Assembly (NCBI RefSeq): GCF_030811115.1
Contig: NZ_JAUSQK010000001.1
Location: 310,001-374,000 of the forward strand
Source of the DNA: Olsenella profusa DSM 13989
GTDB lineage: Bacteria > Actinomycetota > Coriobacteriia > Coriobacteriales > Atopobiaceae
DNA: 64,000 nucleotides
Direction of reading: 5' to 3'
The notes beneath the pieces were generated by a model. The model had not been told where the DNA came from and searched no databases. It saw nothing but the letters and a program-made list of their open reading frames with translations. Shown piece by piece: positions 1 to 64,000 of this stretch. Position 1 is the first letter of the stretch. Every line of letters begins with the position of its first letter. The position numbers and the translations under genes were made by a program.

Positions 1-1456
1 GGCGAATCGCGTTGCGGTCATGCTTGCCCTTGAGCGCGGAGATGTCCCTGCCCATGACGGAGATGGTACCGCTCTCGGGCCTCATGAGCTCCATGATCTG
101 CATGAGCGTCGTGGACTTGCCAGAGCCAGACTCGCCCACGAGTGCCAGCGTCTCTCCCTCATGAATCTCGAATGACACATGATCCACGGCCATCATGGTG
201 CCCTTGTTGCGCTTGATGAGGCCCTTGGTCTGGATGGGAAACGTCTTCACCAGATCCCTGACCTCAAGCACCACGGGTCGCCGCTCGCGCGGGACCTCTG
301 CCCACTTGGCAGGTAATGGCTCGAGCCCGGGATACACCTCCTGGAACGTGAGGTGCCTCTCCTTGATCTCCGCAAGGCGATGGCAGCTGGAGAGATGTCC
401 CTCGGAGGCATCCGCAGGCCCAAGGGACGGCTCGACCTGGAAGCACCTCTCCTGTGCCATGGGGCAACGCGGCGAGAAGGGGCAGCCGGAAGGGATCGCG
501 GCCATCGAGGGAGGGTTCCCCTTGATGGGGACGAGACGATGGTCAGCGGCCATGTGCGGCTTGGGCACGGCACCGAGCAGGCCCATCGTGTAGGGATGGG
601 AGGGTCTGTCATAGAGCGTGTCGATGCTTGCGCGCTCCACGGCACGACCGGCATACATGACCATGACATCATCGGCCGTGCCGGCGATGACGCCAAGGTC
701 ATGCGTGATGAGCACGACGGCGGCACCCGTCTCCCTCTGGGCGACGGCCAGCACGTCGAGGATCTGCGCCTGGGTGGTGACGTCAAGGGCCGTCGTGGGC
801 TCGTCAGCGATGATGACATCGGGATCGTTGGCAATGGCGATGGCGATGACCACCCGCTGGCGCATGCCACCCGAGAACTCGTGCGGATAGGCTTCAAGAC
901 GCTCCTCGGGCGTGGTGATGCCCACGGTACGCAGCAATGCGATGCAGCGGTTGCGCACATCCTCGCGACTCATGTCAGGGTTATGGATAAGCAACGCCTC
1001 GGCCAGCTGCTCGCCGATCGTGAACATGGGCGTCAGGGCGGACAGGGGATCCTGGAAGACCATGGAGATGGACTTGCCCCGGAAGGCGGCCATCTCCTCG
1101 TCGCTCTTACCGATGAGCTCCTCGCCATCGAACCTGACGGAACCCGTGACGTGGGCGTTGTCGTCCAGGAGTCCAATGAGCGAGAGCGCCGTGACGGACT
1201 TGCCTGAGCCGGACTCGCCCACGATGCCCAGCGTGCGGCCGCGCCAGAGGTCAAAGTTGACACCGCGGACAGCGTCGACCCTACCCGCCTCGGTATTGAA
1301 CGAGACCCTGAGGTCGCGCACGCTCATGATGGGCTCGCCCTGGGGCGCGCCCTTGGGTCCATTGCCCTCAAGCAGCTCGTTCTCGAGCGTCTCGTCATGA
1401 GGGGGCCACGATGCCCTATCGTCCGTCATGACCTCACCTGTTGCCTTCTCGGCCAT
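1..1456 (-). CDS. Fused two-domain oligopeptide ABC transporter ATPase (OppD-OppF type), 3' end outside the window
   Basis: This protein would power import of peptides through the OppB/OppC channel encoded just upstream. The first ABC domain has Walker A GESGSGKS at about residue 80, the signature SGGMRQR at about 192, Walker B with ADEPT at about 215, and the cysteine-rich oligopeptide C-terminal extension (PFSPRCP). A second ABC domain then begins, with its own GESGSGKST at about residue 440. OppD and OppF are usually separate genes, so this is a fusion. The start is the ATG at 1456, and 485 codons are visible before the window ends. It lies 82 bp downstream of oppC and is probably in the same operon. 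Family assignment is firm; the peptide substrate is unknown. Confidence 0.9.
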   Translation of the reverse strand, partial: MAEKATGEVMTDDRASWPPHDETLENELLEGNGPKGAPQGEPIMSVRDLRVSFNTEAGRVDAVRGVNFDLWRGRTLGIVGESGSGKSVTALSLIGLLDDNAHVTGSVRFDGEELIGKSDEEMAAFRGKSISMVFQDPLSALTPMFTIGEQLAEALLIHNPDMSREDVRNRCIALLRTVGITTPEERLEAYPHEFSGGMRQRVVIAIAIANDPDVIIADEPTTALDVTTQAQILDVLAVAQRETGAAVVLITHDLGVIAGTADDVMVMYAGRAVERASIDTLYDRPSHPYTMGLLGAVPKPHMAADHRLVPIKGNPPSMAAIPSGCPFSPRCPMAQERCFQVEPSLGPADASEGHLSSCHRLAEIKERHLTFQEVYPGLEPLPAKWAEVPRERRPVVLEVRDLVKTFPIQTKGLIKRNKGTMMAVDHVSFEIHEGETLALVGESGSGKSTTLMQIMELMRPESGTISVMGRDISALKGKHDRNAIR

Positions 1457-1538
1457 AGTCACTCCGTTACTGTGGTAGCCGTACCCGTTCCGTGCAGCCT
1501 GGTGCATGTGCCGCGAACATCCCCCGCTGAGAGTCGCC

Positions 1539-2609
1539 CTATGCCTTGGCCGTTGCCTGTACGTCCACAACAGTCTCGACCGACTTGGTGTCGTCATCGC
1601 TCACGCTACCCGTCGCACGCGAATAGGGATCGAGGGCGTCGCGCAGGCCGTCACCGATCATCTGCATGCTCACGCAGAGGACGATCAGCACGACCGACGG
1701 AATCAGGATGACCCACGGAGCCGACAGCATGGCCGAGGAGCCCTGGCTCAGCAGATAGCCGAGCGAGGTGTCCGGCGCCTTGATGCCCAGGCCAAGGAAG
1801 CTATAGGCCGTCTCGGAGTTGATGCCACCAATGACGCAGAGAACCATGTCGATGATCAGGATGGATCCCAGGTTGGGGATGAGGTGGCGGATGATGGTCG
1901 TGATGGGTGAGACGCCCATATACTTGGCGGCACGCACATAGTCGCGCTCACGCAGCGAGAGCGCCACGGTGCGCAGCGTACGGGCGTAGCCAATCCAGCC
2001 AAAGGCCGAGAGACCCACGATGAGTATCAGCCAGCCCGTGGTGCCGCTGGAGGCACGCACGATCATGGCGACCAGCAGGAAGCTGGGGATGACGAGCAGC
2101 ATGTCGAGAAACCACATGCCAATCTTCTCCGGCACGCCTCGGGCGTACGCGATGGCCGTGCCGATGATGGCAGAGAGCACCGTAGTGATGAGGGCATAGG
2201 AGATGCCAATGACGAGCGAGCGTCCCAAGCCATGCGTGACGCAGGCAAAGAGGTCAAAGCCACCGCCATCGGTGCCAAACCAGTGCGTTGCATTGGGTGG
2301 CACGTTGAGTGCCGAAAAGTCGGGATCCGTGTAGTCGAAGCGGCAGATCAGGGGGCCAAAGACGGCCATCAGGATGAGGACGACCAGGATGGCCAAGCCA
2401 ATCATGGCGCTGCGCTGACGCACGAAGCGCCTGACGATGAGCTGGAAGTAGCCGATGCGCTTGACCTCGACACCCGAGCCTCCCTGGGCATCTGCCAGCA
2501 GTTCGAGCTCGGCATTGGTCATCTGGGTGGAGTCGGCCACAGTGGTGACACCCCTACCCCGCCCATTCCCCTCTGCGTCCCGGGGCATATGATCCCTGTC
2601 TGCCATCAT
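1539..2609 (-). CDS. oppC: Oligopeptide ABC transporter permease, OppC/DppC family
   Basis: This is an inner-membrane channel subunit of a peptide importer. An N-terminal cytoplasmic tail of roughly 55 residues precedes a first membrane segment (AMIGLAILVVLILMAVFG), followed by five more hydrophobic segments. The ATPase-docking EAA-like loop is visible as VRAAKYMGVSPI. Two ATG codons in tandem (2609 and 2606) follow a good AAGGAGAG ribosome site, so either may be used. The gene starts 6 bp after the oppB stop, indicating translational coupling. At 356 residues it is slightly longer than typical because of the N-terminal tail and a charged C-terminal tail. No periplasmic-type binding protein gene is visible beside it. 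Confidence 0.9.
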   Translation of the reverse strand: MMADRDHMPRDAEGNGRGRGVTTVADSTQMTNAELELLADAQGGSGVEVKRIGYFQLIVRRFVRQRSAMIGLAILVVLILMAVFGPLICRFDYTDPDFSALNVPPNATHWFGTDGGGFDLFACVTHGLGRSLVIGISYALITTVLSAIIGTAIAYARGVPEKIGMWFLDMLLVIPSFLLVAMIVRASSGTTGWLILIVGLSAFGWIGYARTLRTVALSLRERDYVRAAKYMGVSPITTIIRHLIPNLGSILIIDMVLCVIGGINSETAYSFLGLGIKAPDTSLGYLLSQGSSAMLSAPWVILIPSVVLIVLCVSMQMIGDGLRDALDPYSRATGSVSDDDTKSVETVVDVQATAKA

Positions 2610-2615
2610 CTCTCC

Positions 2616-3608
2616 TTAGCTCATCTTGATGCGCGGATCGAGCGCGGCCGCAAAGAGATCCGCGAGGAGGGCACCGACGAGCGTGCATGCGCCAGAGAAG
2701 GCGGCAACGGCGACGGCGCCATGGATGTTGTTGCCATTGATGCAGTTGATGAAGTACTCGCCCATGCCGTGGATGGCAAAGATCTTCTCGGTCATGACAG
2801 CGCCCGTGAAGATGCCGGCGATGGAGAAGGCCACGTCGACAGCCGTGGGGATGAGCGAGGCGCGCAGGGCATGCTTGCGAATGGCCTGGCGGCGCGTAAG
2901 CCCCTTGGCACGGGCCGTGCGCACGTAGTCCGTATGCATCTCGTCAAGCAGGTACGTGCGCTGTCTCAGGTGATAGCCAACCGACGTGATGATGGTGAGC
3001 ACAACGGTGGGCAATAGGATGTGCTGGAGAAAGTCGACGAAGGAGAGGAGAACGTTGTTGCCGGTGTAGCTCGAAAGGCCTGTGACATAGAAGATCCTGG
3101 TCCCCGATGCCGTGTTGATTTCGATGGCGAAAAAGACGATCAGGATTGCCAGCACGACCGTGGGGATGACCATGAAGACGGAGGCGATGCCGCTCCAGGC
3201 CCGGTCGGCCGTCTGATATTGTCGCTGTGCCGTGTAGACGCCCAAGCCCACGCCAATGACGATGGAGATGATGGTGGAGAGCGTCATCAGCTCGACCGAG
3301 GCCATGATGCGTGCGGAGATGTCGCGATTGACGGCATCACCATTGGGCGCCTCCCCCCAGTCGAACCTGGTGACCACACTCGTGAGCCACTTCTGGTAGC
3401 GCTCCATAATTGGTGTCTTATCATTGAGGTTTGCCTGGTCGAGCGATCGCTCGATGGACTCCTGGGGAGGGCGCGGCGTTTTGGACTCGTAGTTGGAGCG
3501 CGGGCTCATGAACGCGTTGGCCAGGAAGTAGGTGAACGACGTGGCCACGAAGACCATGATGATGTACAGGAAGACCCTCTTGGCGATGTAGGCAAGGAAC
3601 CGCGCCAT
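2616..3608 (-). CDS. oppB: Oligopeptide ABC transporter permease, OppB/DppB family
   Basis: This is the partner channel subunit of OppC. It has an N-terminal membrane segment (VFLYIIMVFVATSFTYF), a long extracytoplasmic loop of about 70 residues typical of OppB, and five further membrane segments. The EAA-type loop is VRTARAKGLTRRQAI. The start is taken as the ATG at 3608, because GAGGAG sits five bases before it, whereas the in-frame GTG at 3614 abuts that site. It is the first gene of the opp set and lies about 100 bp downstream of secG, with a stem-loop between them. The product is 330 residues, normal for the family. Confidence 0.9.
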   Translation of the reverse strand: MARFLAYIAKRVFLYIIMVFVATSFTYFLANAFMSPRSNYESKTPRPPQESIERSLDQANLNDKTPIMERYQKWLTSVVTRFDWGEAPNGDAVNRDISARIMASVELMTLSTIISIVIGVGLGVYTAQRQYQTADRAWSGIASVFMVIPTVVLAILIVFFAIEINTASGTRIFYVTGLSSYTGNNVLLSFVDFLQHILLPTVVLTIITSVGYHLRQRTYLLDEMHTDYVRTARAKGLTRRQAIRKHALRASLIPTAVDVAFSIAGIFTGAVMTEKIFAIHGMGEYFINCINGNNIHGAVAVAAFSGACTLVGALLADLFAAALDPRIKMS

Positions 3609-3676
3609 AGACACTCCTCACAAACTTGTGCGCCAGGCACACAGACCGCGTAGTGCTTTGGCTGACAGACACAACG

Positions 3677-3705
3677 GACCCGCCCCGAACAAAGCGGGAT
3701 GGGTC
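3677..3705 (-). terminator. Stem-loop downstream of secG
   Basis: GACCC and GGGTC arms with a CCCG/CGGG inner stem form an imperfect hairpin just after the secG stop, between secG and oppB. There is no clear T tract, so it could be a weak terminator or simply a structured spacer. Confidence 0.35.
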
Positions 3706-3709
3706 GGAG

Positions 3710-3967
3710 CTACGCGGCCGCGATGGTTCCGTTGGGGAAGGTGATCGCCAGGGTGAGCACGCACACCACGAAGACGACCGTGGTGATGATGGTCAGGCGG
3801 TTGAGGTTGTGCTCGAGGATGCCCGAGCCCGCGCTCGCGTTGTACAGCGAGGCGGCGATCATGTCGGACACGCCCGTGCCCTTGCCCGAATGCATGAGGA
3901 TGAGGATGACGGACAGGAATGCCGACACGAACATGACGACAACCAGCATCGTGTTGAGAACGCTCAC
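3710..3967 (-). CDS. secG: Preprotein translocase subunit SecG
   Basis: SecG assists SecYEG-mediated protein export. The 85-residue product has the family plan: one hydrophobic segment at about residues 4-22, the conserved loop HSGKGTGVSD near residue 27 (SGKG..G is the SecG signature), and a second membrane segment at about residues 58-80. The start is a GTG at 3967, preceded by AAGGAG with five bases of spacing. It closes the gap-pgk-tpiA-secG series. The linkage of secG to glycolytic genes is common in Gram-positive bacteria and supports the call. Confidence 0.93.
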   Translation of the reverse strand: MSVLNTMLVVVMFVSAFLSVILILMHSGKGTGVSDMIAASLYNASAGSGILEHNLNRLTIITTVVFVVCVLTLAITFPNGTIAAA

Positions 3968-4166
3968 CGTAGCTCCTTCTTGCCAGCACGTTGGGAATCA
4001 TCCCAAAGGACGAGAACATAATGGTGTATGAGAGTATCACACCCCGCAGGGCGTCCTCTTGCCGAGCGGGCATATCTCCGTAAGACCATGATTCCCCGTC
4101 CCACCCGGGTGCCTAGGACATGGCGCCCATGAGCACCGCATGATGACCCGCACTGCGCATGAGAGA

Positions 4167-4192
4167 GGCGCAGCGACCGGAGCCGCTGCGCC
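4167..4192 (-). terminator. Perfect 9-bp stem-loop after tpiA
   Basis: The arms GGCGCAGCG and CGCTGCGCC pair perfectly around an 8-base loop, about 25 bp past the tpiA stop. The 248-bp tpiA-secG gap holds nothing else recognisable. A TCTCTC rather than a T run follows on the minus strand, so this may be a partial terminator that reduces secG expression. Confidence 0.5.
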
Positions 4193-4214
4193 CCCAGGGA
4201 GGCGGGGAGCCCCG

Positions 4215-4979
4215 CTACATGGCAGCCTTCACCATGGCGGCAAAGCTGTCAGCCTTGAGCGACGCACCGCCCACGAGGGCGCCGTCGACGTCCTCCCTCT
4301 CGAGGAAGCCGGCCACGTTGTCGGGCTTGGCGGAGCCACCGTACAGGATGCGGATGCCGTCGGCCGTCTCCTGACCGAACACCTCGGCCAGGGTCCTGCG
4401 GATGGCGCCACAGACCTCCTGGGCATCGTCGGCCGTGGCGGTCTTGCCGGTGCCGATGGCCCAGATGGGCTCGTAGGCCACGACGTACTTGGCGGAGTCG
4501 TCGATCGTGAGGCCCGCGGTGTCCTTCTTGATCTGGTCGACCACGAACTCGACCTGCCTACCGGCCTCACGCACCTCGAGGGACTCGCCGCAGCAGCTGA
4601 TGGGGACGATGCCGTGGGCCATCAGGGCCTTGGCCTTCCTGTTGACGTCCTCGTCCGTCTCGCCGAAGTAGCCACGGCGCTCGGAGTGGCCGATGATGCA
4701 GTAGGTGGCGCCAACGCTCGTGAGCATGGAGGGAGCGGTCTCGCCGGTGTAGGCGCCCTTCTCCTCCCAGTACACGTTCTGGGCGCCCAGCGCGAAGGGG
4801 GCACCCTTCTGATCGATGACCTCGGAGACGCCCTTGAGGTCGACGGCGGGCGGGCACACGACCACGTCCACGCTGCCCGTACCGCCCTCGAGCTCCTTGG
4901 CCAGCCCCTCGGCAAGGACGACGCCCTCGGAGAAGGTCTCGTTCATCTTCCAGTTGCCGGCAATCATACGGTTACGCAT
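4215..4979 (-). CDS. tpiA: Triosephosphate isomerase
   Basis: This glycolytic enzyme interconverts dihydroxyacetone phosphate and glyceraldehyde 3-phosphate in the cytoplasm. The N-terminal GNWKMNE gives the substrate-binding Asn and Lys, IIGHSERR at about residue 97 gives the catalytic His, and AYEPIWAIGTG at about residue 168 gives the catalytic Glu and the start of loop 6. The phosphate-binding GGS lies near the C-terminus. An upstream in-frame extension exists, but homologues start at MRNR. The ATG at 4979 overlaps the pgk stop by 8 bp and has a GGAGG site inside pgk. The 254-residue length is normal. Confidence 0.96.
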   Translation of the reverse strand: MRNRMIAGNWKMNETFSEGVVLAEGLAKELEGGTGSVDVVVCPPAVDLKGVSEVIDQKGAPFALGAQNVYWEEKGAYTGETAPSMLTSVGATYCIIGHSERRGYFGETDEDVNRKAKALMAHGIVPISCCGESLEVREAGRQVEFVVDQIKKDTAGLTIDDSAKYVVAYEPIWAIGTGKTATADDAQEVCGAIRRTLAEVFGQETADGIRILYGGSAKPDNVAGFLEREDVDGALVGGASLKADSFAAMVKAAM

Positions 4980-6162
4980 CGAGAAGCGCCTCCACTCCGG
5001 GAAGGGCCTTGCCCTCGACGAGCTCCATGGACGCACCGCCACCGGTGGAGATCCAGCTCATCTTGTTGGCCAGGCCAAACTTGTTGATGGCGGCAACGGA
5101 GTCGCCGCCGCCGATGATGGACGTGCAGTCGGAGTCCGCTATCGCGCGGGCGACGGCCTCGGTGCCCTTGGCGAACTGATCCATCTCGAAGACGCCCATG
5201 GGACCGTTCCAGAAGACGGTCTTGGCGCCCTTGACGGCCTCACAGTACAGCTCGACGGTCTTGGGGCCGATGTCCATGCCCATGCGGTCATCGGGAATCT
5301 GATCGGAGTCCACGACCTCGCCCGTGGCGTCCTCGCCGAAGTGGTCGGCGACCACGTTGTCGATGGGCAGCAGGATCTTGCAGCCCTTGGCCTCCGCCTT
5401 CCTGATCATCTCGCCTGCGCGCTCTACCCAGTCCTCCTCCTTGAGGGAGCTGCCCACGCTGTAGCCCTTGGCCAGGAAGAACGTGTAGGCCATGCCGCCA
5501 CCGATGATCAGCGTGTCCGCGGAGTCGATGAGGTGGTCGAGCACGCCGATCTTGCTGGAGACCTTGGAGCCGCCCACGATGGCGACGAAGGGACGTGCGG
5601 GATCGGCGAAGATCGACGTGAGGGTGTCGACCTCCTTCTCGAGCAGGAAGCCGGCGTAGGCGGGCAGGTAGGCGGCGGGGCCAACGACGGAACCCTGGGC
5701 GCGGTGCGCGGTGCCGAAGGCATCGAGCACGAAGATGTCACCGTAGGAGGCGAGACGCTGCGCGATCTCGGGGTCGTTCTTCTTCTCGCGCTTGTCGAAG
5801 CGGACGTTCTCGAGCACGAGGATGCCACCGGGCTGCAAGGCGGCGACAGCCGCGGCGGCCTTCTCGCCATAGGTGTCATCGACGAACGTGACGTCAAAGC
5901 CGGTGAGCTCGGCGAGCTTGTCGGCAGCGGGCCTGAGCGAGAGCTCGGGCTCGGGGCCATCGCCCTTGGGACGGCCGAGATGGCTCATGAGGATGGTCCG
6001 GGCGTTGTGCTCCTTGAGGTACGTGATGGTGGGGATGGCCGCACGGATGCGCGTGTCATCGGCGACGGCACCATCCCTCAGCGGCACATTGAAGTCGACG
6101 CGGACGAGGACGCGCCTGCCGTCCACGTCGGCATCGCGAACGGTCTTCTTGGTGAATGCCAT
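4972..6162 (-). CDS. pgk: Phosphoglycerate kinase
   Basis: This enzyme makes ATP from 1,3-bisphosphoglycerate. The protein opens with the conserved RVLVRVDFNVPL segment (about residues 17-28) and contains the SHLGRPKG substrate loop, the ALIGD/VVGGSKVSSK-type hinge region and the C-terminal GGGDSVAAI nucleotide loop (visible as IIGGGDSVAAI). Its 396 residues match the family. It sits between gap and tpiA and overlaps tpiA by 8 bp, so the two are translationally coupled. Confidence 0.96.
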   Translation of the reverse strand: MAFTKKTVRDADVDGRRVLVRVDFNVPLRDGAVADDTRIRAAIPTITYLKEHNARTILMSHLGRPKGDGPEPELSLRPAADKLAELTGFDVTFVDDTYGEKAAAAVAALQPGGILVLENVRFDKREKKNDPEIAQRLASYGDIFVLDAFGTAHRAQGSVVGPAAYLPAYAGFLLEKEVDTLTSIFADPARPFVAIVGGSKVSSKIGVLDHLIDSADTLIIGGGMAYTFFLAKGYSVGSSLKEEDWVERAGEMIRKAEAKGCKILLPIDNVVADHFGEDATGEVVDSDQIPDDRMGMDIGPKTVELYCEAVKGAKTVFWNGPMGVFEMDQFAKGTEAVARAIADSDCTSIIGGGDSVAAINKFGLANKMSWISTGGGASMELVEGKALPGVEALLDA

Positions 6163-6195
6163 GATCGCTCCTTCTCTTGTGGCAAGAACAGGGAA

Positions 6196-6236
6196 AGGGG
6201 CGCGGCCGCGGCCAAAGGACCTGCGACCGCACCCCT
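6196..6236 (-). terminator. GC-rich stem-loop in the gap-pgk spacer
   Basis: Fourteen-base arms, with two G-T wobbles when read on the minus strand, enclose a 13-base loop 25 bp downstream of the gap stop. A short TTTCCC follows. It is likely an attenuator or an mRNA processing/stability element that lets gap be expressed more than pgk-tpiA. Confidence 0.45.
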
Positions 6237-6261
6237 TCGTTACGCAAAGGAACTGCGCTGC

Positions 6262-7287
6262 CTAGGCAACGAACCTCTCGAAGTACTTGATGGTACGAAC
6301 CATCTGGGAGGTGTAGGAGTTCTCATTGTCGTACCACGAGGTGACCTGCACGAGGCTCTGGCCGTCCCCAAGGTCCTGGACCAGGGTCTGGGTGGCGTCG
6401 AAGATGGAGCCATGGGTCTCGCCGACGATGTCGCGGGAGACGATCTGATCCTCGTTGTAGCCAAAGGTCTCGGGGATGGTCTGAGCGTATGCCTTCATGG
6501 CCGCGTTGACCTCGTCGACGGTGACGGTCTTGGCGACGACGGCATAGAGGTTGGTGAGGGAGCCGGTGGGCGTGGGAACGCGCTGGGCGGCACCGATCAG
6601 CTTGCCGTTGAGCTCGGGAAGGACGAGGCCGATGGCCTTGGCGGCACCGGTGGTGTTGGGAACGATGTTCTCGGAGGCGGCACGGGAGCGACGGAAGTTG
6701 CCCTTGCGCTGGGGACCATCGAGCACCATCTGGTCGCCGGTGAAGGCGTGGATGGTGGTCATGATGCCGGAGACGATGGGAGCGAAGTCGTTGAGGCCCT
6801 TGGCCATGGGAGCGAGGCAGTTGGTGGTGCAGGAGGCCGCGCAGATAATGTTGTCATCGGCGGTCAGCGTCTCGTGGTTGACGTTGTAGACGATGGTGGG
6901 AAGATCCTTGCCCGCGGGGGCCGAGATGACGACCTTCTTGGCGCCGGCGTCGATGTGTGCCTGGGACTTGGCCTTGGAGGTGTAGAAGCCGGTGCACTCG
7001 AGGACGACGTCCACGCCGAGCTTGCCCCAGGGCAGCTTGCTGGCGTCCGCCTCCTTATAGATGGTGATCCTCTTGCCGTCGACGACGATGTTATCCTCGC
7101 CGAACTCGACCTTGTGGTCGCGCGCATAGTTGCCCTGAGTGGAGTCGTACTTCAGAAGGTACGCGAGCATCTCGGGGGAGGTGAGGTCGTTGATGGCAAC
7201 GATGTCAGTGCCCTCATGCGAGAACATCTGACGGAACGCCAGGCGACCGATGCGGCCGAAGCCATTGATAGCAACCTTGACTGCCAT
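6262..7287 (-). CDS. gap: Glyceraldehyde-3-phosphate dehydrogenase, type I
   Basis: This is the NAD-dependent oxidation/phosphorylation step of glycolysis. [13 protein letters not shown] at residues 7-19 is the NAD-binding motif, and SCTTNCLAP near residue 155 carries the catalytic Cys. The downstream His lies in the segment [15 protein letters not shown] near the C-terminus is the usual cofactor and subunit motif. It is the first gene of the glycolytic run, with a strong AAAGGAG before the ATG. The 211-bp upstream gap contains a TATGAT hexamer on the minus strand near 7354-7360 but no convincing -35 box. At 341 residues the length is normal. Confidence 0.96.
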
Positions 7288-7498
7288 GCTTTCTCCTTTC
7301 GCAAAGTCCTCCGGGGCCGATCCTCGGATGAACCACTGTCACAAAACCCACATCCATCATAACGCGTTTCGACCACCCGTGCGGTGCAGACTTTGGCATG
7401 TGCCCGAGGCGAGCGCCCATCAGTACCGCCATCCTCTCGCACCGGCAGCGGGGACGGGCGCGTAGGGTCCCGGATGGTGCCAGGCGATGGCGAGGCCC

Positions 7499-8440
7499 TC
7501 ATGGGCGCGGAGCGCGCGCCTCGTCCACGAGCGCCTGCAGGCGGAGCACCCGATGATAGAGGGCCTGCTTTGAGACGGGTGGTGAGAAAAGCTCACCCAG
7601 GGCGGCAAGGGATATGCCCGGATGCGCCCGCCGCATGCTGCAGAGCTCGCGAAGCGCCGGCGGCAGCGCGCGCATGCCGATCAGTCGCTCCGCCTCGTCG
7701 ATGAGGGCGAGCTGGTCGGCAGCGGCACCCGTCGAGCGCGCCTGGTTGGCGATCTCGGCATTCACCCGCCGGTTGATGTCGTTCTTGAGCGACTTCATGC
7801 GGCGCACGCCCTCCACGGCGGTGGCGGAGCGTTCCGCCCCCATCACACGCAGGAGGCGGACGATCTCGTCGAAGCTCTTGAGATAGAGCACAAGCGAGCC
7901 GCGCCGACGGTTGAGGCGGGCGACCATTCCCTGCTCGCCGATGAGCCGCGCGACCCCATGCGCCAGCCCCTCGCCCGAGAGGACGACCTCCAGATGAAAG
8001 TCCCCCCGGGGGTCGGCGATGAAGCCACCGGCCATGAAGGCACCGCGCAGGAACGCCGCGCGACAGCAGGGCCTCTCCAGCAGTATGGTGGGGATGCCCG
8101 GCGCAAGCCCGCATCCCGGCTCGATGATGCCCAGCCGCACGAGCGCCTCCTCGAGCCGGGCCTGCTCGGGGATCTCGATGAGGTAGTTGCGCGACTTGTG
8201 CAGGTTGGACCGACGCACCGTCAGCGGCGTCTCGAGATCGAAGAGCTCGTGGGCGAACTTGATCATGGAACGCGCAACGGCACCCGTCTCGGTGGAGACG
8301 CGGATGGAGTAGCGACCGTTACCATGGAACGAGAGCGTGCCGCACACGCGCATGATGGCCGACAGCTCGGCATAGGCACACTGGTCGCATGCGCCGTCGA
8401 TGCGCGAGAGCTCGTCCTTCACCTGCGCCGTGAACGACAC
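7499..8440 (-). CDS. whiA: Sporulation/cell-division regulator WhiA
   Basis: WhiA is a DNA-binding protein of Gram-positive bacteria with a degenerate LAGLIDADG homing-endonuclease fold and a C-terminal helix-turn-helix. The start is taken as the GTG at 8440, giving the family N-terminus VSFTAQVKDELSR; a longer in-frame extension exists but overlaps rapZ. The segment RAAFLRGAFMAGGF (about residues 130-143) is the LAGLIDADG-like core, and the C-terminal helices (ISLAALGELFSPPVSKQALYHR, split here by description) form the HTH. The rapZ stop is one base upstream, so the genes are coupled. The product is 313 residues, as expected. Confidence 0.93.
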   Translation of the reverse strand: MSFTAQVKDELSRIDGACDQCAYAELSAIMRVCGTLSFHGNGRYSIRVSTETGAVARSMIKFAHELFDLETPLTVRRSNLHKSRNYLIEIPEQARLEEALVRLGIIEPGCGLAPGIPTILLERPCCRAAFLRGAFMAGGFIADPRGDFHLEVVLSGEGLAHGVARLIGEQGMVARLNRRRGSLVLYLKSFDEIVRLLRVMGAERSATAVEGVRRMKSLKNDINRRVNAEIANQARSTGAAADQLALIDEAERLIGMRALPPALRELCSMRRAHPGISLAALGELFSPPVSKQALYHRVLRLQALVDEARAPRP

Positions 8441-8441
8441 G

Positions 8442-9362
8442 TTACGCCCGCACCGCAAGGTCGAGGTCACGATGCGTGACCGTCACGTGATAGCCCTGTC
8501 CCTTGAGGTAGGCACCCGTCGCATTCGCGATGGCAACGGAGCGATGCTGGCCCCCCGTACATCCCACGGCAATGGAGAGCCGCGACTTCCCCTCGGCGAT
8601 GTAACCGGGCATCACCACGTCGAGCAGACCCTCCCACTGCTTGAGGAAGGCCTTGGTGACATCGTTGCCCAACACGAAGTCACGCACCTTGGCATCATTG
8701 CCGGTGAGCGTGCGCATCTCGGGGTCGTAGAACGGGTTGGGCAGAAAGCGCACGTCAACCATGAGATCGGCCTCCACAGGCATGCCATGCTTGAAGCCAA
8801 ACGAGAACACGTGCACATCCAGCAGCTGCTGATCGGTGAGCTCGGAATAGGCGCGACGAATGCGGCTGCGCAGTGCGGCCGTGCGCAGGCGGCTGGTGTC
8901 GATGACGAGATCCGCATGCCTGCGGACACCATCCAGCTGCCTGCGCTCGCGCTGGATGGCCGAGAGGGTGGTCTCCCCCTCCATGGCGAGGGGGTGGCGC
9001 CGACGCGTCTCGTCATAGCGCCGCATGAGCACGTCGTCGGAGGCGTCCAGGAAGACCACCTGATAGGTGAGCTCGTGATCGGAGAGGGCGCGCAGGGCAT
9101 CCCCCATCTCGTCAAAGAGCCCCTGGCTCCTGAGGTCACACGTGACGGCGAGGTGACGGCCGACCCCCGAGTTGATGCCCACGACCTTGGCAAGGTCCAC
9201 GATGAGCCGCGGGGGGAGGTTGTCGATGCAGTAGTAGCCCATGTCCTCGAAGACGTGGAGCGCCTGAGTGCGGCCGCTGCCGCTCATGCCCGTGATGATG
9301 ACCACATCGGGCACACGACCCGATGCGGCAGCCTGTCTCATGCGTACGGTTGACGTGCCCAT
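8442..9362 (-). CDS. rapZ: RNase adapter / nucleotide-binding protein RapZ (YvcJ family)
   Basis: This is a P-loop protein. In enterobacteria RapZ controls glucosamine-6-phosphate synthase through sRNA turnover, while in Gram-positives YvcJ is a nucleotide-binding protein linked to envelope metabolism. The Walker A is GMSGSGRTQA at about residues 25-34, followed by the family hallmark CIDNLPP. The C-terminal half carries the conserved GCTGGQHRSV loop at about residue 255. It is directly followed by whiA; yvcK/glmR, often found between them, is absent here. A GGGGAG ribosome site lies about 12 bases before the ATG. Confidence 0.94.
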   Translation of the reverse strand: MGTSTVRMRQAAASGRVPDVVIITGMSGSGRTQALHVFEDMGYYCIDNLPPRLIVDLAKVVGINSGVGRHLAVTCDLRSQGLFDEMGDALRALSDHELTYQVVFLDASDDVLMRRYDETRRRHPLAMEGETTLSAIQRERRQLDGVRRHADLVIDTSRLRTAALRSRIRRAYSELTDQQLLDVHVFSFGFKHGMPVEADLMVDVRFLPNPFYDPEMRTLTGNDAKVRDFVLGNDVTKAFLKQWEGLLDVVMPGYIAEGKSRLSIAVGCTGGQHRSVAIANATGAYLKGQGYHVTVTHRDLDLAVRA

Positions 9363-9433
9363 ACGTGCCGTTCAGCTCCCCTCTCATGACGTGTCCGCAT
9401 CCACGTGAGTGACATTCTACCCAACACGAGGGC

Positions 9434-10303
9434 CTAGGACGAGAGGCCGAGACGCTCGCTGAGGGCGAGCCAGAGCTTCTGGGATCCCGAACTGGTGGGG
9501 TGCACGCCATCCGCATTGAAGTCGCCCGTCCCCGGACTGAGGGCATCAAGCAGCGATATGTGCGCGTATCCCGCCCGTGCGCTCACGCGGTCGAGCACGC
9601 GGTCGACCTCCCCCATGCTCATACCCCCATCGAGGACGTTGTCGGGAGGAGAGACCACCACGAGGAGCTTGCAGCGCGTTGCCGTTGCCGAGAGGGCCGC
9701 GGTCGCATCGCGCTCGAAGCCATCCGGCGTCTCGTTCGGCAGGGAGGCGTCGTTGGTACCCAGCATCACCACGATGGCGTCCGCACCGTTGCCCAGCCAG
9801 GCATCCGGGTCACGCGCAAGGTCCGCCATCGTGAAGCCATTGACGCCCGCATTCACAAAGCTCGTCGCCCCATGGCCAAGGGCCCAGGCGCGAAAGTCAT
9901 TCGTCCATACGCGCACGTCGGCCCCCGTTTCGGTATAGGTCCCCAGCGAGCCGGAGTACACGACCGTACCCGTGGAGGGCGCTGTGTCATACCCCTCGCA
10001 GAGGTAGCCTGCCGTGATGGAATCGCCCACCACCAGTACCGACTTGATCTGCCCCGCATCAAACAGGCGCGCAAGGGAACTCTTGGGGGAGGCGGCATCG
10101 GGAGGATCGCCCTGAGTCGGTGCCGAGGCGGGGGCGTCCTCGCCCTCCCCTGGGGTGGGCGGCGCGGACGGCAGGATCTCCTGCGGGGCGAGCCATTGCG
10201 ACACCACGATCACGACCACGGCAAGGGCGACCAGTGGGAGCACGAAGACCCACGAGCCCCGCCGCGGCCTCTGGCTTGCATGGGTATGGGTATCCTGCCG
10301 CAT
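9434..10303 (-). CDS. Membrane-anchored SGNH/GDSL hydrolase
   Basis: A short cytoplasmic N-terminus is followed by a single membrane segment (about residues 17-37) and a Pro/Ala-rich linker, so the catalytic domain lies outside the cell. The SGNH blocks are present: GDSITAG near residue 92 (nucleophile Ser), a conserved Asn/Gly stretch (NAGVNG), GTND near residue 184, and DGVHPTSSG near residue 265 (Asp and His of the triad). Such enzymes often remove acyl groups from surface glycans or peptidoglycan. It follows two other surface-protein genes on the same strand with a 96-bp gap and may be co-transcribed with them. The substrate is unknown. Confidence 0.82.
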   Translation of the reverse strand: MRQDTHTHASQRPRRGSWVFVLPLVALAVVVIVVSQWLAPQEILPSAPPTPGEGEDAPASAPTQGDPPDAASPKSSLARLFDAGQIKSVLVVGDSITAGYLCEGYDTAPSTGTVVYSGSLGTYTETGADVRVWTNDFRAWALGHGATSFVNAGVNGFTMADLARDPDAWLGNGADAIVVMLGTNDASLPNETPDGFERDATAALSATATRCKLLVVVSPPDNVLDGGMSMGEVDRVLDRVSARAGYAHISLLDALSPGTGDFNADGVHPTSSGSQKLWLALSERLGLSS

Positions 10304-10399
10304 GCCATCACTCCCTCATGTCCGACGCGGACAAGGATACGGCAGTTTGGGCCAAAGGTCAGCTCGGCATGTGGGATGGGCGCTGCGCGGGAAGACCAC

Positions 10400-11146
10400 C
10401 TACTGCCCGTGATGCATACGATCCTCAAGCAGCTGCTCGCCTGCCGAGGTCGTCTCGCTGGAGACGGAGACGTTCGCCCCGTCGGGCAGCTTGGGCGAGA
10501 CGCCATACGCCTGCGAGAACGAGACCGCTCCCAGGTTCTGGTAGGCATCGCCAGAGATCTGGTATCCCAACGTCGCGCCAAGCAGCCCCGCCGTGGTGTG
10601 CTCCCCCGCCGTGGTGCGGGCCGAGACGGTCTCGGACATGCGCACGGTGCCGTCACCATCCTCCACGATCCAGGTAACCTGGGGGATGTCGAGGCCCGTC
10701 CCCTTGGCCCAGACGGCAAGCGCCTCGGTGCGACGAGCCGTAACGTCCAGCATGGTGGGGGCGGAGTCGAGCGAGACCTGCTCGATCCAGATGCCGTTCT
10801 CGTCAAGGTACACGCCCGCGTCATCCATGACAAGCGAAAGGTCCTCTCCCCCGTAGGAGAGGCCTGCCAGCGCCTGGATGACGTCCTCCTTCAAGAGGGA
10901 GGCGAACCGCTGGCGCTGGTTGGCACCCGCCGCGACCGCCTCGGCATCGGCCGATCCCGAGGGGCCAGACGGCCCTCCCCCGAACAGCGCCGAGAGGGGG
11001 TCTTGACCCTCGAGATAGGCAGGCAGAAACCACATGCTCACACCAATGATCAGGATGCCTGCCACGGTGAGCGCCACGGAGAGGGGCGTCATGCGCCCCG
11101 CGCCCCTGGCGAGGGCGGGCTTGCCGGAGGACAGCGCACGTGCCAT
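10400..11146 (-). CDS. Membrane-anchored extracytoplasmic protein of unknown function
   Basis: This 248-residue product is not recognised. It has a basic N-terminus, one membrane segment at about residues 21-45 (VALTVAGILIIGVSMWFLP) and a soluble remainder predicted to be outside. The outside part includes a Gly/Ser/Pro-rich linker and an alpha/beta region with the segment WIVEDGDGTVRMSETV. The ATG at 11146 has GGAAG upstream and lies five bases after the stop of the large surface protein, so the pair is an operon. The context suggests a partner of the stalk protein or the SGNH hydrolase, but nothing in the sequence fixes a function. Confidence 0.7.
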   Translation of the reverse strand: MARALSSGKPALARGAGRMTPLSVALTVAGILIIGVSMWFLPAYLEGQDPLSALFGGGPSGPSGSADAEAVAAGANQRQRFASLLKEDVIQALAGLSYGGEDLSLVMDDAGVYLDENGIWIEQVSLDSAPTMLDVTARRTEALAVWAKGTGLDIPQVTWIVEDGDGTVRMSETVSARTTAGEHTTAGLLGATLGYQISGDAYQNLGAVSFSQAYGVSPKLPDGANVSVSSETTSAGEQLLEDRMHHGQ

Positions 11147-11151
11147 CGCCG

Positions 11152-13248
11152 TTACTTCCTTGCCCTCGGCTTCGCGCCCCTGCGAGCGAGAGAGGCAATC
11201 GCCCCCGTTATGCAGGCAAGACCCATGGCGACGCCCGCAAAGGGAACCAGCGGTGCCGCAGGGGCGCCCGGTGACAATACTCCCACACCCCTCTGCGAGG
11301 CAGACGCAGCCGTCACGACGGTGCTTCGAAGGGCGCCCAAAAGTCCCTGGTCGTGCACCACGGGATCGCTTGCGGGGGAAGCGACATTGGTGGCGGACGT
11401 GGCATCGGGCGATGGAGCGGACAGGGAGGGGAACGCAGACGAGGGTACGCTTGGGGCACTCGTGCCAGAAGCGTGCGCCACGGCGCGGGCCCCGGCAGGA
11501 GTCGCAGCACCCCACGTGGCAGCCGCTGGCGTGGACGCCGCCTTGGTCGTCGTGATGCCTGTGGAGGCACTGGGAGTCGCGGCGGAGGATGCGGGGGTGG
11601 CGTCATCCGATGTGGGCGATGTCGGCGTCACCGTAGGCACGATTGGTTCGGGCACCACCGCGGACACGAGCATGGGTGCCATTGGCCTGCCGGGCCGAGG
11701 CGCCCTGGAAGGCAGGCGGTGGGGGGCCGCGGTGGGATGCAGCGGGTCATCGACCACGGCAATCTGGGCGTCTGCGCCCATCCTGAGCATAAAGCTCCTC
11801 ATGGGATAGAAGTAGAAGTCATAGTCTGCGACCCTGCTGGGAACCATCGCCGCCTCCAACAGGGCAGAGGTGGCATGGCCCTGGCCATGGGCAACCAACA
11901 TCTGAGTGCCGTCATCGGCATCCGTCGTGAGGGCGAAGGAGGAGTCAGGACTCACGAGCCTCCACGTGAACGAGGCGTCGTCGGGTACGGTCGTTGGCGG
12001 GACAAGCGGCACCCCATCATCAGCTCGAAAGCTGTTGGGCAGCGCGATGTCCCCCTGCATCTCATGGGAGGCACGCCTGCCGTCGGCATCCGTGCTCCAA
12101 TAGCCAACCTGCACGGTATGCATGCTCGTCGTGGCCTGTGCCCCCTCCAGGGAGAACGTGAAGCTGCACTCAGAGCTACCTGCGGTCTCGTACGGCGTGA
12201 CCTCGGACGTCGCGTCTCTGCCAAGGGTGCCGTTGGCGGCAATGACCGACGCATCGGATGAGGACGCCACCGAGACCGTGAGCCCCTTGGGGGCATCACC
12301 AGCAAGGCGCTGCTTGATGGCACCGACCACGCTGGCCCCAGCGTTGTACTGGGGGGCAAAGGACAACAGATTGATGTCATCATAGGAGGTGTCAAACTCC
12401 TGTGCCATGCGATCGACCACAGCCTGATTCTGGCCGCCCACGCCAGGGCGAGGTGCGCCGGTGGAGGTATGGGGCGCACTGGCTTGTTCGCTCTTTGGCA
12501 TCGTGATGGCAATGGGCGACCCATTGACGACGAAGGTCTGCTCGACGTGCGCATAGGTCGGGGCGTCCGCCACAACGGTGACGGTCTCGCCCGGGGTGAG
12601 GTCATACGTTCCCGCTGCGTTGGAAGGCCTGTGTTCCACGCCGGCATTGACCGAGACGGCTGCACCTTCGACACTCTTGCCCTGCTCGTTCACGGTACGG
12701 ACGCCAACGCTCACCGACTGGGCCTGAGAATCCTGCCGTACCGCGCCGGGGGCGGCGGCTTCCGCAGGAGTGGGGACTGCATGCTGATTAGTCTGCGTCG
12801 AAACGGGTTGCTTGGCCTGGGCCTGGCCGTCCCGATTGGCCGCAGCGGTCGCGTCGCCACTCGTGGTCTTGGTCTGCGGTACCTGGTTGCCCTTCTCGGT
12901 CTCCTCGTTCTTACTGATCTGAGCGGCCCCATTCGTCGCAGGGGGCTGCTGTGGCTGCGGGGAGGGCGTGCCCTTCTGCCCAGACGTAGGGGAGGCCTTC
13001 TTCTCCGTGGGGGCGGAAGCCTTCTTCTCTGTTGGGGCGGTGGCCCTGCCCCGCGCGTCCGGGGCACTCGCGGCGTCGGCGGTGCCGGACTGCCGGGAGG
13101 AAGGTGCCTCGCTCTGCGCGCTCGGGGCGTCCGTGGGTGTAGCGGCCAAGGCGGGTGTGGGCATGCCCTCGAGCGTGACAACAAGGGAAAGGGCCGTAAC
13201 AAGACCTGCGCTCATGGCATCATGATGTGTCTGCCTCATCCTTATCAT
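11152..13248 (-). CDS. Large secreted surface protein with stalk and C-terminal membrane anchor
   Basis: A signal peptide (hydrophobic run ending near PTPALAATP) is followed by about 140 residues of low-complexity Ala/Pro/Gln/Lys-rich sequence with a repeated APTEKKAS unit. Next comes a beta-rich domain with an Ig/PEGA look (VSVGVRTVNEQGKSVEG onward, near residue 180), a central globular part, a Ser/Thr/Ala/Pro stalk, and a C-terminal membrane helix with a basic tail (ARRGAKPRARK). There is no clear LPxTG motif, so anchoring is probably by the C-terminal helix. The ATG at 13248 follows GGGGAG; an upstream in-frame extension is ignored. It leads the three-gene surface set. The function is unknown; adhesin or wall scaffold is a guess. 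Confidence 0.75.
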   Translation of the reverse strand: MIRMRQTHHDAMSAGLVTALSLVVTLEGMPTPALAATPTDAPSAQSEAPSSRQSGTADAASAPDARGRATAPTEKKASAPTEKKASPTSGQKGTPSPQPQQPPATNGAAQISKNEETEKGNQVPQTKTTSGDATAAANRDGQAQAKQPVSTQTNQHAVPTPAEAAAPGAVRQDSQAQSVSVGVRTVNEQGKSVEGAAVSVNAGVEHRPSNAAGTYDLTPGETVTVVADAPTYAHVEQTFVVNGSPIAITMPKSEQASAPHTSTGAPRPGVGGQNQAVVDRMAQEFDTSYDDINLLSFAPQYNAGASVVGAIKQRLAGDAPKGLTVSVASSSDASVIAANGTLGRDATSEVTPYETAGSSECSFTFSLEGAQATTSMHTVQVGYWSTDADGRRASHEMQGDIALPNSFRADDGVPLVPPTTVPDDASFTWRLVSPDSSFALTTDADDGTQMLVAHGQGHATSALLEAAMVPSRVADYDFYFYPMRSFMLRMGADAQIAVVDDPLHPTAAPHRLPSRAPRPGRPMAPMLVSAVVPEPIVPTVTPTSPTSDDATPASSAATPSASTGITTTKAASTPAAATWGAATPAGARAVAHASGTSAPSVPSSAFPSLSAPSPDATSATNVASPASDPVVHDQGLLGALRSTVVTAASASQRGVGVLSPGAPAAPLVPFAGVAMGLACITGAIASLARRGAKPRARK

Positions 13249-13389
13249 GGACGTCTCCCCTCCTCTCAGGAACGACGCGGCCGCTTGCCATACGGCATAG
13301 GGATGCACATATGCATGGTCAATCTTGCTATCAGCCTAGAGTATAGCACCTGAATCGTCACTGTATATACTCACCACATACGTAGGCGC

Positions 13390-14217
13390 CTATGCCACCG
13401 TGCCCTCCTGGGGCCGACGCTGTTTGCGTGAGGCAGCCAAGATGCCCATGCCCACCAGCACAAGCGGCATGGACAGGCACTGCCCCATCGTGAGCCAGTT
13501 GGTTCCCAGCAGGTACCCAAGCTGCGCGTCCGGCAGGCGCACGAACTCGATGAGGAACCTGAAGCAGCCATACAGCACGAGGAAGGCACCCATGAACGTA
13601 CCCTGGGGACGTGGCGGGTACCTGCGCGAGAGCGCATAGAGCACCGCAAAGAGCACCAGGCCCTCGAGGATGGCCTCATAGAGCTGCGACGGATGCCGAT
13701 ACACCGCGCCGCCGCCACTGTCAGAGAACATGACGCCCCACGGCAGGTCCGTCGGCTTTCCCCACAGCTCGCCGTTGATGAAGTTTGCGCAGCGTCCGAA
13801 GAAGAGGCCCCACGGCGCGCCAATGACGGCGAGATCGCACATGGTGGGGATGGAGATGCGCAGGGCCCTGCATGCGATGGATCCCCCGACAAGCCCTCCT
13901 GCCAGGCCACCGTGGAAGCTCATGCCACCCTCGTTGAAGGCAAGCGCCTTGAGGGGATTGGCAAGGTAGTATCCCGCCCCGTAAAAGAGCACGTAACCGA
14001 GGCGTGCGCCGACGATGATGCCGATGGCCACGCCGATGACGGCGCTCATGACGTCATCGGAGGAGAGGTCGAGCTTCCAGCGGCGGGCCGTGCGCCAGAT
14101 GATGATGCCAGCGACGACGAAGCCCGCCACGTAGGCGATCCCGTACCAGCGGACAGCGAGGGGCCCCAGCTGAAAGGCAACGGGATTGAGCGTGTGATAG
14201 AGCTTGTCAAGCCACAT
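13390..14217 (-). CDS. lgt: Prolipoprotein diacylglyceryl transferase
   Basis: Lgt transfers diacylglycerol from phosphatidylglycerol to the lipobox cysteine of prelipoproteins at the membrane. The protein has about seven membrane segments, the conserved FHGGLAGG region, and the Lgt signature GRCANFINGELWG near the middle, which contains the catalytic and lipid-binding residues. The start is set at the ATG at 14217 (MWLDKLYHTLNP), which matches the family N-terminus and has GAGAGGG upstream; an ATG at 14262 is possible. A lipoprotein substrate candidate, the phosphoesterase at 58.7 kb, is present in the window. Confidence 0.94.
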   Translation of the reverse strand: MWLDKLYHTLNPVAFQLGPLAVRWYGIAYVAGFVVAGIIIWRTARRWKLDLSSDDVMSAVIGVAIGIIVGARLGYVLFYGAGYYLANPLKALAFNEGGMSFHGGLAGGLVGGSIACRALRISIPTMCDLAVIGAPWGLFFGRCANFINGELWGKPTDLPWGVMFSDSGGGAVYRHPSQLYEAILEGLVLFAVLYALSRRYPPRPQGTFMGAFLVLYGCFRFLIEFVRLPDAQLGYLLGTNWLTMGQCLSMPLVLVGMGILAASRKQRRPQEGTVA

Positions 14218-14313
14218 GCGGTGCCCTCTCGCCTTGAGCGTACGGATGGCCCAGGACGCCATCCTGGGCCCTTCATGCTACCAGGTATGCCGCACCTATC
14301 ACAAAGAGTGGAC

Positions 14314-14601
14314 CTACCAGGCCATGGCCGGCTCGACACGCGTGACGCCCGGGACGTGCTCCTGCAGAATACGCTCGATGCCCTCGCTCATGTCGTAGGC
14401 AGACATGGGGCAACCGGCACATGCCCCCTGCATCTCGAGCGTGACCACACCCGTGTCCTCGTCAAGCGCCACCAGCTCGACGTCCCCACCGTCCGCCTGG
14501 AGGCTCTGGCGAATCACGCCAATGGTCGCCTCCAGCAGCTCGCGGTTGACCTTGGGATGCTCGGCCTGCCGGGCATCCGCGCCCGTCTCGTTCTCTGCCA
14601 T
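14314..14601 (-). CDS. NifU-like C-terminal domain protein (Fe-S scaffold/carrier)
   Basis: This 95-residue protein consists of a single NifU C-terminal (Nfu) domain. The motif GACAGCP at about residues 58-64 supplies the CxxC pair that binds an Fe-S cluster between two subunits. The surrounding LQADGGDVELVALDE is the typical first half of the fold. It probably carries or assembles [Fe-S] clusters in the cytoplasm. It lies between lgt and the U32 gene, whose product also uses clustered cysteines. The ATG follows GAGAGGGTCACC. The call is firm for the family and moderate for the role. Confidence 0.88.
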   Translation of the reverse strand: MAENETGADARQAEHPKVNRELLEATIGVIRQSLQADGGDVELVALDEDTGVVTLEMQGACAGCPMSAYDMSEGIERILQEHVPGVTRVEPAMAW

Positions 14602-14637
14602 GGTGACCCTCTCCGCGCGAGGTGGGACGTCGGTTCA

Positions 14638-14718
14638 CTACCCCACCATGTTGGTTGCAATTGCCGTCAGTCTACCCATCCCATACGATTGGATACGTTG
14701 GGTTTGCGACAGGATCAT
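14638..14718 (-). CDS. Possible 26-residue small ORF between the U32 gene and the NifU-domain gene
   Basis: An ATG at 14718 is preceded by GGAGG at 4-5 bases and opens a 26-codon frame ending TAG at 14638, in the 136-bp gap upstream of the NifU-domain gene. The peptide is polar with no recognisable motif. It may be a translated leader or chance. Confidence 0.22.
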   Translation of the reverse strand: MILSQTQRIQSYGMGRLTAIATNMVG

Positions 14719-14737
14719 GGCGCCTCCAGCGTTGCCC

Positions 14738-17272
14738 TCATTCGATGGGCTCATGGAGGTGCCCTGACGTGGCACGCGCCAACCGACGTGCAGGCTTCCT
14801 GCCAGCCGCCGCAGCGCGCACCGCACGCCCCACGCGCTCCACCTCAAGGGCCGCCTCCCGCTCCGAGAGCAGCGTGCAATCCACCATCAGGCGAGAGACG
14901 CCCGCCGCGATGAGCTCTCCGATCTCGGGCGTGGCGTCCAGTGGACGAGCCGCGTAGATGTGGCTCCTGCCCGCGAGGTCCGTGCGCACGGGCAGGAGCG
15001 CGCCAGCACGGTCGCGCAGGGAGAGGCGCCTGGAGCGCAGCGCGCAGCTGGCGCAGTCGTGGATGCAGCGACCCGTCGTCTGCAGCACGCAATGCTCGCT
15101 GGTCATGGCGCGCAGGCGGCCGCTCACGATGAGGCCACACGGCACGGATGACGCCTTGCCCAGCGCACAGGCCTCCTCCAGCGTCAGCTCGGGAGAGAGC
15201 CAGAGGCCCTTGGCCCCCGCCTGCTCCAGAGCGACGAGGGTGCTCTCGTTGTGTGCGGGAATGCACTCGCGCACCTCGGGCAGGGAGCCACGCTCGAGCG
15301 CGAGCACAAGTTCGCTCATGTTGCCCACGGCGCAGGGCGCACCTTGCTCCACCAGCGGATCGAGCCGCTGGTGGTCGGGCTCGCGGCACACCTCGTCGAG
15401 CCAGGGCACAACCGTGATGCCCTCCGGCCACGCAGCGTCTTGCCGTCGGGCTTCCTCGCACGCATCCGGCGTCGCATAGAGGCGCGTCGCCCCTGCGGTC
15501 ACGGCCGCTTGAGCCAGGACGGGCGTGGGCACCAGCGCGCACACCTCTGCCGCACGCGAAACACTGGGAGCGGCAAGGCCGGCCTCCCTGCGCACGAAGC
15601 GCAGGTGAGTGGCAAGGTCCTCCCCGTCAGGCACGCGGGCGAGGCCCTCCTCGCGCACCGCGGCCGAGCTGGGCGACAGGATCGTCTCCTCGAGCAGGCG
15701 GCAGGCCTTGGCACGCACCCCATGCACGGCCGAGAAGCCCATGCCGCAGCCCTCGTCCACCTCGACCTCGAAGGCAACCGGCACAAAGGGGCTCTGGCCC
15801 ATGCGGCCCACATGCTCCACGAGGTCCTCGCGCGTGACGGCCCTGGTGCGCGCCGCCTCCACCACAAAGCCCTCCGCACGGGCCGTGGCCCCGCCATCCA
15901 CGCAGGCAAGCTCCACCACGAACGGTTGGCCCAGGCGGGCCTCCACGCGTACGCGCACGGGCCTCTTGTACCGGTCATCCCCTGTGGCAACGCGCGCCGC
16001 CTCGTCCATGGCCGCCTGTGAGCGGATGACGCGCACGGGGCAACCTGCGGCCATGGGGCGCACGGTCTTGCAGCAGATGGTCTCACCCACACGGGCGTCC
16101 GCCGGGACATGGGTCGTCAGGAACTGCGTGGGGTCGTCCATCGGGCGCACCTCGAGCAGGTCACCCTCCCCCACCGACCTGTCCAGCCTGATGTCCACCT
16201 CGGCAAAGGTCTTGAACCTCAACCGCTCGCGTCCGCCGTTGGCACCGCCGCGACGTACGCGGCCACCACCGAGGTCACGCGTGGCCACGACGATCCCCAC
16301 CAGCTCGCCACGATTGTTGGAGCGCTCGTAGCTCATCATGTCGTCGTCGGACGTCCCGTCCAGGTAGGCGTGCGTGAAGTCGCGGTTGAAGGCGCGACGC
16401 AGCCGCTGGTGGCGCTCAGCCTCTTCCACATCGGTGGGAAGGCGGCCTGCCGCCAGGTCATCCAGCTGCGCACGATAGGCGGAGACGACGGAGCACACGT
16501 AGTCCGGGGCCTTCATGCGACCCTCCACCTTGAGCGAGCCCAGGCCCGCCTGGGCAAGGCGCGGCAGGTCCTCGATGGTGCAGTAGTCCTTGGGACACAG
16601 GGGCAGGCGACGTCCCGGCGCCGAGATGCTCGCGCCGTCCTCGTCCACCAGCTGGTAGGGCAGGCGACAGGGCTGCGCGCACATGCCACGGTTGGCGGAG
16701 CGCCCTTTGGCAAGCGAGCTCATCATGCAGATGCCGGAATAGCAGAAGCAGAGTGCGCCATGCCCAAAGCTCTCGAGCTCGACGCCCTCCTGGGCGATGC
16801 GCGCCATCTCGGGCACGGAGAGCTCGCGCGAGAGGGTCACGCGCTCCACCCCAAGCTCCCGACACCATGCCGTGGCACGGGCGTCGTGAATGTTGGCCTG
16901 CGTGGAGATGTGGCATTCCATTTGGGGAAAGCGGTGGCGTATCTCAAAGAGCAGGCCCCAGTCCTGGATGATGAAGGCGTCCGCACCCAGCAGCCACGCC
17001 TTGCGCACCAGGGCGAGCACACGGGGCATCTCGCACGTACGGATGACCACGTTGACCGTCACGTACACGCGCACGTCCGCAAGATGGGCCGCGCGGCAGG
17101 CGGCCTCGAAGGTCTCACAGGTGAAGTTGTGCGCGCTGCGACGGGCATTGAAGTCGTTGCCCAGGGCGCAGTAGATGGCATCCGCACCGGCGGCGAGGGC
17201 GGCATTGAACGGCTCGGGGCCACCAGCGGGCGCGAGCAGCTCCGGAACGGCATGGGTATCGCGAAAGCGCAC
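14738..17272 (-). CDS. U32 family peptidase-like protein (RlhA-type, with DUF3656 region)
   Basis: Members of this family include RlhA, needed for hydroxylation of a 23S rRNA cytidine, and the UbiU/TrhP oxygen-independent hydroxylation proteins; despite the name they are not proven proteases. The N-terminus PELLAPAGG with GADAIYCAL is diagnostic. The cysteine-rich block CFCYSGICMMS plus MCAQPCR (near residues 180-215) is the predicted Fe-S or prosthetic-group ligand set. The C-terminal 400 residues match the longer RlhA-like layout, ending with another Cys group (CIHDCASCALR). The start is the GTG at 17272 after AAGGGA; the longer frame upstream lacks family similarity. At 844 residues it is at the long end of the family. 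Confidence 0.85.
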   Translation of the reverse strand: MRFRDTHAVPELLAPAGGPEPFNAALAAGADAIYCALGNDFNARRSAHNFTCETFEAACRAAHLADVRVYVTVNVVIRTCEMPRVLALVRKAWLLGADAFIIQDWGLLFEIRHRFPQMECHISTQANIHDARATAWCRELGVERVTLSRELSVPEMARIAQEGVELESFGHGALCFCYSGICMMSSLAKGRSANRGMCAQPCRLPYQLVDEDGASISAPGRRLPLCPKDYCTIEDLPRLAQAGLGSLKVEGRMKAPDYVCSVVSAYRAQLDDLAAGRLPTDVEEAERHQRLRRAFNRDFTHAYLDGTSDDDMMSYERSNNRGELVGIVVATRDLGGGRVRRGGANGGRERLRFKTFAEVDIRLDRSVGEGDLLEVRPMDDPTQFLTTHVPADARVGETICCKTVRPMAAGCPVRVIRSQAAMDEAARVATGDDRYKRPVRVRVEARLGQPFVVELACVDGGATARAEGFVVEAARTRAVTREDLVEHVGRMGQSPFVPVAFEVEVDEGCGMGFSAVHGVRAKACRLLEETILSPSSAAVREEGLARVPDGEDLATHLRFVRREAGLAAPSVSRAAEVCALVPTPVLAQAAVTAGATRLYATPDACEEARRQDAAWPEGITVVPWLDEVCREPDHQRLDPLVEQGAPCAVGNMSELVLALERGSLPEVRECIPAHNESTLVALEQAGAKGLWLSPELTLEEACALGKASSVPCGLIVSGRLRAMTSEHCVLQTTGRCIHDCASCALRSRRLSLRDRAGALLPVRTDLAGRSHIYAARPLDATPEIGELIAAGVSRLMVDCTLLSEREAALEVERVGRAVRAAAAGRKPARRLARATSGHLHEPIE

Positions 17273-17365
17273 GGGGTCAGATCCCTTCGTGCAGGGGGTC
17301 AGGCGGGCAGCAGCCCATGATAGCGCAGCGGGACGTCCGGGGGAGGCAGCCGTACACGAAGGGAA

Positions 17366-17388
17366 TGGCCCAGGAGGCTCCCTGGCCA
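17366..17388 (-). terminator. Weak stem-loop after the glucosaminidase gene
   Basis: TGGCC and GGCCA arms with an inner GGAG/CTCC pairing lie about 55 bp past the stop of the wall-hydrolase gene, in the spacer before the U32 gene. There is no T tract. It may be a terminator for the two-gene hydrolase unit. Confidence 0.3.
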
Positions 17389-17439
17389 ACCCCTGGCATC
17401 CGCGCACGAAACGCCACTGCAGGTCACACCGACGATCGC

Positions 17440-18417
17440 CTAGTAGCCCAAGCCAAGGTAGCGATCCTCGAGCGAGACGATCCTCATGCCATAGCCAGCG
17501 TCAGCGGCCCAGCCCACGCCTGCGGGATAGTCTGGGATGCCCAGCCCCTGCACCATGGTCACACTGCCCCGGCGCACATAGCCAAAGCGTGGGTCCAGAC
17601 GGGCTCTCACCAAGTCCGCCGTGCTGGCATAGGCCTTGAGATGCTGGACCTGCACCCGAAGTCCCGCCCGCACGCCATCCGAGCTGCCATCGCCATCTAG
17701 GTCCATGCGCAGGTCGTTGCCCTTGGCGCCACCGCCCACGGCACCGATGCCGGCAAAGTTGCACTGCTCGACGGAGACGTCCCCGCCAAACCTGAGCCAA
17801 TTGGTCTCCAGCATCACCTGGGCAAAGACGATCTCACCGCTGACGCCCTCGGTGTCCGCCTCCTCGACGAGCACCCGGCAGAACTGGTCTATGGTGGCCG
17901 CCCCCTGGGATGCGTACACGGAGGAGGGATAGGAGGACTCCCCCACCGCCTGCCGATAGGCGCGCGCCATCTGCTGCGCCGTGACCGTCGTGGGCCCCAT
18001 GATGGCCTGCGGCCGCTGGGAGGCCCCCGTCCAGGCGCCCGACGAGGCCAGCTGCCAGTAGGTGGCCCCATCCCACAGCCAGCCGGTTGCCATGGCACCG
18101 GACGCGCAAAGGTAGTACCAGGAGTCATCCACGCGCAGCCAGCCGGTGGCCATCGCCCCGGAGTCCCGCAGGTAATACCAGGAGCCACCCAGATACTGCC
18201 AGCCCGTGCGCATCGTGCCCGCCGCGTCGAAGTAGTACCAGCTGCCGTCGATGGCATGCCAGCCCGTCACCCGCGTACCGGCCTCGACGTACTGCCACGT
18301 CTGGCCCTCGTGCACCCAACCGTCACTCGGCTGGGCGAGGGCAGGCGTCTGTCCCACTGTCAGGACGCATGCGATGCCCGCTGCCACGAGTCCCACAAGT
18401 CTCAGGACGCGCCTCAT
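17440..18417 (-). CDS. Secreted glucosaminidase-like wall hydrolase with choline-binding-type repeats
   Basis: The signal peptide is residues 1 to about 28 (VGLVAAGIACVLTVGQTPALAQ). Four to five CW_binding_1 repeats follow (units such as GSWYYFDAAGTMRTGW and SWYYLCASGAMATGW), the modules that bind choline-bearing teichoic acids in pneumococci. The C-terminal ~160 residues resemble the endo-beta-N-acetylglucosaminidase family, with the catalytic-Glu segment FAQVMLETNWLRFGG and NFAGIGAVGG. The ATG at 18417 has GGAGGGGGAG upstream. The gene sits 61 bp downstream of a second repeat-bearing hydrolase, so the two are probably one operon. It should act outside on peptidoglycan. Confidence 0.87.
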   Translation of the reverse strand: MRRVLRLVGLVAAGIACVLTVGQTPALAQPSDGWVHEGQTWQYVEAGTRVTGWHAIDGSWYYFDAAGTMRTGWQYLGGSWYYLRDSGAMATGWLRVDDSWYYLCASGAMATGWLWDGATYWQLASSGAWTGASQRPQAIMGPTTVTAQQMARAYRQAVGESSYPSSVYASQGAATIDQFCRVLVEEADTEGVSGEIVFAQVMLETNWLRFGGDVSVEQCNFAGIGAVGGGAKGNDLRMDLDGDGSSDGVRAGLRVQVQHLKAYASTADLVRARLDPRFGYVRRGSVTMVQGLGIPDYPAGVGWAADAGYGMRIVSLEDRYLGLGY

Positions 18418-18478
18418 GCGCTCCCCCTCCGTGAACGTGAGCGAGCGTCGGCCACCCAGGGTGAGCCGGCACCATGCC

Positions 18479-19825
18479 CTACCTGCTGGCACCCGTCCAG
18501 GCACCGGACGGGCCAAGCTCCCATTCCCGAGCGCCCTCGCGTTGCCATCCCGTGAGCATGGCGCCCGAGCCGCCGAGGAGGTACCAGGAACCTCCGACTT
18601 TCACCCAACCGGTGGCCATGGCGCCAGAATCGTAGAGGTAATACCATGCGCCATCCGTCCATATCCAGCCCGTATGCATGGCACCCGAGGAGGGGTCGAG
18701 GTAGTACCACGTGGAGCCAATGCGCTGCCAGCCCGTGATACGGGCACCGGAACCATCGAAGTAGTACCAGGAGCCATCCAGCCGACGCCAGCCGGTCGCC
18801 ATGGCGCCTGAGGCATCAAACCAGTAGTGAACGCCACCGATGATCTGCCACCCCGTGACCATATAGCCCTGGCCATCCAAGTAGTACCAGGCATTGCCCA
18901 GGTACCTCCAGGCACTCCGAACGTACGAGCCACTCTCCCTGACCATCCAATGCTGGCCATCGGATGACCGCTCCCAGGTGGCGGCCAGGCCATAGTAACG
19001 CATGATGGCATCCGCATCGGCCCTGCCCATGGCCTCGGCATGGCGATTGAGGTTATAGGCATCGGAGGCGTTGTCGATGAAGCCGTGCTCCACGATGATG
19101 CCGGTGAAGCCATATTCGCGGGCATGGCGGATGACGGCGTAGTAGTCGGAGAGCGACCCGTCGGGATAGGTGTCCTCGACGTTCTTGCGCTGGAAGATGC
19201 CGCGGCGCGCGATGCCATAGGGCTCGCCGTTGGTGAGCGCATCGAGGATGGCGCTTGCGAGGCCCTGTCCCTGCGTGCCGCATTCGGGAAAGTACGAGAT
19301 GTCCGTGCGGGGATACCACACCTCGGCACCAGAACTGCCACCGGAGTTGACGTGCAGGCTCACATACACGCTTGCGCCGGCCTTGTAGGCCTTGGTCACA
19401 CGAGCCTGCAGCTCAAGGGCGGCGTTGGTGCTGAACACGCAGGTGTCGGAATCGCGAATCATACACACGGTGATGCCATGACTCTCGAGCTCCGCCTTAG
19501 CGGCCATTGCAATGCGCAGGTTGAGGGCCTTCTCCTGGAGGCCGTTGCCCACGGCGCCGGCGTCGTTGCCGCCATGACCCGCATCGAGCGCAACCACGAA
19601 CTTACCCGAGCTGCCGAGGCCCGTGGAGCGCATGCGCCTCGTGGTCGTGGTCTGCGGCGGGAGGGCGTCGTTGATCCTCTGCATGTCCTCGTCAGAGATG
19701 GGTGCGGTCTCGGCATCATCGGTGGCCTCGGTGGCAGATGCGCGGCCTGGTGTAGTCAGTAGCACCGAGAACATCAGCGCAAAGGCTGTCACGAGGACGA
19801 TGGGCATGGACTTCTTCTGCCTCAC
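18479..19825 (-). CDS. Secreted N-acetylmuramoyl-L-alanine amidase (Amidase_3) with choline-binding-type repeats
   Basis: A signal peptide (PIVLVTAFALMFSVLLTTPG) leads to a zinc amidase domain. ALDAGHGGNDAGA near residue 78 provides the first zinc His, SLHVNSG the second, and IVEHGFIDN near residue 243 the catalytic Glu; AEVWYP is typical of the family. From about residue 290 there are seven or so CW_binding_1 repeats (GNAWYYLDGQGYMVTGW, GSWYYFDGSGARITGW and others). The start is a GTG at 19825 with GGAGGAG six bases upstream, giving 448 residues. It cleaves the peptide from muramic acid, and the repeats would tether it to choline-decorated wall polymer. Confidence 0.92.
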   Translation of the reverse strand: MRQKKSMPIVLVTAFALMFSVLLTTPGRASATEATDDAETAPISDEDMQRINDALPPQTTTTRRMRSTGLGSSGKFVVALDAGHGGNDAGAVGNGLQEKALNLRIAMAAKAELESHGITVCMIRDSDTCVFSTNAALELQARVTKAYKAGASVYVSLHVNSGGSSGAEVWYPRTDISYFPECGTQGQGLASAILDALTNGEPYGIARRGIFQRKNVEDTYPDGSLSDYYAVIRHAREYGFTGIIVEHGFIDNASDAYNLNRHAEAMGRADADAIMRYYGLAATWERSSDGQHWMVRESGSYVRSAWRYLGNAWYYLDGQGYMVTGWQIIGGVHYWFDASGAMATGWRRLDGSWYYFDGSGARITGWQRIGSTWYYLDPSSGAMHTGWIWTDGAWYYLYDSGAMATGWVKVGGSWYLLGGSGAMLTGWQREGAREWELGPSGAWTGASR

Positions 19826-19902
19826 TGCGAGCTCCTCCCCGCCGGATACGGGCCACCAACCCTCTGTCCAGCATACTAAAGGAAGCGCCTGTCCCACCTT
19901 TC

Positions 19903-19931
19903 CTCATACATTCTGCGTGTGGGGAGGGCAA
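19903..19931 (-). promoter_or_regulatory. Candidate promoter for the two wall-hydrolase genes
   Basis: On the minus strand TTGCCC (19926-19931) and TATGAG (19903-19908) are separated by exactly 17 bases, each matching the consensus at four of six positions, about 80 bp before the amidase start. The rest of the 19826-20028 spacer shows no gene. Confidence 0.3.
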
Positions 19932-20028
19932 GGGATGGATGGCCGTGCGGTGACGGACCCATGGCGCTCATTGACAAGGATGGCCTCGCCTTTCCTGTTC
20001 TCAATACGCCTCATGCGAACCGAGCGCC

Positions 20029-20149
20029 TCACCACCTGAATGCGATGGTCGCTTCCCCTACGAGCAGGTAGGCATCACCTCTGTGGGGCAAGAAGTCAAT
20101 TCCAGATGTATCGGCCCCTGCGCTGGGCAGCCAGAGCTGGTAGCCATAG
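20029..20149 (-). pseudogene. Out-of-frame C-terminal tail of the preceding membrane protein
   Basis: After the TGA at 20150 the next frame reads ADYGYQLWLPSAGADTSG and continues to a stop at 20029. Removing one G in GAGAGCGGCTGAC (near 20150-20160) would join it seamlessly to the upstream protein (RFYES then ADYGYQ). This could be a sequencing error, phase variation or a true truncation. Confidence 0.45.
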
Positions 20150-21964
20150 TCAGCCGCTCTCGTAGAAACGAATGATGTAAGCAGTTGCGTCATCCGTCTG
20201 CCCAGCGATGGCATCGACGACCTCGTAGCGTGCATCTGCGGCATAGTGCTCGTCGAGGTAGGCCACGAGCTTGTCCGCAGTGGAGGTGTCATATGTCACG
20301 AGTCGGACCTTTGGATTGTCAACCAGACCTTTTAGCAGGTTGTCGATGCCATATCGCCTTCTGCGCGCCTTGAGTGCAGGGGACCCCTCAGCCCAGCCGC
20401 CCAAGGTGAAATTCCGCGACAGCATGTCGTCGTCCGGGATGATGTCGAGACCATAGGCGCCCTCAAATCCCCAGGCATATCCGGTAGCGTCCCAGGCAAA
20501 CACCTCATCTGGATGATTGCGCTCATATGAGAGAATGGCGCTCTGTGGCACGTAGCTTCGCTGGTTGAGGTTATGGCCCAGCTTTTGCAACGAGGCATGC
20601 GGCAGGAGAAGCGTGCCTCCCCATAGGCATGTCACAAGAATGCAGGTCACGGATAGCGCCGCCATGCCCATCGCGGCGCGGGGAGCCCCATCGTTCCTGC
20701 TATGCCTCGCATCCTGGCGAACGTCCCTCTCGCACAGGCCCGAAAGGGTCATGCCAAGCGCGGCACAGAGGAAGAGGGGCGTCACTACCCTGTCGGGAAC
20801 CCTCCCATCCGAATAGACGTATGCATATTCGGCGCAGCACAGCACCGCAAAGCAGAGCATGGAAAGTAGGATGGCCTTCGTTGCCCTTCCACGCCGTCTC
20901 TCATCAAGCACATAGGCAGCGCAGGTGACCAGCATCACCATCAGAAGCTTGCGGCAGCTTTCGATAAGATGGGCACCTGCGTTCAGGATGGTTCTCCCCA
21001 CACTGGGAGTCTGCACGGCACGTTGAGCGCCTATCACCTGCAGCACATCACGGTCGAACACCTCTGGGTCGGCAAACACCCATGACTGCACCAGCCCATA
21101 GTCAGTCTCCGAGATTCCCCATGGCTCCAGCTCATGGCGCACGTCATCATACTGCCGCAGCGTGTAGTCGACAGCACTGCTACGGGCGGAACTATACAGA
21201 GACCACTCCCTGTTTTCCGGCTGCTGCCAGATGGCGAGATCAAACGCAGCAAGGGCAAGGCAGCCGATAAGCGCCATGGCAATCGGACGGAGGCGAGAGC
21301 CCATGGCATGCGTCTCATGGTCGCTGGAACTCAGCACTCCCCTCGACACGAACACAAGGGCGACGGCGCACGCCGGCACAAGAAGAAGAGCTATCTCCCA
21401 GCGTAGGGCGCACCCCATCATCACAAGGATGACTCCAAGAGGATAGGGCGCGACACTCCGAGCAGAGGCGGCATTGCTTATGAGCGTCGCACAACCGGCG
21501 ATAAAGCAGAGTGCCGCAACATAGGTGAAGTTTGATCCAATCGTTACCCCTGCGAGTGTCAGGAAGATCGTCCCTGAGGCAACGATGGATGGTCCGAGGC
21601 GATGGCGCCAAAAAAGCGCCCATGCCAGGAGGCAAGCCATCGAAAGCAGCGACAGGACGAACTCGAGCGCATAGAACCCGTTGACGGACGGGAGGAGGGC
21701 ATTGATCCCCAAGGAGATGTAGCTCACGACGGCATTTACGAACAGACAGGGAGTAGTTGCCCCAACACGACCGGAAAGCATCAGGGAGATGCTCCAGTCA
21801 TCATCCACTCCACGTGGGTCATCATGAAAGACTGCCAGAGCAGGCGCCAGGACAAGCGCCGCGAGAGCGAATGACACCACAAGCACGTGCCGTCTGGTTT
21901 GCAACCAGCGGTCAATCCGCATGCAGGCATGCGCGACGAGCGGGATGCGCTCCTGCATCGTCAT
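20150..21964 (-). CDS. Polytopic membrane protein, GT-C glycosyltransferase-like
   Basis: This 604-residue protein has roughly 11-12 membrane segments in the first 450 residues and an extracytoplasmic C-terminal domain, the plan of polyprenyl-phosphate-sugar-dependent GT-C enzymes. An acidic loop after the first membrane segment (HDDPRGVDDDW) is where such enzymes place the catalytic Asp. It starts 4 bp after the tyrS stop (ATG 21964; a second ATG at 21958). The frame stops at 20150, but about 40 codons of convincing coding sequence continue in another frame to 20029, suggesting a recent frameshift. The substrate is unknown, and the family is not identified at the sequence-motif level. Confidence 0.65.
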   Translation of the reverse strand: MTMQERIPLVAHACMRIDRWLQTRRHVLVVSFALAALVLAPALAVFHDDPRGVDDDWSISLMLSGRVGATTPCLFVNAVVSYISLGINALLPSVNGFYALEFVLSLLSMACLLAWALFWRHRLGPSIVASGTIFLTLAGVTIGSNFTYVAALCFIAGCATLISNAASARSVAPYPLGVILVMMGCALRWEIALLLVPACAVALVFVSRGVLSSSDHETHAMGSRLRPIAMALIGCLALAAFDLAIWQQPENREWSLYSSARSSAVDYTLRQYDDVRHELEPWGISETDYGLVQSWVFADPEVFDRDVLQVIGAQRAVQTPSVGRTILNAGAHLIESCRKLLMVMLVTCAAYVLDERRRGRATKAILLSMLCFAVLCCAEYAYVYSDGRVPDRVVTPLFLCAALGMTLSGLCERDVRQDARHSRNDGAPRAAMGMAALSVTCILVTCLWGGTLLLPHASLQKLGHNLNQRSYVPQSAILSYERNHPDEVFAWDATGYAWGFEGAYGLDIIPDDDMLSRNFTLGGWAEGSPALKARRRRYGIDNLLKGLVDNPKVRLVTYDTSTADKLVAYLDEHYAADARYEVVDAIAGQTDDATAYIIRFYESG

Positions 21965-21968
21965 TCGT

Positions 21969-23183
21969 CTATGCCAGCCGCACGAACTTGCGCTTGCCAA
22001 CCTGCAGCACCGTTTTGGCAGACAGCAGGGATGGCTCCACGTTGTAGCTCTTGGCAGCCAGCCTCCTGCCATCAATCTTGACAGAGCCCTGGTCAATCAT
22101 GCGGCGAGCCTCGCCGGCAGACCTCACCAGGCCAGCATCTGCCAGTACCTTTGCCAGGTAGACCCTTCCGTCGTCATTGAGGGTGAGGTCGGCCTTGAAC
22201 TCCGGCACGTCCTCGGGAATCTCGTGCTTCTTGAAGAGGCCATCAAAGGCCGCCTCGGCCTGGGCCCCTGCGCCAGCGCCATGGTAGAGATCCACGATGT
22301 TGGCGGCAAGCTGGCGCTTGAGATGGTAGGGGTCGGCCGTCTTGTTCGCATAGGCAGCATCGATGGCGTCCACCTCATCCACGGGGACGGTGGAGCACAG
22401 ACGGAAGTACATGGGCACCAGCTCGTCCGTGATGCTCATGACCTTGCCGAACATGTCGGTCGGCTCATCGGTGAGCCCCACGTAGTTGCCGTAGCTCTTG
22501 GACATCTTCCTGATGCCATCGGTCCCCACCAAAAGCGGCATCGTAAGGGCCACCTGCGGCTCCATGCCCATGGCACGCATGAGGTCGCGTCCCGCGAGCA
22601 GGTTGAATATCTGGTCGTTGCCGCCCATCTCCACATCCGCCTTGATGACCACGGAATCGTAGGCTTGGAGCACGGGATAGATGAACTCATGCAGGGCGAT
22701 GGACTGCCCATTGGCATAGCGAGTGTGGAAGTCCTCGCGCTCGAGGATGCGGGCCACATTGAACTTGCTCATGAGTTCGAGCATCTTGGCCAGGTCGAGG
22801 GGCTTGAGCCAGTCGCCATTGTGGACGATCTTGGTCCTCTGGGGGTCAAGCACCTTCATGGCCTGGGCAACATAGGTCTGCGCATTGGCCTCCACCTGCC
22901 CCTCCGTGAGAGGCGGACGGGTGGAGTCACGACCGGAGGGGTCGCCGATGAGCGCGGTGCCATTGCCGATGATGAGGGTCACGTCGTGGCCGATGTCCTG
23001 GAACTGGCGCATCTTGCGCAGGGGGACGGCATGGCCCAGGTGCAGGTCAGGCGAGGTGGGATCCACACCCAGCTTGATGTTGAGGGGCGTGCCCTTCTCG
23101 AGCTTCCTCCTGAGCTCTCCCATGGGCACGATCTGCATGGTGCCCGATGTAATGATCTTGAGCTGTTCGTCGACAGAGAGCAC
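21969..23183 (-). CDS. tyrS: Tyrosyl-tRNA synthetase
   Basis: This enzyme charges tRNA-Tyr in the cytoplasm. The class I signatures are clear: HLGHAVPLRKM (HIGH-like) at about residue 48 and KMSKS at about residue 228. The GNDQ motif used for tyrosine recognition is visible as MGGNDQIFN. An S4 RNA-binding domain occupies about residues 340-404 (ARRMIDQGSVKIDGRR). A much longer frame exists upstream, but it reads through pseudogene debris. The GTG at 23183 with GGAGGA eight bases before it gives the normal family N-terminus and 404 residues. It is followed at 4 bp by the membrane protein gene. Confidence 0.96.
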   Translation of the reverse strand: MLSVDEQLKIITSGTMQIVPMGELRRKLEKGTPLNIKLGVDPTSPDLHLGHAVPLRKMRQFQDIGHDVTLIIGNGTALIGDPSGRDSTRPPLTEGQVEANAQTYVAQAMKVLDPQRTKIVHNGDWLKPLDLAKMLELMSKFNVARILEREDFHTRYANGQSIALHEFIYPVLQAYDSVVIKADVEMGGNDQIFNLLAGRDLMRAMGMEPQVALTMPLLVGTDGIRKMSKSYGNYVGLTDEPTDMFGKVMSITDELVPMYFRLCSTVPVDEVDAIDAAYANKTADPYHLKRQLAANIVDLYHGAGAGAQAEAAFDGLFKKHEIPEDVPEFKADLTLNDDGRVYLAKVLADAGLVRSAGEARRMIDQGSVKIDGRRLAAKSYNVEPSLLSAKTVLQVGKRKFVRLA

Positions 23184-23229
23184 GGGGCTTCCTCCAAGGG
23201 TAGTGATGCCACAGACAAGTAGCATAGCG

Positions 23230-23990
23230 CAACGGCCCGTTGCCGGCGCCCTTCCATGCGACAGCGTCAGGGCCCGCATCGTTATGCGCGTCACCGGCCA
23301 CTTCCGTCGAGGGCGTGGCGCGTGCCATTGATCGAGAACGGCGTGCTGTGCACCATGGCACCACTGGCAGAGAGCCAGCACCACGAGTCGTCCCCCCTCC
23401 TCGAACCAGCCCGTGTGGCCCCTGCCATGCTCGAGGTGGTGGTACGCGCCGCTGACCAGCTGCCATCCATCCGGGACGGTGGAGCCAGGCTGGATGAGGC
23501 CGCCTGCAGTCATGATGTCCCCAGCGTATGGCCGGCCGCCCATCGTCCCGTCCGCGAGCGTCAGGCCTCCCTGCTGGGAGGAGACGTCCTCCGCCGTGGC
23601 CAAGGGGCCGTTCTTGTAGGCATGCGCAGATGCCCGCAGGGTTGGGAAGCAGGGCCCGGTTGGGATCAGCGACGAGCCTCGTGCCTATCTGGCCACGAGC
23701 GAACGTGGTGGTCATGAGGGGGTGGCCCGAGGCGGTCATGACGTCTGCGGGATGGTAGCGGGGCTCCAGCTGGTTGAGGGTCTCATAGGTATCCTCGGGC
23801 AGGCGACAGAACCTCCCCGTCTGAGGCGCGATCTGGGGTGAAAGCGCACGCAGGTAGCCGGGCGTGTTCGATGCGGGCCATCCATGATGGCCCGGCTTGA
23901 GAGCGTCAACGTGGATTCGTCAGGAAAGGCCAGCATGCCCACGCGCCACGGCCGCGGTGCCCGCAATGCGGGCGTATCCCATGAATGTTC
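23230..23990 (-). pseudogene. Decayed secreted metallo-beta-lactamase-fold protein with choline-binding-type repeats
   Basis: No intact frame covers this stretch, but pieces in different frames line up in the order of one gene. At about 23900 the segment VDALKPGHHGWPASNTPGYL has the GHHG metal-binding motif of ComEC-like metallo-beta-lactamase-fold enzymes; a TGA lies just before it. LPEDTYETLNQLEPRYH follows in frame, then a shift to YAGDIMTAGGLIQPG and GAYHHLEHGRGHTGWF, and a further shift to LSASGAMVHSTPFSING with ALDGSGR, which are CW-binding-repeat sequences. At least two frameshifts and one stop are needed to explain it. It was probably a third wall-binding secreted protein of the hydrolase set. 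Confidence 0.6.
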
Positions 23991-24059
23991 CCAGCCGCCC
24001 CACAGAATCGCATACACTGGTCAGGGTTTGTCAATCCGCTATGCACAGGGAGCCGCCTC

Positions 24060-24737
24060 GTGAGGGTGCTTGCCATCATACCCGCCTACAACGAGCAGGA
24101 ATGCATCGAGGACACCGTGGATGAGCTGGTACGCACCTGCCCACAGGTGGACTACCTCGTCGTGAACGACGGCTCGGCAGACGACACGCCACAGATCCTC
24201 GACCGGCGGGGCTTCAATCACATCGACCTTCCCGTCAACTGCGGACTCTCCGCCGGCGTGCAGGCGGGCATGAAGCATGCGCTGCGCAACGGCTACGACG
24301 CTGCCGTGCAGTATGATGCGGACGGGCAGCACATGCCCATCTACCTCGCGTCGATGGCACAGGCCATCGAACACGGCGCAGACATCGTCATCGCATCGCG
24401 TGGGGCCGCCGGGAGTGGGGCCGTTGGTGTGCGCGGCGCCGGCGCCAAGCTCATCACCTGGCTCATTCGCCACACCACACATCAGACCATCCAAGACCCC
24501 ACCTCGGGCATGCGCATGTACGATCGCGCCATGATGGAGGTCTTCGCCAACGGTTTCGACATCACGCCCGAGCCGGACACCGTGGCCCTGCTCATCCGCA
24601 AGGGCGCCCGCGTGGTGGAGGTGCCCGCCCAGATGCGCGAGCGTCAGGGCGGCACCAGCTATCTCCGCTTCATGAGCTCCATCCGCTACATGCTGCGCAC
24701 GTGCCTGTCGCTGCTGCTCTTCCAATGGTTTAGGTAA
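24060..24737 (+). CDS. Glycosyltransferase family 2 (dolichyl/undecaprenyl-phosphate sugar type)
   Basis: This is a GT-A fold enzyme with the nucleotide-sugar motifs VLAIIPAYNEQ at residues 3-13, VNDGSADDT near residue 40 and the metal-binding YDADGQH near residue 88; GMRMYDR is a typical acceptor-side element. It lacks membrane segments of its own, but a DUF2304 membrane protein follows 10 bp downstream, a pairing often seen for enzymes that load sugars onto undecaprenyl phosphate. The start is the GTG at 24060 with AGGGAG eight bases before it; the in-frame ATG at 23985 is too far upstream. At 225 residues it is short but complete. Confidence 0.88.
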   Translation: MRVLAIIPAYNEQECIEDTVDELVRTCPQVDYLVVNDGSADDTPQILDRRGFNHIDLPVNCGLSAGVQAGMKHALRNGYDAAVQYDADGQHMPIYLASMAQAIEHGADIVIASRGAAGSGAVGVRGAGAKLITWLIRHTTHQTIQDPTSGMRMYDRAMMEVFANGFDITPEPDTVALLIRKGARVVEVPAQMRERQGGTSYLRFMSSIRYMLRTCLSLLLFQWFR

Positions 24738-24747
24738 GGGGTGCCCC

Positions 24748-25110
24748 ATGAGCCCGGTCCTTCGCGTCCTTCTGATCCTCGTCACCATCATCGCCCTGGG
24801 CGTGGTGGTGCGACGCATCCGCAAGCGCAAGATTCGCGTCTCGGAGTCGGTCTATTGGGTGGTGGCCGCCGTCGTACTGCTCGTCCTGGCCGTCTTCCCG
24901 CAGATTGCGTTCTTCTTCTCCCGGCTTACCGGCTTCCTCTCGCCCAGCAACTTCGTGTTCGTGGTGCTCATCGCCCTCATGCTGCTCAAGCTGTTTGACC
25001 AGGCCTGCGACATCTCGGTGCTCACCCACAAGGTCGAGGTGCTCTCGCAGGAGCTTGCGCTCGACCGGCACGAGCGGGGGCACGACGCCGCCAAGCCCTC
25101 AAAACAATAG
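24748..25110 (+). CDS. DUF2304 family small membrane protein
   Basis: The protein has three hydrophobic segments (about residues 5-21, 33-55 and 65-85) and a cytoplasmic coiled-coil-like tail (THKVEVLSQELALDRHE). This matches DUF2304 proteins, which are encoded directly after GT2 glycosyltransferases and probably anchor them to the membrane. The spacing to the GT2 stop is 10 bp. It converges with the lic operon, with only 28 bp between the stops; a short GCCTC/GAGGC hairpin lies there. Confidence 0.82.
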   Translation: MSPVLRVLLILVTIIALGVVVRRIRKRKIRVSESVYWVVAAVVLLVLAVFPQIAFFFSRLTGFLSPSNFVFVVLIALMLLKLFDQACDISVLTHKVEVLSQELALDRHERGHDAAKPSKQ

Positions 25111-25138
25111 GATCGCCATGTGCCTCGCGACATGAGGC

Positions 25139-26935
25139 CTAGTCCGCCTGAGCCGCCTCCTCGTACCAGGAGAGCACCTTGTCAACGTTGTCCGCGGCGT
25201 AGCGGTAGTAGACGAACAGCCACTCGCCCACGTTGTCGCCCTCGGACTCCTTCTCGAGCGACCACAGGTACCAGCACCAGCCGGCGAACACCACATAGCT
25301 CCAGAAGTGACGGCGCTCTGCCGCCGTGGCGGGCCGACCGAAGTAGTACTCGAGCGCCCGCTCGGCACGCTCGTCGGAGAGCTGGCAGCACACCACGAAC
25401 GTGCCGTAGTCGCTGGCCACGTCCGACATGCCCGCATACTCCCAGTCGATGAGGCTCATGGCGTCGTTCTCGTCCACCAGGAAGTTGAGCTCGAAGAAGT
25501 CGTTGTGTGAGACGCAGATGGGGTACCCATCCGCGTCCGCATGCTCCTTGAGGCGCATGACCTTGTCCTTGAGCTCCTGATAGCCAGGCACCTCGATGGG
25601 GCCGCCCTCCAGCAGGAGCCGCTCGTACTCCAGACCCTGCAGCACGAAGTCAAAGCGGCGATCGAGCCTAGCGCCGCTCTCGTGCAGCTTGCGGCCCATC
25701 TCCATGGCACGACGCAACTGGTCGTCGTTGCCGGAGTCCAGGTTCTTGGCGTTCGTCACGAAGCGCGAGAGCTTCCAGCCATGCTCCTCGTCCTCGTAGA
25801 TGAAGGTGCTGTCCAGCCCCAGCTCCTTGGCAAGGCGCAGGCCGGCCGCCTCGCTCGCACGGCTCACGAGCTTCTCCGTGCCCACGCCAGGATGGCGGTA
25901 GACGTACTCCTGCTTGTCCGTGCCCTCCCCCACGGAGAAGTGGCAGGAGAGGTTGGTGAGCCCCTGCTTGAGCGGCCAGAACTCGTGAATGTCATCCTTG
26001 TCGCAGTGCAGGATGGATACGATGTTGTCAAAGATCCTGGAGTCCACGTTCTCCATGAAGCGTGGGTCGAAGCTGCGCAGCTGATCCAGGGAGTCAAACT
26101 CGTTGATCACGCCCGCCGGGTACTCACGCGCCACCATCGAGAGTTCGCGCAGGTGATCGGCATAGATGCCCTCCCAGAGCTTGTCCGCGGTCTCGGGGCG
26201 GTTGTAGTCCTGCTCCAGCGCCCTCACGAACCCCTCGGAGAACGCCCGGTCGAAGTAGGCGTGTCCCAGCATGACCAGCGCATTGGTGCCACCCACGCTG
26301 ATGCCCATGATGCGCCCGGCGGCGCCCGTGGAGACGCACCACTCGTCCGTGTGGCCCTCCACGCGCTCGCAGGCATAGTAGGCGCCGTACACGTAGCGTT
26401 CGAAGGGGTTCTGCGTGAAGTAGTCGTCCGACGAGCACACGTAGGTGTTGGCCAGACGGTCGCGCACGAGCCACAGGGTACCGTTGTTGTTACGCGTGGC
26501 GTAGGTGGGGTTGACCACGATGGTGACGCCATACTTGCTGCGCAGGTAGAAGAAGTACTCCTTCTTGTAGCCCACGACCACGGTGATGTCGGTGACGCCG
26601 GCATCCATGAGCTGGCGGATCTGACGCTCGATGAGCACCTCGCCATGGGCCTTGAGCAGGCCCTTGGGCAGCTCATACGAGATGGGGGCAAAGCGCGACG
26701 AGAGGCCCGCCGCCATGATGACGGCATTGTCCACCGCATAGGGCTCGAGCGCCTCCATGCCCGCCTGCGTGATGCGCCCATCCTGCACGTACTCCGCATC
26801 CTCGCACACGCGCAGCGACGAGTTGACGGTGCCCAGCGAGAGGCCGCTCTCGGCGGCAAGCTCGCGCTGGCTCACGGGGCCCTCCTGGGCCGCGATGGTC
26901 TTGAGCAGATTGAACTCGCTCTTGGAGAGGGTCAT
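25139..26935 (-). CDS. Winged-helix / LicC-like cytidylyltransferase / LicA-like choline kinase fusion
   Basis: Three modules are visible in 598 residues. Residues 1-65 form a winged helix-turn-helix (SQRELAAESGLSLGTVNSSL). From about residue 68 a nucleotidyltransferase of the LicC type follows, with AVIMAAGLSSRFAP and LPKGLL. From about residue 300 a choline-kinase fold carries the phosphotransfer motif SHNDFFELNFLVDE and DWEYAG, exactly the LicA pattern. The enzyme would phosphorylate choline and activate it to CDP-choline. The ATG at 26935 has AGGAGG six bases upstream and starts one base after the licB stop. It is the last gene of the operon. The HTH, absent from the paralogue, could regulate the operon or be structural. 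Confidence 0.85.
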   Translation of the reverse strand: MTLSKSEFNLLKTIAAQEGPVSQRELAAESGLSLGTVNSSLRVCEDAEYVQDGRITQAGMEALEPYAVDNAVIMAAGLSSRFAPISYELPKGLLKAHGEVLIERQIRQLMDAGVTDITVVVGYKKEYFFYLRSKYGVTIVVNPTYATRNNNGTLWLVRDRLANTYVCSSDDYFTQNPFERYVYGAYYACERVEGHTDEWCVSTGAAGRIMGISVGGTNALVMLGHAYFDRAFSEGFVRALEQDYNRPETADKLWEGIYADHLRELSMVAREYPAGVINEFDSLDQLRSFDPRFMENVDSRIFDNIVSILHCDKDDIHEFWPLKQGLTNLSCHFSVGEGTDKQEYVYRHPGVGTEKLVSRASEAAGLRLAKELGLDSTFIYEDEEHGWKLSRFVTNAKNLDSGNDDQLRRAMEMGRKLHESGARLDRRFDFVLQGLEYERLLLEGGPIEVPGYQELKDKVMRLKEHADADGYPICVSHNDFFELNFLVDENDAMSLIDWEYAGMSDVASDYGTFVVCCQLSDERAERALEYYFGRPATAAERRHFWSYVVFAGWCWYLWSLEKESEGDNVGEWLFVYYRYAADNVDKVLSWYEEAAQAD

Positions 26936-26936
26936 G

Positions 26937-27878
26937 CTAGGCCTCCTGTGACGTGGCGCCAAGCATCGAACGAACGTCCGTCGCCGCGCAGATGGCACCC
27001 AGGATGATCACGATGGCGCAGACGACGCCCTTGACGTCGGGGATGGACCCCAGAATGATGAGTGAGATGGGTATGGCCCACGCCGAGTAGGTGATGTTGA
27101 CCGCCATGGCGCGTGACGCGCCGATGAGGTCGATGGCACGGTAGTAGCAGAGGTAGGACACCGTGCCCGAGGCGCCCGCGAGCGCGACGAAGGGCATGGC
27201 ATCGCTGCCAAGCACGTCCGTCGCAAAGCCCCAGCCGCCCAACACCGGCAGGATGATGGCGGCATAGGCAAGCGCCGAGGTGGTCTGCCTGATCTGCATG
27301 GCCACCTCGTTGTCCACAGCGGTGTTCCTGAGGCCCCAGTCGACGACGACCGCCTCGGTGCCCCAGCCCAACACGCAGGCGAGCGCACCGATGATACCCA
27401 CGGTCCAGTTGCCGGGAATGCCCTCGGCAGGCGTGTAGCCCAGCACGGCCACCGCGGCAAGGCACGCGATGAGACCCAGCCACTGAAACCAGTGCATGCG
27501 CTCCTTGAGCGCGATGGCCGCCAGGAAGGCCCCCCATGCCGGGAAGAAGGCGGAGATGGCGGCGGCATAGGACGCCCCGATGTTATTGACCGAGATGACG
27601 TAGCCCGTCATGCCGAGGGGGCCACCGATGAGCGCTGCCCCCATGATCACGAGGCCGGCCCGCGTCTTGAGGATGGCCAGCGTGTCCTTGAGCTTGCGAC
27701 GCAGCGCCATGTAGACGAACGCCGTCACGGCCGAGCCCGCGTCATGCAGGAACGTGCTCACGAACGCCGCGAGCGCGATGGCCTGCGGCGTGGAGACGAA
27801 GACGCCCTTCGCGAGCGCCACCGAGAGGATGACCGTATCGAGCGCCCAGGTGAGCGCCGCCCCAAAGCCCCAGATCAT
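26937..27878 (-). CDS. licB: EamA/DMT family transporter, LicB-like choline permease
   Basis: The protein has ten membrane segments arranged as two EamA repeats, 313 residues, matching LicB, the choline importer of lic operons. The N-terminus IWGFGAALTWALDTVIL and the segment GPLGMTGYVISVNNIGASYAA are family-like. Its start codon overlaps the stop of the upstream LicC-LicA fusion (ATGA) and its stop is one base from the next fusion gene, so the three genes are a tight operon. Choline as substrate is inferred from this context; other DMT substrates cannot be excluded from sequence alone. Confidence 0.83.
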   Translation of the reverse strand: MIWGFGAALTWALDTVILSVALAKGVFVSTPQAIALAAFVSTFLHDAGSAVTAFVYMALRRKLKDTLAILKTRAGLVIMGAALIGGPLGMTGYVISVNNIGASYAAAISAFFPAWGAFLAAIALKERMHWFQWLGLIACLAAVAVLGYTPAEGIPGNWTVGIIGALACVLGWGTEAVVVDWGLRNTAVDNEVAMQIRQTTSALAYAAIILPVLGGWGFATDVLGSDAMPFVALAGASGTVSYLCYYRAIDLIGASRAMAVNITYSAWAIPISLIILGSIPDVKGVVCAIVIILGAICAATDVRSMLGATSQEA

Positions 27879-29566
27879 GAGTGAGCCCCTTTCGTCCCGT
27901 CCTCATACCAGGCGAGGACCATGTCGATGTAGTCGGCGCAGTAGCTGCGGTAGATGTCCAGCCACGAGCCCACGCCGGCACCCTCCGCCTCCTTCTCGAG
28001 CGCCCAGACGTACCAGCACCATCCGCCCAGGACCACACGGGCCCAGAAGTGCCTGCGCTCCTCGAAGGTCGCCGGGCGACCAAAGTAGGCGTCGATGGCG
28101 GCATCGCCTCGTGCGCGGTCGGCGTCGCTGCAGATGATGAAGGTGGCCGTGTCGTTGCCGGGGTCGCCCATGCCGGCAAACTCCCAGTCAATGACAAAGA
28201 GCTCGTCGTCCTCGCCCACGAGAAGGTTGAGTGGCAGGTAGTCGTTGTGGCTGAAGACCGCCTCGTAGCCGTCCGCCTGGGCATGCCCGTTGACGCGCAC
28301 CACCTTGTCGCGCAGCTCATGGTAGCCAGGCGCGGTGATGTCGCCATGCTCCTCGAGCAAGGTCTCGTAGCCTACGCCATCGGCAAAGAAGTCGAACGTG
28401 GCGGGGATGTGCGCCCCCGACTCGTGGAGGCGTCGCGCGCACTCCATGGCACGACGCACGTCAGCGGGATCCGTGGGGTCGATGGTGCGGGCGTTGCGCA
28501 CGAAGTGGGAGATCTTCCACCCGCTCGTGGGGTCCTCGTGGACGAAGGTCCCGTCGATGCCCATGCGTACGGCGACCGCCTCGGCGTCCGTCTCTGCTTG
28601 GCGGTTGATGAACTTGTCGGTCCCCACGCCAGGATGGCGGTATACGTACTCCCACCTGCGCTCGCCCTCCCCCACGGAAAAGTGGAAGGAGAGGTTGGTG
28701 AGGCCCTGCCCCACGGGACGGAAGTCGCCGAGGTCCCTGCGGGAGCAGCGCAACGTGGTCGTGATGTTGTCAAGCACCGCACAGTCCACGGACTCGATGA
28801 AGGCAGGATCATAGGCGACAAGCTCGTCGAGGCTGTCGAACTCGCGGATGACCCCCTCGTCGTAGCGACGCATGATCAGGGCGAGCTCGTCCAGGTGGTC
28901 GGCGTAGATGGCCTCCCACAGGCGGTCCGCCGTGGTGGGATCCTCGACCTCCGCGCCCAGGAGCCGCACGAACCGCCGGGAGAAGGGGCGGTCGAAGTAG
29001 GCGTGGCCCAGCATGACCCAGGCGTCCGCGCCGCCCACCTCGACGTAGACGATGCGCCCGTTGCCGTCCGTCCGCAGGCACCACTCGTCGGTGGGACCAG
29101 CCACGTACTCCGCCGCGTAGTAGGCACCACGCACGTAGCGCTCGAAGGGGTTCCGCTCGAAGTAGTCGTCCGACGAGCACACGAAGGTGTTGGCCAGGCG
29201 GTCGCGCACGAGCCAGAGCGTGTAGTTGTTGTTGCGCTCCGCATAGCGGTCGTTGACCACGAGGTCCACGCCGAAGGCATCCGCCAGGTAGGCAAAGCGC
29301 TCCTTCCGGTAGCCCACCACCACGGTGATGTCGGTGATGCCAGCCTCCCTGAGCTGGCGGATCTGGCGCTCGATGAGTACCTCCCCCCTCACCGTGATGA
29401 GGCCCTTGGGCGTCTTGTACGAGATGGGCACGAAGCGCGACGAGAGGCCCGCCGCCATGATGATGGCATTGTCCACCTGGTAGGGTGCGAGCGTCGCCTG
29501 GGCCGCGGCGTCCCCTGCGAGCGCACGCTGCTGGAGCCGTTCGAATTCGTCCTGCGCTATCGCCAT
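27875..29566 (-). CDS. LicC-like cytidylyltransferase / LicA-like choline kinase fusion
   Basis: This is a 563-residue bifunctional protein without the winged helix of its paralogue. After a 30-residue polar leader comes NAIIMAAGLSSRFVP with TPKGLI (nucleotidyltransferase), then from about residue 270 the kinase half with FSHNDYLPLNLLVGED and DWEFAGMGD. It shares architecture and many motifs with the downstream fusion, so the pair arose by duplication and have diverged; they might use different amino-alcohols or form a heteromer. It is the first gene of the lic operon, preceded by a candidate promoter and a long hairpin. Confidence 0.85.
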   Translation of the reverse strand: MAIAQDEFERLQQRALAGDAAAQATLAPYQVDNAIIMAAGLSSRFVPISYKTPKGLITVRGEVLIERQIRQLREAGITDITVVVGYRKERFAYLADAFGVDLVVNDRYAERNNNYTLWLVRDRLANTFVCSSDDYFERNPFERYVRGAYYAAEYVAGPTDEWCLRTDGNGRIVYVEVGGADAWVMLGHAYFDRPFSRRFVRLLGAEVEDPTTADRLWEAIYADHLDELALIMRRYDEGVIREFDSLDELVAYDPAFIESVDCAVLDNITTTLRCSRRDLGDFRPVGQGLTNLSFHFSVGEGERRWEYVYRHPGVGTDKFINRQAETDAEAVAVRMGIDGTFVHEDPTSGWKISHFVRNARTIDPTDPADVRRAMECARRLHESGAHIPATFDFFADGVGYETLLEEHGDITAPGYHELRDKVVRVNGHAQADGYEAVFSHNDYLPLNLLVGEDDELFVIDWEFAGMGDPGNDTATFIICSDADRARGDAAIDAYFGRPATFEERRHFWARVVLGGWCWYVWALEKEAEGAGVGSWLDIYRSYCADYIDMVLAWYEDGTKGAHS

Positions 29567-29623
29567 GAAGGTCTCGTGTTTCTCCCCTGCCCACGGTGGA
29601 GGGATGTAATGTTCAACCGCTTT

Positions 29624-29652
29624 AGTGTACTTGCAAAGAAATGAGCGTTCAA
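29624..29652 (-). promoter_or_regulatory. Candidate promoter of the lic operon
   Basis: On the minus strand TTGAAC (29647-29652) and TACACT (29624-29629) are 17 bases apart, four of six consensus matches each, about 60 bp before the first lic gene. The -35 box lies inside one arm of the neighbouring perfect hairpin, so anything binding or folding there would affect this promoter. Confidence 0.42.
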
Positions 29653-29685
29653 TCTATGGAGCAATAATCCATAGATTGAACGCTC
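29643..29685. terminator. Perfect 18-bp inverted repeat between the sulfatase and lic genes
   Basis: The arms at 29643-29660 and 29668-29685 are perfectly complementary around a 7-base loop. A further copy of GAAATGAGC/GCTCATTTC brackets the structure (29638-29646 and 29690-29698). It lies 45 bp past the sulfatase stop. The moderate T content after it on the minus strand suits a terminator, but overlap with the lic -35 box also suits an operator. Confidence 0.6.
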
Positions 29686-29730
29686 CTGTGCTCATTTCCC
29701 GTGCCCATGTCCATGGATGGGAGGACTGTC

Positions 29731-31812
29731 CTAGTCGGACTCGACGATGGGCCAGATGGTGCCCGTCTCCGTCCAGTTTCCAAAGTCGCATGAGTCGCCG
29801 TCGATGCGCCACTGGCGGATGTAGGTGCGCCTCCAGGTGCCATTCTCGTTGACGGCGGCCGTCGCGCCATAGTAGCGTGGCCGGGGGACGTCGGGCACCT
29901 CCCACGCGGGCATGCCCGTGGGCCATGGCTCCCCACCCGTGGCGGCGAGGATGGTTGCCGGCAGGTCCATGTGGCCTGTGGGCACGTTGGAGGTCCTGCA
30001 CGGTTGGCTGGAGTCGCCGCCGAGCTCCACGGAGGGTTTCACCAGGAAGATGGGCGACGAGGGTTCGCTGATCTCGTCCGTGAGGTACCAGTGCCCATGG
30101 TCGGCCGTGATGATGATGGTCGCATCATCGTACTTGCCCAGCCTCTTGAGCTGCCTCAGGTACTCGCTCACGATCTCCAGCGAGCCGCGCGACTGCTGGA
30201 CCTGCGTCACCTCGCCCTGGGCGTACTCGCCATGCTCGTCCATGGTGAACGGTGGGTGCGAGCCCAGCAGGTGGATGAGACGATACGACCCCTTGCCGGA
30301 GTCCGGCTCCACCGAGAGGCCACGTCTCTGGAGCATGTGGTGGTAGGACACGTCGTCGTAGACGTAGGGCTCGTTGTCGAGGTCGACGCTGGGATCGGAT
30401 GGGTCGTTGGTCCGCAGCACCGCGTTGTTGAGGTCATCGGTGTTGAACCACATCCCCGGCTTGAGCGCCCATGGCAGGTCGCGGTAGAAGGCCGCCCTTG
30501 CCAGGATGGAGATCGTGGACAGGAAGCTGTTCGGCTGGGGTGGGATGGGGTGCAGGTTGGTGACCCTGCCGTTGAGCTGCGACAGTCCGTTGTAGATGTC
30601 CCCCGAGTAGATGCTGGTGGAGTAGCCGGAGCGGTTGACGGCATCCACCAGGTTGTCGCCGCCGTACCAGCCGCGCACCAGCGTGTTGGAGAAGGCCGGG
30701 TCGTCCTGCCTGAGCGTGCGCCCCGTGGTGAGCGTGGCCAACGCGTAGCGCGTGGGGATCATGTTGCCCACGGTGTTGTGGTAGTTGGTGAAGCCCGTCA
30801 TCTCGTCCAGCGCGTCGGGATACTGCGCCAGCGTCTGGTCGAGGAAGCTCACGTCAAAGGTGTCCAGCACGAACACGATCACGTTGCCCCTGTCCGAGAC
30901 GTCCATGAGGCCCTCCATGGTCACCTGCGGCTTCTCGGCACTCACGGGGGTACCGTCGGCCGTGGGGCGCCGCGTGGTGAGGCCCAGCCCGATGCCCTGC
31001 GACACGGCGAGGAGCACGGCGAGGAGCACGGCCACGCCCTTGAAGGGCAGGGGCCGCCTGAGGGCGAACGCCACGGCACCCGCGATGACGACAACCCACA
31101 CGAGCGCCGAGATCACCGTGATCCCCTGGAACGAGTCCCACGGAACCGGGGAGCCATCTGCCGCGGGCAGCCCGACGTTGAGCAGGAGCACCTGCAGGAA
31201 GGCCGCAAGCGCCAGAGCGCTCACCAGCGCCAGCAGGACGTTGAACGCCTTGCCCCTGGCAAGGGAGATGACGAGCGCCAGTGCGACGGCGACCGCAAGT
31301 CCCACCACGACCACCGGCTTCCAGATGGTGACGATGGTGAAGAAGAGGCTGTCCGTGCTGGCCGCCACCATCTCGAGCGCCGGCTCCACGAAGATCGTGA
31401 ACACCGCCACCAAGCACACGACGAGCGCGAGGACGAGGCGCACATGCCAGGGCAGGCGTTCCTGAGCCGGGGCGTCCACGACAAGCGATGCGTGATGCGC
31501 CTGCTCGCGGGCGCGCTCATGCGCGGCGGCGTCCGAGGGGTCGACCCGATGCACCTCACCCTCCCGCACACGTGCCTCGTGCGCGCCCAGGAGTCTCAGG
31601 AGCACGCGACGCAGACGGCGCCATGCCACGCCCAGCACGGCCGAGAGGGCCACGGCCACGCCGGCGAGGGCCTGGATGGTGTAGGTCATCACCGAGGGGT
31701 CCACGTACGCGAGGGCTGGGGTGGCCAGGGCGTTGGCCCACACGCAGGCCAGCGCACAGGCAAAGGCGACGTCGCACGCCACGAGGGCACGTCTCGGCAT
31801 CCTAGTCCTCAT
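29731..31812 (-). CDS. LtaS-like membrane sulfatase (phosphoglycerol-transferase superfamily)
   Basis: The first ~270 residues contain a signal-like helix and about five more membrane segments with a charged cytoplasmic loop. The rest is an extracellular alkaline-phosphatase-fold domain. The segment NVIVFVLDTFD (about residue 308) gives the first metal ligand, NMIPTRYALATLTTG (about 353) the probable Thr nucleophile, GSHPPF a metal or substrate His, and TADHGHW (about 571) the Asp-His pair. Such enzymes move phosphoglycerol or phosphoethanolamine groups onto wall polymers. The ATG at 31812 has GGAGGAGG upstream inside the end of the YidC-fusion gene; an ATG at 31800 is the alternative. The two genes overlap or abut and form an operon. 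Confidence 0.82.
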   Translation of the reverse strand: MRTRMPRRALVACDVAFACALACVWANALATPALAYVDPSVMTYTIQALAGVAVALSAVLGVAWRRLRRVLLRLLGAHEARVREGEVHRVDPSDAAAHERAREQAHHASLVVDAPAQERLPWHVRLVLALVVCLVAVFTIFVEPALEMVAASTDSLFFTIVTIWKPVVVVGLAVAVALALVISLARGKAFNVLLALVSALALAAFLQVLLLNVGLPAADGSPVPWDSFQGITVISALVWVVVIAGAVAFALRRPLPFKGVAVLLAVLLAVSQGIGLGLTTRRPTADGTPVSAEKPQVTMEGLMDVSDRGNVIVFVLDTFDVSFLDQTLAQYPDALDEMTGFTNYHNTVGNMIPTRYALATLTTGRTLRQDDPAFSNTLVRGWYGGDNLVDAVNRSGYSTSIYSGDIYNGLSQLNGRVTNLHPIPPQPNSFLSTISILARAAFYRDLPWALKPGMWFNTDDLNNAVLRTNDPSDPSVDLDNEPYVYDDVSYHHMLQRRGLSVEPDSGKGSYRLIHLLGSHPPFTMDEHGEYAQGEVTQVQQSRGSLEIVSEYLRQLKRLGKYDDATIIITADHGHWYLTDEISEPSSPIFLVKPSVELGGDSSQPCRTSNVPTGHMDLPATILAATGGEPWPTGMPAWEVPDVPRPRYYGATAAVNENGTWRRTYIRQWRIDGDSCDFGNWTETGTIWPIVESD

Positions 31813-33733
31813 CGGTGGCCTCCTCCTCGTCCTGGGAACCCTTGGCAACCTGCTTGGCCAGGACCTCGCCCAGCAGGAACTCGCCCGCCGCCGCACCGCC
31901 GTGGCCCAGGTTGGCGATCATGCGCTCGCGCACGGTGCGAATCCGCTCCGCCCAGCGCCCGGAATCGGCCACCATGTCGTCCACGGCAGCGCGCAGGCCG
32001 GAGAGGTCCTTGGGGTCCACGGAGACGCCGATCTCGCTGCGGATGGAGATGTCCAGGGGCGTCCAGCCCGTGATCTTGGGCCAGTCGGGGTTGAGCTCCT
32101 TCATGGTGGTGTCCACGAAGAGGCAGGGCTTGAGCGTGGTGAGGGAGAACTCCTCGGCGATGGACGACCAGTCGGTGGCCAGCACGTCGGCCTCCAAGAT
32201 GGAGGAATGGCCCGAGAAGTCGCACTCGAAGGTGAGCTCGTCCTCACCCACCTCGCTGTAGCGCGCCATGAGGGCATCGAGCTTGGCACGGTAGCGCTTG
32301 ATGTACTCGGGATGCGGGCGTACCGTGATGTGGTAGCCATGGTCCAGGAGCTGCGCCAGCATGCCGTCGATGCAGGAGTCCAGGATGTTGTCATAGTTCC
32401 ACGTGGGGGCGATGAGCACCTCGGGGCGCTCGTGGCGCACCTTCTCCATGGCCGCGTAGTCCGCAATCTCGCGGTCCAGGAGATCGTAGCCCACCAGTGG
32501 CAGCTTCTTGTGGCGCGTGCCGTAGAACTCCTCAACCGCGCGGGCGTCATCCACCTGGTGCTGGCCCACGCACATCACGGCGTCGTAGTTGGCGTACTCG
32601 CCGCGCGTGGAGGTGACGGTCATCGAGGTCATGTGGTGGGGCGCGTACACATACTCGGTGTCCTTGTCCACGTAGGAGCGCTTGATGTAGAAGTTGTCCA
32701 GGTCGCCGAGGGAGGTCACCACCACGTCGGCGTCCATCTTCATCATGAGGGTGATGAGCCGGCGCTGCCCCAGATAGTAGGGTTGGATGCGCGGCTCGGA
32801 GAGGGCCAGCTCGAACACCTGGTCGTTAGGGTCACTCGTGACGTAGTGGATGCGCACGTCGGAGTTTGCGAGCAGCCACTCGATGGCACCCTGGAAGTAC
32901 TTGTAGAAGCCCGACCCCTCCGAGTAGAACACCAGGTGCTTGCCATCCACCTTGAAGAAGCGCTTGTAGTCGGCCTTCTCGCGGCGGGCGTGTGGGTCGC
33001 GCTGCCACCACCTGTGCTCGCTCCTGGTGGCCTCGACCATGGCATCGTAGGAGTCGCGCGTCTCGTTGAGCTCGTCGTAGTCGATGTACCTGGATGGCCT
33101 GATGATGAGGTTGCACACCACCTGCACCAGAATGGAGAGCAGGTTGGAGCACACCCAGTAGAAGGCCATGCCACATGCCACGAAGAACGCGAGGAACATG
33201 GAGAGCGCGATGGAGAGGCCGTTGGTAGTGTTCTTCTCCGCGCGCGACTGCTCGCGCTGCAGCGGGTTGATGTGGTTGGAGGCGACGCCCATGGCCACGG
33301 CGGACAGCGTGGCCAGAAGCACCATCACGAGGGAGGCGCCACCGTCCTGGCTGGGCACCAGGCCCAAAAACTCCGTGCCGGGAGCGCCGCTGTCGGTGAT
33401 GGCGTGGATGACGTCCACGAGCGCGAACAGGATGATGACCTGGATGGCCAGGGGCACCAGGGAGAGCAGCGGGTGGTAGTGGTGCTCCTTGTAGAGGCGG
33501 TTCTGGTTCTCGTCGATGGCCTCGCGGTCGCCAAAGTAGCGCTCCTTGAGGCGGAACAGGTCGGGCATCACCTGCACCATGACGATGGAGTTCTTCTGGC
33601 ACCACAGTGAGAGTGGCATGAGGACGACCTTGGACACCAGGGTGAACACGAAGATGGCCACCCAGTAGCTCCCCGTGAGGCCATGGGCCCAGTCCACGAT
33701 GACCAGGAAGAGGTCGGTAAGCGGTTGAAGCAT
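31802..33733 (-). CDS. YidC/Oxa1-like membrane domain fused to a CDP-glycerol glycerophosphotransferase (TagB/TagF) domain
   Basis: Residues 1-220 have the YidC/Oxa1 layout: membrane helices, the amphipathic stretch VQVMPDLFRLKERYFGD, LYKEHHYHPLLSLVPLAIQ, and a last helix FYWVCSNLLSILVQ. The normal NPLGGC loop and basic C-tail are not conserved. From about residue 262 a soluble glycosyltransferase-B domain follows, with VFYSEG, the TagF-type RPHPEY near residue 471 and the DWSSIAEEF motif near residue 521, which correspond to the acceptor and CDP-glycerol sites. It probably polymerises or primes a glycerol-phosphate chain at the inner face of the membrane. It is not the housekeeping YidC. The ATG at 33733 follows AGGGAC. 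It heads an operon with the sulfatase. Confidence 0.85.
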   Translation of the reverse strand: MLQPLTDLFLVIVDWAHGLTGSYWVAIFVFTLVSKVVLMPLSLWCQKNSIVMVQVMPDLFRLKERYFGDREAIDENQNRLYKEHHYHPLLSLVPLAIQVIILFALVDVIHAITDSGAPGTEFLGLVPSQDGGASLVMVLLATLSAVAMGVASNHINPLQREQSRAEKNTTNGLSIALSMFLAFFVACGMAFYWVCSNLLSILVQVVCNLIIRPSRYIDYDELNETRDSYDAMVEATRSEHRWWQRDPHARREKADYKRFFKVDGKHLVFYSEGSGFYKYFQGAIEWLLANSDVRIHYVTSDPNDQVFELALSEPRIQPYYLGQRRLITLMMKMDADVVVTSLGDLDNFYIKRSYVDKDTEYVYAPHHMTSMTVTSTRGEYANYDAVMCVGQHQVDDARAVEEFYGTRHKKLPLVGYDLLDREIADYAAMEKVRHERPEVLIAPTWNYDNILDSCIDGMLAQLLDHGYHITVRPHPEYIKRYRAKLDALMARYSEVGEDELTFECDFSGHSSILEADVLATDWSSIAEEFSLTTLKPCLFVDTTMKELNPDWPKITGWTPLDISIRSEIGVSVDPKDLSGLRAAVDDMVADSGRWAERIRTVRERMIANLGHGGAAAGEFLLGEVLAKQVAKGSQDEEEATDED

Positions 33734-33858
33734 ATGCGAGATGTCCCTTTTTGTCCGGAGGGCGCCCCTGTCGTTGTGGCCCCTAGGCAAGCACTCAAGT
33801 TGCTATGTTACGTCACTGATATACGGAGGGAACAGATTTATGGAAAAGCCATGAATGC

Positions 33859-34005
33859 TCACCAATCGATCCCCTTCTTGGTCGTCGGTGACCACGGCTG
33901 CAGCTGCCTGTAGGCAAACAGTCTCTCGCACGTCTTCTTTGCCAGAAGCCTATCGACCTCCGCATGGGTGACTATGACTTGCAGATCCACGAGGTCAGGT
34001 GCTCG
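33859..34005 (-). pseudogene. 3' remnant of an unidentified gene
   Basis: Upstream of the YidC-fusion gene, one minus frame reads APDLVDLQVIVTHAEVDRLL and, a few residues on, AYRQLQPWSPTTKKGIDW before a TGA at 33859. This looks coding but has no start. It is cut off near 34010, where IS relics begin. The family is not recognised. Confidence 0.3.
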
Positions 34006-34132
34006 CTTGCCACCCGGCTCGCTCGCACCGTGAGGCTTCTGGGCGACATGAGAGGGACGGATTCGAGACCGGGAAAGCCCATCGGGCGGATTCTAACGGT
34101 CGTCGCAACACCATGGATTTCGGAAGGAGTCC

Positions 34133-34339
34133 TTGGTGGGGTACGGATACGCGGGAGTCGCCCATGGGAGGCAGGGCGAGATGCTGGCCGCCAGGAGGCG
34201 TCACTACGCCGAGCTCGTGCTCGCGGGCATGGGCTACACGGCGGCCGCCCGCGCCGTCGTCTCGCTGGGCCCGGCGTTCGGGCGCGCCTCGATGCGCGCG
34301 GTGGCGTCGGGTGGCCCCCGCTCGCCCTCGAGGCCGTGA
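34133..34339 (+). pseudogene. IS30-family transposase N-terminal relic
   Basis: A 68-codon frame reads GRQGEMLAARRRHYAELVLA and GYTAAARAV, the helix-turn-helix start of IS30-type transposases. The sequence then degenerates. There is no catalytic DDE region, so this is a truncated, dead copy. Confidence 0.5.
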
Positions 34340-35248
34340 TCGCAGGCCCCGGGCCTGCTCGCGAGGCGGTTGGCGCTCTCGCCCTTGCCCTTCGTCCGGG
34401 GTGTCGACACCTCGCAGGGCCCCAGCCCGAACCCCGCCTCCCTGGCGAGCCGCCACGCGCGCTCGGACTTGACGTGCCTGCCGCCGACGAAGGTGACGAG
34501 CGCCCCCATGTCGTCGGTGATGGCCTCCCCGGGCATGCCGCCGAAGCGCACGAGCGTCGCCAGGAGGCATGCCAGCAGGTCATCTTCCGTACGCGTGCGC
34601 GAGCAGATGAGGCGGTGGTCGCGCGAGTGGCCGAGCGCGGCGGAGAACACGCTGAACTCGAAGACCTCGCCGTTGACGTCGACCATCCGCAGGCTCTCCT
34701 TCCAGTCGAACTGCATCTGGCGCTCCGGCGGCGTCCCGAACCTCGGGCGCGCTTCCGGCTCGGGCGCGCCAGCGCGCCCTATGCCGTGCGAGCGGCAGCA
34801 CTTCGTGAACGGCCCGCACTCCGGCAGGCTCGCCTCCGGGTGACGGTCGGGCAGGAACTCGTGGATCGCCCTCTCCGTGATCCCCGGGAGCGCCGCCTCC
34901 TGCTCCATCACGCCCCTGAACCCGTCGAACGCACTCTCCTCGCCTCGCCTGCGGTCCTCGGTCCCCTCTCCCCGGCTCCGGCGCCCTGCCACCGTCCGCC
35001 CGTGCGGCCCACACTTCCTTCCTATCTGCGCGAGGTGGGGCCTCACGCCGGGCTGCCGGCACGTGCTCGGCTCCCCCATCACGCTCCTCCCCGATCGAGC
35101 CCCTCCCGACGGCTGCCCGGTCGGGAGCAGGCATGTTGCCGGTGGTCTGATTGGCGAGAGGGTGGTGGCGCCGGTGTCGAAACTGCAGTGGCGCGATTGG
35201 CGTGACACGGTAGCTCGGCTGTCGAAAATTATGGTAGCGGTATCAACA
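34320..35248 (-). pseudogene. Truncated IS21-family element with istA remnant
   Basis: The minus frame contains RQMQFDWKESLRMVD (first catalytic Asp), ITDDMGALVTF (second Asp) and TPRTKGKGESANRLASR (Glu region), the order seen in IstA integrase cores. It then loses similarity at about 34340, where the IS30 relic starts, and istB is missing. Upstream, two copies of a roughly 20-bp repeat ending TTTCGACA (35173-35195 and 35219-35243) resemble the multiple terminal repeats of IS21 elements. A TGTTGATACC terminus ends at 35248. The element is inactive. The bases 35249-35417 hold only unrecognised, GC-rich relic sequence. Confidence 0.55.
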
Positions 35249-35417
35249 AGCAGCCGCCTGCTTGAGCGCCGCCTCGACCGCCGCGATGGCAGGGGCCTAA
35301 AGTCAGCGGCCGATCGGCGTGCCTGGTCCAACCTCTCGTCAGCGGCGTAGAACAGGACGTACTCGGCCCATTTCTACTCACAATTCCACGTTCATAACTG
35401 GACAGTCCTGCGCTGGG

Positions 35418-35441
35418 TATACTACACGTAAGAATTTCTTA
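35418..35441 (+). promoter_or_regulatory. Promoter -10 and palindromic operator of the toxin-antitoxin pair
   Basis: TATACT at 35418-35423 is a good -10 box. Six bases later a perfect 13-bp palindrome, TAAGAA-T-TTCTTA (35429-35441), lies at the expected transcription start. An AAGGAG site follows before the antitoxin ATG. AbrB/MazE-type antitoxins usually repress their own promoter, so this palindrome is a plausible operator. Confidence 0.5.
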
Positions 35442-35455
35442 TTTAAGGAGTCATC

Positions 35456-35722
35456 ATGAGCTCGAATGTTCTTACTGTTTCTTCCAAAGGACAGGTTGTG
35501 CTACCCGCAAAGCTGCGCAAGGAGCTCTCGATTCAGAGTGGCGACAAACTTGCCGTATACACCTCTGGTGATGTCATTATGCTCAAGAGGATTCAGATGC
35601 CAACCGCCGAGGAATTCCACGCCAGGCTGGACGAGGCGCAGGCATGGGCCAAGTCGGTCGGCTACCAGGAGTCTGACGTAGACGACGTCATCAAGTCCGT
35701 CAGAGCAAAGAGGCACGCGTGA
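35456..35722 (+). CDS. AbrB/MazE-type (SpoVT-AbrB fold) antitoxin
   Basis: The 88-residue protein begins with the swapped-hairpin DNA-binding domain: VLTVSSKGQVVLPAKLRKEL and GDKLAVYTSGDVIMLKR (residues 5-45). An acidic helical C-terminus follows (FHARLDEAQAWAKSVGY) that would wrap the toxin. The stop codon overlaps the start of the downstream PIN gene by 4 bp, the usual arrangement for type II modules. It probably neutralises the toxin and represses the operon. Confidence 0.88.
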   Translation: MSSNVLTVSSKGQVVLPAKLRKELSIQSGDKLAVYTSGDVIMLKRIQMPTAEEFHARLDEAQAWAKSVGYQESDVDDVIKSVRAKRHA

Positions 35723-36129
35723 GAATAGTGATTGACACCAACGTGGTCATCTCAGGAACCTTCTTTGGCGGTAACCCGAGGAAAGTCCTTGAAGCGGTGG
35801 TTGAGGGAAAAATCGCCGCGTTTGCAACTCCTGACATTGTGGATGAGTACCAAGGAATCGTCGACGAGATGATCGCTCGAAAGCAGGGCAAGCTGCGAAG
35901 AGACGTTCTGGCACCCTTCGAAGCAGTCCTGCATTTGGTGCAGCCTGAATGCACAGTTAACATCTGCAGGGATCCCGATGACAACAAGTTCCTGGAATGC
36001 GCAGTTTCATCTCGTGCGCTCTACATCGTTAGCGGCGATAAGGATCTGCTTGACCTAGAACAATTCGACGACGTGGAAATCATCACTGCCGCAAAGTTTT
36101 GTGATCGCTACCTTCCATTCTGGCATTAA
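35719..36129 (+). CDS. PIN-domain toxin (putative toxin-antitoxin RNase, COG1569-like)
   Basis: This 136-residue PIN protein begins RIVIDTNVVISGTFF, giving the first catalytic Asp. It has TPDIVDEYQGIV with the Asp/Glu pair, and CRDPDDNKFLECA, which is the hallmark of this PIN subgroup and supplies further metal-binding acidic residues. SGDKDLLDL gives the last. It is predicted to be an Mg-dependent ribonuclease held in check by the upstream antitoxin. It starts at a GTG at 35719 that overlaps the antitoxin stop (GTGA). The module is intact although set among dead IS elements. Confidence 0.88.
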   Translation: MRIVIDTNVVISGTFFGGNPRKVLEAVVEGKIAAFATPDIVDEYQGIVDEMIARKQGKLRRDVLAPFEAVLHLVQPECTVNICRDPDDNKFLECAVSSRALYIVSGDKDLLDLEQFDDVEIITAAKFCDRYLPFWH

Positions 36130-36299
36130 GCTCTAGTGACTTGTTAAGTACACCTATTGGACAACGTCCTGTACTCCCCTCACACGCACTCCTTGTCACA
36201 ACAGGAACTGGCTACAGGCACTCTTTTGTTGAGTGTATCTGAGAATGCGAGCCGCCCAAAGCGGTACCAAAATGACGTGCGTGGTGCGTGCCCGAGTGC

Positions 36300-36349
36300 A
36301 TAACCATACCCAAACTCCCGTTGAGTAGAGGGTGCTTGGGTACGGTTAT
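36300..36349 (-). repeat. 20-bp imperfect inverted repeat
   Basis: The arms 36300-36319 and 36330-36349 pair over 20 positions with a 10-base loop. On the minus strand 17 are Watson-Crick pairs, two are G-T wobbles and one is a mismatch. It could be a terminator-like hairpin for an absent gene or a mobile-element end. Confidence 0.5.
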
Positions 36350-36419
36350 AGCGATGTGACGGCAGCAAGGGGTGCATTTGGGGTTATAGGACAAAACGTG
36401 TTGCTGGCTAGTCCCAGTC

Positions 36420-36578
36420 TCACCTCCACGGACTCGACCTGTGGAGCTCCTCCCAGACGAGGCCGTCGCCCCACCTTTGCGGGCCGATCCTCGCCCTGTC
36501 CCCGTATCCGACCATCCTCATCTCCCTGGCGATCTCCTCGTCGGTGGGCATCGCCCTGAGGATCTTCGCCGCGGGCAT
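36420..36578 (-). pseudogene. Unidentified 52-codon relic frame, probably from a mobile element
   Basis: The frame from the ATG at 36578 reads MPAAKILRAMPTDEEIAREM and ends at a TGA at 36420. It is GC-rich like the IS relics and lies against an IS-type terminus. No family was recognised. Confidence 0.28.
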
Positions 36579-36597
36579 CGGGCACTCCGCGTGCAGG

Positions 36598-36662
36598 TGT
36601 GTTTAGTCAAGCCTAACTTTCGGCTTGGGCCTGGTACTGAAAGTAAAGGTTGACTAAATACA
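36598..36662. mobile_element. 65-bp inverted-repeat element with IS21-like termini
   Basis: TGTGTTTAGTCAA at 36598-36610 is repeated inverted as TTGACTAAATACA at 36650-36662. The left 17 bases (TGTGTTTAGTCAAGCCT) are identical to the right terminus of the IS21 element at 49262. It is either a MITE-like derivative or two IS ends left by internal deletion. No clear target duplication was seen. Confidence 0.5.
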
Positions 36663-36680
36663 GCCGGGGAGCTCGTCGGC

Positions 36681-36785
36681 ATGTCCGGCGCATATCTGAG
36701 ACGGCATCGTGACATCAGAATCAAGAGCGATCCGGACTACCGGAGCCCCGTGCAGCACCAGAGGGACTTGGGCCTGGCAGCATAG
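36681..36785 (+). pseudogene. IS3-family (IS150-type) transposase C-terminal relic
   Basis: The 34-residue frame reads YLRRHRDIRIKSD and YRSPVQHQRDLGLAA before TAG. This matches the terminal pattern of IS150-type OrfB transposases (an RDxRIK stretch followed by SPxxYRRxLGL). Nothing of the catalytic core remains. Bases 36786-36920 lead to the next gene without other features except its ribosome site. Confidence 0.5.
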
Positions 36786-36920
36786 GACATATGTGGTCCA
36801 AGACCTCCACCGCAGCCCCAAAATCTCCTGCCCAATGAGCATTATTCTCTCTCGTCTGCACGAGGCAAAGTACCTTACAATGGCTAAGAAATACATCAGG
36901 TGTGTTTCCGGAGGGGATTC

Positions 36921-38795
36921 ATGTCGAACAGTAGGCCGAACATCAAAATCTTCATTTCCACTCATAAGGACCGTGTCTATTTTCCAGATAATGAGCTTAT
37001 CAAGCCAATCCAAGTGGGCTGTGCCCTTCATAACACCCATTTCCCCGGAATGCTCCACGATGACGAGGGAGACAATATCTCCTCTAAGAACGCCTCCTAT
37101 TGTGAGCTGACCGCCCAGTATTGGGTCTGGAAGCACGAGGATGCAGACTACTTCGGCTTTATGCACTATCGTCGTTATTTCTCGTTTTCTGATGAGCATT
37201 TTAAGACTAATTACTTCGGCGACGTGTTTGAAGACATCAATGACGAAAAGACGCTCAAGAAAATGCACTTCGATGAGGAGCACATGCGTGCAAAGATTGA
37301 ACCTTATGATTTCGTGATTTCTGAACCCGGTTCGTTTGTGGACGGACAGACCATGCGTCAACAGTACGATAGCTCTTGGGAGCAGAAGTCTGAAGACCTC
37401 GATTGTGTGCTTAATATTATTCGTGAGCGTTATCCCGAATTCGTCGATGTTGCAGAGCGCTATCTCAATCAGACTGAGGGCTACTTCTGCAACATGTTCA
37501 TTATGAAGCGTGAGATATTCCGCAAGTACAGCGAATGGCTGTTTGACATTCTAGAGGAACATGAGAAGCGCCGTGACATTTCTGACTACGACATCACGTC
37601 CTACCGTGTAAGTGGGTATCTGTCGGAACGTCTCTGTGGCATCTATGTTACCTGGCTCAAGGAGCAAGGTTATGCCTACAACACGCTACAGCGCGTGCTC
37701 TTCAGACACGTAGAGGCTATCGAGCATCTCTCCCCCATCTTTGAAGGGAAGAATCCTGTAACCGTAGTCTTCTCAGCAAATGACTATTATGTACCTTACC
37801 TCGCAGCATTGCTCCAATCCATCAAGGACACCTCTTCGAGGGAGCGCTGCTACGACCTCATTGTACTCACCCAGGATATTTTTCTTGAGAACCAGGCCCA
37901 GCTCAAACGCCAAGTAGAAACAGACAATATCAGCTTACGTTTCTTAGGCGTTTTTCGAGCCATGCATGATTACCAGGACAAGCTGTTTACACGCGGCCAC
38001 TTCAAGGTAGAGACATACTTCCGTCTGCTCCTGCCACAATTACTGCCTGCCTATCACAAAGTGCTCTATTTAGACTCTGACATGGTTGTCTTGCGTGACG
38101 TAGCGACGCTCTTTGACGAGCATATTGAGGGCTACCTAGTTGCAGCCTGTAAGGATCCAGATACAGCAGGCCTGTATAATGGCGCGGCTTCTCACAAGAA
38201 GGAGTATATGGACAATATCCTTGGCATCAAGGATCCCTACTCTTACTTCCAGGCAGGTACGATCCTGTTCAATCTAGATGCATGGCGCTCAACTTATACG
38301 CCAGACGAAATCTTTGCCTTTGCCTCGTCTTATAAGTGGGAGCTTCTTGACCAGGATGTTCTTAATTACCTATGTCAAGGCTACGTAAAGTTTGTTCCCA
38401 TGGACTGGAATGTCCTGATGAACTGGCGTGGGGTCAGACTCTCGCGCATCATCTCGCGTGCACCGCGCGATATGTACTTTGCCTATGTGGAGGCACACAA
38501 GCATCCTGCCATCGCCCATTTTGCTGGGCCAGATAAACCCTGGGATATTCCCTCTGCAGATATGGCCCCTTACTTCTGGCATTTCTCGCGTAAAACCGTG
38601 TATTACGAAGAAGCGCTGGCGCGCATGGCACACGAAAACGCCCAGAAGGAGCGCTCGCTTACGCCCAAGGAGTTTATCTACCAGCGCATGATTACTCCCG
38701 TAGTACAGAAGGCGTTCCCTGAGAAGACCAAGGGATTTGAGAGGCTCCGCAATGTGTATCGCAAAGTCAATCCAAAAAAGAGTGACATCTTCTAG
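36921..38795 (+). CDS. DUF4422 / GT8 two-domain glycosyltransferase
   Basis: Residues 1-245 are a DUF4422 domain (FISTHKDRVYF, GFMHYRRYF, TEGYFCNMFIMKREIF), a putative glycosyltransferase of capsule and LPS loci. Residues 270-540 are a GT8 domain with VVFSANDYYVPYLAALLQS and the metal-binding DxD in LYLDSDMVVL near residue 383; NWRGVRLS follows. The fusion could add two different sugars to one glycan. The ATG at 36921 has GGAGGGG six bases upstream. The gene is AT-richer than the chromosome around it and is the only plus-strand gene in this part, so it is probably a transferred surface-glycan gene. Confidence 0.85.
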   Translation: MSNSRPNIKIFISTHKDRVYFPDNELIKPIQVGCALHNTHFPGMLHDDEGDNISSKNASYCELTAQYWVWKHEDADYFGFMHYRRYFSFSDEHFKTNYFGDVFEDINDEKTLKKMHFDEEHMRAKIEPYDFVISEPGSFVDGQTMRQQYDSSWEQKSEDLDCVLNIIRERYPEFVDVAERYLNQTEGYFCNMFIMKREIFRKYSEWLFDILEEHEKRRDISDYDITSYRVSGYLSERLCGIYVTWLKEQGYAYNTLQRVLFRHVEAIEHLSPIFEGKNPVTVVFSANDYYVPYLAALLQSIKDTSSRERCYDLIVLTQDIFLENQAQLKRQVETDNISLRFLGVFRAMHDYQDKLFTRGHFKVETYFRLLLPQLLPAYHKVLYLDSDMVVLRDVATLFDEHIEGYLVAACKDPDTAGLYNGAASHKKEYMDNILGIKDPYSYFQAGTILFNLDAWRSTYTPDEIFAFASSYKWELLDQDVLNYLCQGYVKFVPMDWNVLMNWRGVRLSRIISRAPRDMYFAYVEAHKHPAIAHFAGPDKPWDIPSADMAPYFWHFSRKTVYYEEALARMAHENAQKERSLTPKEFIYQRMITPVVQKAFPEKTKGFERLRNVYRKVNPKKSDIF

Positions 38796-38883
38796 CGAGT
38801 ACATATCGCTGCAAAAATTCACCCTAAGACCTCTGATATGAACACAGGAAGCGGATATCCGAACAAGCTAGAACTCTTACGAA

Positions 38884-40050
38884 TCAATGACGTACGGAAC
38901 CGCGCATTAGGTAGCACCAATGCGCGACAAGAGGCACACGAGACGTAATCCACGCGGTGATAATGCAAAGCGCCTGAACAACCGCTATGGCACCCGCGAG
39001 GGTAGCCAAAGCAACAGCGCTGTTAACCTGTGCAAATGTAAGGAAGGTGATATTCCAGGTATTCATGATAGCAAGGACTACCGCGAACATCCAAAAATGC
39101 AACATATATGTTGGGAAAGACCATCTAGACAGCATGCCAATGAGTCTTGCGGGCATGCCCTCCATCATATTGAGGACATGGGATCCATCTATAAGTTCGA
39201 AGAGAGAGAGCGAGAGACATACATAGAGCGGTGAGTCATACTGAAAGGCTTCCCCTGCACCGCGTACAGAATGCATATAGCTCATAGAAGTAAGTACCCC
39301 TATGCTAAGCAATGCAACGCCAGCAAGAACCCAGCGCGGCATACGGCGCAACCTCTCTCGAGAAATCATGTACCCCCCTAAGAGATACACCATCCAAACA
39401 CTCCCACCCCAGACAGATGTACCGAAAACGTTGAGACTCATCACTGGACTCGCTTGTATTGGTAAGCCTAGAAAACTAAAGGTCTCGCTAATGCCCGGGA
39501 CAACAACCCCAAAATAGATGAGGAGTGTCAGCAGTATGCGTCCATATGGCCTGCTGTCCTTCTTCTGAACCATACGAACGAGATAAGCAACAATGGGTAT
39601 GCCCAGGTAGATTCCAAGAATCATCTGCAGGTACCACATAGCTGTATTCGTCTCGCCCATAAACACCATGCTTTGGAGCAACGTTTGAATAGAGATAGGA
39701 AGTCCATTGTTCAAAGTGGGGAGCCCCGGAATGCAACCAAGCAGATACCAGAGAACGTTCCAAATCTCATAGGCTACGAAAAGCCCCAAAACATTGCTCT
39801 TGAGATATTTTGAGAGATATGATCCATCATAATCTCGCGGGAGCATAAGATAGCCGGTCAGCATAACGAAGAGAGGAACTCCAATTCGACCCAGAGAATA
39901 AACCAGGGATGCTGTCAGTGGATGCCCGCTGCCCTCAAATACAAAGCCAGAAAGATGGCAATCAAGGACAGAGAGTATGGCAAGCGACCGAATGACATCA
40001 AGCGAGAGCCTTCGTGTGCCCCGGACAATTTTAGAATTTGTAGGTTCCAT
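38884..40050 (-). CDS. Acyltransferase 3 family membrane O-acyltransferase
   Basis: The protein has ten or so membrane segments in 388 residues. The N-terminal LDVIRSLAILSVLDCHL has the family Arg and His (the usual R..A...V...H pattern). The central VWMVYLLGGYMIS and late FPTYMLHFWMF segments are also typical. Such proteins O-acetylate cell-surface sugars, using acyl donors across the membrane. The ATG at 40050 lies 8 bp after the YfhO stop, so it is the second gene of that operon. It converges with the DUF4422-GT8 gene across an 88-bp spacer with no strong terminator. Confidence 0.85.
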   Translation of the reverse strand: MEPTNSKIVRGTRRLSLDVIRSLAILSVLDCHLSGFVFEGSGHPLTASLVYSLGRIGVPLFVMLTGYLMLPRDYDGSYLSKYLKSNVLGLFVAYEIWNVLWYLLGCIPGLPTLNNGLPISIQTLLQSMVFMGETNTAMWYLQMILGIYLGIPIVAYLVRMVQKKDSRPYGRILLTLLIYFGVVVPGISETFSFLGLPIQASPVMSLNVFGTSVWGGSVWMVYLLGGYMISRERLRRMPRWVLAGVALLSIGVLTSMSYMHSVRGAGEAFQYDSPLYVCLSLSLFELIDGSHVLNMMEGMPARLIGMLSRWSFPTYMLHFWMFAVVLAIMNTWNITFLTFAQVNSAVALATLAGAIAVVQALCIITAWITSRVPLVAHWCYLMRGSVRH

Positions 40051-40058
40051 GTGACGCC

Positions 40059-42803
40059 CTATTTCCTTCCCCGCACGCTCTCCCTAAGACGGGGATCGAT
40101 AAAGACAACGTAAACCACCGAGGACAAGATGCCTATAGCTGAAAGCGTGATACCACTTGCAAGATGTGGCGTCTTGTACTCCAAGCGAACTGTATGGCTG
40201 CCCTCATTAAGTGGTAGTGCCATGAAACCGATATCTGCCCGTTCGATAGGCACGGAATCGCCATCGACAGTAGCATGCCAACCTTCTCCATATGGCACAC
40301 GCACCAGAAGTGTTTGGCTACGATTGTGCATGATATCGACACTACCAGTAATCACGTTAGCACTCTCAAAAGATAGGTTCGTTGGACCCTCTTGAACAAA
40401 ATCCTCCGCCAATTGAGCAGATGTGTCCTCATCTTCTATTACAAGTGCCGCAGACCCAATTTCATATTGACCAGGACTCCCAAGAATCAGCGCTACCCCC
40501 TCGCGCTCATATTCTGAAGTACCCAGGTTGAGCACCCAATCATGCTTGTCACCATACCAAGGGGCCAGCTGATTTGCCTGTACGACAGTATCGACATTAT
40601 CACCACACCGCGCCGACACATTAGAAATGAAGTCATTTTCGCTACCATTATAATGGAGTCCATGAAGAACCAGGTACGCATGCTTTCCTGAAGGAATCTC
40701 TGCCATAAAGTTCAGCTGAGCACTAGCAGCTAAGGTGACAAGGTTATGGGCACTTATGAGCGAGATATTCGGGTCTGGTATGGCATTTGATACATCCAAG
40801 GTATACTCATTGGATACTCCCAGACCAGAGGTATCAAAATCGACAGAACCATTTTTCACTCCAGACTCAAGCACAACACCAAAGAGCAGCAGGTTTTGTC
40901 TCTGAACCATGTTTAAAGAGTCATACAGTTCGCGTGTGAATGTTACTGAATGCAAGCTCCCCAAGGGTACTGGAGAATTTGACCTATACAACATGAAACC
41001 GTTCTTCTCAGGTACATCCATAGGACAATAGCCTGTTGGAACATGGGCAGAAGAAGCAACGAGATAGTTAACACCGGAAAGGGTCTCGAGCCCCAGACGC
41101 GAGTCAAAGGTGTCGAATGTGAAGTTGCAAAAATGTGATGCCAGACCAAGTGACGTCTGCTGCTCATCAATATAGTTATTGTACAGGCTGTTATAGAACG
41201 TATCCCCTGGCAAGCCTGCCGCAATACTTGAGTTGCGATATCTTCCAAAGCCTCGTGAGCCATACCGTTCAACGGTGGCTTGATCTACCTCTTTCAAAAT
41301 GGATAGTGGCGTATCCTCGTAAAGGACCCCATATGCTCCATTGAGTTTAATTTGGGCTTGGTACTCCCCTGTAATCATCCATCCACCAAAGGAGACAAGA
41401 CATGAAAGAGCGAGTGCGAACAAGGCTATAGGCTGCATGCCACGCGCGCGGATAGGCATAGCAAACAAGAGGACGAATAGACCTGCTATGAGAAAGATGG
41501 TAAATACAGCCGCAGTAGATGGACTACGCACAAGGCAATAGGCACAAGCCACGGCATAAAGGAGCCAAACGACACCTATACGCAGCCGCTCATCCCGAGT
41601 TAAGCTCGGCAATAGAGGCACAAAAAGTGCTGTTATATACCCCAAAAAGAGTGAAAGAGCCCATGTCCAACGCAGAGAAGGATACGCCAAACCATTCAGC
41701 AAGGAGCCGGCTGCCGGTAGAACGAGCAGAACGCCTAGGACGATGGCCATAACACGTGCACTGGTAATTTTTTTCGCAATATCAGGGTGATTGCGCTTCT
41801 TGATGGACACCAAAACCATAAGCGCAATCGAGCTAACTGCAAGACACCCAACAAGAGACCCTTCAACTCCAGGGTACTGAACAGATACCATCCCCTTGAT
41901 GAGGTTGCGATAAAAACTCATGTCATAGACAAACGAAGGACTCCTCTCGATGCCCAGTCGTGTTTGTCCAACAATGCTCGCTGTCGTAGGCAAGAAGATA
42001 GCCATGCCAGCAAGTGCCCCAAATACAAGAGGAATAAATACCCGCACGAAGAGCAGCAAAAATCCTCTGATCGTCTTCTCCTCATACGAGAGGAAAAACC
42101 GTACGAGGCAGTAGACGACCAATAGCAAGCAAATCTGGTAGGAGAGACTCACTGAGGATAGAAAACAAAACGCAACTGCAATGATAAAAGTATCGGAATG
42201 CTTTCCTCTGATAATTTTTTCGATACCTAACAACACGAGAGGCGCAAGCGCCAGCCACGTCATGAAGAATATCTGCGTATATGCGAAAGCCGTAAAGCCT
42301 GAAAACGCATACGTCAACCCGCCAATCATTGCAGCAAAGTTGTTCATGCCACACAGGAGACAGAAGCGGCTCATCACCACACTCGCAAATGCAATTTGCA
42401 AGATAATGGCAAGTGAGAGAAGAGCCTCGCCATTTTGCGGGGTCGAGAAAACTGAAATAAGGTAGACTGGATTGCCAAGGTTTGAGGCAAGAGCGGTAAT
42501 GTAATCAGTTCCATAGCCTAGAAGTGGCGTCCATTGGGGAATCTGAAAAGTATGAGTAATAAAAATATTCGAAAGTAAATCACGTAACCAGATGCCTTCA
42601 AGCAGAAAGAAAGGATACTGCTGATCTACACCGTCGATACTATTCAGGAAACTTCGATGCAGAATAACGGCGGGCCCCATAAAGCAAAGCATCATGAGAA
42701 TGAACATGATGCCATATATCATTACATGTGACCGCTGTGGCCGCCATAAGAGAAGACAACTGAATCTTCCCCGTAGGTTCCTTGCTCGTGTCAAAGTCGT
42801 CAT
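40059..42803 (-). CDS. YfhO family membrane protein (GT-C-like)
   Basis: This 914-residue protein has about 13 membrane segments, a large extracytoplasmic domain from about residue 450 to 875, and a last C-terminal membrane helix. The early IDGVDQQYPFFLLEG is the YfhO hallmark just after the first helix and carries the presumed catalytic acidic residues. The extracytoplasmic part ends with the family-typical VPYGEGWHATVDGDSVPI. YfhO proteins are linked to glycosylation of lipoteichoic acid and other envelope polymers. Base composition is low in GC compared with the flanks. It is transcribed with the acyltransferase. Confidence 0.86.
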   Translation of the reverse strand: MTTLTRARNLRGRFSCLLLWRPQRSHVMIYGIMFILMMLCFMGPAVILHRSFLNSIDGVDQQYPFFLLEGIWLRDLLSNIFITHTFQIPQWTPLLGYGTDYITALASNLGNPVYLISVFSTPQNGEALLSLAIILQIAFASVVMSRFCLLCGMNNFAAMIGGLTYAFSGFTAFAYTQIFFMTWLALAPLVLLGIEKIIRGKHSDTFIIAVAFCFLSSVSLSYQICLLLVVYCLVRFFLSYEEKTIRGFLLLFVRVFIPLVFGALAGMAIFLPTTASIVGQTRLGIERSPSFVYDMSFYRNLIKGMVSVQYPGVEGSLVGCLAVSSIALMVLVSIKKRNHPDIAKKITSARVMAIVLGVLLVLPAAGSLLNGLAYPSLRWTWALSLFLGYITALFVPLLPSLTRDERLRIGVVWLLYAVACAYCLVRSPSTAAVFTIFLIAGLFVLLFAMPIRARGMQPIALFALALSCLVSFGGWMITGEYQAQIKLNGAYGVLYEDTPLSILKEVDQATVERYGSRGFGRYRNSSIAAGLPGDTFYNSLYNNYIDEQQTSLGLASHFCNFTFDTFDSRLGLETLSGVNYLVASSAHVPTGYCPMDVPEKNGFMLYRSNSPVPLGSLHSVTFTRELYDSLNMVQRQNLLLFGVVLESGVKNGSVDFDTSGLGVSNEYTLDVSNAIPDPNISLISAHNLVTLAASAQLNFMAEIPSGKHAYLVLHGLHYNGSENDFISNVSARCGDNVDTVVQANQLAPWYGDKHDWVLNLGTSEYEREGVALILGSPGQYEIGSAALVIEDEDTSAQLAEDFVQEGPTNLSFESANVITGSVDIMHNRSQTLLVRVPYGEGWHATVDGDSVPIERADIGFMALPLNEGSHTVRLEYKTPHLASGITLSAIGILSSVVYVVFIDPRLRESVRGRK

Positions 42804-42921
42804 GCCCTTGCACCTTTTGTCATAAATGAGCCCTCTCCCTCTAGGAGTTTTCCCCAGTCATCGATGGTACCAAGACGACAGACTCCTTCCTGAGAAGTAT
42901 ATTGACATCTTGTATAGTCTC

Positions 42922-44064
42922 CTATTTTATGGGCAGGTAGGGACTGAGCTGCCCGAGTGATAGCGCCTGCATAATAAAGAAGCCGCACCGCGACGAGCTG
43001 TCGGTAATCTCGTGATCGAACGCCTCGACACCAGACTCACGTACCAAAAGGCCTGAATCGTTCGCGCGAAGGCGCACGAGAGCGTCAAGATCGTCCTGCC
43101 CAACGACAAAGCGTATGGCCACGAAACGCCCTGGGTGCGTAGGTGTCAAATCAGGCTCCCTGCCCATGGCCACATCAACGACGGCGCCAACGAAGTCGAT
43201 GCCACAAGAAAGCTGCACGAGATCAGAGCCGATGCAGTCCCCGCCCATGCGCGAACCAATCTCCACGATGCGGGGATTACCTTGGACATCCACCATGATT
43301 TCGGAGTGCGACGCACCGTAGCGCACACCAAGGCCATCAAGCGCATGGGACACGACCGCCTTGATGCGCTCAAGCACATCAGGAGCAACCTGACCAGGTT
43401 CGATGTGTCCCGTCTCAACGAAGTGCGGGGCACCCGTCGTGAACTTCTTGGTCAACTGCAGGAAGTGATGTTCTCCCCTCCAGGAGATGAACTCAACGGA
43501 GAACTCCTCGCCCTCCAGAAACTCCTCCACCACGGCCTTATGCTCCCATGAGCATTCCCATGCTGCCCCAAGGGCTGCGTGCAGCTGACCTTCATCGGTG
43601 ATCTTCCGAATGCCGCGTGAGCCCGAGCGATCGGTCGGTTTCACGATGAGCGGGAAGCTCATGTCGGAGATATCAGGCGCCTCCTCTCCTGCTACAGCAA
43701 GAATGCTCTTGGGAGAGGGGTCACCATTGATAGCAAACGTCTCGCGCATGAGGTGCTTGTTGGTTGAGCGCAGCACTGCCTCATCGGAGTTGGCCGTCAG
43801 TCCTAACCTGTTTGCCACATACGTAGCCGTGATGTTATTGAAGTCCGAGCCGATGGTCACCACACCATCGACGCCAATCTCGCGGCACTTCTCGCAGATC
43901 GAATCCTTCTCTGCCGTGGAGATGGGATAGAAGACATCGGCCGTGCGCTCACCAACGTCACCGCACTGCCAGGCAAACACATGTGTCTCGATGCCCTTTT
44001 CCTGCGCCTTGAGAATGAGGGGGTTCTGAAAGTCATTTGCGCCAATGATGGCCAGCTTCTGCAT
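42922..44064 (-). CDS. ATP-grasp ligase
   Basis: The N-terminal Rossmann-like part (KLAIIGANDFQNPLI) and the ATP-grasp core (PLIVKPTDRSGSRGI near residue 140; EIMVDVQGNPRIVEIGSRMGG, described in two parts, near residue 255) match the biotin-carboxylase-like family. These enzymes join a carboxylate to an amine or thiol through an acyl phosphate. Next to sugar aminotransferase wecE and a split flippase, a role in attaching an amino acid to an amino sugar is possible, but that is inference. The start ATG at 44064 has AGGAG upstream. The 118-bp spacer to YfhO and the 222-bp spacer upstream hold no clear gene. Confidence 0.83.
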   Translation of the reverse strand: MQKLAIIGANDFQNPLILKAQEKGIETHVFAWQCGDVGERTADVFYPISTAEKDSICEKCREIGVDGVVTIGSDFNNITATYVANRLGLTANSDEAVLRSTNKHLMRETFAINGDPSPKSILAVAGEEAPDISDMSFPLIVKPTDRSGSRGIRKITDEGQLHAALGAAWECSWEHKAVVEEFLEGEEFSVEFISWRGEHHFLQLTKKFTTGAPHFVETGHIEPGQVAPDVLERIKAVVSHALDGLGVRYGASHSEIMVDVQGNPRIVEIGSRMGGDCIGSDLVQLSCGIDFVGAVVDVAMGREPDLTPTHPGRFVAIRFVVGQDDLDALVRLRANDSGLLVRESGVEAFDHEITDSSSRCGFFIMQALSLGQLSPYLPIK

Positions 44065-44084
44065 ATACCACTCCTAGACGTACC

Positions 44085-44192
44085 TTACTCGATTCGGGAA
44101 CCGGCAGAATCTTCGAGGTCGGACCAGCGGCCGCTCTCAAGTTCCTGTTTGTAGTCCCTCCCGGCACGCCCTATCTGCACCATTGATACCAT
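44085..44192 (-). pseudogene. Short 35-codon frame in the spacer before the ATP-grasp gene
   Basis: One minus frame reads MVQIGRAGRDYKQELESGRW and on to a TAA at 44085. The composition looks coding, but there is no ribosome site and no family match. It may be the end of a deleted gene. Confidence 0.22.
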
Positions 44193-44286
44193 TGTCTATC
44201 ATCCAGCTCAGTCAGTCCCAGACCGTGTCCACGACGTCAACGCAAAGAACAGACAGCATCGGGCAAGAAGAAACACGATGACGATT

Positions 44287-44637
44287 CTATACCCCAAGCG
44301 CATACACGCAGATGCCACCAATGATGAGCGCCAAAGCGAGCATCTTGTGCCTTGAGACATGCTCCTTGAAGAACATGACGCCAAAGATGGTCACGTACAC
44401 GTAGCTCGTTGCCTCGAGCACGGGCCCCAACGACAGTGGCACCACTTTGTAGGCAAAAAGTGTGCAGAATGTCGCCGCAAAAAAGATGACATAGCCCGTG
44501 ACAACGAGCGGGTTGAGGTATTCCTTGATGGTGCTCTCATACGTCTTGAGTGCAGACTTCTTAAGAAGTACCTGCGCAACGGCACTGATAAAGGTGCCAA
44601 AAAGATACAGGAGAGCATAGGGGATGAGCTCACTCAT
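44287..44637 (-). CDS. Small EamA/SMR-like membrane protein, possible split flippase subunit
   Basis: This is a 116-residue protein with four membrane helices, equal to half an EamA transporter. It carries GPVLEATSYVYVTIFGVMFF in the third and fourth helices, which is typical of DMT half-size proteins such as ArnF, EmrE or MprF-linked partners. The ATG at 44637 overlaps the previous stop by 8 bp and has GAGGGGG before it. Its neighbour upstream is a second half-size protein, so the two probably form a heterodimer like ArnE/ArnF, which flips undecaprenyl-phosphate-linked 4-amino sugars. Confidence 0.75.
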   Translation of the reverse strand: MSELIPYALLYLFGTFISAVAQVLLKKSALKTYESTIKEYLNPLVVTGYVIFFAATFCTLFAYKVVPLSLGPVLEATSYVYVTIFGVMFFKEHVSRHKMLALALIIGGICVYALGV

Positions 44638-45019
44638 GAATCTCATCCCCCTCTGTTCCATCAAGCGCATAGAGCACGATGCCCACGATGATGATGATGG
44701 CACCAGTCAACATGAGCGCTGTCACGCGCTCACCAAAGAACAGTGCCCCCCAAACGATGCCCCACACCACGGTGATGGCACGGTTGGCATATGCGAAGGT
44801 CAAGGGGAGGCGCTTGATTACCTGCTGCCAGGCAAGCGCATAGAATGCCAGAATGAGAAGCACTACACCGTAGAACATACAAAACGGCAGAGAGAGGAAC
44901 TCCTGCCGCGAGGCAAGCTTGCTAGCCACACCCGAAAGCGAGAGCACCAGCAGCACACCATGCAGCAGGAGAAGCACCTTCGGTACGGCCTTGCGCCCGC
45001 CCGGGGCACCCTTTCCCAT
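44630..45019 (-). CDS. Small EamA/SMR-like membrane protein, possible split flippase partner
   Basis: The 129-residue product has four membrane helices with LPLTFAYANRAITVVWGIVW in the third, a typical half-size DMT pattern (the ArnE/ArnF and SugE type). The start is placed at the ATG at 45019, which has AGGGAG eight bases upstream and follows the wecE stop by 13 bp; earlier in-frame starts overlap wecE. It overlaps the next small membrane protein by 8 bp. Being co-transcribed with a 4-amino-sugar aminotransferase supports a role in moving lipid-linked amino sugar across the membrane. Confidence 0.75.
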   Translation of the reverse strand: MGKGAPGGRKAVPKVLLLLHGVLLVLSLSGVASKLASRQEFLSLPFCMFYGVVLLILAFYALAWQQVIKRLPLTFAYANRAITVVWGIVWGALFFGERVTALMLTGAIIIIVGIVLYALDGTEGDEIHE

Positions 45020-45032
45020 ACCGTGCTCCCTA

Positions 45033-46163
45033 CTAGGCAAAATAACTCCTGATGGCATCGACAACCGTAGCGCGATCCTCCTTGGAAAGGCCATAGTACA
45101 TGGGGAGACGTGTCAAACGGTTGCTCTCCCTGGTGGTGAACTCATCCATACCCGCAAAGCGCCCATAGTGCTTGCCTGCTGGAGAGCTATGGAGCGGGAT
45201 GTAGTGAAACGTGGATTGCACGCCATGGTCCCGAAGGTAGGAGATGAACTCCGTACGCTGTTGGAGGTCTTCGAGCTTGACATAGAACATATGGGCGTTG
45301 TGCTCACATCCCTCAGGGATGAGGGGTAACTCCAGCTTGCCCCCTTCAGCCAATGGCTTGAGACCGTCCCAATAGCTCCGCCACGTGGCCAGCCGATCCC
45401 GATTGATTGCCTCCGCCACCTCAAGCTGGCCCCACAGATACGCGGCATTGATGTCGCTTGGAAGATAGGAGGAGCCGTAATCCACCCATGTGTACTTGTC
45501 TACCTGACCGCGCAGAAAGCGCGAACGGTTGGTACCCTTCTCACGGATGATCTCAGCTCGCTCAACACATGACGTGTCATTCACCAGGATGGCACCACCC
45601 TCGCCCATGGAGTAATTCTTGGTCTCATGGAACGAGTAGCAACCAAAATCGCCAATGGTCCCTAGGGCCTTGCCCTTGTAGGTGCTCATGACCCCCTGAG
45701 CGGCATCCTCGACCACCTTGAGGTCGTAATGATGAGCGATGTCCATGATCGTATCCATCTCGCAAGCCACACCCGCATAGTGCACGACAACGATGGCGCG
45801 CGTGCGAGCGGTGATGGCTGCCTCGATCTTGGACTCGTCGATGTTCATGGTATCTGGACGGATGTCCACAAACACGAGCTTGGCCCCTACAAGCACAAAG
45901 GCAGTCGCTGTAGAGGAGAAGGTAAAGCTCGGGAGAATGACCTCATCGCCCGGGTTGATGCCACACAGGATGGCCGCCATCTCGAGTGCCGTGGTACCAC
46001 TCGTCGTGAGAAGAGACTTCCTAGCGTTGAAATGCTCTTCAATCCATGCATCGCAGCGCTGGGTGAAGGGACCATCCCCACAGATCTTATGGTTGTCCTC
46101 AACGGCTTCGCGGACATATGTCATCTCGGTGCCGACCAGTGGTGGGACATTGAAATCAATCAT
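45033..46163 (-). CDS. wecE: dTDP-4-amino-4,6-dideoxygalactose transaminase (WecE)
   Basis: This PLP enzyme converts dTDP-4-keto-6-deoxyglucose to dTDP-4-amino-4,6-dideoxygalactose. The protein is strikingly like the enterobacterial WecE throughout: PSFTFSSTATAFVLVGAK, VDIRPDTMNID, VHYAGVACEMDTIM, VVEDAAQGVMSTYKGKALG, then CYSFHETKNYSMGEGGA, where the Lys of HETKNY is the PLP lysine, and REKGTNRSRFLRGQVDKYTW. The start ATG at 46163 has GAAGGGAAG upstream, giving 376 residues, the family length. It heads the operon with the paired small membrane proteins. dTDP-sugar supply genes are not in the window. Confidence 0.93.
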   Translation of the reverse strand: MIDFNVPPLVGTEMTYVREAVEDNHKICGDGPFTQRCDAWIEEHFNARKSLLTTSGTTALEMAAILCGINPGDEVILPSFTFSSTATAFVLVGAKLVFVDIRPDTMNIDESKIEAAITARTRAIVVVHYAGVACEMDTIMDIAHHYDLKVVEDAAQGVMSTYKGKALGTIGDFGCYSFHETKNYSMGEGGAILVNDTSCVERAEIIREKGTNRSRFLRGQVDKYTWVDYGSSYLPSDINAAYLWGQLEVAEAINRDRLATWRSYWDGLKPLAEGGKLELPLIPEGCEHNAHMFYVKLEDLQQRTEFISYLRDHGVQSTFHYIPLHSSPAGKHYGRFAGMDEFTTRESNRLTRLPMYYGLSKEDRATVVDAIRSYFA

Positions 46164-46312
46164 GTGCGTCTTCCCTTCTTGGTCCAGACACCATCCTCTA
46201 CAACATAGATAATATGACTTTATATGAGCTTGCTGTAAACTATTGGACATGTACAAATTACCACTGAATCGGTAGCTAATGACGTTGCATAATGTCTCAG
46301 AAACCCACCGGA

Positions 46313-46320
46313 TAGACCAT
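46313..46320. repeat. 8-bp target duplication of the IS1595-family element (left copy)
   Basis: TAGACCAT lies directly outside the left terminal repeat. An identical copy lies at 50059-50066, directly outside the right one. Eight bases is the usual duplication length for IS1595-type elements. Confidence 0.85.
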
Positions 46321-46349
46321 CATGGCCCCCAAGCTCGCGCATAACCCCC

Positions 46350-46747
46350 TCACTCCCTCCGCTCCCGGAAGCCGTCGTCGAGCAGCCCCAGCAGGCCGTC
46401 GCCCGGCCCGGCCTCGCGCAGCAGCTCCTCGACGCGCTCGCGCTGCCTGACCCTCGCCCCCGTGCGCGCCCTCGGGCTCGCGACGCGGGGCTGCGGGCCG
46501 AACGAGGCCTCGAGCTCGGCGCGGGGGACGTGCGGGGCGGCCGCGACGTCGGCGGCGAGCGCGGACGCCGGCGCGGGGCCCCTGTGGCAGTACCTCCAGC
46601 TGAACTCGTCGCACACGCCCTGCAGCCTCGCCCGCGACAGCCCGTGGAAGGTGCCGAGGGCGTACGCCTTGAAGTCCGATATCACGTGGTGCACGAGCGC
46701 GAGCGAGGAGGCCGGGTCCGACGCGTCGAACGGGCGCTGGTCGAGCC
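46350..46747 (-). pseudogene. IS1595-family transposase, C-terminal part
   Basis: The frame resumes right after the IS21 insertion with DQRPFDASDPASSLALVHHV and continues through SDFKAYALGTFHGLSR and DEFSWRYCHR, the end of the ISXO2-like DDE domain and C-terminal tail, stopping at 46350. When the IS21 element and one 6-bp duplication are removed, it joins in frame to the N-terminal part at WPGL-DQRP. Confidence 0.75.
46742..46747. repeat. 6-bp target duplication of the IS21-family element (left copy)
   Basis: CGAGCC directly precedes the left terminus at 46748 and recurs at 49263-49268, directly after the right terminus. This fits IS21-type insertion. Confidence 0.8.
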
Positions 46748-46904
46748 TGTGTTTGATAGCCTCGGAGTTGCGGGTTTGAGCATCGAAAGGTTTCGGGTCC
46801 GGGCACGAAAGACCTTCGGGTATGAGCATGGGCACGTCGACCACCCGCGGCCGGCCCGACAATGTCGTTGCTTCGGTCTGCGACGTTAGGAGGGCCAGAG
46901 GGGA

Positions 46905-49184
46905 ATGATCGGCGTGGACAAGATAGAGGACATGCGCAGAAGGGCGAGAGTCGGGGAATCGATAGCCTCGATTGCGAGGGCAGTCGGCGTCTCGGAGCCG
47001 ACGGCCAGGAAGTACGCCAGGGCGGAGGACCTGTCGCCCGAGCCGCCGAAGAGGAAGGAGCCGGAGAGCGAGCTGCTCGCGCCGCACAGGGAGGCGATCG
47101 ACTCCTGGCTCGACGACGACCGCGGGAACTGGCGCAAGCAGCGCCATACGGCCGTGAGGGTGCATGTGAGGCTCAGGGACGAGCGGGGCTACGAGGGCTC
47201 GTACTCCACCGTGCAGCGCCACGCGAGGCGGCGCCGGGAGGAGATGGCCCGCGAGCGCGACCGCAGGGACGCCGAGGGCTTCCTGCGGCCGGGCTGGCTG
47301 CCCGGAGAGATCCAGGTCGACTTCGGCGAGGCCGATCTCGGGGTCCGCGGGGTGACCACGAGGGGCAAGTACCTGACCATCACCTTCCCGCATTCGAACG
47401 TGGGACTGACCCAGGTCTTCTGGGGCGAGACGGCCGAGTGCGTCTGCCAGGGGCTGCGCAGCGTCCTCGAGTCCATGGGCGGCGTGCCCCGCAGGGCCGT
47501 CTTCGACAACGCCACCGAGGTCGGCCGGCGCGTCGGGGAGACGGCCAGGGTCTCGGGGCCCTTCCGCCGCTTCGCGGCGCACTACGGGCTCGACCACGCC
47601 CTCGCCAACCCCTATTCGGGCAACGAGAGGGGCAACGTGGAGAACAAGGTCGGCTGCCACAGGAGGGACCCCTCCGTGCCCGTCCCGTCCTTCCACGACG
47701 TCGCCTCGTCCGATGAGAGGCTGCTCCAGGACTGCCTCGACCTGAGCGGGGGCAAGCGCCACCACGGGCCCGGCACGCCCGAGCCCGGGCTGTTCGGGGA
47801 GGACAGGGAGGCGCTCTCGCCGCTGCCGCCGGCCGCGTTCTCGTGCGTCAGGTGGGAGACGAGGAAGTGCAGCAAGCAGGGCACCCTCGCGCTCGGGGGC
47901 GTGCACCGCCACTCCGCCGGACCCGCCTACGCACGCTGCGAGGTCGCCGTCGCCCTGGGAGCCTTCGACGTCACGGTCTGCGACGTCTCCACCGGCGAGG
48001 CGATCGCCACCCACGGGCGCCAGTGGGGCGGGGCGCCGACCGACAGCTCCGACCCGACGCCGCGGCCGGGGCTGCCGTGCATGAGGCCTGCCGGATGGAG
48101 GGACTCGAGCGTCAGGGCGTCGCTCCCCGAAGAGCTCGTCGCCTTCCTCGACGGCGAGCCGGCAGACAGCCTGAAGGCCGACCCCGGGGTGCTGCGCGAC
48201 GAGAGCGCCGAGAGGGGCTGGGGCGCGGCCGTCGAGGGCATGGCGCGCTCGCTGGCGGCGACAGGCGGCCTCGACCGCGCGACCGTCTCCCCCTCCGCCG
48301 CCAGGGCGGCAGCCGGAGACGAGCGCGCCGGGTACGGCGAGGAGGTCGACCTGGGCGCCTGCGACGGGGCGCCGAGGCTGCTCGAGGGGGGTGGCAGGCA
48401 TGCCGCAGACGAGCCCGGGGCGCGGGGCCTCGCAGGCCGCCTTCCGTGGGGCGGCCAGGGCGCCCTCCGTATCGGGCGACACGATGGATGCCCTCCTCGC
48501 CTCCGCGACGCCGGGGCGGGCGGCGGCATGCACGGCGATGCCCGAGTCGGAGATCGCCCGCCGCGACAGGACGAAGGGGGCGAGGCTGCTCCGGCAGGCG
48601 AGGTTCCCCGTGCCCAAGGCGCCCGACGTCTTCGACCGGCCGAGCGTGGCCCTCCCCGACGGCTGGGGGCGCGACGGGACGTGCTCGCTGGCATTCGTGC
48701 GCGACGCCGAGGACCTCGTCTCCTGCGGCCAGACGGGGCGCGGCAAGACCCACATGGCCACGGCCCTCGGCATCGCGGCGACCTCGGCGGGCTACCCGGC
48801 GGGGTTCTGGCAGACCGCGCGGCCGGTGCCCCGGCTGGGGAAGGCCAAGAGGGAGGGCACGCCCGACGGGCCGCTCGCGGACGTCGCGAAGGCCCGGCTG
48901 GTGATCCTGGGCGAGTTCGGCTACGTCCCCTTCGACGTGGACGGGGCAAGGCTGCCCTGCCAGGTCATATCCGAGAGCCACGAGGGGAGGGGCGTCACAT
49001 CCGCCGCCGACGCCGGGTCCGGCCGGTGGGGCACGGTCCTCGCCGACGACAAGCCCGCGGCCGCGATCGTGGACCGCGTCGCGCGCCACGGCAGGCTCGT
49101 CGAGTTCGGCGGGCCCAGCCACAGGCCCGGGGAGAGCCTCATGCTGGGGAAGTCTGGGAGGTAGGGACAGCGGCGCGCCCGTGA
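46905..49184 (+). CDS. istA: IS21-family transposase IstA (reading frame lacks its normal stop)
   Basis: The N-terminal HTH (SIASIARAVGVSEPTARKYA) is followed by the integrase core: PGEIQVDFGEADLG (Asp), RRAVFDNATEVGRR (Asp) and GNERGNVENKVG (Glu), all catalytic residues present. Family-like sequence ends near 48,420 (EVDLGACDG and GGGRHAAD), just before istB, where IstA normally terminates. Here the frame has no stop there and runs on through the istB region to 49184, producing a spurious tail. A lost stop or small indel is likely. The ATG at 46905 follows AGGAGGG and AGGGGA. Confidence 0.75.
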   Translation: MIGVDKIEDMRRRARVGESIASIARAVGVSEPTARKYARAEDLSPEPPKRKEPESELLAPHREAIDSWLDDDRGNWRKQRHTAVRVHVRLRDERGYEGSYSTVQRHARRRREEMARERDRRDAEGFLRPGWLPGEIQVDFGEADLGVRGVTTRGKYLTITFPHSNVGLTQVFWGETAECVCQGLRSVLESMGGVPRRAVFDNATEVGRRVGETARVSGPFRRFAAHYGLDHALANPYSGNERGNVENKVGCHRRDPSVPVPSFHDVASSDERLLQDCLDLSGGKRHHGPGTPEPGLFGEDREALSPLPPAAFSCVRWETRKCSKQGTLALGGVHRHSAGPAYARCEVAVALGAFDVTVCDVSTGEAIATHGRQWGGAPTDSSDPTPRPGLPCMRPAGWRDSSVRASLPEELVAFLDGEPADSLKADPGVLRDESAERGWGAAVEGMARSLAATGGLDRATVSPSAARAAAGDERAGYGEEVDLGACDGAPRLLEGGGRHAADEPGARGLAGRLPWGGQGALRIGRHDGCPPRLRDAGAGGGMHGDARVGDRPPRQDEGGEAAPAGEVPRAQGARRLRPAERGPPRRLGARRDVLAGIRARRRGPRLLRPDGARQDPHGHGPRHRGDLGGLPGGVLADRAAGAPAGEGQEGGHARRAARGRREGPAGDPGRVRLRPLRRGRGKAALPGHIREPRGEGRHIRRRRRVRPVGHGPRRRQARGRDRGPRRAPRQARRVRRAQPQARGEPHAGEVWEVGTAARP
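48400..49164 (+). CDS. istB: IS21-family transposition helper ATPase IstB, probably defective
   Basis: IstB is an AAA+ ATPase that loads the IS21 transposase on target DNA. The Walker A is intact (GQTGRGKTHMATALG, near residue 115), and the end DDKPAAAIVDRVARHGRLVE is family-typical. However, the Walker B reads LVILGEFGYVP, where the catalytic Asp of the usual IDE/IDEFGY is replaced by Gly, and the sensor region usually reading TSN is altered to TSAADAG. The ATG at 48400 has AGGGGGG upstream; a GTG at 48391 is possible. It is probably non-functional. Confidence 0.7.
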   Translation: MPQTSPGRGASQAAFRGAARAPSVSGDTMDALLASATPGRAAACTAMPESEIARRDRTKGARLLRQARFPVPKAPDVFDRPSVALPDGWGRDGTCSLAFVRDAEDLVSCGQTGRGKTHMATALGIAATSAGYPAGFWQTARPVPRLGKAKREGTPDGPLADVAKARLVILGEFGYVPFDVDGARLPCQVISESHEGRGVTSAADAGSGRWGTVLADDKPAAAIVDRVARHGRLVEFGGPSHRPGESLMLGKSGR

Positions 49185-49262
49185 CGAAACCCGAAAAAGT
49201 TTCATGCACGGACCCGAAAGAAATCCGCGCTCAAAACCAAAAGTCAGGCTTGACTAAACACA

Positions 49263-49958
49263 CGAGCCCCGGCCAGCCGCGCAGGCCGGCGGTGACGCCC
49301 TGCCACATGTCGGCGCGGACGTGCGAGAGCACCCCCACGTGCTCCTCGGCGAAGCGCGAGTACGCCCCGCCCGCCGCGTCGGGGACGACCCTGAGGGCGC
49401 ACGTCCCGGGGCCGCCCCGGCCGCCGCGCGACACCGCGCAGATCATCGGCTGCCTGGTGGTCCCCCTGCCCACGGTCCCTGCGGCCGCGGCCCCCACGAA
49501 GAAGTCGTCCACCTCGGCCTCACCCGAGACCCGGCCGAAGGCGCCCCAATCCGGCGGACATCGCGCCGCGCAGCCTCAGGACCACGTATCGCGCGGTGGT
49601 CTCGCTCGTGCCCAGGGCGCGGGCCAGCTCGGCGGCCGAGACGCCCCTCTTCGAGCCGGCGACGAGCCGGAACGCCAGGAACCACTTCGGCAGCGGCAGC
49701 CTCGAGCCCTGCATCGGGGTCCCGGAGGTCACCGAGAACTGGAAGCCTGCAGCGGGTGCACTGCCGCTTCCTCGGCCTGCCCGCTACGGGGCTGCACCTG
49801 CGGTTGCCGCACCTCGGGCAGACCCAGCCGCCCGGGAAGCGCAGCCGCATCAGCCCCTCCTCGCACGACGCCTCGTCCCCGTGCCTCGCGACCCAGGACA
49901 GGAGGTCCCCGTCGCCGCCGTCCGCCGCCGCCACCATCCGCGCGCTCATGCTCGTCAT
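49263..49958 (-). pseudogene. IS1595-family transposase, N-terminal part with two frameshifts
   Basis: The start region holds a zinc ribbon (WVCPRCGNRRCSPVAGRPRK, then QCTRCR). A one-base insertion near 49745 shifts the frame to SVTSGTPMQGSRLPLPKWFL and the HTH VSAAELARALGTSETTARY. A one-base loss near 49560 then shifts it to EAEVDDFFVG (first catalytic Asp of the ISXO2-like DDE domain). The part ends at WPGL, where IS21 is inserted. The domain order is that of IS1595-family transposases. Confidence 0.7.
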
Positions 49959-50092
49959 GCCGCCCAGCCCCTCTCGACGCCCTCGCCCTGCGGCACCGAT
50001 TGTGCGACGGGGGCGCGACACAAATTAGCTGCCCTTATGCGCGAGCTTGGGAGCCATGTAGACCATTTCCAGAAACAGAGACTAGGAAGTGG

Positions 50093-51175
50093 TCATAGCC
50101 CTAGGCCATACATAATTTCACATGCAGTCTTTACGTTTGACACGGCCACCTGCTTACCAACAAGAAGGGGGAAGTTGCAAATTCTCGTCCCGTGCTCCAA
50201 TGCACCAACATATAAGCACTCATCACTAAAGTAGCCTGCCACACAAGGATACCAATCACTTATTGGTAGGTTTTGTTTCAAGAAAAGGGAGATTAATTCA
50301 CTTCTTCGATTGGCAGGAACCTGAAAGTTAAAACGCCACGGAACAGCCCCCGATGAAAAAGGGGCCAAGCTTACACTCGAAAAATTCCATCTGTTGAGTT
50401 CTTTCTCACAGGCAGCCCATTCGTCCCTACGCTGACTGATTACCCGATCGAGCCCATCAAGAGCGTGTAGGACCTCCTTTTCACCCGATGCATCGAGCAT
50501 ATAGAGAAAGCATCCCTTGAAAATCTCCCCTGCAGCACGGATAGACTGAGATTCAATTGAGCTGATCGTGCCTAGATTCCTTAGCTGGCGATAACACCTC
50601 GACAGAAATTCCTCATATCGGTCTACGGAATCATCACGGAAGGGCAATTCACTGAGCCATTCTTGAATCTCAAACTCTCGTCCTACATTACTTACAAGCA
50701 GGCCTCCAAATCCCAAAGATATGGTCTTGGAATACCCAAAGCTGTACACGGAGTAATCACCAACGGAACCAACCTGCGAACCATTCGGATAGCATGCCCC
50801 CATTGCAGAAGCACAATCCTCGATAGCATATACTCCATGAGTATGTAACATACTCACAATATCTGGCATACACGAGATAGGATTGCCATACATATGTGGA
50901 AGGATCGCACAGCATAGTCGGGTGCAGTTTTCCATACGGGATGAAACGGTCTCAAAAGTAACATTTCCCGTTATTTTATCAACATCACAAAAGACAGGCT
51001 GTGCCCCCGCATAAAGCACCGGAAAGATGGCCGCAGGGCAAATATTTGCCGGCAGAAGAACCTCTCCACCCTCTGCATCAATAGACTTGAGAATCGCATA
51101 TATGGCAGTAGCCGCCCTACCAACGACGAGTGGCAAGCGACCATTGAATCTAGTCGGCTGTTCTTCAGAAATCAA
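50093..51175 (-). CDS. DegT/DnrJ/EryC1/StrS-family aminotransferase
   Basis: This is a PLP-dependent sugar aminotransferase family protein of 360 residues. EVLLPANICPAAIFPVLYAG, AIEDCASAMGA and YSVYSFGYSKTISLGFGG are the family blocks; the Lys in YSKT is the probable PLP anchor. It is more divergent than WecE and shortened in the C-terminal part. The start is a TTG at 51175 that overlaps the epimerase stop (TTGA), with AAGGACC about ten bases upstream. It is the third gene of a GT2-epimerase-aminotransferase operon. It would make an amino sugar for a surface glycan; the exact substrate cannot be told. Confidence 0.82.
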   Translation of the reverse strand: MISEEQPTRFNGRLPLVVGRAATAIYAILKSIDAEGGEVLLPANICPAAIFPVLYAGAQPVFCDVDKITGNVTFETVSSRMENCTRLCCAILPHMYGNPISCMPDIVSMLHTHGVYAIEDCASAMGACYPNGSQVGSVGDYSVYSFGYSKTISLGFGGLLVSNVGREFEIQEWLSELPFRDDSVDRYEEFLSRCYRQLRNLGTISSIESQSIRAAGEIFKGCFLYMLDASGEKEVLHALDGLDRVISQRRDEWAACEKELNRWNFSSVSLAPFSSGAVPWRFNFQVPANRRSELISLFLKQNLPISDWYPCVAGYFSDECLYVGALEHGTRICNFPLLVGKQVAVSNVKTACEIMYGLGL

Positions 51176-52170
51176 AGCGTTACCGGTCCTTGTCCGGGCT
51201 TGAAATAGTGATAGTTGTGGTATGTCTTACGCTCCCACTCCTTCTTATAGTCCTGGAGCATCTCATGCAGATCAACATAACGGGGACTCCAGCCGAGCTC
51301 CTCGCGTGCCTTATCGATGGAGTAGAGATAGCCGTGGGACAGCCCCCGCTTAGACTCATCTAGAGATACCTCGCTTCGCATCTCCCCTTGAAAAACATCG
51401 GCTATGGCACATGCCTCCTCGTACTGTGAATAGGCAACACCACTCGCAATGTTATAGATGCCTTGCGCGCCCTCACTTTGCACTGCAGCCAGCAGCGCAT
51501 CGACTACATCCTTGATGTATACATGGTCTCGGCGAATTGACTGGTCACCCCAAACCTCGATAGGATCTCCAGCTAGGGCCTTTTCAACAAAAAGCTCAAA
51601 TGTGCTTTTCTCATAACTCCCATCATCCTTGAGATGCCCGAGCACCTCTCCATAGCCATGAACGCCAGTGAGCCGAAGCACGATAGCTTCAAGGCCAAAA
51701 TCCTTATTATAATATGTTACAAAGTTCTCTGCCGCAATTTTTGAGATAATGTACGGAGAGTGATCACCCGTAAAGCAAATCGGATCATCTTCTGAGATAA
51801 CATCCTTGCGTAGATCATTGTAGACTTTATGAGATGAGGTGATAACGACCTTCCCTATTTCGTGCATACGTGCGTATTCTAGTACTCGATATGCACCGAT
51901 CGTATTAACTGTAAAAAAGTGTTCGACTGGAGTTTCGATCTCTGCCAAACAGGCGGACAAATCAATAATTCCGTCCACTCCACTCTTGGGGAGCGCATCA
52001 AAACACAACTCATCATTTAAGTCAAAGTATTGTGTTGGCACATCATGCTGCCCAAGAAAATCAATTACCCTTTTTGAGCGTCCAAGAGCAAGTACGTCCA
52101 CTCCCTGCTTCTGCATTATTGTACAGAAGTAGCGTCCGATATAACCAGTCGCACCAATTACGAGAATCAT
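51172..52170 (-). CDS. NAD-dependent epimerase/dehydratase (extended SDR)
   Basis: The nucleotide-sugar-modifying enzyme has the NAD motif GATGYIG at residues 6-12, TSSHKVY with the catalytic Ser/Thr, and the YIISK (YxxxK) pair near residue 140. The sugar-binding region IRRDHVYIKDVVDALL is typical. At 332 residues it has the family length. It overlaps the upstream GT2 by 4 bp (ATGA) and the downstream aminotransferase by 4 bp, so the three genes are translated together. The likely role is a 4-keto or epimerised NDP-sugar intermediate used by the aminotransferase. Confidence 0.87.
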   Translation of the reverse strand: MILVIGATGYIGRYFCTIMQKQGVDVLALGRSKRVIDFLGQHDVPTQYFDLNDELCFDALPKSGVDGIIDLSACLAEIETPVEHFFTVNTIGAYRVLEYARMHEIGKVVITSSHKVYNDLRKDVISEDDPICFTGDHSPYIISKIAAENFVTYYNKDFGLEAIVLRLTGVHGYGEVLGHLKDDGSYEKSTFELFVEKALAGDPIEVWGDQSIRRDHVYIKDVVDALLAAVQSEGAQGIYNIASGVAYSQYEEACAIADVFQGEMRSEVSLDESKRGLSHGYLYSIDKAREELGWSPRYVDLHEMLQDYKKEWERKTYHNYHYFKPGQGPVTL

Positions 52171-53114
52171 TCTTCTCGTCCCCCATTCAGTACGTCACGA
52201 ACAACATATAGAGGTCTATTCTTGACTTCATCAAAGATATTTCCAATATATAGCCCTACAACACCGATGGCGGCAAGAATTAAGCCACCCATCAGAAATA
52301 TGGCCCCAATGGTACTACGCCACCCCATCGGAGCCGAAGAAGGTGCAATGAGAGCAGAAATCAAAAGGTATAGGAGATACAGGAAAGAAACGATGGAAAT
52401 CGTAAAGCCCAAGCTGGTTGCAAGCCTGAGTGGTTTATTTGATTGAGCAGTGATGAGCTCAAAAGCTGTACGAACCTTTCGATGAAAGTTATAGGATGAC
52501 TCACCCTCAAAACGAGCATCTGCCTCAATGTCAATCTCCGCCTGCTTAAAACCTAGCCAGCGAATAAAAAGCGTGTAAGCTCTGTTGTGTTCCCTCATTT
52601 TGCAATAGTTATCTATCACAATACGTCGTGAGATACTGAAGTTACAGATACTGTTATCAAACGTACCGTCAGTGAAATAATCATATACCTTATAAAACAC
52701 TTTTGAGAAGAACTTAACTAGCTTTGTATCTTTTCGGTTCAAACGTCGCGCAAAAACTACGTCGTATCCCTCCTGGGCCTTCTTATATAGGTCAATAATT
52801 CCCTCTGGCCTATCCTGTAAATCACAGTCCATTACAACAATCCACTCGCCGCATGCTCGATCTAGACCCGCGGTAATTGCTTTAATCTGACCAAAATTAC
52901 GAGAGAGATTAAGACCGATGACACGATGATCCGCTACGCAGACCTCCCGTATCTTCTCCCAAGATCCATATGGATCACAATCGTTAACCAAAATGATCTC
53001 GAAATCCTTTTCCATAGATTCAAGAGTATTGACTAGCCTTCTATGAAGTTCTGAAATGGCACCAGGGCAGCCATAGACTGGTACTACAACCGAAACTTCA
53101 ATTTTATCTGACAT
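52167..53114 (-). CDS. GtrB/DPM1-like family 2 glycosyltransferase with C-terminal membrane helices
   Basis: The N-terminal GT-A domain has SVVVPVYGCPGA, ILVNDCDPYG, NFGQIKAITAGLD and the metal-binding VMDCDLQDRPEG (near residue 95). Two C-terminal membrane helices (about residues 232-255 and 265-290) are characteristic of polyprenyl-phosphate glycosyltransferases. It likely transfers a sugar from NDP-sugar to undecaprenyl phosphate. The ATG at 53114 has GAGAGG seven bases before it, whereas the GTG at 53120 is too close. It heads the three-gene operon and its upstream spacer is AT-rich. Confidence 0.88.
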   Translation of the reverse strand: MSDKIEVSVVVPVYGCPGAISELHRRLVNTLESMEKDFEIILVNDCDPYGSWEKIREVCVADHRVIGLNLSRNFGQIKAITAGLDRACGEWIVVMDCDLQDRPEGIIDLYKKAQEGYDVVFARRLNRKDTKLVKFFSKVFYKVYDYFTDGTFDNSICNFSISRRIVIDNYCKMREHNRAYTLFIRWLGFKQAEIDIEADARFEGESSYNFHRKVRTAFELITAQSNKPLRLATSLGFTISIVSFLYLLYLLISALIAPSSAPMGWRSTIGAIFLMGGLILAAIGVVGLYIGNIFDEVKNRPLYVVRDVLNGGREE

Positions 53115-53533
53115 ATACACACCTCTCTTTGAGGCAAAGACAGTAGTAATTCAAGGCCATTAGCCGCCTTTGCTATTTTAGATCCATAGTTGAGATTAGA
53201 TGCCCGGCATCCTGAAAGCAGCTTCACAAATGATACAGAGCCACGATAGAAAGCACATCAGAAACGAGTATTCACGGATTCACTATTGGTAGAGCCACCA
53301 GAAGCATAAGATTTGAGGTACTGAGAGCTTCTCAGCAAATATCGTCGAGGCGGTATCAGACCCCTCGGTATCAGATTCCTCTGAGCTCTTTTACATCTCT
53401 GTCGTTGTCGAAAGCAATCTGAGAACTCCTGAGCTTCCTGCAGTGCCCCTTCTTTTTTAACAGTCTGAAGTATTTTTCAGACTCAATTTAGCACCCAAAA
53501 TATCTTATTCTCTCTAGTACGAGGAGGTCTTGT
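53115..53533. promoter_or_regulatory. AT-rich divergent intergenic region with tandem repeat and hairpin
   Basis: No gene is visible in this 419-bp spacer between divergent genes. It contains a tandem 15-bp repeat starting CGGTATCAGA (53351-53365 and 53366-53380) and a hairpin with arms AGTCTGAA/TTCAGACT (53462-53483) preceded by a T6 run. A GAGGAGG ribosome site lies at 53521-53527. It should hold promoters for both directions; no clear -35/-10 pair was found. Confidence 0.5.
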
Positions 53534-53590
53534 ATGATGGGCATGCTCTGTACAGGAATGCACGATGTCCTCCTGCAGCATGGCCGTTAG
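53534..53590 (+). CDS. Possible 18-residue leader ORF before the DUF6541-like gene
   Basis: The best ribosome site in the area (GAGGAGG, 53521-53527) is six bases before an ATG at 53534 that opens an 18-codon frame (MMGMLCTGMHDVLLQHGR) ending TAG at 53590. The main gene starts 17 bases later in another frame and has a weaker site. Translation of the leader could feed ribosomes to the main gene. Confidence 0.35.
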   Translation: MMGMLCTGMHDVLLQHGR

Positions 53591-53607
53591 AAAGGCATGT
53601 CCTACCT

Positions 53608-55623
53608 ATGTGGTCACTCTTCATGCTTGCACTGCTTGTCACTCTTGCGCTCCTTGTTGTTCCGGGGTTCCTTGCGGCTCGCATACTCCCTGTGGACAGC
53701 AAGACCGCCCTTCTTGCCGCACCACCTATCTCACTTGCCATCTATGTGGTCATGGGCCTTGTCTGTACGCATCTACACGTAGACGCCACCCCCTGGAACA
53801 TGGCCATCTTGCCCAGCGGCATACTCGCGCTTGGGCTCCTTATCAAATCGAGAAGCCACAAAGCCACGTCAGCAAGGAACGGCGATGCAGGGAAAGGCTG
53901 GCTGGGCTTCCTGGGCGTTCTTGCCCTGTACCTCATCGTGGGCATCGCAATGGGAGCATTCTTCTTCCTGAGGCTGCTGCCCTCCCCCGATGTCGCGGCC
54001 CAGGCGTACGACGTCACGGCACATTATGGCTCCGTACGCTCGATGGTCGAATCGCATGTGCTCGACCCCTTCCACAGCACCCTCTATGTACTGCAAGACC
54101 AAGCATTCGACGTCATGCCATCGTCAGGCGGCTTTTATCCCAGCGTATGGCATCTCGCGTGTGCCCTCGTGGTCATGACGACCGATGCCACGGTTGGGTG
54201 TGCCATCAATGCCGTCAACTTTACCTTTGCCTTCATGGTCTTTCCCATGGGCATGCTCCTGCTCCTCAAAACCATCGCTCCCGATAACACCAGGGCCATC
54301 GTCTTTGGGTCCATCGGTTGCCTGAGCATCTTCTCGTTCCCATGGATTCTGTTCGTCTGGGGCCCCCTATTCCCCAATATGGCAGGCTTCTGTCTGCTGC
54401 CCACTGGTGTTGCCCTCCTTGTCACGGCCACAAGAGCCAATCAACAGTTGCGGCAACGCCTGGGCCATAGTACGCTCTTCCTGATGTCCTGTGTGGGCAT
54501 TGCCACCTTGCATCCCAACATAGTATTCTCTCTCGGTCTCATGGCAGTCCCCTGGCTAGCGCATCGCATGTTGGAGCAGAGGAGCTATCGTAGCTTCGCA
54601 GGTACCATTCCAAGCCCCATCTGTACCCTGGCCTTCTTGTTGTTGTGCTGTGCGGCATGGTTCTTGGCATGGAGGCTTCCCCCCTTGCAAAGTACCGTCA
54701 CCTACGTCTGGCCACCCTATGCCACGCCTAGACAAGAGCTCATCAACATTCTCAAACTCTCCTACACCAAGGGCCATTACTATGTCCTGCCTGCTCATAT
54801 CGTTCCAGCAGCGCTCGTAGCCATTGGAGCGGTCCATTGCGCCCACACCAGAGAGCATCGCTGGCTCCTAGTGGCATACCTGCTTGCCGCGCTACTCGTA
54901 ACGGTCACCGCTACGGCCACGGGTACCTTACGTAGCCTGCTGACGGGCTTTTGGTATACGGACGCCTTCCGCGTCTCCGCCATGGCCGCAATCGCCGCCA
55001 TTCCTCTCCTGTGCCTTGGCGCAGCCAGCACGCTGGCATTCGCTGAAAGGCGCCTCTCGCGGAGGCGCCTCGATGAGAGGTCGTATCTGGTACCTGCCGT
55101 GTGCGGCGTGGCGTATCTTGCCCTCAGCTTGTATCCTGGCATATCGCTGCCGGGCAATCGTCTCGTACAATCCCCCCTGGCAGCATTCGCCCCACCTGTG
55201 CAGGAGTCGTATCTCCCCAATCCCTATGAGGGCTTCTTGGCCAAGGTCTCGGCAGCCACGGGAAACGACCTCATCATCAACGATCCCTATGATGGCAGCA
55301 TTGACACTTATGGCCTGTATGGCATGAGGGTGTACTACCGCTATTTCGCTGGCTACGGCACTGAGAAGGAGACGCCTGAGAGCATCCTTATCCGCACTCG
55401 TCTTGACCAGATTGCCTATGACCCTGATGTGCGCGCGGCGGTAGATGCCGTTGGTGCAAGATATGTCATGGCACTCGACGAGAACGGCGCATATGGCTCA
55501 TTCACGCGTTCCGCACGCATTCCAGGTGGATGGGACGGCATCAGGCGCATCACCGACAAGACGCCAGGATTCACCCTTATGCTCATGGATGGACCCTGTC
55601 GTCTCTATCGGATAGATGACTGA
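53608..55623 (+). CDS. Large polytopic membrane protein (DUF6541-like, GT-C-like)
   Basis: The 671-residue protein has about 13 membrane segments followed by a C-terminal extracytoplasmic domain of about 140 residues (from LVQSPLAAFAPPVQE). An acidic loop after the third to fourth helices (LPSPDVAAQAYDVTAHYGSV) is placed like the catalytic loop of GT-C transferases. This layout matches actinobacterial DUF6541 proteins of surface-polymer loci. The start is set at the ATG at 53608, whose N-terminal helix looks natural; a TTG at 53530 would add 26 unlikely residues. It converges with the sulfatase gene, with 51 bp between the stops. The function is inferred, not shown. Confidence 0.7.
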   Translation: MWSLFMLALLVTLALLVVPGFLAARILPVDSKTALLAAPPISLAIYVVMGLVCTHLHVDATPWNMAILPSGILALGLLIKSRSHKATSARNGDAGKGWLGFLGVLALYLIVGIAMGAFFFLRLLPSPDVAAQAYDVTAHYGSVRSMVESHVLDPFHSTLYVLQDQAFDVMPSSGGFYPSVWHLACALVVMTTDATVGCAINAVNFTFAFMVFPMGMLLLLKTIAPDNTRAIVFGSIGCLSIFSFPWILFVWGPLFPNMAGFCLLPTGVALLVTATRANQQLRQRLGHSTLFLMSCVGIATLHPNIVFSLGLMAVPWLAHRMLEQRSYRSFAGTIPSPICTLAFLLLCCAAWFLAWRLPPLQSTVTYVWPPYATPRQELINILKLSYTKGHYYVLPAHIVPAALVAIGAVHCAHTREHRWLLVAYLLAALLVTVTATATGTLRSLLTGFWYTDAFRVSAMAAIAAIPLLCLGAASTLAFAERRLSRRRLDERSYLVPAVCGVAYLALSLYPGISLPGNRLVQSPLAAFAPPVQESYLPNPYEGFLAKVSAATGNDLIINDPYDGSIDTYGLYGMRVYYRYFAGYGTEKETPESILIRTRLDQIAYDPDVRAAVDAVGARYVMALDENGAYGSFTRSARIPGGWDGIRRITDKTPGFTLMLMDGPCRLYRIDD

Positions 55624-55674
55624 TATGCCTAGGCTCATCCATGGAGCCGTCTCTGGGCGGCGCGCGGTCGGTTG

Positions 55675-57867
55675 TTAGGTGGCCTGCCCGCCAGGATCCG
55701 GCACCTCACGCCAGTTGCCCATGACGCGCATGTCAGTATGCACTGCAAACCATACGCCTGGCAGGAAGGTCGTCCCGTTGTTGGCGCTGATGTCCCAGTC
55801 CCATGAAGCCAGGATGTACTGGTCGTGTGCATATTTCTCTGCATTAGAGATGGGCTTACCGGTAAAGGGGTTGGTGGGGTTGGAAATCACACCCCGCGTA
55901 GCCATCGTCGGAACGTCTGACTGCGTCATGAAGCCTTCGTCTGTCGTGAACTCCGTGGCATCGAAGTCCTTCTCCATAAGCAGGGGAGCATAGAATTCCG
56001 TATCGTAGAGGCTATTGTTTCCCGGCAGAATGCGACTGGCGAGCTGATGCAGCGGACGACCATGATCGGAGCAGATGATAATGCGCGTATTGTCATACAC
56101 GCCCTGTTCGCGCAGGTAGTCCAGCCAACGGCCAACTTGCATGAGCGCAGCCATGTTTGCCTGATAGTGCATGTACTGATCGCTGTTCTCACAGATGAGC
56201 TGCTCCCCATTCACGGTAAAGCGACCATGGTGTTGTGCCTCATATGCAGTGTTGTCCACATGCTGTGTCGGCATGTAGGAGGGTTCCTGCAGAATCATGG
56301 GGTCGTGCGTGGCATCGTTCGCCATCATCAGGAACGAGCCGGTAATGGAATCGTCTATGCGTGTCATCGATGTCAGGTGGTTGAGCGCATAGTACGACTG
56401 TAGGAACGCATCCGTCCCGCCGTCTGCGGTCAATGCGTCATCGGACACCGTCTGGCCAGATGCTGTCGACACGTTAAGAGGTATGCCCGTCCCCGAAGCG
56501 TCACCGTCACCATACGTGTACGTAACGCCAGACGCGTACAAGGGCTGACGACACGGCAGCGGACAGACGCGCGCGACGGCCAGATAGAACAGGTCACAGC
56601 TGATGCCCGTTATCTGTTGGCTGTCTGACGCCATGCCCGTAAAGTACCCCATGGTGTTATAGGTGTGGACATTGGGGTAGGGGTCATAGATGGAGAGGTC
56701 AGGTTCCCACTGGTAGCCCGCATACGGAGGGTCGCATACCGTCACGTCATAGCCACCCTGGTCAAAGATGGCCGGCATCACCGTAAGTGCCTCGTCGTGC
56801 TTGTCCTGAAGCCTCTCGGTGCTACGCTTGTTCATCTCCACAGGCGTGTACTCATAGCCGCCAAAGAGCGCTGGTACGCCAAAATTGGTGAAGCCGCCGA
56901 ATGACATCGTGTTGGGATAGTACGTAAAGCCAGCAAACTGTTCTTTGAGCTCGGGCTTCTCGTTCATGATATAGGGAATGTACTCGCTCATTCCGCGGTC
57001 GAGCATGAGGACCACTACGTTTTGACCCGTCTTGCTCAACGTGAACTGAGGCTGCTCGGTTTTCTGCGCAGCGACTTCGTCTTCCGCGGCTGCCAACTTG
57101 TCGGGAAGGGCAGTTGCATGCAGGATTGTTGATCCTGCCATAGCAGTGGCAGCCACAGTAAGGATACCGAGCGTAATCCGCGGGAACCGGCGACTCAGGA
57201 ACCCTGACACTACACAAGTGGCCAACACCGCAGCAATGTTGGCGACAATGAGCGTGAGATCCATGGCTGGCGTGAAGTCTGAGGCATATAGCATCGAAAC
57301 GACTTCACCATTGGTACCAAAGAATCGATAGTCAATGATGGCGGCGCAGGCAAGCGCCACCAGCATGACTTCCAAGAGACATCTATGCCGCCTGCCAGGA
57401 AGTGCATAAAGGATGATGGGCCACAGCAGGAACGTGCCAAGCGCAAGACACAGGGGGCGTTCGACAAGCGCGAGTATCTGTGATGAGTCTGTGGCACTGC
57501 CAACAAACTTGACTGCTCGAGGCATGACCTCGATAAGGCCCACGGGTATGACCACGCCAGTCAACACCACGAGCACAAGACAGCTCGCCAAGAAGATGGC
57601 TCGGGATATAGGACGACTTCCGCGATCGTGAGCTGGAGGCGTAGCATCTCTCTTCTTTGCTTGCACCTTCCTGATGGAGTCACCCGAATGCAGTACCCCC
57701 ATCCTATGGAAGGTTCCCATGACCACCATTACCGCGATGGCCATACCAAGTACGAGGCAAAGGGCGATGGGGCTATGGATCAGTCGATTGAGGAGCGTTA
57801 CACAGAGCACAAACGCCATTCGCAGTGGCTCAACGATTATGGCAAACGACACGTCAAGCAGACTCAT
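55675..57867 (-). CDS. LtaS/OpgB-like membrane sulfatase
   Basis: Residues 1-270 contain about six membrane segments. The remainder is an extracellular sulfatase domain with NVVVLMLDRGMSEYIP (about residue 290), GGFTNFGVPALFGGYEY (probable Thr nucleophile region), and IICSDHGRPLHQLA (metal-binding Asp-His, near residue 620). Such proteins transfer phosphoglycerol or related groups from lipids to glycans. It is distinct from the sulfatase at 29.7 kb and has unusual Cys residues in its loop (CDLFYLAVARVCPLPC). It lies at the end of the glycan island on the minus strand. The upstream 57868-58140 region has only a GTGTGCA/TGCACAC hairpin near 58094-58113. Confidence 0.8.
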   Translation of the reverse strand: MSLLDVSFAIIVEPLRMAFVLCVTLLNRLIHSPIALCLVLGMAIAVMVVMGTFHRMGVLHSGDSIRKVQAKKRDATPPAHDRGSRPISRAIFLASCLVLVVLTGVVIPVGLIEVMPRAVKFVGSATDSSQILALVERPLCLALGTFLLWPIILYALPGRRHRCLLEVMLVALACAAIIDYRFFGTNGEVVSMLYASDFTPAMDLTLIVANIAAVLATCVVSGFLSRRFPRITLGILTVAATAMAGSTILHATALPDKLAAAEDEVAAQKTEQPQFTLSKTGQNVVVLMLDRGMSEYIPYIMNEKPELKEQFAGFTYYPNTMSFGGFTNFGVPALFGGYEYTPVEMNKRSTERLQDKHDEALTVMPAIFDQGGYDVTVCDPPYAGYQWEPDLSIYDPYPNVHTYNTMGYFTGMASDSQQITGISCDLFYLAVARVCPLPCRQPLYASGVTYTYGDGDASGTGIPLNVSTASGQTVSDDALTADGGTDAFLQSYYALNHLTSMTRIDDSITGSFLMMANDATHDPMILQEPSYMPTQHVDNTAYEAQHHGRFTVNGEQLICENSDQYMHYQANMAALMQVGRWLDYLREQGVYDNTRIIICSDHGRPLHQLASRILPGNNSLYDTEFYAPLLMEKDFDATEFTTDEGFMTQSDVPTMATRGVISNPTNPFTGKPISNAEKYAHDQYILASWDWDISANNGTTFLPGVWFAVHTDMRVMGNWREVPDPGGQAT

Positions 57868-58140
57868 GGAGTGGCAGCCCTTCTACCATCGGGAACACAG
57901 TCTCGGTAGCACAATCACGCTTCAGGATAGCACCGTGTGCCATAGGGACATGCCCCACATCGCTGCCCTGAGACGCTCTGCCTTACAGCATTGATGAGCT
58001 TATATGCCCTAACGAGCCATCCTCCTCTGAGGTAGCCATGAAAATGGAGGGACATGATTTCCCATCCCAAGTCTCCACCTACAGTTTGGAAGTGTGCAAC
58101 TAACTGCACACATCTATTGTCTGGTAGAGAGATGCCACCC

Positions 58141-58386
58141 ATGAAGGATGCCAAGCTTGCCAATGACGGGATCACCTCCCTCGTAAAGCCCGAGTGCCTG
58201 GAGAGGATCCCGAGCTTCGTCAAGGGTCACGCCATGAAGGCCACCTGCGGGCTCATCTCCAAGCAGTTCCCCGAGATCTATGATGCCTTCAGCCAGGAGA
58301 CAGAGCCCAGCGCGGAAGCCACGTCCCAGATGAGCCTCATCGTGAACGACATCTTCGAGCAGCGCATGGCCAAGCACAACCTGTAG
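58141..58386 (+). CDS. Small conserved-looking protein of unknown function
   Basis: This 81-residue soluble protein (MKDAKLANDGITSLVKPECL at the start) has two Cys residues and a helical C-terminus (SLIVNDIFEQRMAKHNL). It has high-GC, chromosome-like codon use. The start is uncertain: the ATG at 58141 has a modest GAGAG upstream, and an ATG at 58132 is in frame. It stands alone with a strong hairpin after its stop. No family is recognised. Confidence 0.6.
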   Translation: MKDAKLANDGITSLVKPECLERIPSFVKGHAMKATCGLISKQFPEIYDAFSQETEPSAEATSQMSLIVNDIFEQRMAKHNL

Positions 58387-58399
58387 GACAGGACCGCAT

Positions 58400-58437
58400 G
58401 CGAAGGCCCCGGCCAGAGCGGGCAGGGGGCCCTTCGC
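58400..58437. terminator. Bidirectional stem-loop between convergent genes
   Basis: GCGAAGGCCCC and GGGGGCCCTTCGC pair over about ten bases with one bulge. It is placed 14 bp after the small unknown gene and 11 bp past the end of the monooxygenase relic on the other strand. There is no T tract. Confidence 0.5.
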
Positions 58438-58447
58438 GTCACGTGCC

Positions 58448-58644
58448 CTACTGCCTCAGGAAGCCCTGGTCCTCGGCGGGGACGCCCACCTCGTCCGAGA
58501 CGTGGCGCTTGGCACGCATGTGCAGATCGTGCTTGTCACGCAGCCTGGCAATCGCCTCCATCGCCGGCGAGGCTTGGTGGCGGTCAATGGCCTCCTGGCC
58601 GTGCCATCTGCACCCCTGTAGTACAGGCTCATCGTGATGGCCAT
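58448..58644 (-). pseudogene. Internally deleted antibiotic-biosynthesis (quinol) monooxygenase
   Basis: The first 16 codons read MAITMSLYYRGADGTA, the usual start of a small monooxygenase of the ABM fold. The rest, in a shifted frame, reads QEAIDRHQASPAMEAIARLR and later HVSDEVGVPAEDQGFLRQ, the usual C-terminal half. About 35 residues in the middle are missing and the frame changes at the joint (near 58595). This gene is dead unless the 71-residue frame starting at 58663 is used. Confidence 0.5.
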
Positions 58645-58681
58645 GCGTCATCCCCTGTCTCATCGCCCGAAGCGTCTGACA

Positions 58682-59755
58682 TTACGCAAACTGGTAGGTC
58701 GCGCCACCCAAGTCGTCCTCGAAGGAACGCGTCAGGAAGTTGCGCAGGCGGAAGCGGATGCAGGACTCCCACACCGTCATCTCCCAGCCCAGGGAACCGT
58801 ACGTGCTGATGTCGGCCGCCCCCGTGGTGTCGTCGTCGACGTTGTCGATGCAGTAGGCGGTCGAGCCGGTGCCCACATAGAGCGGTCCCTCTCCCTCAAG
58901 CTGCAGTGTGTCGGGCAACGCATGCGTATGGCCCGAGAGGAAGACCACGTTGTCGTAGGCAGCGATGTACTTGTGCAGGTTATCGTTGTCCTCGTCGGAA
59001 AGCGAGTCCGTGTGACCGAAGTCACCGGGCTCCGTGTTGCGTACCGTATCGTGCAGGGGCTCATGCAGAAGCACGAGCGAGACCTTCCCCGCGTCCCTGT
59101 CGACATGCACCAGGCTCTCCAGCCAGCGAATCTGACCGCCCGACACGGAGAAGTTGTTCCAACTTCCCTTTGGGTAGCGGTCGGGACCCATCATGATGAG
59201 GTGGACGCCGCTGACCGTGCGGTCGTAGTAGGGATCGGGCTGATCCGCGATGCCTACCTGCTCCCTGAAACGATCCGTGAGGTTGGAGACCGCCTCCTCG
59301 CTCTCGTTGGAGTCGTATTGGTCATGGTTGCCAATCACCAGCACGAAGTGGTCGGGATACGAGAAGCCCGCGGCCTCGGCCAGCTCGGCGAACTTCTGAT
59401 ACTCCGTGAGCTCGCCGTTGTTGGTGATGTCTCCATTGACGATGATGGAGGCGTTCTCGGGACAGAACTGGGAGATGTCCTCGAACGTGTTTTGCAGACG
59501 GTCGACATAGCCCTGTCTGTCGAGGTCGACGTGCGTGTCGCTGATGACCACGAACTTTGCCAGCGCCTCGGAGTCGTCTGGTGGGTTGTCGATCTTCTTG
59601 GCCTGGTTGAGGGGGCCGTTGTAGTGGGGGTATCCCCTCCTCTGCCACGGGAGGCCAGGGGACACGTCGCATCCCGCAAGCGCAGCCGCAGCAAGCGAGC
59701 CAACCGTGACCCCCGAGACCTTGATGAACTTCCTACGATTCATGTCGTGTCCCAT
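58682..59755 (-). CDS. Tat-exported lipoprotein metallophosphoesterase
   Basis: The N-terminus has a twin-arginine motif (NRRKFIKVSG) followed by a hydrophobic stretch and a lipobox LAGC, so the enzyme should be exported folded and lipid-anchored outside. The calcineurin-like phosphoesterase blocks are all present: VISDTHVD, NGDITNNGE, VIGNHDQYD, LLHEP and SGHTHALPD, which bind two metal ions. It may hydrolyse phosphodiesters or phosphomonoesters in the envelope. The start at the ATG at 59755 has GAGGGTGAG upstream; the ATG at 59743 is an alternative. It diverges from the aldo/keto reductase. It is 357 residues long. Confidence 0.88.
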   Translation of the reverse strand: MGHDMNRRKFIKVSGVTVGSLAAAALAGCDVSPGLPWQRRGYPHYNGPLNQAKKIDNPPDDSEALAKFVVISDTHVDLDRQGYVDRLQNTFEDISQFCPENASIIVNGDITNNGELTEYQKFAELAEAAGFSYPDHFVLVIGNHDQYDSNESEEAVSNLTDRFREQVGIADQPDPYYDRTVSGVHLIMMGPDRYPKGSWNNFSVSGGQIRWLESLVHVDRDAGKVSLVLLHEPLHDTVRNTEPGDFGHTDSLSDEDNDNLHKYIAAYDNVVFLSGHTHALPDTLQLEGEGPLYVGTGSTAYCIDNVDDDTTGAADISTYGSLGWEMTVWESCIRFRLRNFLTRSFEDDLGGATYQFA

Positions 59756-59913
59756 CTCACCCTCCCATTCATGCCTTGGCGCCAGCAAATGTGCAGTTGA
59801 GCCCAGGTTTTGGAGATTATAGCGAACGAATGGCCCCCGGGACGCTGGGTTGGACCACTCATAGCCGTTACGTATACTTGTCTCAAAACTCATGAGGAGG
59901 GTGGTATACGGTC

Positions 59914-60873
59914 ATGGACATCATGCATCCCAAGATCGTCATTGGCACCAACTCCTGGGGATCGCCCCTGTACGAGCAGGTCGTGCGCGGCTCTGCCGTG
60001 GACGAGGGCACCCTCGCCGCAGCCGTCCAGGAGGCGCTCGACCAAGATGTCGCGCTCTTCGACACGGCACGTGCCTACGGCCTAGGCGCATGTGCCAAGA
60101 TCATGGGCAGGGTGCTGCCCGACGAGGCGCATGTCTCGGCGAAGTTCACGCCCATCGGTCGCCATCGCGCGGGCAGGCTCATCGACTCCTTCGAGCGCGA
60201 CGCGCGTGACCTCGGCCGCGACTACCTCGACGTCTATTGGCTGCACCTACCCAGCGACATCGAGGGCAACCTGCTCGAGGCCGTGGCGCTCAGGCAGGTG
60301 GGCCTGATCGGCCACATCGGCGTCTCGAACTTCAGCCTCGCGGAGTGTCAGCTGGCACAGGAGTTCCTTGCCCGCTTCGACGCTCCCCTCTATGGCGTGC
60401 AGAACCACTTCTCGCTCGTCTCGCATGGGCCCGAGGAGCTTCGGACGCTCGCCTGGTGCCAGGAGCAGGACGTCCGGTACTGGGGCTGGGCGACGCTCGA
60501 GGAGGGCCTGCTCGCCAAGGCCAGCCTTCGCCTGGCCTCCCTGAGGGACCGCGAGCAGCGGCTCGCACGGCTCTACAGCGTCATGGAGACGGTGGGCAAC
60601 GACCACGGCATCAACCTGGCGCAGGTGGCCATCGCCTACTGCCGCACGCGGGGAGTCGTGCCGATGGTGGGGTGTCGCAGGCCCGCACACGTGCGCGAGG
60701 CTGCGGACGCTGCGCGTGTGGGACTCACACACACGGAGGTCGAACTGCTGGAACAGACGGCCGAACTCTGCGGCGTGGAGGGCATCTCTGGGTCGTGCCA
60801 GGTGTTCCGACGGCTTGCGTCGCACGTGCGGACTGGGACCGGCACACAGGACGACCTCGGCAGGAGCGCCTAA
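59914..60873 (+). CDS. Aldo/keto reductase
   Basis: This NAD(P)H-dependent oxidoreductase has an (alpha/beta)8 barrel. The catalytic tetrad is visible: Asp and Tyr in LFDTARAYG (about residues 48-56), Lys in SAKFTP (about 76) and His in YWLHLP (about 110). GHIGVSNFSL is the conserved cofactor-side strand, and PMVGCRRPAHVREA near residue 255 the phosphate-binding loop. At 319 residues it has the family length. The start at the ATG at 59914 has GGAGGG ten bases before it. The substrate is unknown. It converges with the ATPase gene, with 26 bp between the stops. Confidence 0.9.
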   Translation: MDIMHPKIVIGTNSWGSPLYEQVVRGSAVDEGTLAAAVQEALDQDVALFDTARAYGLGACAKIMGRVLPDEAHVSAKFTPIGRHRAGRLIDSFERDARDLGRDYLDVYWLHLPSDIEGNLLEAVALRQVGLIGHIGVSNFSLAECQLAQEFLARFDAPLYGVQNHFSLVSHGPEELRTLAWCQEQDVRYWGWATLEEGLLAKASLRLASLRDREQRLARLYSVMETVGNDHGINLAQVAIAYCRTRGVVPMVGCRRPAHVREAADAARVGLTHTEVELLEQTAELCGVEGISGSCQVFRRLASHVRTGTGTQDDLGRSA

Positions 60874-60899
60874 CCCGACTGGCAGGAGTCCTCGCACGA

Positions 60900-62270
60900 T
60901 CAGAGGGGTTCTGGCATGCCGCCCGTGCCAATGTGCTGGGCGGCATAGAGGGGGAGCCGCCTCACCTGCCTTCCATCGGAACTCGTGTCGCTGCCAAAAT
61001 CGTTCTCAGAGAGCACATAGGCATGGGGCGCGTGGGCCTTGTCCATGAATCGTGCTAGCGTCCGTGCCCTGATGTTGCGCGATGACTTGACCTCGATGGG
61101 AATGACTTCCGCACGGTTGGTCTGCAGAAGGAAGTCCAGCTCGCCATGCGTGTGCCATGAGGTGGGAGGCACCCAGTAGTAGGTGCGCGCATCGTGTGAC
61201 GCAAGCGCCTGCATCACGGAATTCTCGGCCAAGGCACCCCGGAAGTCGGATGAGGCCATGATGGAGCGACGCTCCTCGGCATCGAGCCACAACCTGGGAT
61301 CGACGGAAAGCTTGTAGAACATGATTCCCGTATCCGCCAGATACACCTTGAAGAAGCTGCCCTCCCCTTCGTCATAGGGCACGAGCGGGGGATGCGTGCA
61401 CGTGGTGAGGCCATGGATGGAGATGACACCCGCACCCTCCAGCCATTCGAGAGGCTCTATGAGCTTGGCCCTGCGACCGCCTCGCTCCACCTCCGCATAC
61501 TTGAACTTCTTTGTGGAAGACCTCAGCAGCTGAGTGGAGATGCTCCCCCATATCCTGCGGGCCGCGATACCGCTGATGCCACTCTCGGGATCGCTCATGT
61601 CGGCCGTGTATGTCTCATCGATCTCTCGTTGCTGCACGCGCACCTCATCGAGCGAGCGGGTGTCAACGTATGCGGCAACGGCAGCGGGCATCCCACCAAT
61701 CACCTGGTACAGCCTAAAGTATCTCAGCGCCTCCCGATGGGCAGCGTAGCTCTCGAGGCTCTGTGCGTGGGACCGTATGGCATCGGCCATCTGCCGCTCG
61801 TCCAGTGCCCAAAGAAACTCCTCGAAGGTCATAGGGTGTAGGGTAAGCTGCTCGACCCCACTGGGAAAGGGCAGCTTCCTGTGACGCGTCGCGACGCCCA
61901 ACTGGCTGCCCGTCGCCAGGATGCGCCACCCAGACCCCGAGAAGAACCTCAGGGAATTGAGCGCGCGTTCGCATAGCTGCACCTCGTCAAAGAGGACGAT
62001 GGCGGACTCCTTGTGAATGGGAACCCGCTTATAATCGGCAACACGCTGCATGATGCCGTCCACGTCATCGGTTGGACCATTGAAAAGCGGTGCGATGATG
62101 TCGAGGTCGGTCTGGAAGTCAAGCTTAATGAACTCGTTGCCGGCGATACGGCGGCCCACCGACTCGGCAGCATACGTCTTGCCCACACGACGGGCGCCTC
62201 TGATGAGCAGGGGGCGTGCGTTGTGCTCCTGTATCCATTTCTCTATCGTAGACTCGATCTGCCTCTGCAT
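60900..62270 (-). CDS. AAA+ ATPase with DUF4143 domain
   Basis: The N-terminal ATPase has Walker A RGARRVGKTYA (about residues 24-34), Walker B AIVLFDEVQLC (about 93-103), and the sensor ILATGSQLG. The C-terminal DUF4143 domain ends with a nuclease-like fold segment (GELDFLLQTN and IPIEVKSSRN, the D-ExK pattern of PD-(D/E)XK enzymes). These orphan ATPases are common in gut bacteria, and their role is unknown. The ATG at 62270 has AAGGAG upstream; longer frames run into the palindromic region. Two 25-bp palindromes just upstream probably control it. It is 456 residues long. Confidence 0.87.
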   Translation of the reverse strand: MQRQIESTIEKWIQEHNARPLLIRGARRVGKTYAAESVGRRIAGNEFIKLDFQTDLDIIAPLFNGPTDDVDGIMQRVADYKRVPIHKESAIVLFDEVQLCERALNSLRFFSGSGWRILATGSQLGVATRHRKLPFPSGVEQLTLHPMTFEEFLWALDERQMADAIRSHAQSLESYAAHREALRYFRLYQVIGGMPAAVAAYVDTRSLDEVRVQQREIDETYTADMSDPESGISGIAARRIWGSISTQLLRSSTKKFKYAEVERGGRRAKLIEPLEWLEGAGVISIHGLTTCTHPPLVPYDEGEGSFFKVYLADTGIMFYKLSVDPRLWLDAEERRSIMASSDFRGALAENSVMQALASHDARTYYWVPPTSWHTHGELDFLLQTNRAEVIPIEVKSSRNIRARTLARFMDKAHAPHAYVLSENDFGSDTSSDGRQVRRLPLYAAQHIGTGGMPEPL

Positions 62271-62288
62271 GTGTCGCTCCTTTTCATA

Positions 62289-62345
62289 TTTCATGTACTC
62301 AGAGTACATGAAATTAATTATTTCGTGTACTCTGAGTACATGAAA
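62289..62345. promoter_or_regulatory. Two adjacent 25-bp palindromes (operator-like)
   Basis: The palindrome at 62289-62313 has perfect 12-bp arms (TTTCATGTACTC) around a central A. A second copy at 62321-62345 differs at the centre and at one arm base. They are separated by TTAATTA. They lie 19 bp before the DUF4143 ATPase start and about 100 bp before recQ on the other side. They look like a double binding site for a dimeric repressor. Confidence 0.65.
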
Positions 62346-62447
62346 TATGTTCATGGAGTGACGTTATGTTGGGGAGCGCGCACGTTTTGCCATAAGCTGC
62401 ACTGAATGACGCGCGTTTGTGTACAGGAGGACCAGGAGGACGGACCG

Positions 62448-64000
62448 ATGGATGATGGAGGCCAACACATGAATGCGCCTTCTCGTCCCACCACCGCGTC
62501 ACCGACGCCCGACGGTGCCCGTGAGGTGCTTGCCGAATGCTTTGGCTACCAGAGCTTCCGTCCCGGCCAGGAGGAGGTCATCTCTGTCGTGCTTGCCGGG
62601 CGAGACGCCCTCGCCGTCATGCCCACGGGTGCCGGGAAGTCCGCATGCTACCAGGTACCGGCGGCGCTGCTGGGAAGGCAAGGCCTCACGATCGTAGTGA
62701 GTCCGCTCATCTCGCTCATGGGGGACCAGGTGCGCGGCCTCAAGGAGGCGGGCATACGTGGCTCGTACCTCAACAGCACGCTCACACAGCGTCAGCAGGG
62801 GGTTGTGATGGCGCGCGCCCTCGCCGGCTGGTACGATCTCATGTACGTGGCACCCGAGCGGCTTGCCGAGCCGCACTTCGCGGAGTTTGCCGCCCAGGCG
62901 CACGTGCCGCTCGTCGCCGTGGACGAGGCGCACTGCATCTCCCAATGGGGACAGGACTTCCGTCCGGCGTACCGTCGCATCGCATCCTTTGTCGATCACC
63001 TGCCCAAGCACCCACCCGTGGTGGCACTGACGGCGACGGCGACCCAGCGCGTGCGCGACGACGTGGTGAGGCTCCTGGGACTGCGCGACCCACAGACGGT
63101 GGTCACGGGCTTCGACCGGCCCAACCTCACGCTGGCCTCCTTCGAGCTCACGCCCAGGCGACGCGAGGCCTTCGTCGTGGACTTCTGCCTCTCGCACCCC
63201 GACCAGTCGGGCATCGTCTATGCGCTCACGCGCAAGGCGGTGGACCGCCTCGCGGAGGCACTGCGCAGCGAGGGCGTCTCGGTTGTCTCGTACCACGCGG
63301 GATATGACGCCACCGACCGCACGGCCGCCCAGCGCGCCTTCGTGAGCGACGACGCGCGCGTGATGGTGGCCACGAATGCCTTTGGCATGGGCATCGACAA
63401 GTCTGACGTGCGCTTCGTGCTCAACTGTGGCATGCCGCAGACGCTTGAGGAGTACTACCAGGAGGCCGGCCGTGCCGGACGCGATGGCGAGCCCGCCACC
63501 TGCATGCTGCTGTGGTGCAGAAACGACATCCGCACCTGCCATTACTTCATCGACAACGCCGAGTTTGCGCCGGAACTTTCGGAGGAGGAATGCCACACGC
63601 TCACGAGGCATCGCGAGAGCCTCCTGGGAGCCATGATCGGCTACGCGACGAGCGACGGCTGCCTGCACCAGCGCGTGCTCACGTACTTTGGGCAAGCGGG
63701 ACAGGGCGATGTGGGCGCATGCGATGCCTGCAGCGTCTGCCTGGGACAGCGGGCGGCGGACTACGTGGGAGGGCACGCCCTGCGCGGCGCCATCGAGCGG
63801 CCGACCAAGCGCGCCAACCCCGGCGCGCTTGCCTCCGACGAGGACGAGGCCCTGTTCCAAAGGCTGCGCCGCCTGCGCAAGGAGCTTGCGGACGAGGCCG
63901 GCGTGCCTCCCTACGTGGTCTTCTCGGACGCCACGCTGCGCGGCATGGCCACCGCGCGCCCTCGCACCCGCGACGAGCTCCTGCAGGTATCGGGCGTGGG
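62448..64000 (+). CDS. recQ: ATP-dependent DNA helicase RecQ, 3' end outside the window
   Basis: This is a superfamily 2 helicase in recombination and repair. The motifs are FGYQSFRPGQEEVI (motif 0), PTGAGKSACYQVPA (Walker A), VSPLISLMGDQV (Ia), VDEAHCISQWGQDFRP (DEAH plus aromatic loop), ALTATAT (III), YHAGYD (IV), ATNAFGMGIDKSDVRFV (V) and YYQEAGRAGRDG (VI). The Cys cluster of the zinc domain (CDACSVCLG) and the beginning of the HRDC or RQC region follow. The ATG at 62448 has GGAGG eight bases before it; an in-frame ATG at 62469 is an alternative. The visible part is 517 codons, and the rest is outside. Confidence 0.95.
   Translation, partial: MDDGGQHMNAPSRPTTASPTPDGAREVLAECFGYQSFRPGQEEVISVVLAGRDALAVMPTGAGKSACYQVPAALLGRQGLTIVVSPLISLMGDQVRGLKEAGIRGSYLNSTLTQRQQGVVMARALAGWYDLMYVAPERLAEPHFAEFAAQAHVPLVAVDEAHCISQWGQDFRPAYRRIASFVDHLPKHPPVVALTATATQRVRDDVVRLLGLRDPQTVVTGFDRPNLTLASFELTPRRREAFVVDFCLSHPDQSGIVYALTRKAVDRLAEALRSEGVSVVSYHAGYDATDRTAAQRAFVSDDARVMVATNAFGMGIDKSDVRFVLNCGMPQTLEEYYQEAGRAGRDGEPATCMLLWCRNDIRTCHYFIDNAEFAPELSEEECHTLTRHRESLLGAMIGYATSDGCLHQRVLTYFGQAGQGDVGACDACSVCLGQRAADYVGGHALRGAIERPTKRANPGALASDEDEALFQRLRRLRKELADEAGVPPYVVFSDATLRGMATARPRTRDELLQVSGV

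Follow-up and report, generated by a model that had tools for sequence, protein, structure and literature searches.

Within the 64,000-nucleotide stretch of Olsenella profusa DSM 13989 analyzed here (the window), five consecutive genes on one strand encode, in reading order, a YidC-TagF fusion protein (YTF), an LtaS-like protein, a LicC-LicA-type fusion, an EamA permease and another LicC-LicA-type fusion. The LtaS-like gene begins 1 base past the YTF stop codon, and two further genes of the window encode proteins with choline-binding repeats. The source organism is a gut and oral bacterium. The features are as follows, in window coordinates.

31802..33733, minus strand: YTF, the YidC-TagF fusion gene, a single unbroken frame of 643 aa.
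33074..33733, minus strand: YidC/Oxa1-type membrane domain, YTF residues 1-220 (PF02096, alignment with E. coli YidC, model and fold match).
31844..32947, minus strand: TagF/TarL-type GT-B phosphotransferase domain, YTF residues 263-630 (PF04464, VIA-align, hhalign and residue tallies).
29731..31800, minus strand: LtaS-like membrane phosphotransferase of the alkaline-phosphatase superfamily, 689 aa (PF00884, co-occurrence, conservation, PDB profile search, model and fold search).
27875..29566, minus strand: LicC-LicA-type fusion, copy 2 (cytidylyltransferase and choline kinase-like), 164 bp past the LtaS-like gene.
26937..27878, minus strand: EamA permease, overlapping the preceding gene by 4 bp; putative LicB-like choline uptake.
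25139..26935, minus strand: LicC-LicA-type fusion, copy 1, with an N-terminal winged helix; its ATG lies one base past the EamA stop.
18479..19897, minus strand: N-acetylmuramoyl-L-alanine amidase with choline-binding repeats (PF19127, PF01473, PF01520).
17440..18516, minus strand: glucosaminidase-like protein with choline-binding repeats (PF19127, PF01473, PF01832).

By domain content, LicA, LicB and LicC functions are present in the YTF operon as predicted activities. This agrees with the lic-linked envelope pathway that an earlier note on this DNA had proposed, and the lic genes that it had placed close to YTF, two LicC-LicA fusions and EamA, belong to the operon itself. LicD is not part of the operon; the genome has a single LicD match, at C1:2516730, some 2.2 Mb from YTF. 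The amidase with choline-binding repeats hints that the wall carries choline. As a separate observation, the Lic-type operon here includes an enzyme of the alkaline-phosphatase superfamily, the LtaS-like protein.

The unbroken frame, Pfam matches in both parts and a predicted structure (pLDDT 90.4) bear out the earlier description of a YidC-type and a glycerophosphotransferase-type domain in one protein. The RPHPEY and DWSSIAEEF motifs named there are both found in YTF, and the structural check proposed for the two halves returned a YidC-like N-terminal and a TagF/TarL-like C-terminal part. Full-length relatives occur in 34 of 140 genomes of the host's family, Atopobiaceae, and 67 relatives from Coriobacteriia, Firmicutes and Saccharibacteria can be aligned end to end; the residue tallies for YTF refer to 68 aligned rows. 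Because full-length relatives (37-100% identity) are held by independent assemblies, a merger of two genes by misassembly was ruled out, and the joining of a YidC fold to a TagF/TarL-type transferase is confirmed as a real fusion. A phylum-wide search with YTF query A1 at E 1e-60 matched 9 of 396 sampled genomes, comprising seven already-known family members, G426 from the same taxonomic order with a full-length relative and G333 with the C-terminal domain alone. We also considered a mobile or viral origin and rejected it. Of 21 plasmid records, the 10 listed match YTF in its YidC domain alone, and query coverage stays below 80% in all 21. Three short unannotated faecal records named 'Bacteriophage sp.' contain YTF relatives, about 40% identical and aligned along 92-94% of the length, and are most likely bacterial DNA under a wrong label. 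A viral fold library returned mostly generic GT-B matches and one CDP-glycerol glycerophosphotransferase, from Bacillus phage SP-15.

Residues 23-208 of YTF match PF02096 (60KD_IMP) above the cut-off (E 1.7e-28), and the N-terminal model superposes on B. halodurans YidC2 (3wo7) with Z 18.6 and rmsd 2.7 over 199 residues. Many positions within residues 30-213 are invariant across phyla. Lysine 35 aligns with a conserved Arg of E. coli YidC, which we take to be a groove residue, and the positive charge is kept in all 68 rows, as Lys in 67 and Arg in the remaining one. Where YidC has its NPLGGC loop, YTF reads HPLLSL, and the 68 rows mostly read [H/N]-P-[L/M]-[L/A]-S-L, with glycine at the two glycine places in only 1 (position 90) and 3 (position 91) rows. 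The tail behind TM5 has mixed charge, not the basic character of a YidC C-terminal tail, and leads into the enzyme domain. The reported absence of the loop therefore holds largely, and that of the basic tail holds. A housekeeping yidC, for which the earlier note had recommended looking, is present as a separate gene at C1:736055, and the YidC parts of YTF proteins form one clade distinct from housekeeping YidC; with a second yidC gene and differing clades, YTF was rejected as the housekeeping copy. Since the tree was built by a quick method and contains several long branches, we do not rely on the sister group of the YTF clade.

A further fusion family, in a clade separate from YTF, joins YidC directly to a sulfatase-type domain, which tilts a still tentative choice for the YidC domain toward lipid handling rather than plain anchoring. 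Were the domain a membrane anchor or scaffold only, the TagF-like domain would modify a lipid-linked glycan on the inner face of the membrane, its donor being CDP-choline or something similar. The product would then leave by an ordinary flippase or an ABC transporter, with the LtaS-like enzyme acting at a later stage. TagF-family enzymes are peripheral membrane proteins, for which an anchor would be useful, and two loci from Saccharibacteria (L097 and L103) have genes for ABC transporters nearby. However, the YidC core, including K35 (67/68), is kept across phyla beyond an anchor's needs, and YidC was joined to an enzyme a second time; we consider this arrangement somewhat unlikely.

Residues 397-539 of YTF match PF04464 (Glyphos_transf; E 7.6e-6, 25.6 bits against a cut-off of 22.1). 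Under VIA-align, the C-terminal model matched S. aureus TarL (8va1; Z 21.2, rmsd 3.9, 306 residues) and TagF (3l7k; Z 20.9, rmsd 5.5, 332 residues); the Foldseek list alone had unrelated GT-B enzymes on top, and the second look by VIA placed TarL and TagF first. UDP-GlcNAc 2-epimerases trail them by no more than about 1 Z, which amounts to tied ranks, so the fold alone cannot fix the donor. H366 and H474, which match the catalytic H444 and H584 of TagF, are invariant in all 68 rows, H366 having been set on the His of the WHG motif by global hhalign. Parts of PMC11666461 describe WHG as a signature of glycerol-phosphate transferases. YTF retains its His within an altered motif: the Trp place (position 365) is P in YTF, with P, F, Q and C leading and W outside the six commonest residues, which cover 66 of 68 rows, and the Gly place (position 367) is G in 25 of 68.

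These features bear on the view of the earlier note that YTF is a teichoic-acid-type polymerase. Taken broadly, as an enzyme that primes or extends a polyol-phosphate chain from CDP-glycerol or CDP-ribitol, we judge this view unlikely. Its best solved structures, TarL with CDP-ribitol and TagF, speak for such an enzyme, as do the two retained histidines and the PF04464 match above cut-off; against it stands the tally at the Trp place, where W is not among the residues counted. Donor supply weighs on both sides. The O. profusa genome has zero matches to the model for glycerol-3-phosphate cytidylyltransferase (CDP-glycerol synthase, TagD), and YTF is its sole PF04464 match. Above cut-off, the synthase model matched 1 of 34 YTF-positive genomes of the family and 1 of 20 other carriers. 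Sub-cut-off matches were obtained in six more family carriers (four at about 115 bits) and in 10 of the 20 other carriers, some of which may make CDP-glycerol or a similar donor. PF04464 proteins of at least 100 bits accompany the synthase (18/21), yet occur in 1 of 34 YTF-positive genomes. A CDP-ribitol route in O. profusa was rejected on the matches listed: the IspD-type model gave one there, with three more weaker than the limit of the listing (6.7e-41). LicC-type proteins also weakly match this model, and a weak TarI relative is possible. Because the synthase match is absent, YTF is the only PF04464 protein and its WHG is altered, a CDP-glycerol polymerase becomes less likely, and YTF is probably not a glycerol-phosphate polymerase. 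What stands of the earlier view is the TagF-type fold with its motifs; the role as a CDP-glycerol teichoic-acid polymerase is weakened by the lack of a synthase match, the changed WHG and the lic neighbors. The neighboring genes point to CDP-choline and related donors.

In the LtaS-like partner, residues ~25-85 match a small membrane protein of about 90 aa that many Firmicutes loci encode separately. Next come five long helices (118-276) and then a sulfatase-fold domain with D313, T350, D567 and H568. Across 68 rows, which may include redundant entries, D313, D567 and H568 are kept in all, and the nucleophile place T350 is Thr in 64 and Ser in 4. A PDB profile search ranked LtaS best (E 3.8e-11), followed by a phosphonate monoester hydrolase (1.6e-10), and in the fold search many sulfatases equaled or exceeded LtaS/LtaP in Z. 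We assign the protein as a phosphotransferase because of its Thr nucleophile, its membrane part and its sequence profile. The pairing of YTF with an LtaS-like sulfatase, already remarked upon from this locus, where the genes are adjacent, extends to 33 of 34 YTF-positive genomes of the family, as opposed to 0 of 106 YTF-negative ones (Fisher values for co-occurrence ignore shared ancestry). Moreover, YTF and the partner share one frame in seven distinct records (L016, L017, L044, L046, L048, L068 and L112; L023-L026 repeat four of these).

Such adjacency and fusion, with the YidC fold intact, would also suit an insertase that serves just two clients, the partner and the small membrane protein, the fusion coupling their insertion to the enzyme. 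One carrier known from a metagenome assembly (G156) has fused YidC forms only, with no stand-alone match. In contrast, a stand-alone yidC is present in the other 19 of 20 YTF carriers examined and in O. profusa; to our knowledge, LtaS-type proteins elsewhere need no private insertase; and the fused forms would need to bring about their own insertion. We hold a dedicated insertase to be very unlikely, and the best reading, itself tentative as a whole, is that YTF is not an insertase.

LicC-LicA-type matches better than 1e-80 were found in 29 of 34 YTF-positive and 29 of 106 YTF-negative genomes, and choline-binding repeats in 22 of the 34 carriers. A LicD-family gene is present in 30 of the 34 and lies near YTF in five (G018, G028, G029, G037 and G087); LicD could therefore transfer choline and YTF do something else. 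Four genomes (G002, G003, G006 and G079) combine LicC-LicA, choline-binding repeats and YTF with no LicD match. Six others (G080, G090, G100, G104, G110 and G136) carry LicC-LicA with both YTF and LicD absent, and four of these six have choline-binding repeats. Another transferase therefore exists, and little can be argued from a missing LicD. In loci from outside Coriobacteriia, a LicC/PntC-type cytidylyltransferase flanks YTF in 20 of the 28 whose flanks reach 5 kb or more on each side (25 of 41 overall); these counts exclude L001-L032, largely duplicates of later records, and their rows may be redundant, as no redundancy filter was applied. The same type of gene occurred in 0 of 20 control windows, which were not a random draw: they came from the genomes of 17 carriers (three Coriobacteriia), 16 covering or touching a stand-alone yidC, one about 9 kb off and three elsewhere. 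In 8 of the 28 loci there was no such cytidylyltransferase or kinase, and within Coriobacteriia a cytidylyltransferase or kinase lies near YTF in only 6 of 25 long-flank loci. In other phyla, the cytidylyltransferase is accompanied by a choline kinase, a CobD-like PLP enzyme or a PEP mutase, and judging by sequence, many of these neighbors would activate choline, phosphonate or, probably, amino-alcohol headgroups.

On the strength of both folds, the kept catalytic and groove residues, the LtaS-like enzyme's almost constant pairing with YTF and its recurrent fusion to it, the choline operon, the lack of a CDP-glycerol synthase match in the O. profusa genome and the headgroup-activating neighbors elsewhere, we tentatively propose that YTF is a membrane-embedded headgroup phosphotransferase. 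From CDP-choline, which the LicC-LicA proteins of the operon would supply in O. profusa, the cytosolic TagF/TarL-like domain would detach a small phosphate, zwitterionic or of amino-alcohol type, and load it onto a membrane acceptor, for which diacylglycerol, a glycolipid or a polyprenyl-linked molecule are candidates. The lipid-facing groove of the YidC-derived domain would accommodate this acceptor and give the charged lipid passage to the outer side of the membrane. There the partner, through its catalytic threonine, may hand the headgroup on to a polymer of the wall or surface; choline-binding proteins could then grip the decorated polymer. CDP-choline is suggested as donor by the genes, no donor-pocket residue being tied to choline. 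Parts of PMC10491306 describe lipid scrambling in vitro by purified YidC and other Oxa1 proteins, an analogy that is no proof that the YidC domain of YTF flips a given lipid.

The locus suggests an undescribed route by which small phosphate headgroups would be loaded and flipped to reach the bacterial surface. More doubtfully, on two occasions or more a YidC fold may have become the built-in lipid flippase of an envelope phosphotransferase, in one case TagF-like and in another sulfatase-type, with YTF and its partner forming a 'charge, flip, transfer' machine for zwitterionic headgroups. If so, the headgroups would be phosphocholine, amino-alcohol phosphate and phosphonate, the pair would parallel, for phosphate, the three-part systems of lipid-linked glycosylation, and the CDP-choline (Lic) route would be linked to an LtaS/PptA-type enzyme. 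We know of no natural system that uses the YidC fold for lipid traffic, and the compact gene pair makes the idea testable. A literature search, with most subscription journals outside its coverage, returned no title or abstract linking YidC to a glycerophosphotransferase, sulfatase or LicD. Parts of PMC6697681 call the steps leading to phosphonyl modification unknown and note that clusters of this kind in Olsenella uli and Atopobium rimae include LicD-like genes. If the proposal is true, the YTF system is a candidate for the transfer step still missing from the pathways by which common gut and oral bacteria decorate their surfaces with phosphonate and phosphocholine.

Compared with YidC/Oxa1/Alb3 insertases (PF02096; YidC2, PDB 3wo7), YTF has the same fold in its core and likewise a positively charged residue in the groove, but it is fused to an enzyme, its NPLGGC loop is altered and the basic tail is absent; its clade is its own, apart from housekeeping YidC, and it is found with envelope genes. 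With the TagF/TarL/TagB polyol-phosphate transferases (PF04464) it has in common the GT-B fold, both catalytic histidines and the RPHP and TD-W/Y-S motifs, whereas the built-in YidC domain and the changed WHG set it apart, and nearly all tested carriers are without a CDP-glycerol synthase over cut-off. The partner resembles LtaS and PptA/EptA-type phosphotransferases in its five predicted membrane helices, sulfatase fold and nucleophile Thr, and differs in its extra N-terminal small membrane module and its pairing with YTF in 33 of 34 carriers. The Lic-1 phosphocholine pathway (LicA-LicB-LicC-LicD) and the phosphonate PntC pathway (PMC6697681) use the same type of CDP-/CMP-activating genes; in contrast to Lic-1, LicD here lies outside the YTF operon and is matchless in four YTF carriers.

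The frame at 31802-33733 (-) runs uninterrupted across 643 codons, and Pfam placed PF02096 at residues 23-208 and PF04464 at residues 397-539, both above cut-off; with the fold matches, this bore out the single-frame fusion of YidC to a glycerophosphotransferase proposed in the earlier note. The protein (YTF, for YidC-TagF fusion) also scored narrowly above the cut-off of the NCBIfam YidC C-terminal model (87.1 bits against 84.3), and a copy with 100% identity was present in the Olsenella profusa F0195 record. In an AlphaFold2 model built on a 68-row alignment (pLDDT 90.4, pTM 0.74), the N-terminal part resembled YidC, as that note had supposed (residues 1-219 against B. halodurans YidC2 in VIA-align: Z 18.6, rmsd 2.7, 199 residues). 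The top VIA-align matches of residues ~241-630 were a TarL structure containing CDP-ribitol (Z 21.2) and TagF (Z 20.9), in a tie with epimerases at most 1 Z away. The separate housekeeping yidC expected elsewhere in the genome (2.6 Mb, single contig) was found as an ordinary 263-aa frame.

In the alignment, K35 (K in 67/68 rows, R in 1/68) falls opposite the groove Arg of E. coli YidC. H366 and H474, the latter in RPHP, were unchanged in 68/68 aligned rows, and global hhalign aligned H366 to the WHG-motif histidine. The tryptophan position of this motif was most commonly occupied by P (30 of the 68 rows), F (22), Q (6) and C (4), and G directly followed H366 in 25/68. For TagF, one study names H584 as the pyrophosphate ligand and considers H444, within WHG, the probable base (PMC11666461). 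Because the catalytic His pair and the groove charge are kept, both halves of YTF look functional, judging from sequence, with the substrate-linked motif altered.

The LtaS-like partner gene at 29731-31800 (-) has its first base 1 base past the YTF stop. Within the Atopobiaceae, the family of O. profusa, partner relatives were detected in 33/34 YTF-positive vs 0/106 YTF-negative genomes; the sole exception was G011, an 88%-complete assembly of 260 contigs. The partner gene lay at most 3 kb from YTF in 22/25 long-flank Coriobacteriia loci and 16/28 elsewhere, and seven distinct records carried both in one frame. Its model (pLDDT 86.9) comprised five long helices followed by a sulfatase-fold domain. 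Over 68 rows, D313, D567 and H568 were conserved and T350 was Thr in 64 and Ser in 4; these residues, together with LtaS as the best profile match, point to a phosphotransferase and not a true sulfatase. Since residues ~25-85 often correspond to a separate gene outside Coriobacteriia (~90 aa, in 18/41 loci), with the remainder as another gene, the window's partner is, on these sequence comparisons, a fusion in its own right. A second PF00884 sulfatase-type protein at 55675-57867 (-) matched the partner marginally (E 6.9e-4).

Full-length YTF relatives occurred in 34/140 genomes of the family. A scan of genome contigs returned 129 relatives, and the best 80 of these, kept as loci, came from Coriobacteriia, Lachnospiraceae, Oscillospiraceae, Erysipelotrichaceae and Candidatus Saccharibacteria, the genomes of five Saccharibacteria carriers being 0.7-0.8 Mb. 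Identity to the window protein was 37-79% among 67 relatives. In a tree of 32 YTF-type, 28 stand-alone and six YidC-sulfatase rows, the YidC parts of the 32 YTF-type proteins formed one clade (SH-aLRT 100), so the fusion probably arose once and then spread between phyla. In four Saccharibacteria genomes (G149, G150, G152, G155), the YTF gene lay ~14-22 kb from stand-alone yidC on the same contig. Separately, frames of 413-445 aa in the family scan were relatives of the YTF C-terminal domain standing alone, as was L046:15070-16335, near a cytidylyltransferase-PLP-enzyme fusion; these are possibly versions of the same transferase without YidC.

A PF02096 search of 20 carriers yielded seven more YidC frames, each 899-935 aa long, from three genomes of Lachnospiraceae or Clostridiales: G156 had five, and G146 and G147 had a single one each. 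Among the six scanned, PF02096 was found in 6/6 and PF04464 (the TagF domain) in 0/6; PF00884 was reached at E 1e-3 in 5/6, the sixth showing PF02096 alone. Four of these five passed the PF00884 cut-off as whole proteins, and two had a stretch passing alone.

Frames of the YidC-sulfatase family from the domain scan
L184:4589-7303, 10763-13552 and 15330-18017, + strand, family frames with N-terminal YidC
L185:8823-11630, + strand, family frame
L186:7-2718, - strand, family frame
L187:5684-8392, - strand, family frame

The YidC parts of this family formed a clade of their own in the tree. No stand-alone YidC match was found in G156; the other 19/20 carriers had one. That YidC has been joined twice, separately, to phosphotransferase-type enzymes is the best argument that the fold is more than an anchor.

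In the operon, YTF and its partner are followed by a LicC-LicA (cytidylyltransferase and choline kinase-like) fusion, EamA and another LicC-LicA, and LicC-LicA-type matches were detected in 29/34 YTF-positive vs 29/106 YTF-negative genomes. The cut-off of the glycerol-3-phosphate cytidylyltransferase model was exceeded in 21/140 family genomes, 1/34 carriers (G058) and 1/20 carriers of the second set; sub-cut-off matches occurred in six more family carriers (G024-G027, G079, G081; four at ~115 bits) and 10 more of the 20. PF04464 proteins of at least 100 bits accompanied CDP-glycerol synthase (18/21) and were found in 1/34 carriers. Outside Coriobacteriia, fetched flanks held a LicC/PntC-type cytidylyltransferase at 25/41 loci, and at 20/28 with at least 5 kb on each side vs 0/20 control windows, taken mostly around stand-alone yidC. 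A cytidylyltransferase was joined to, or near, choline kinase (L087, L100, L101), a CobD-like PLP enzyme (e.g. L103, L092, L105) or PEP mutase (L071, L104, L081, L090). As the CobD-like fusions score below the CobD cut-off, a CDP-amino-alcohol is only their putative product. Common to YTF neighbourhoods is an activated small headgroup.

Several counts speak against CDP-choline as the YTF donor. LicD, a possible rival choline transferase, was also present in 30/34 carriers, near YTF in five; six LicC-LicA-positive genomes lacked both YTF and LicD, including four that have choline-binding repeats, and in G100 a canonical PF04464 protein adjoins LicC-LicA in place of YTF. Headgroup-activating genes lay near YTF in just 6/25 long-flank Coriobacteriia loci, none were found in 8/28 such loci elsewhere, and choline-binding repeats occurred in 22/34 carriers. 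For these reasons CDP-choline as the YTF donor is a reasoned guess.

Several other window features were recorded. One of the two LicC-LicA fusions, at 25139-26935 (-), has an N-terminal winged-helix domain, which may indicate regulation by a headgroup intermediate; facing the choline operon, a GT2 glycosyltransferase followed by DUF2304 (23985-25110, +) is perhaps a polyprenyl-phosphate-sugar pair. DUF4422 and a family 8 glycosyltransferase share a 631-aa frame at 36900-38795 (+). The frame at 46905-49184 (+), beside a 75% G+C stretch, is possibly a transposase: it weakly matched the Mu transposase C-terminal model (E 1.9e-5, below cut-off).

One report describes lipid scrambling in vitro by purified YidC, Oxa1 and Get1, and by Oxa1-family proteins in simulation (PMC10491306). 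From gene content, LicC-LicA would produce CDP-choline; from fold and linkage, the cytosolic YTF domain would move the headgroup onto a membrane acceptor, the YidC domain would give the charged acceptor passage across the membrane, and the LtaS-like enzyme would carry out transfer on the outer side. Choline-binding hydrolases, such as those at 17440-19897, would be predicted from gene content to recognise the product. The domains and pathway logic are already known; our literature search found no report of the YTF architecture, its pairing or the YidC-sulfatase family. We see YTF as a variation on the tailoring of surface headgroups, with YidC as a built-in flippase a possible and categorically new reading.
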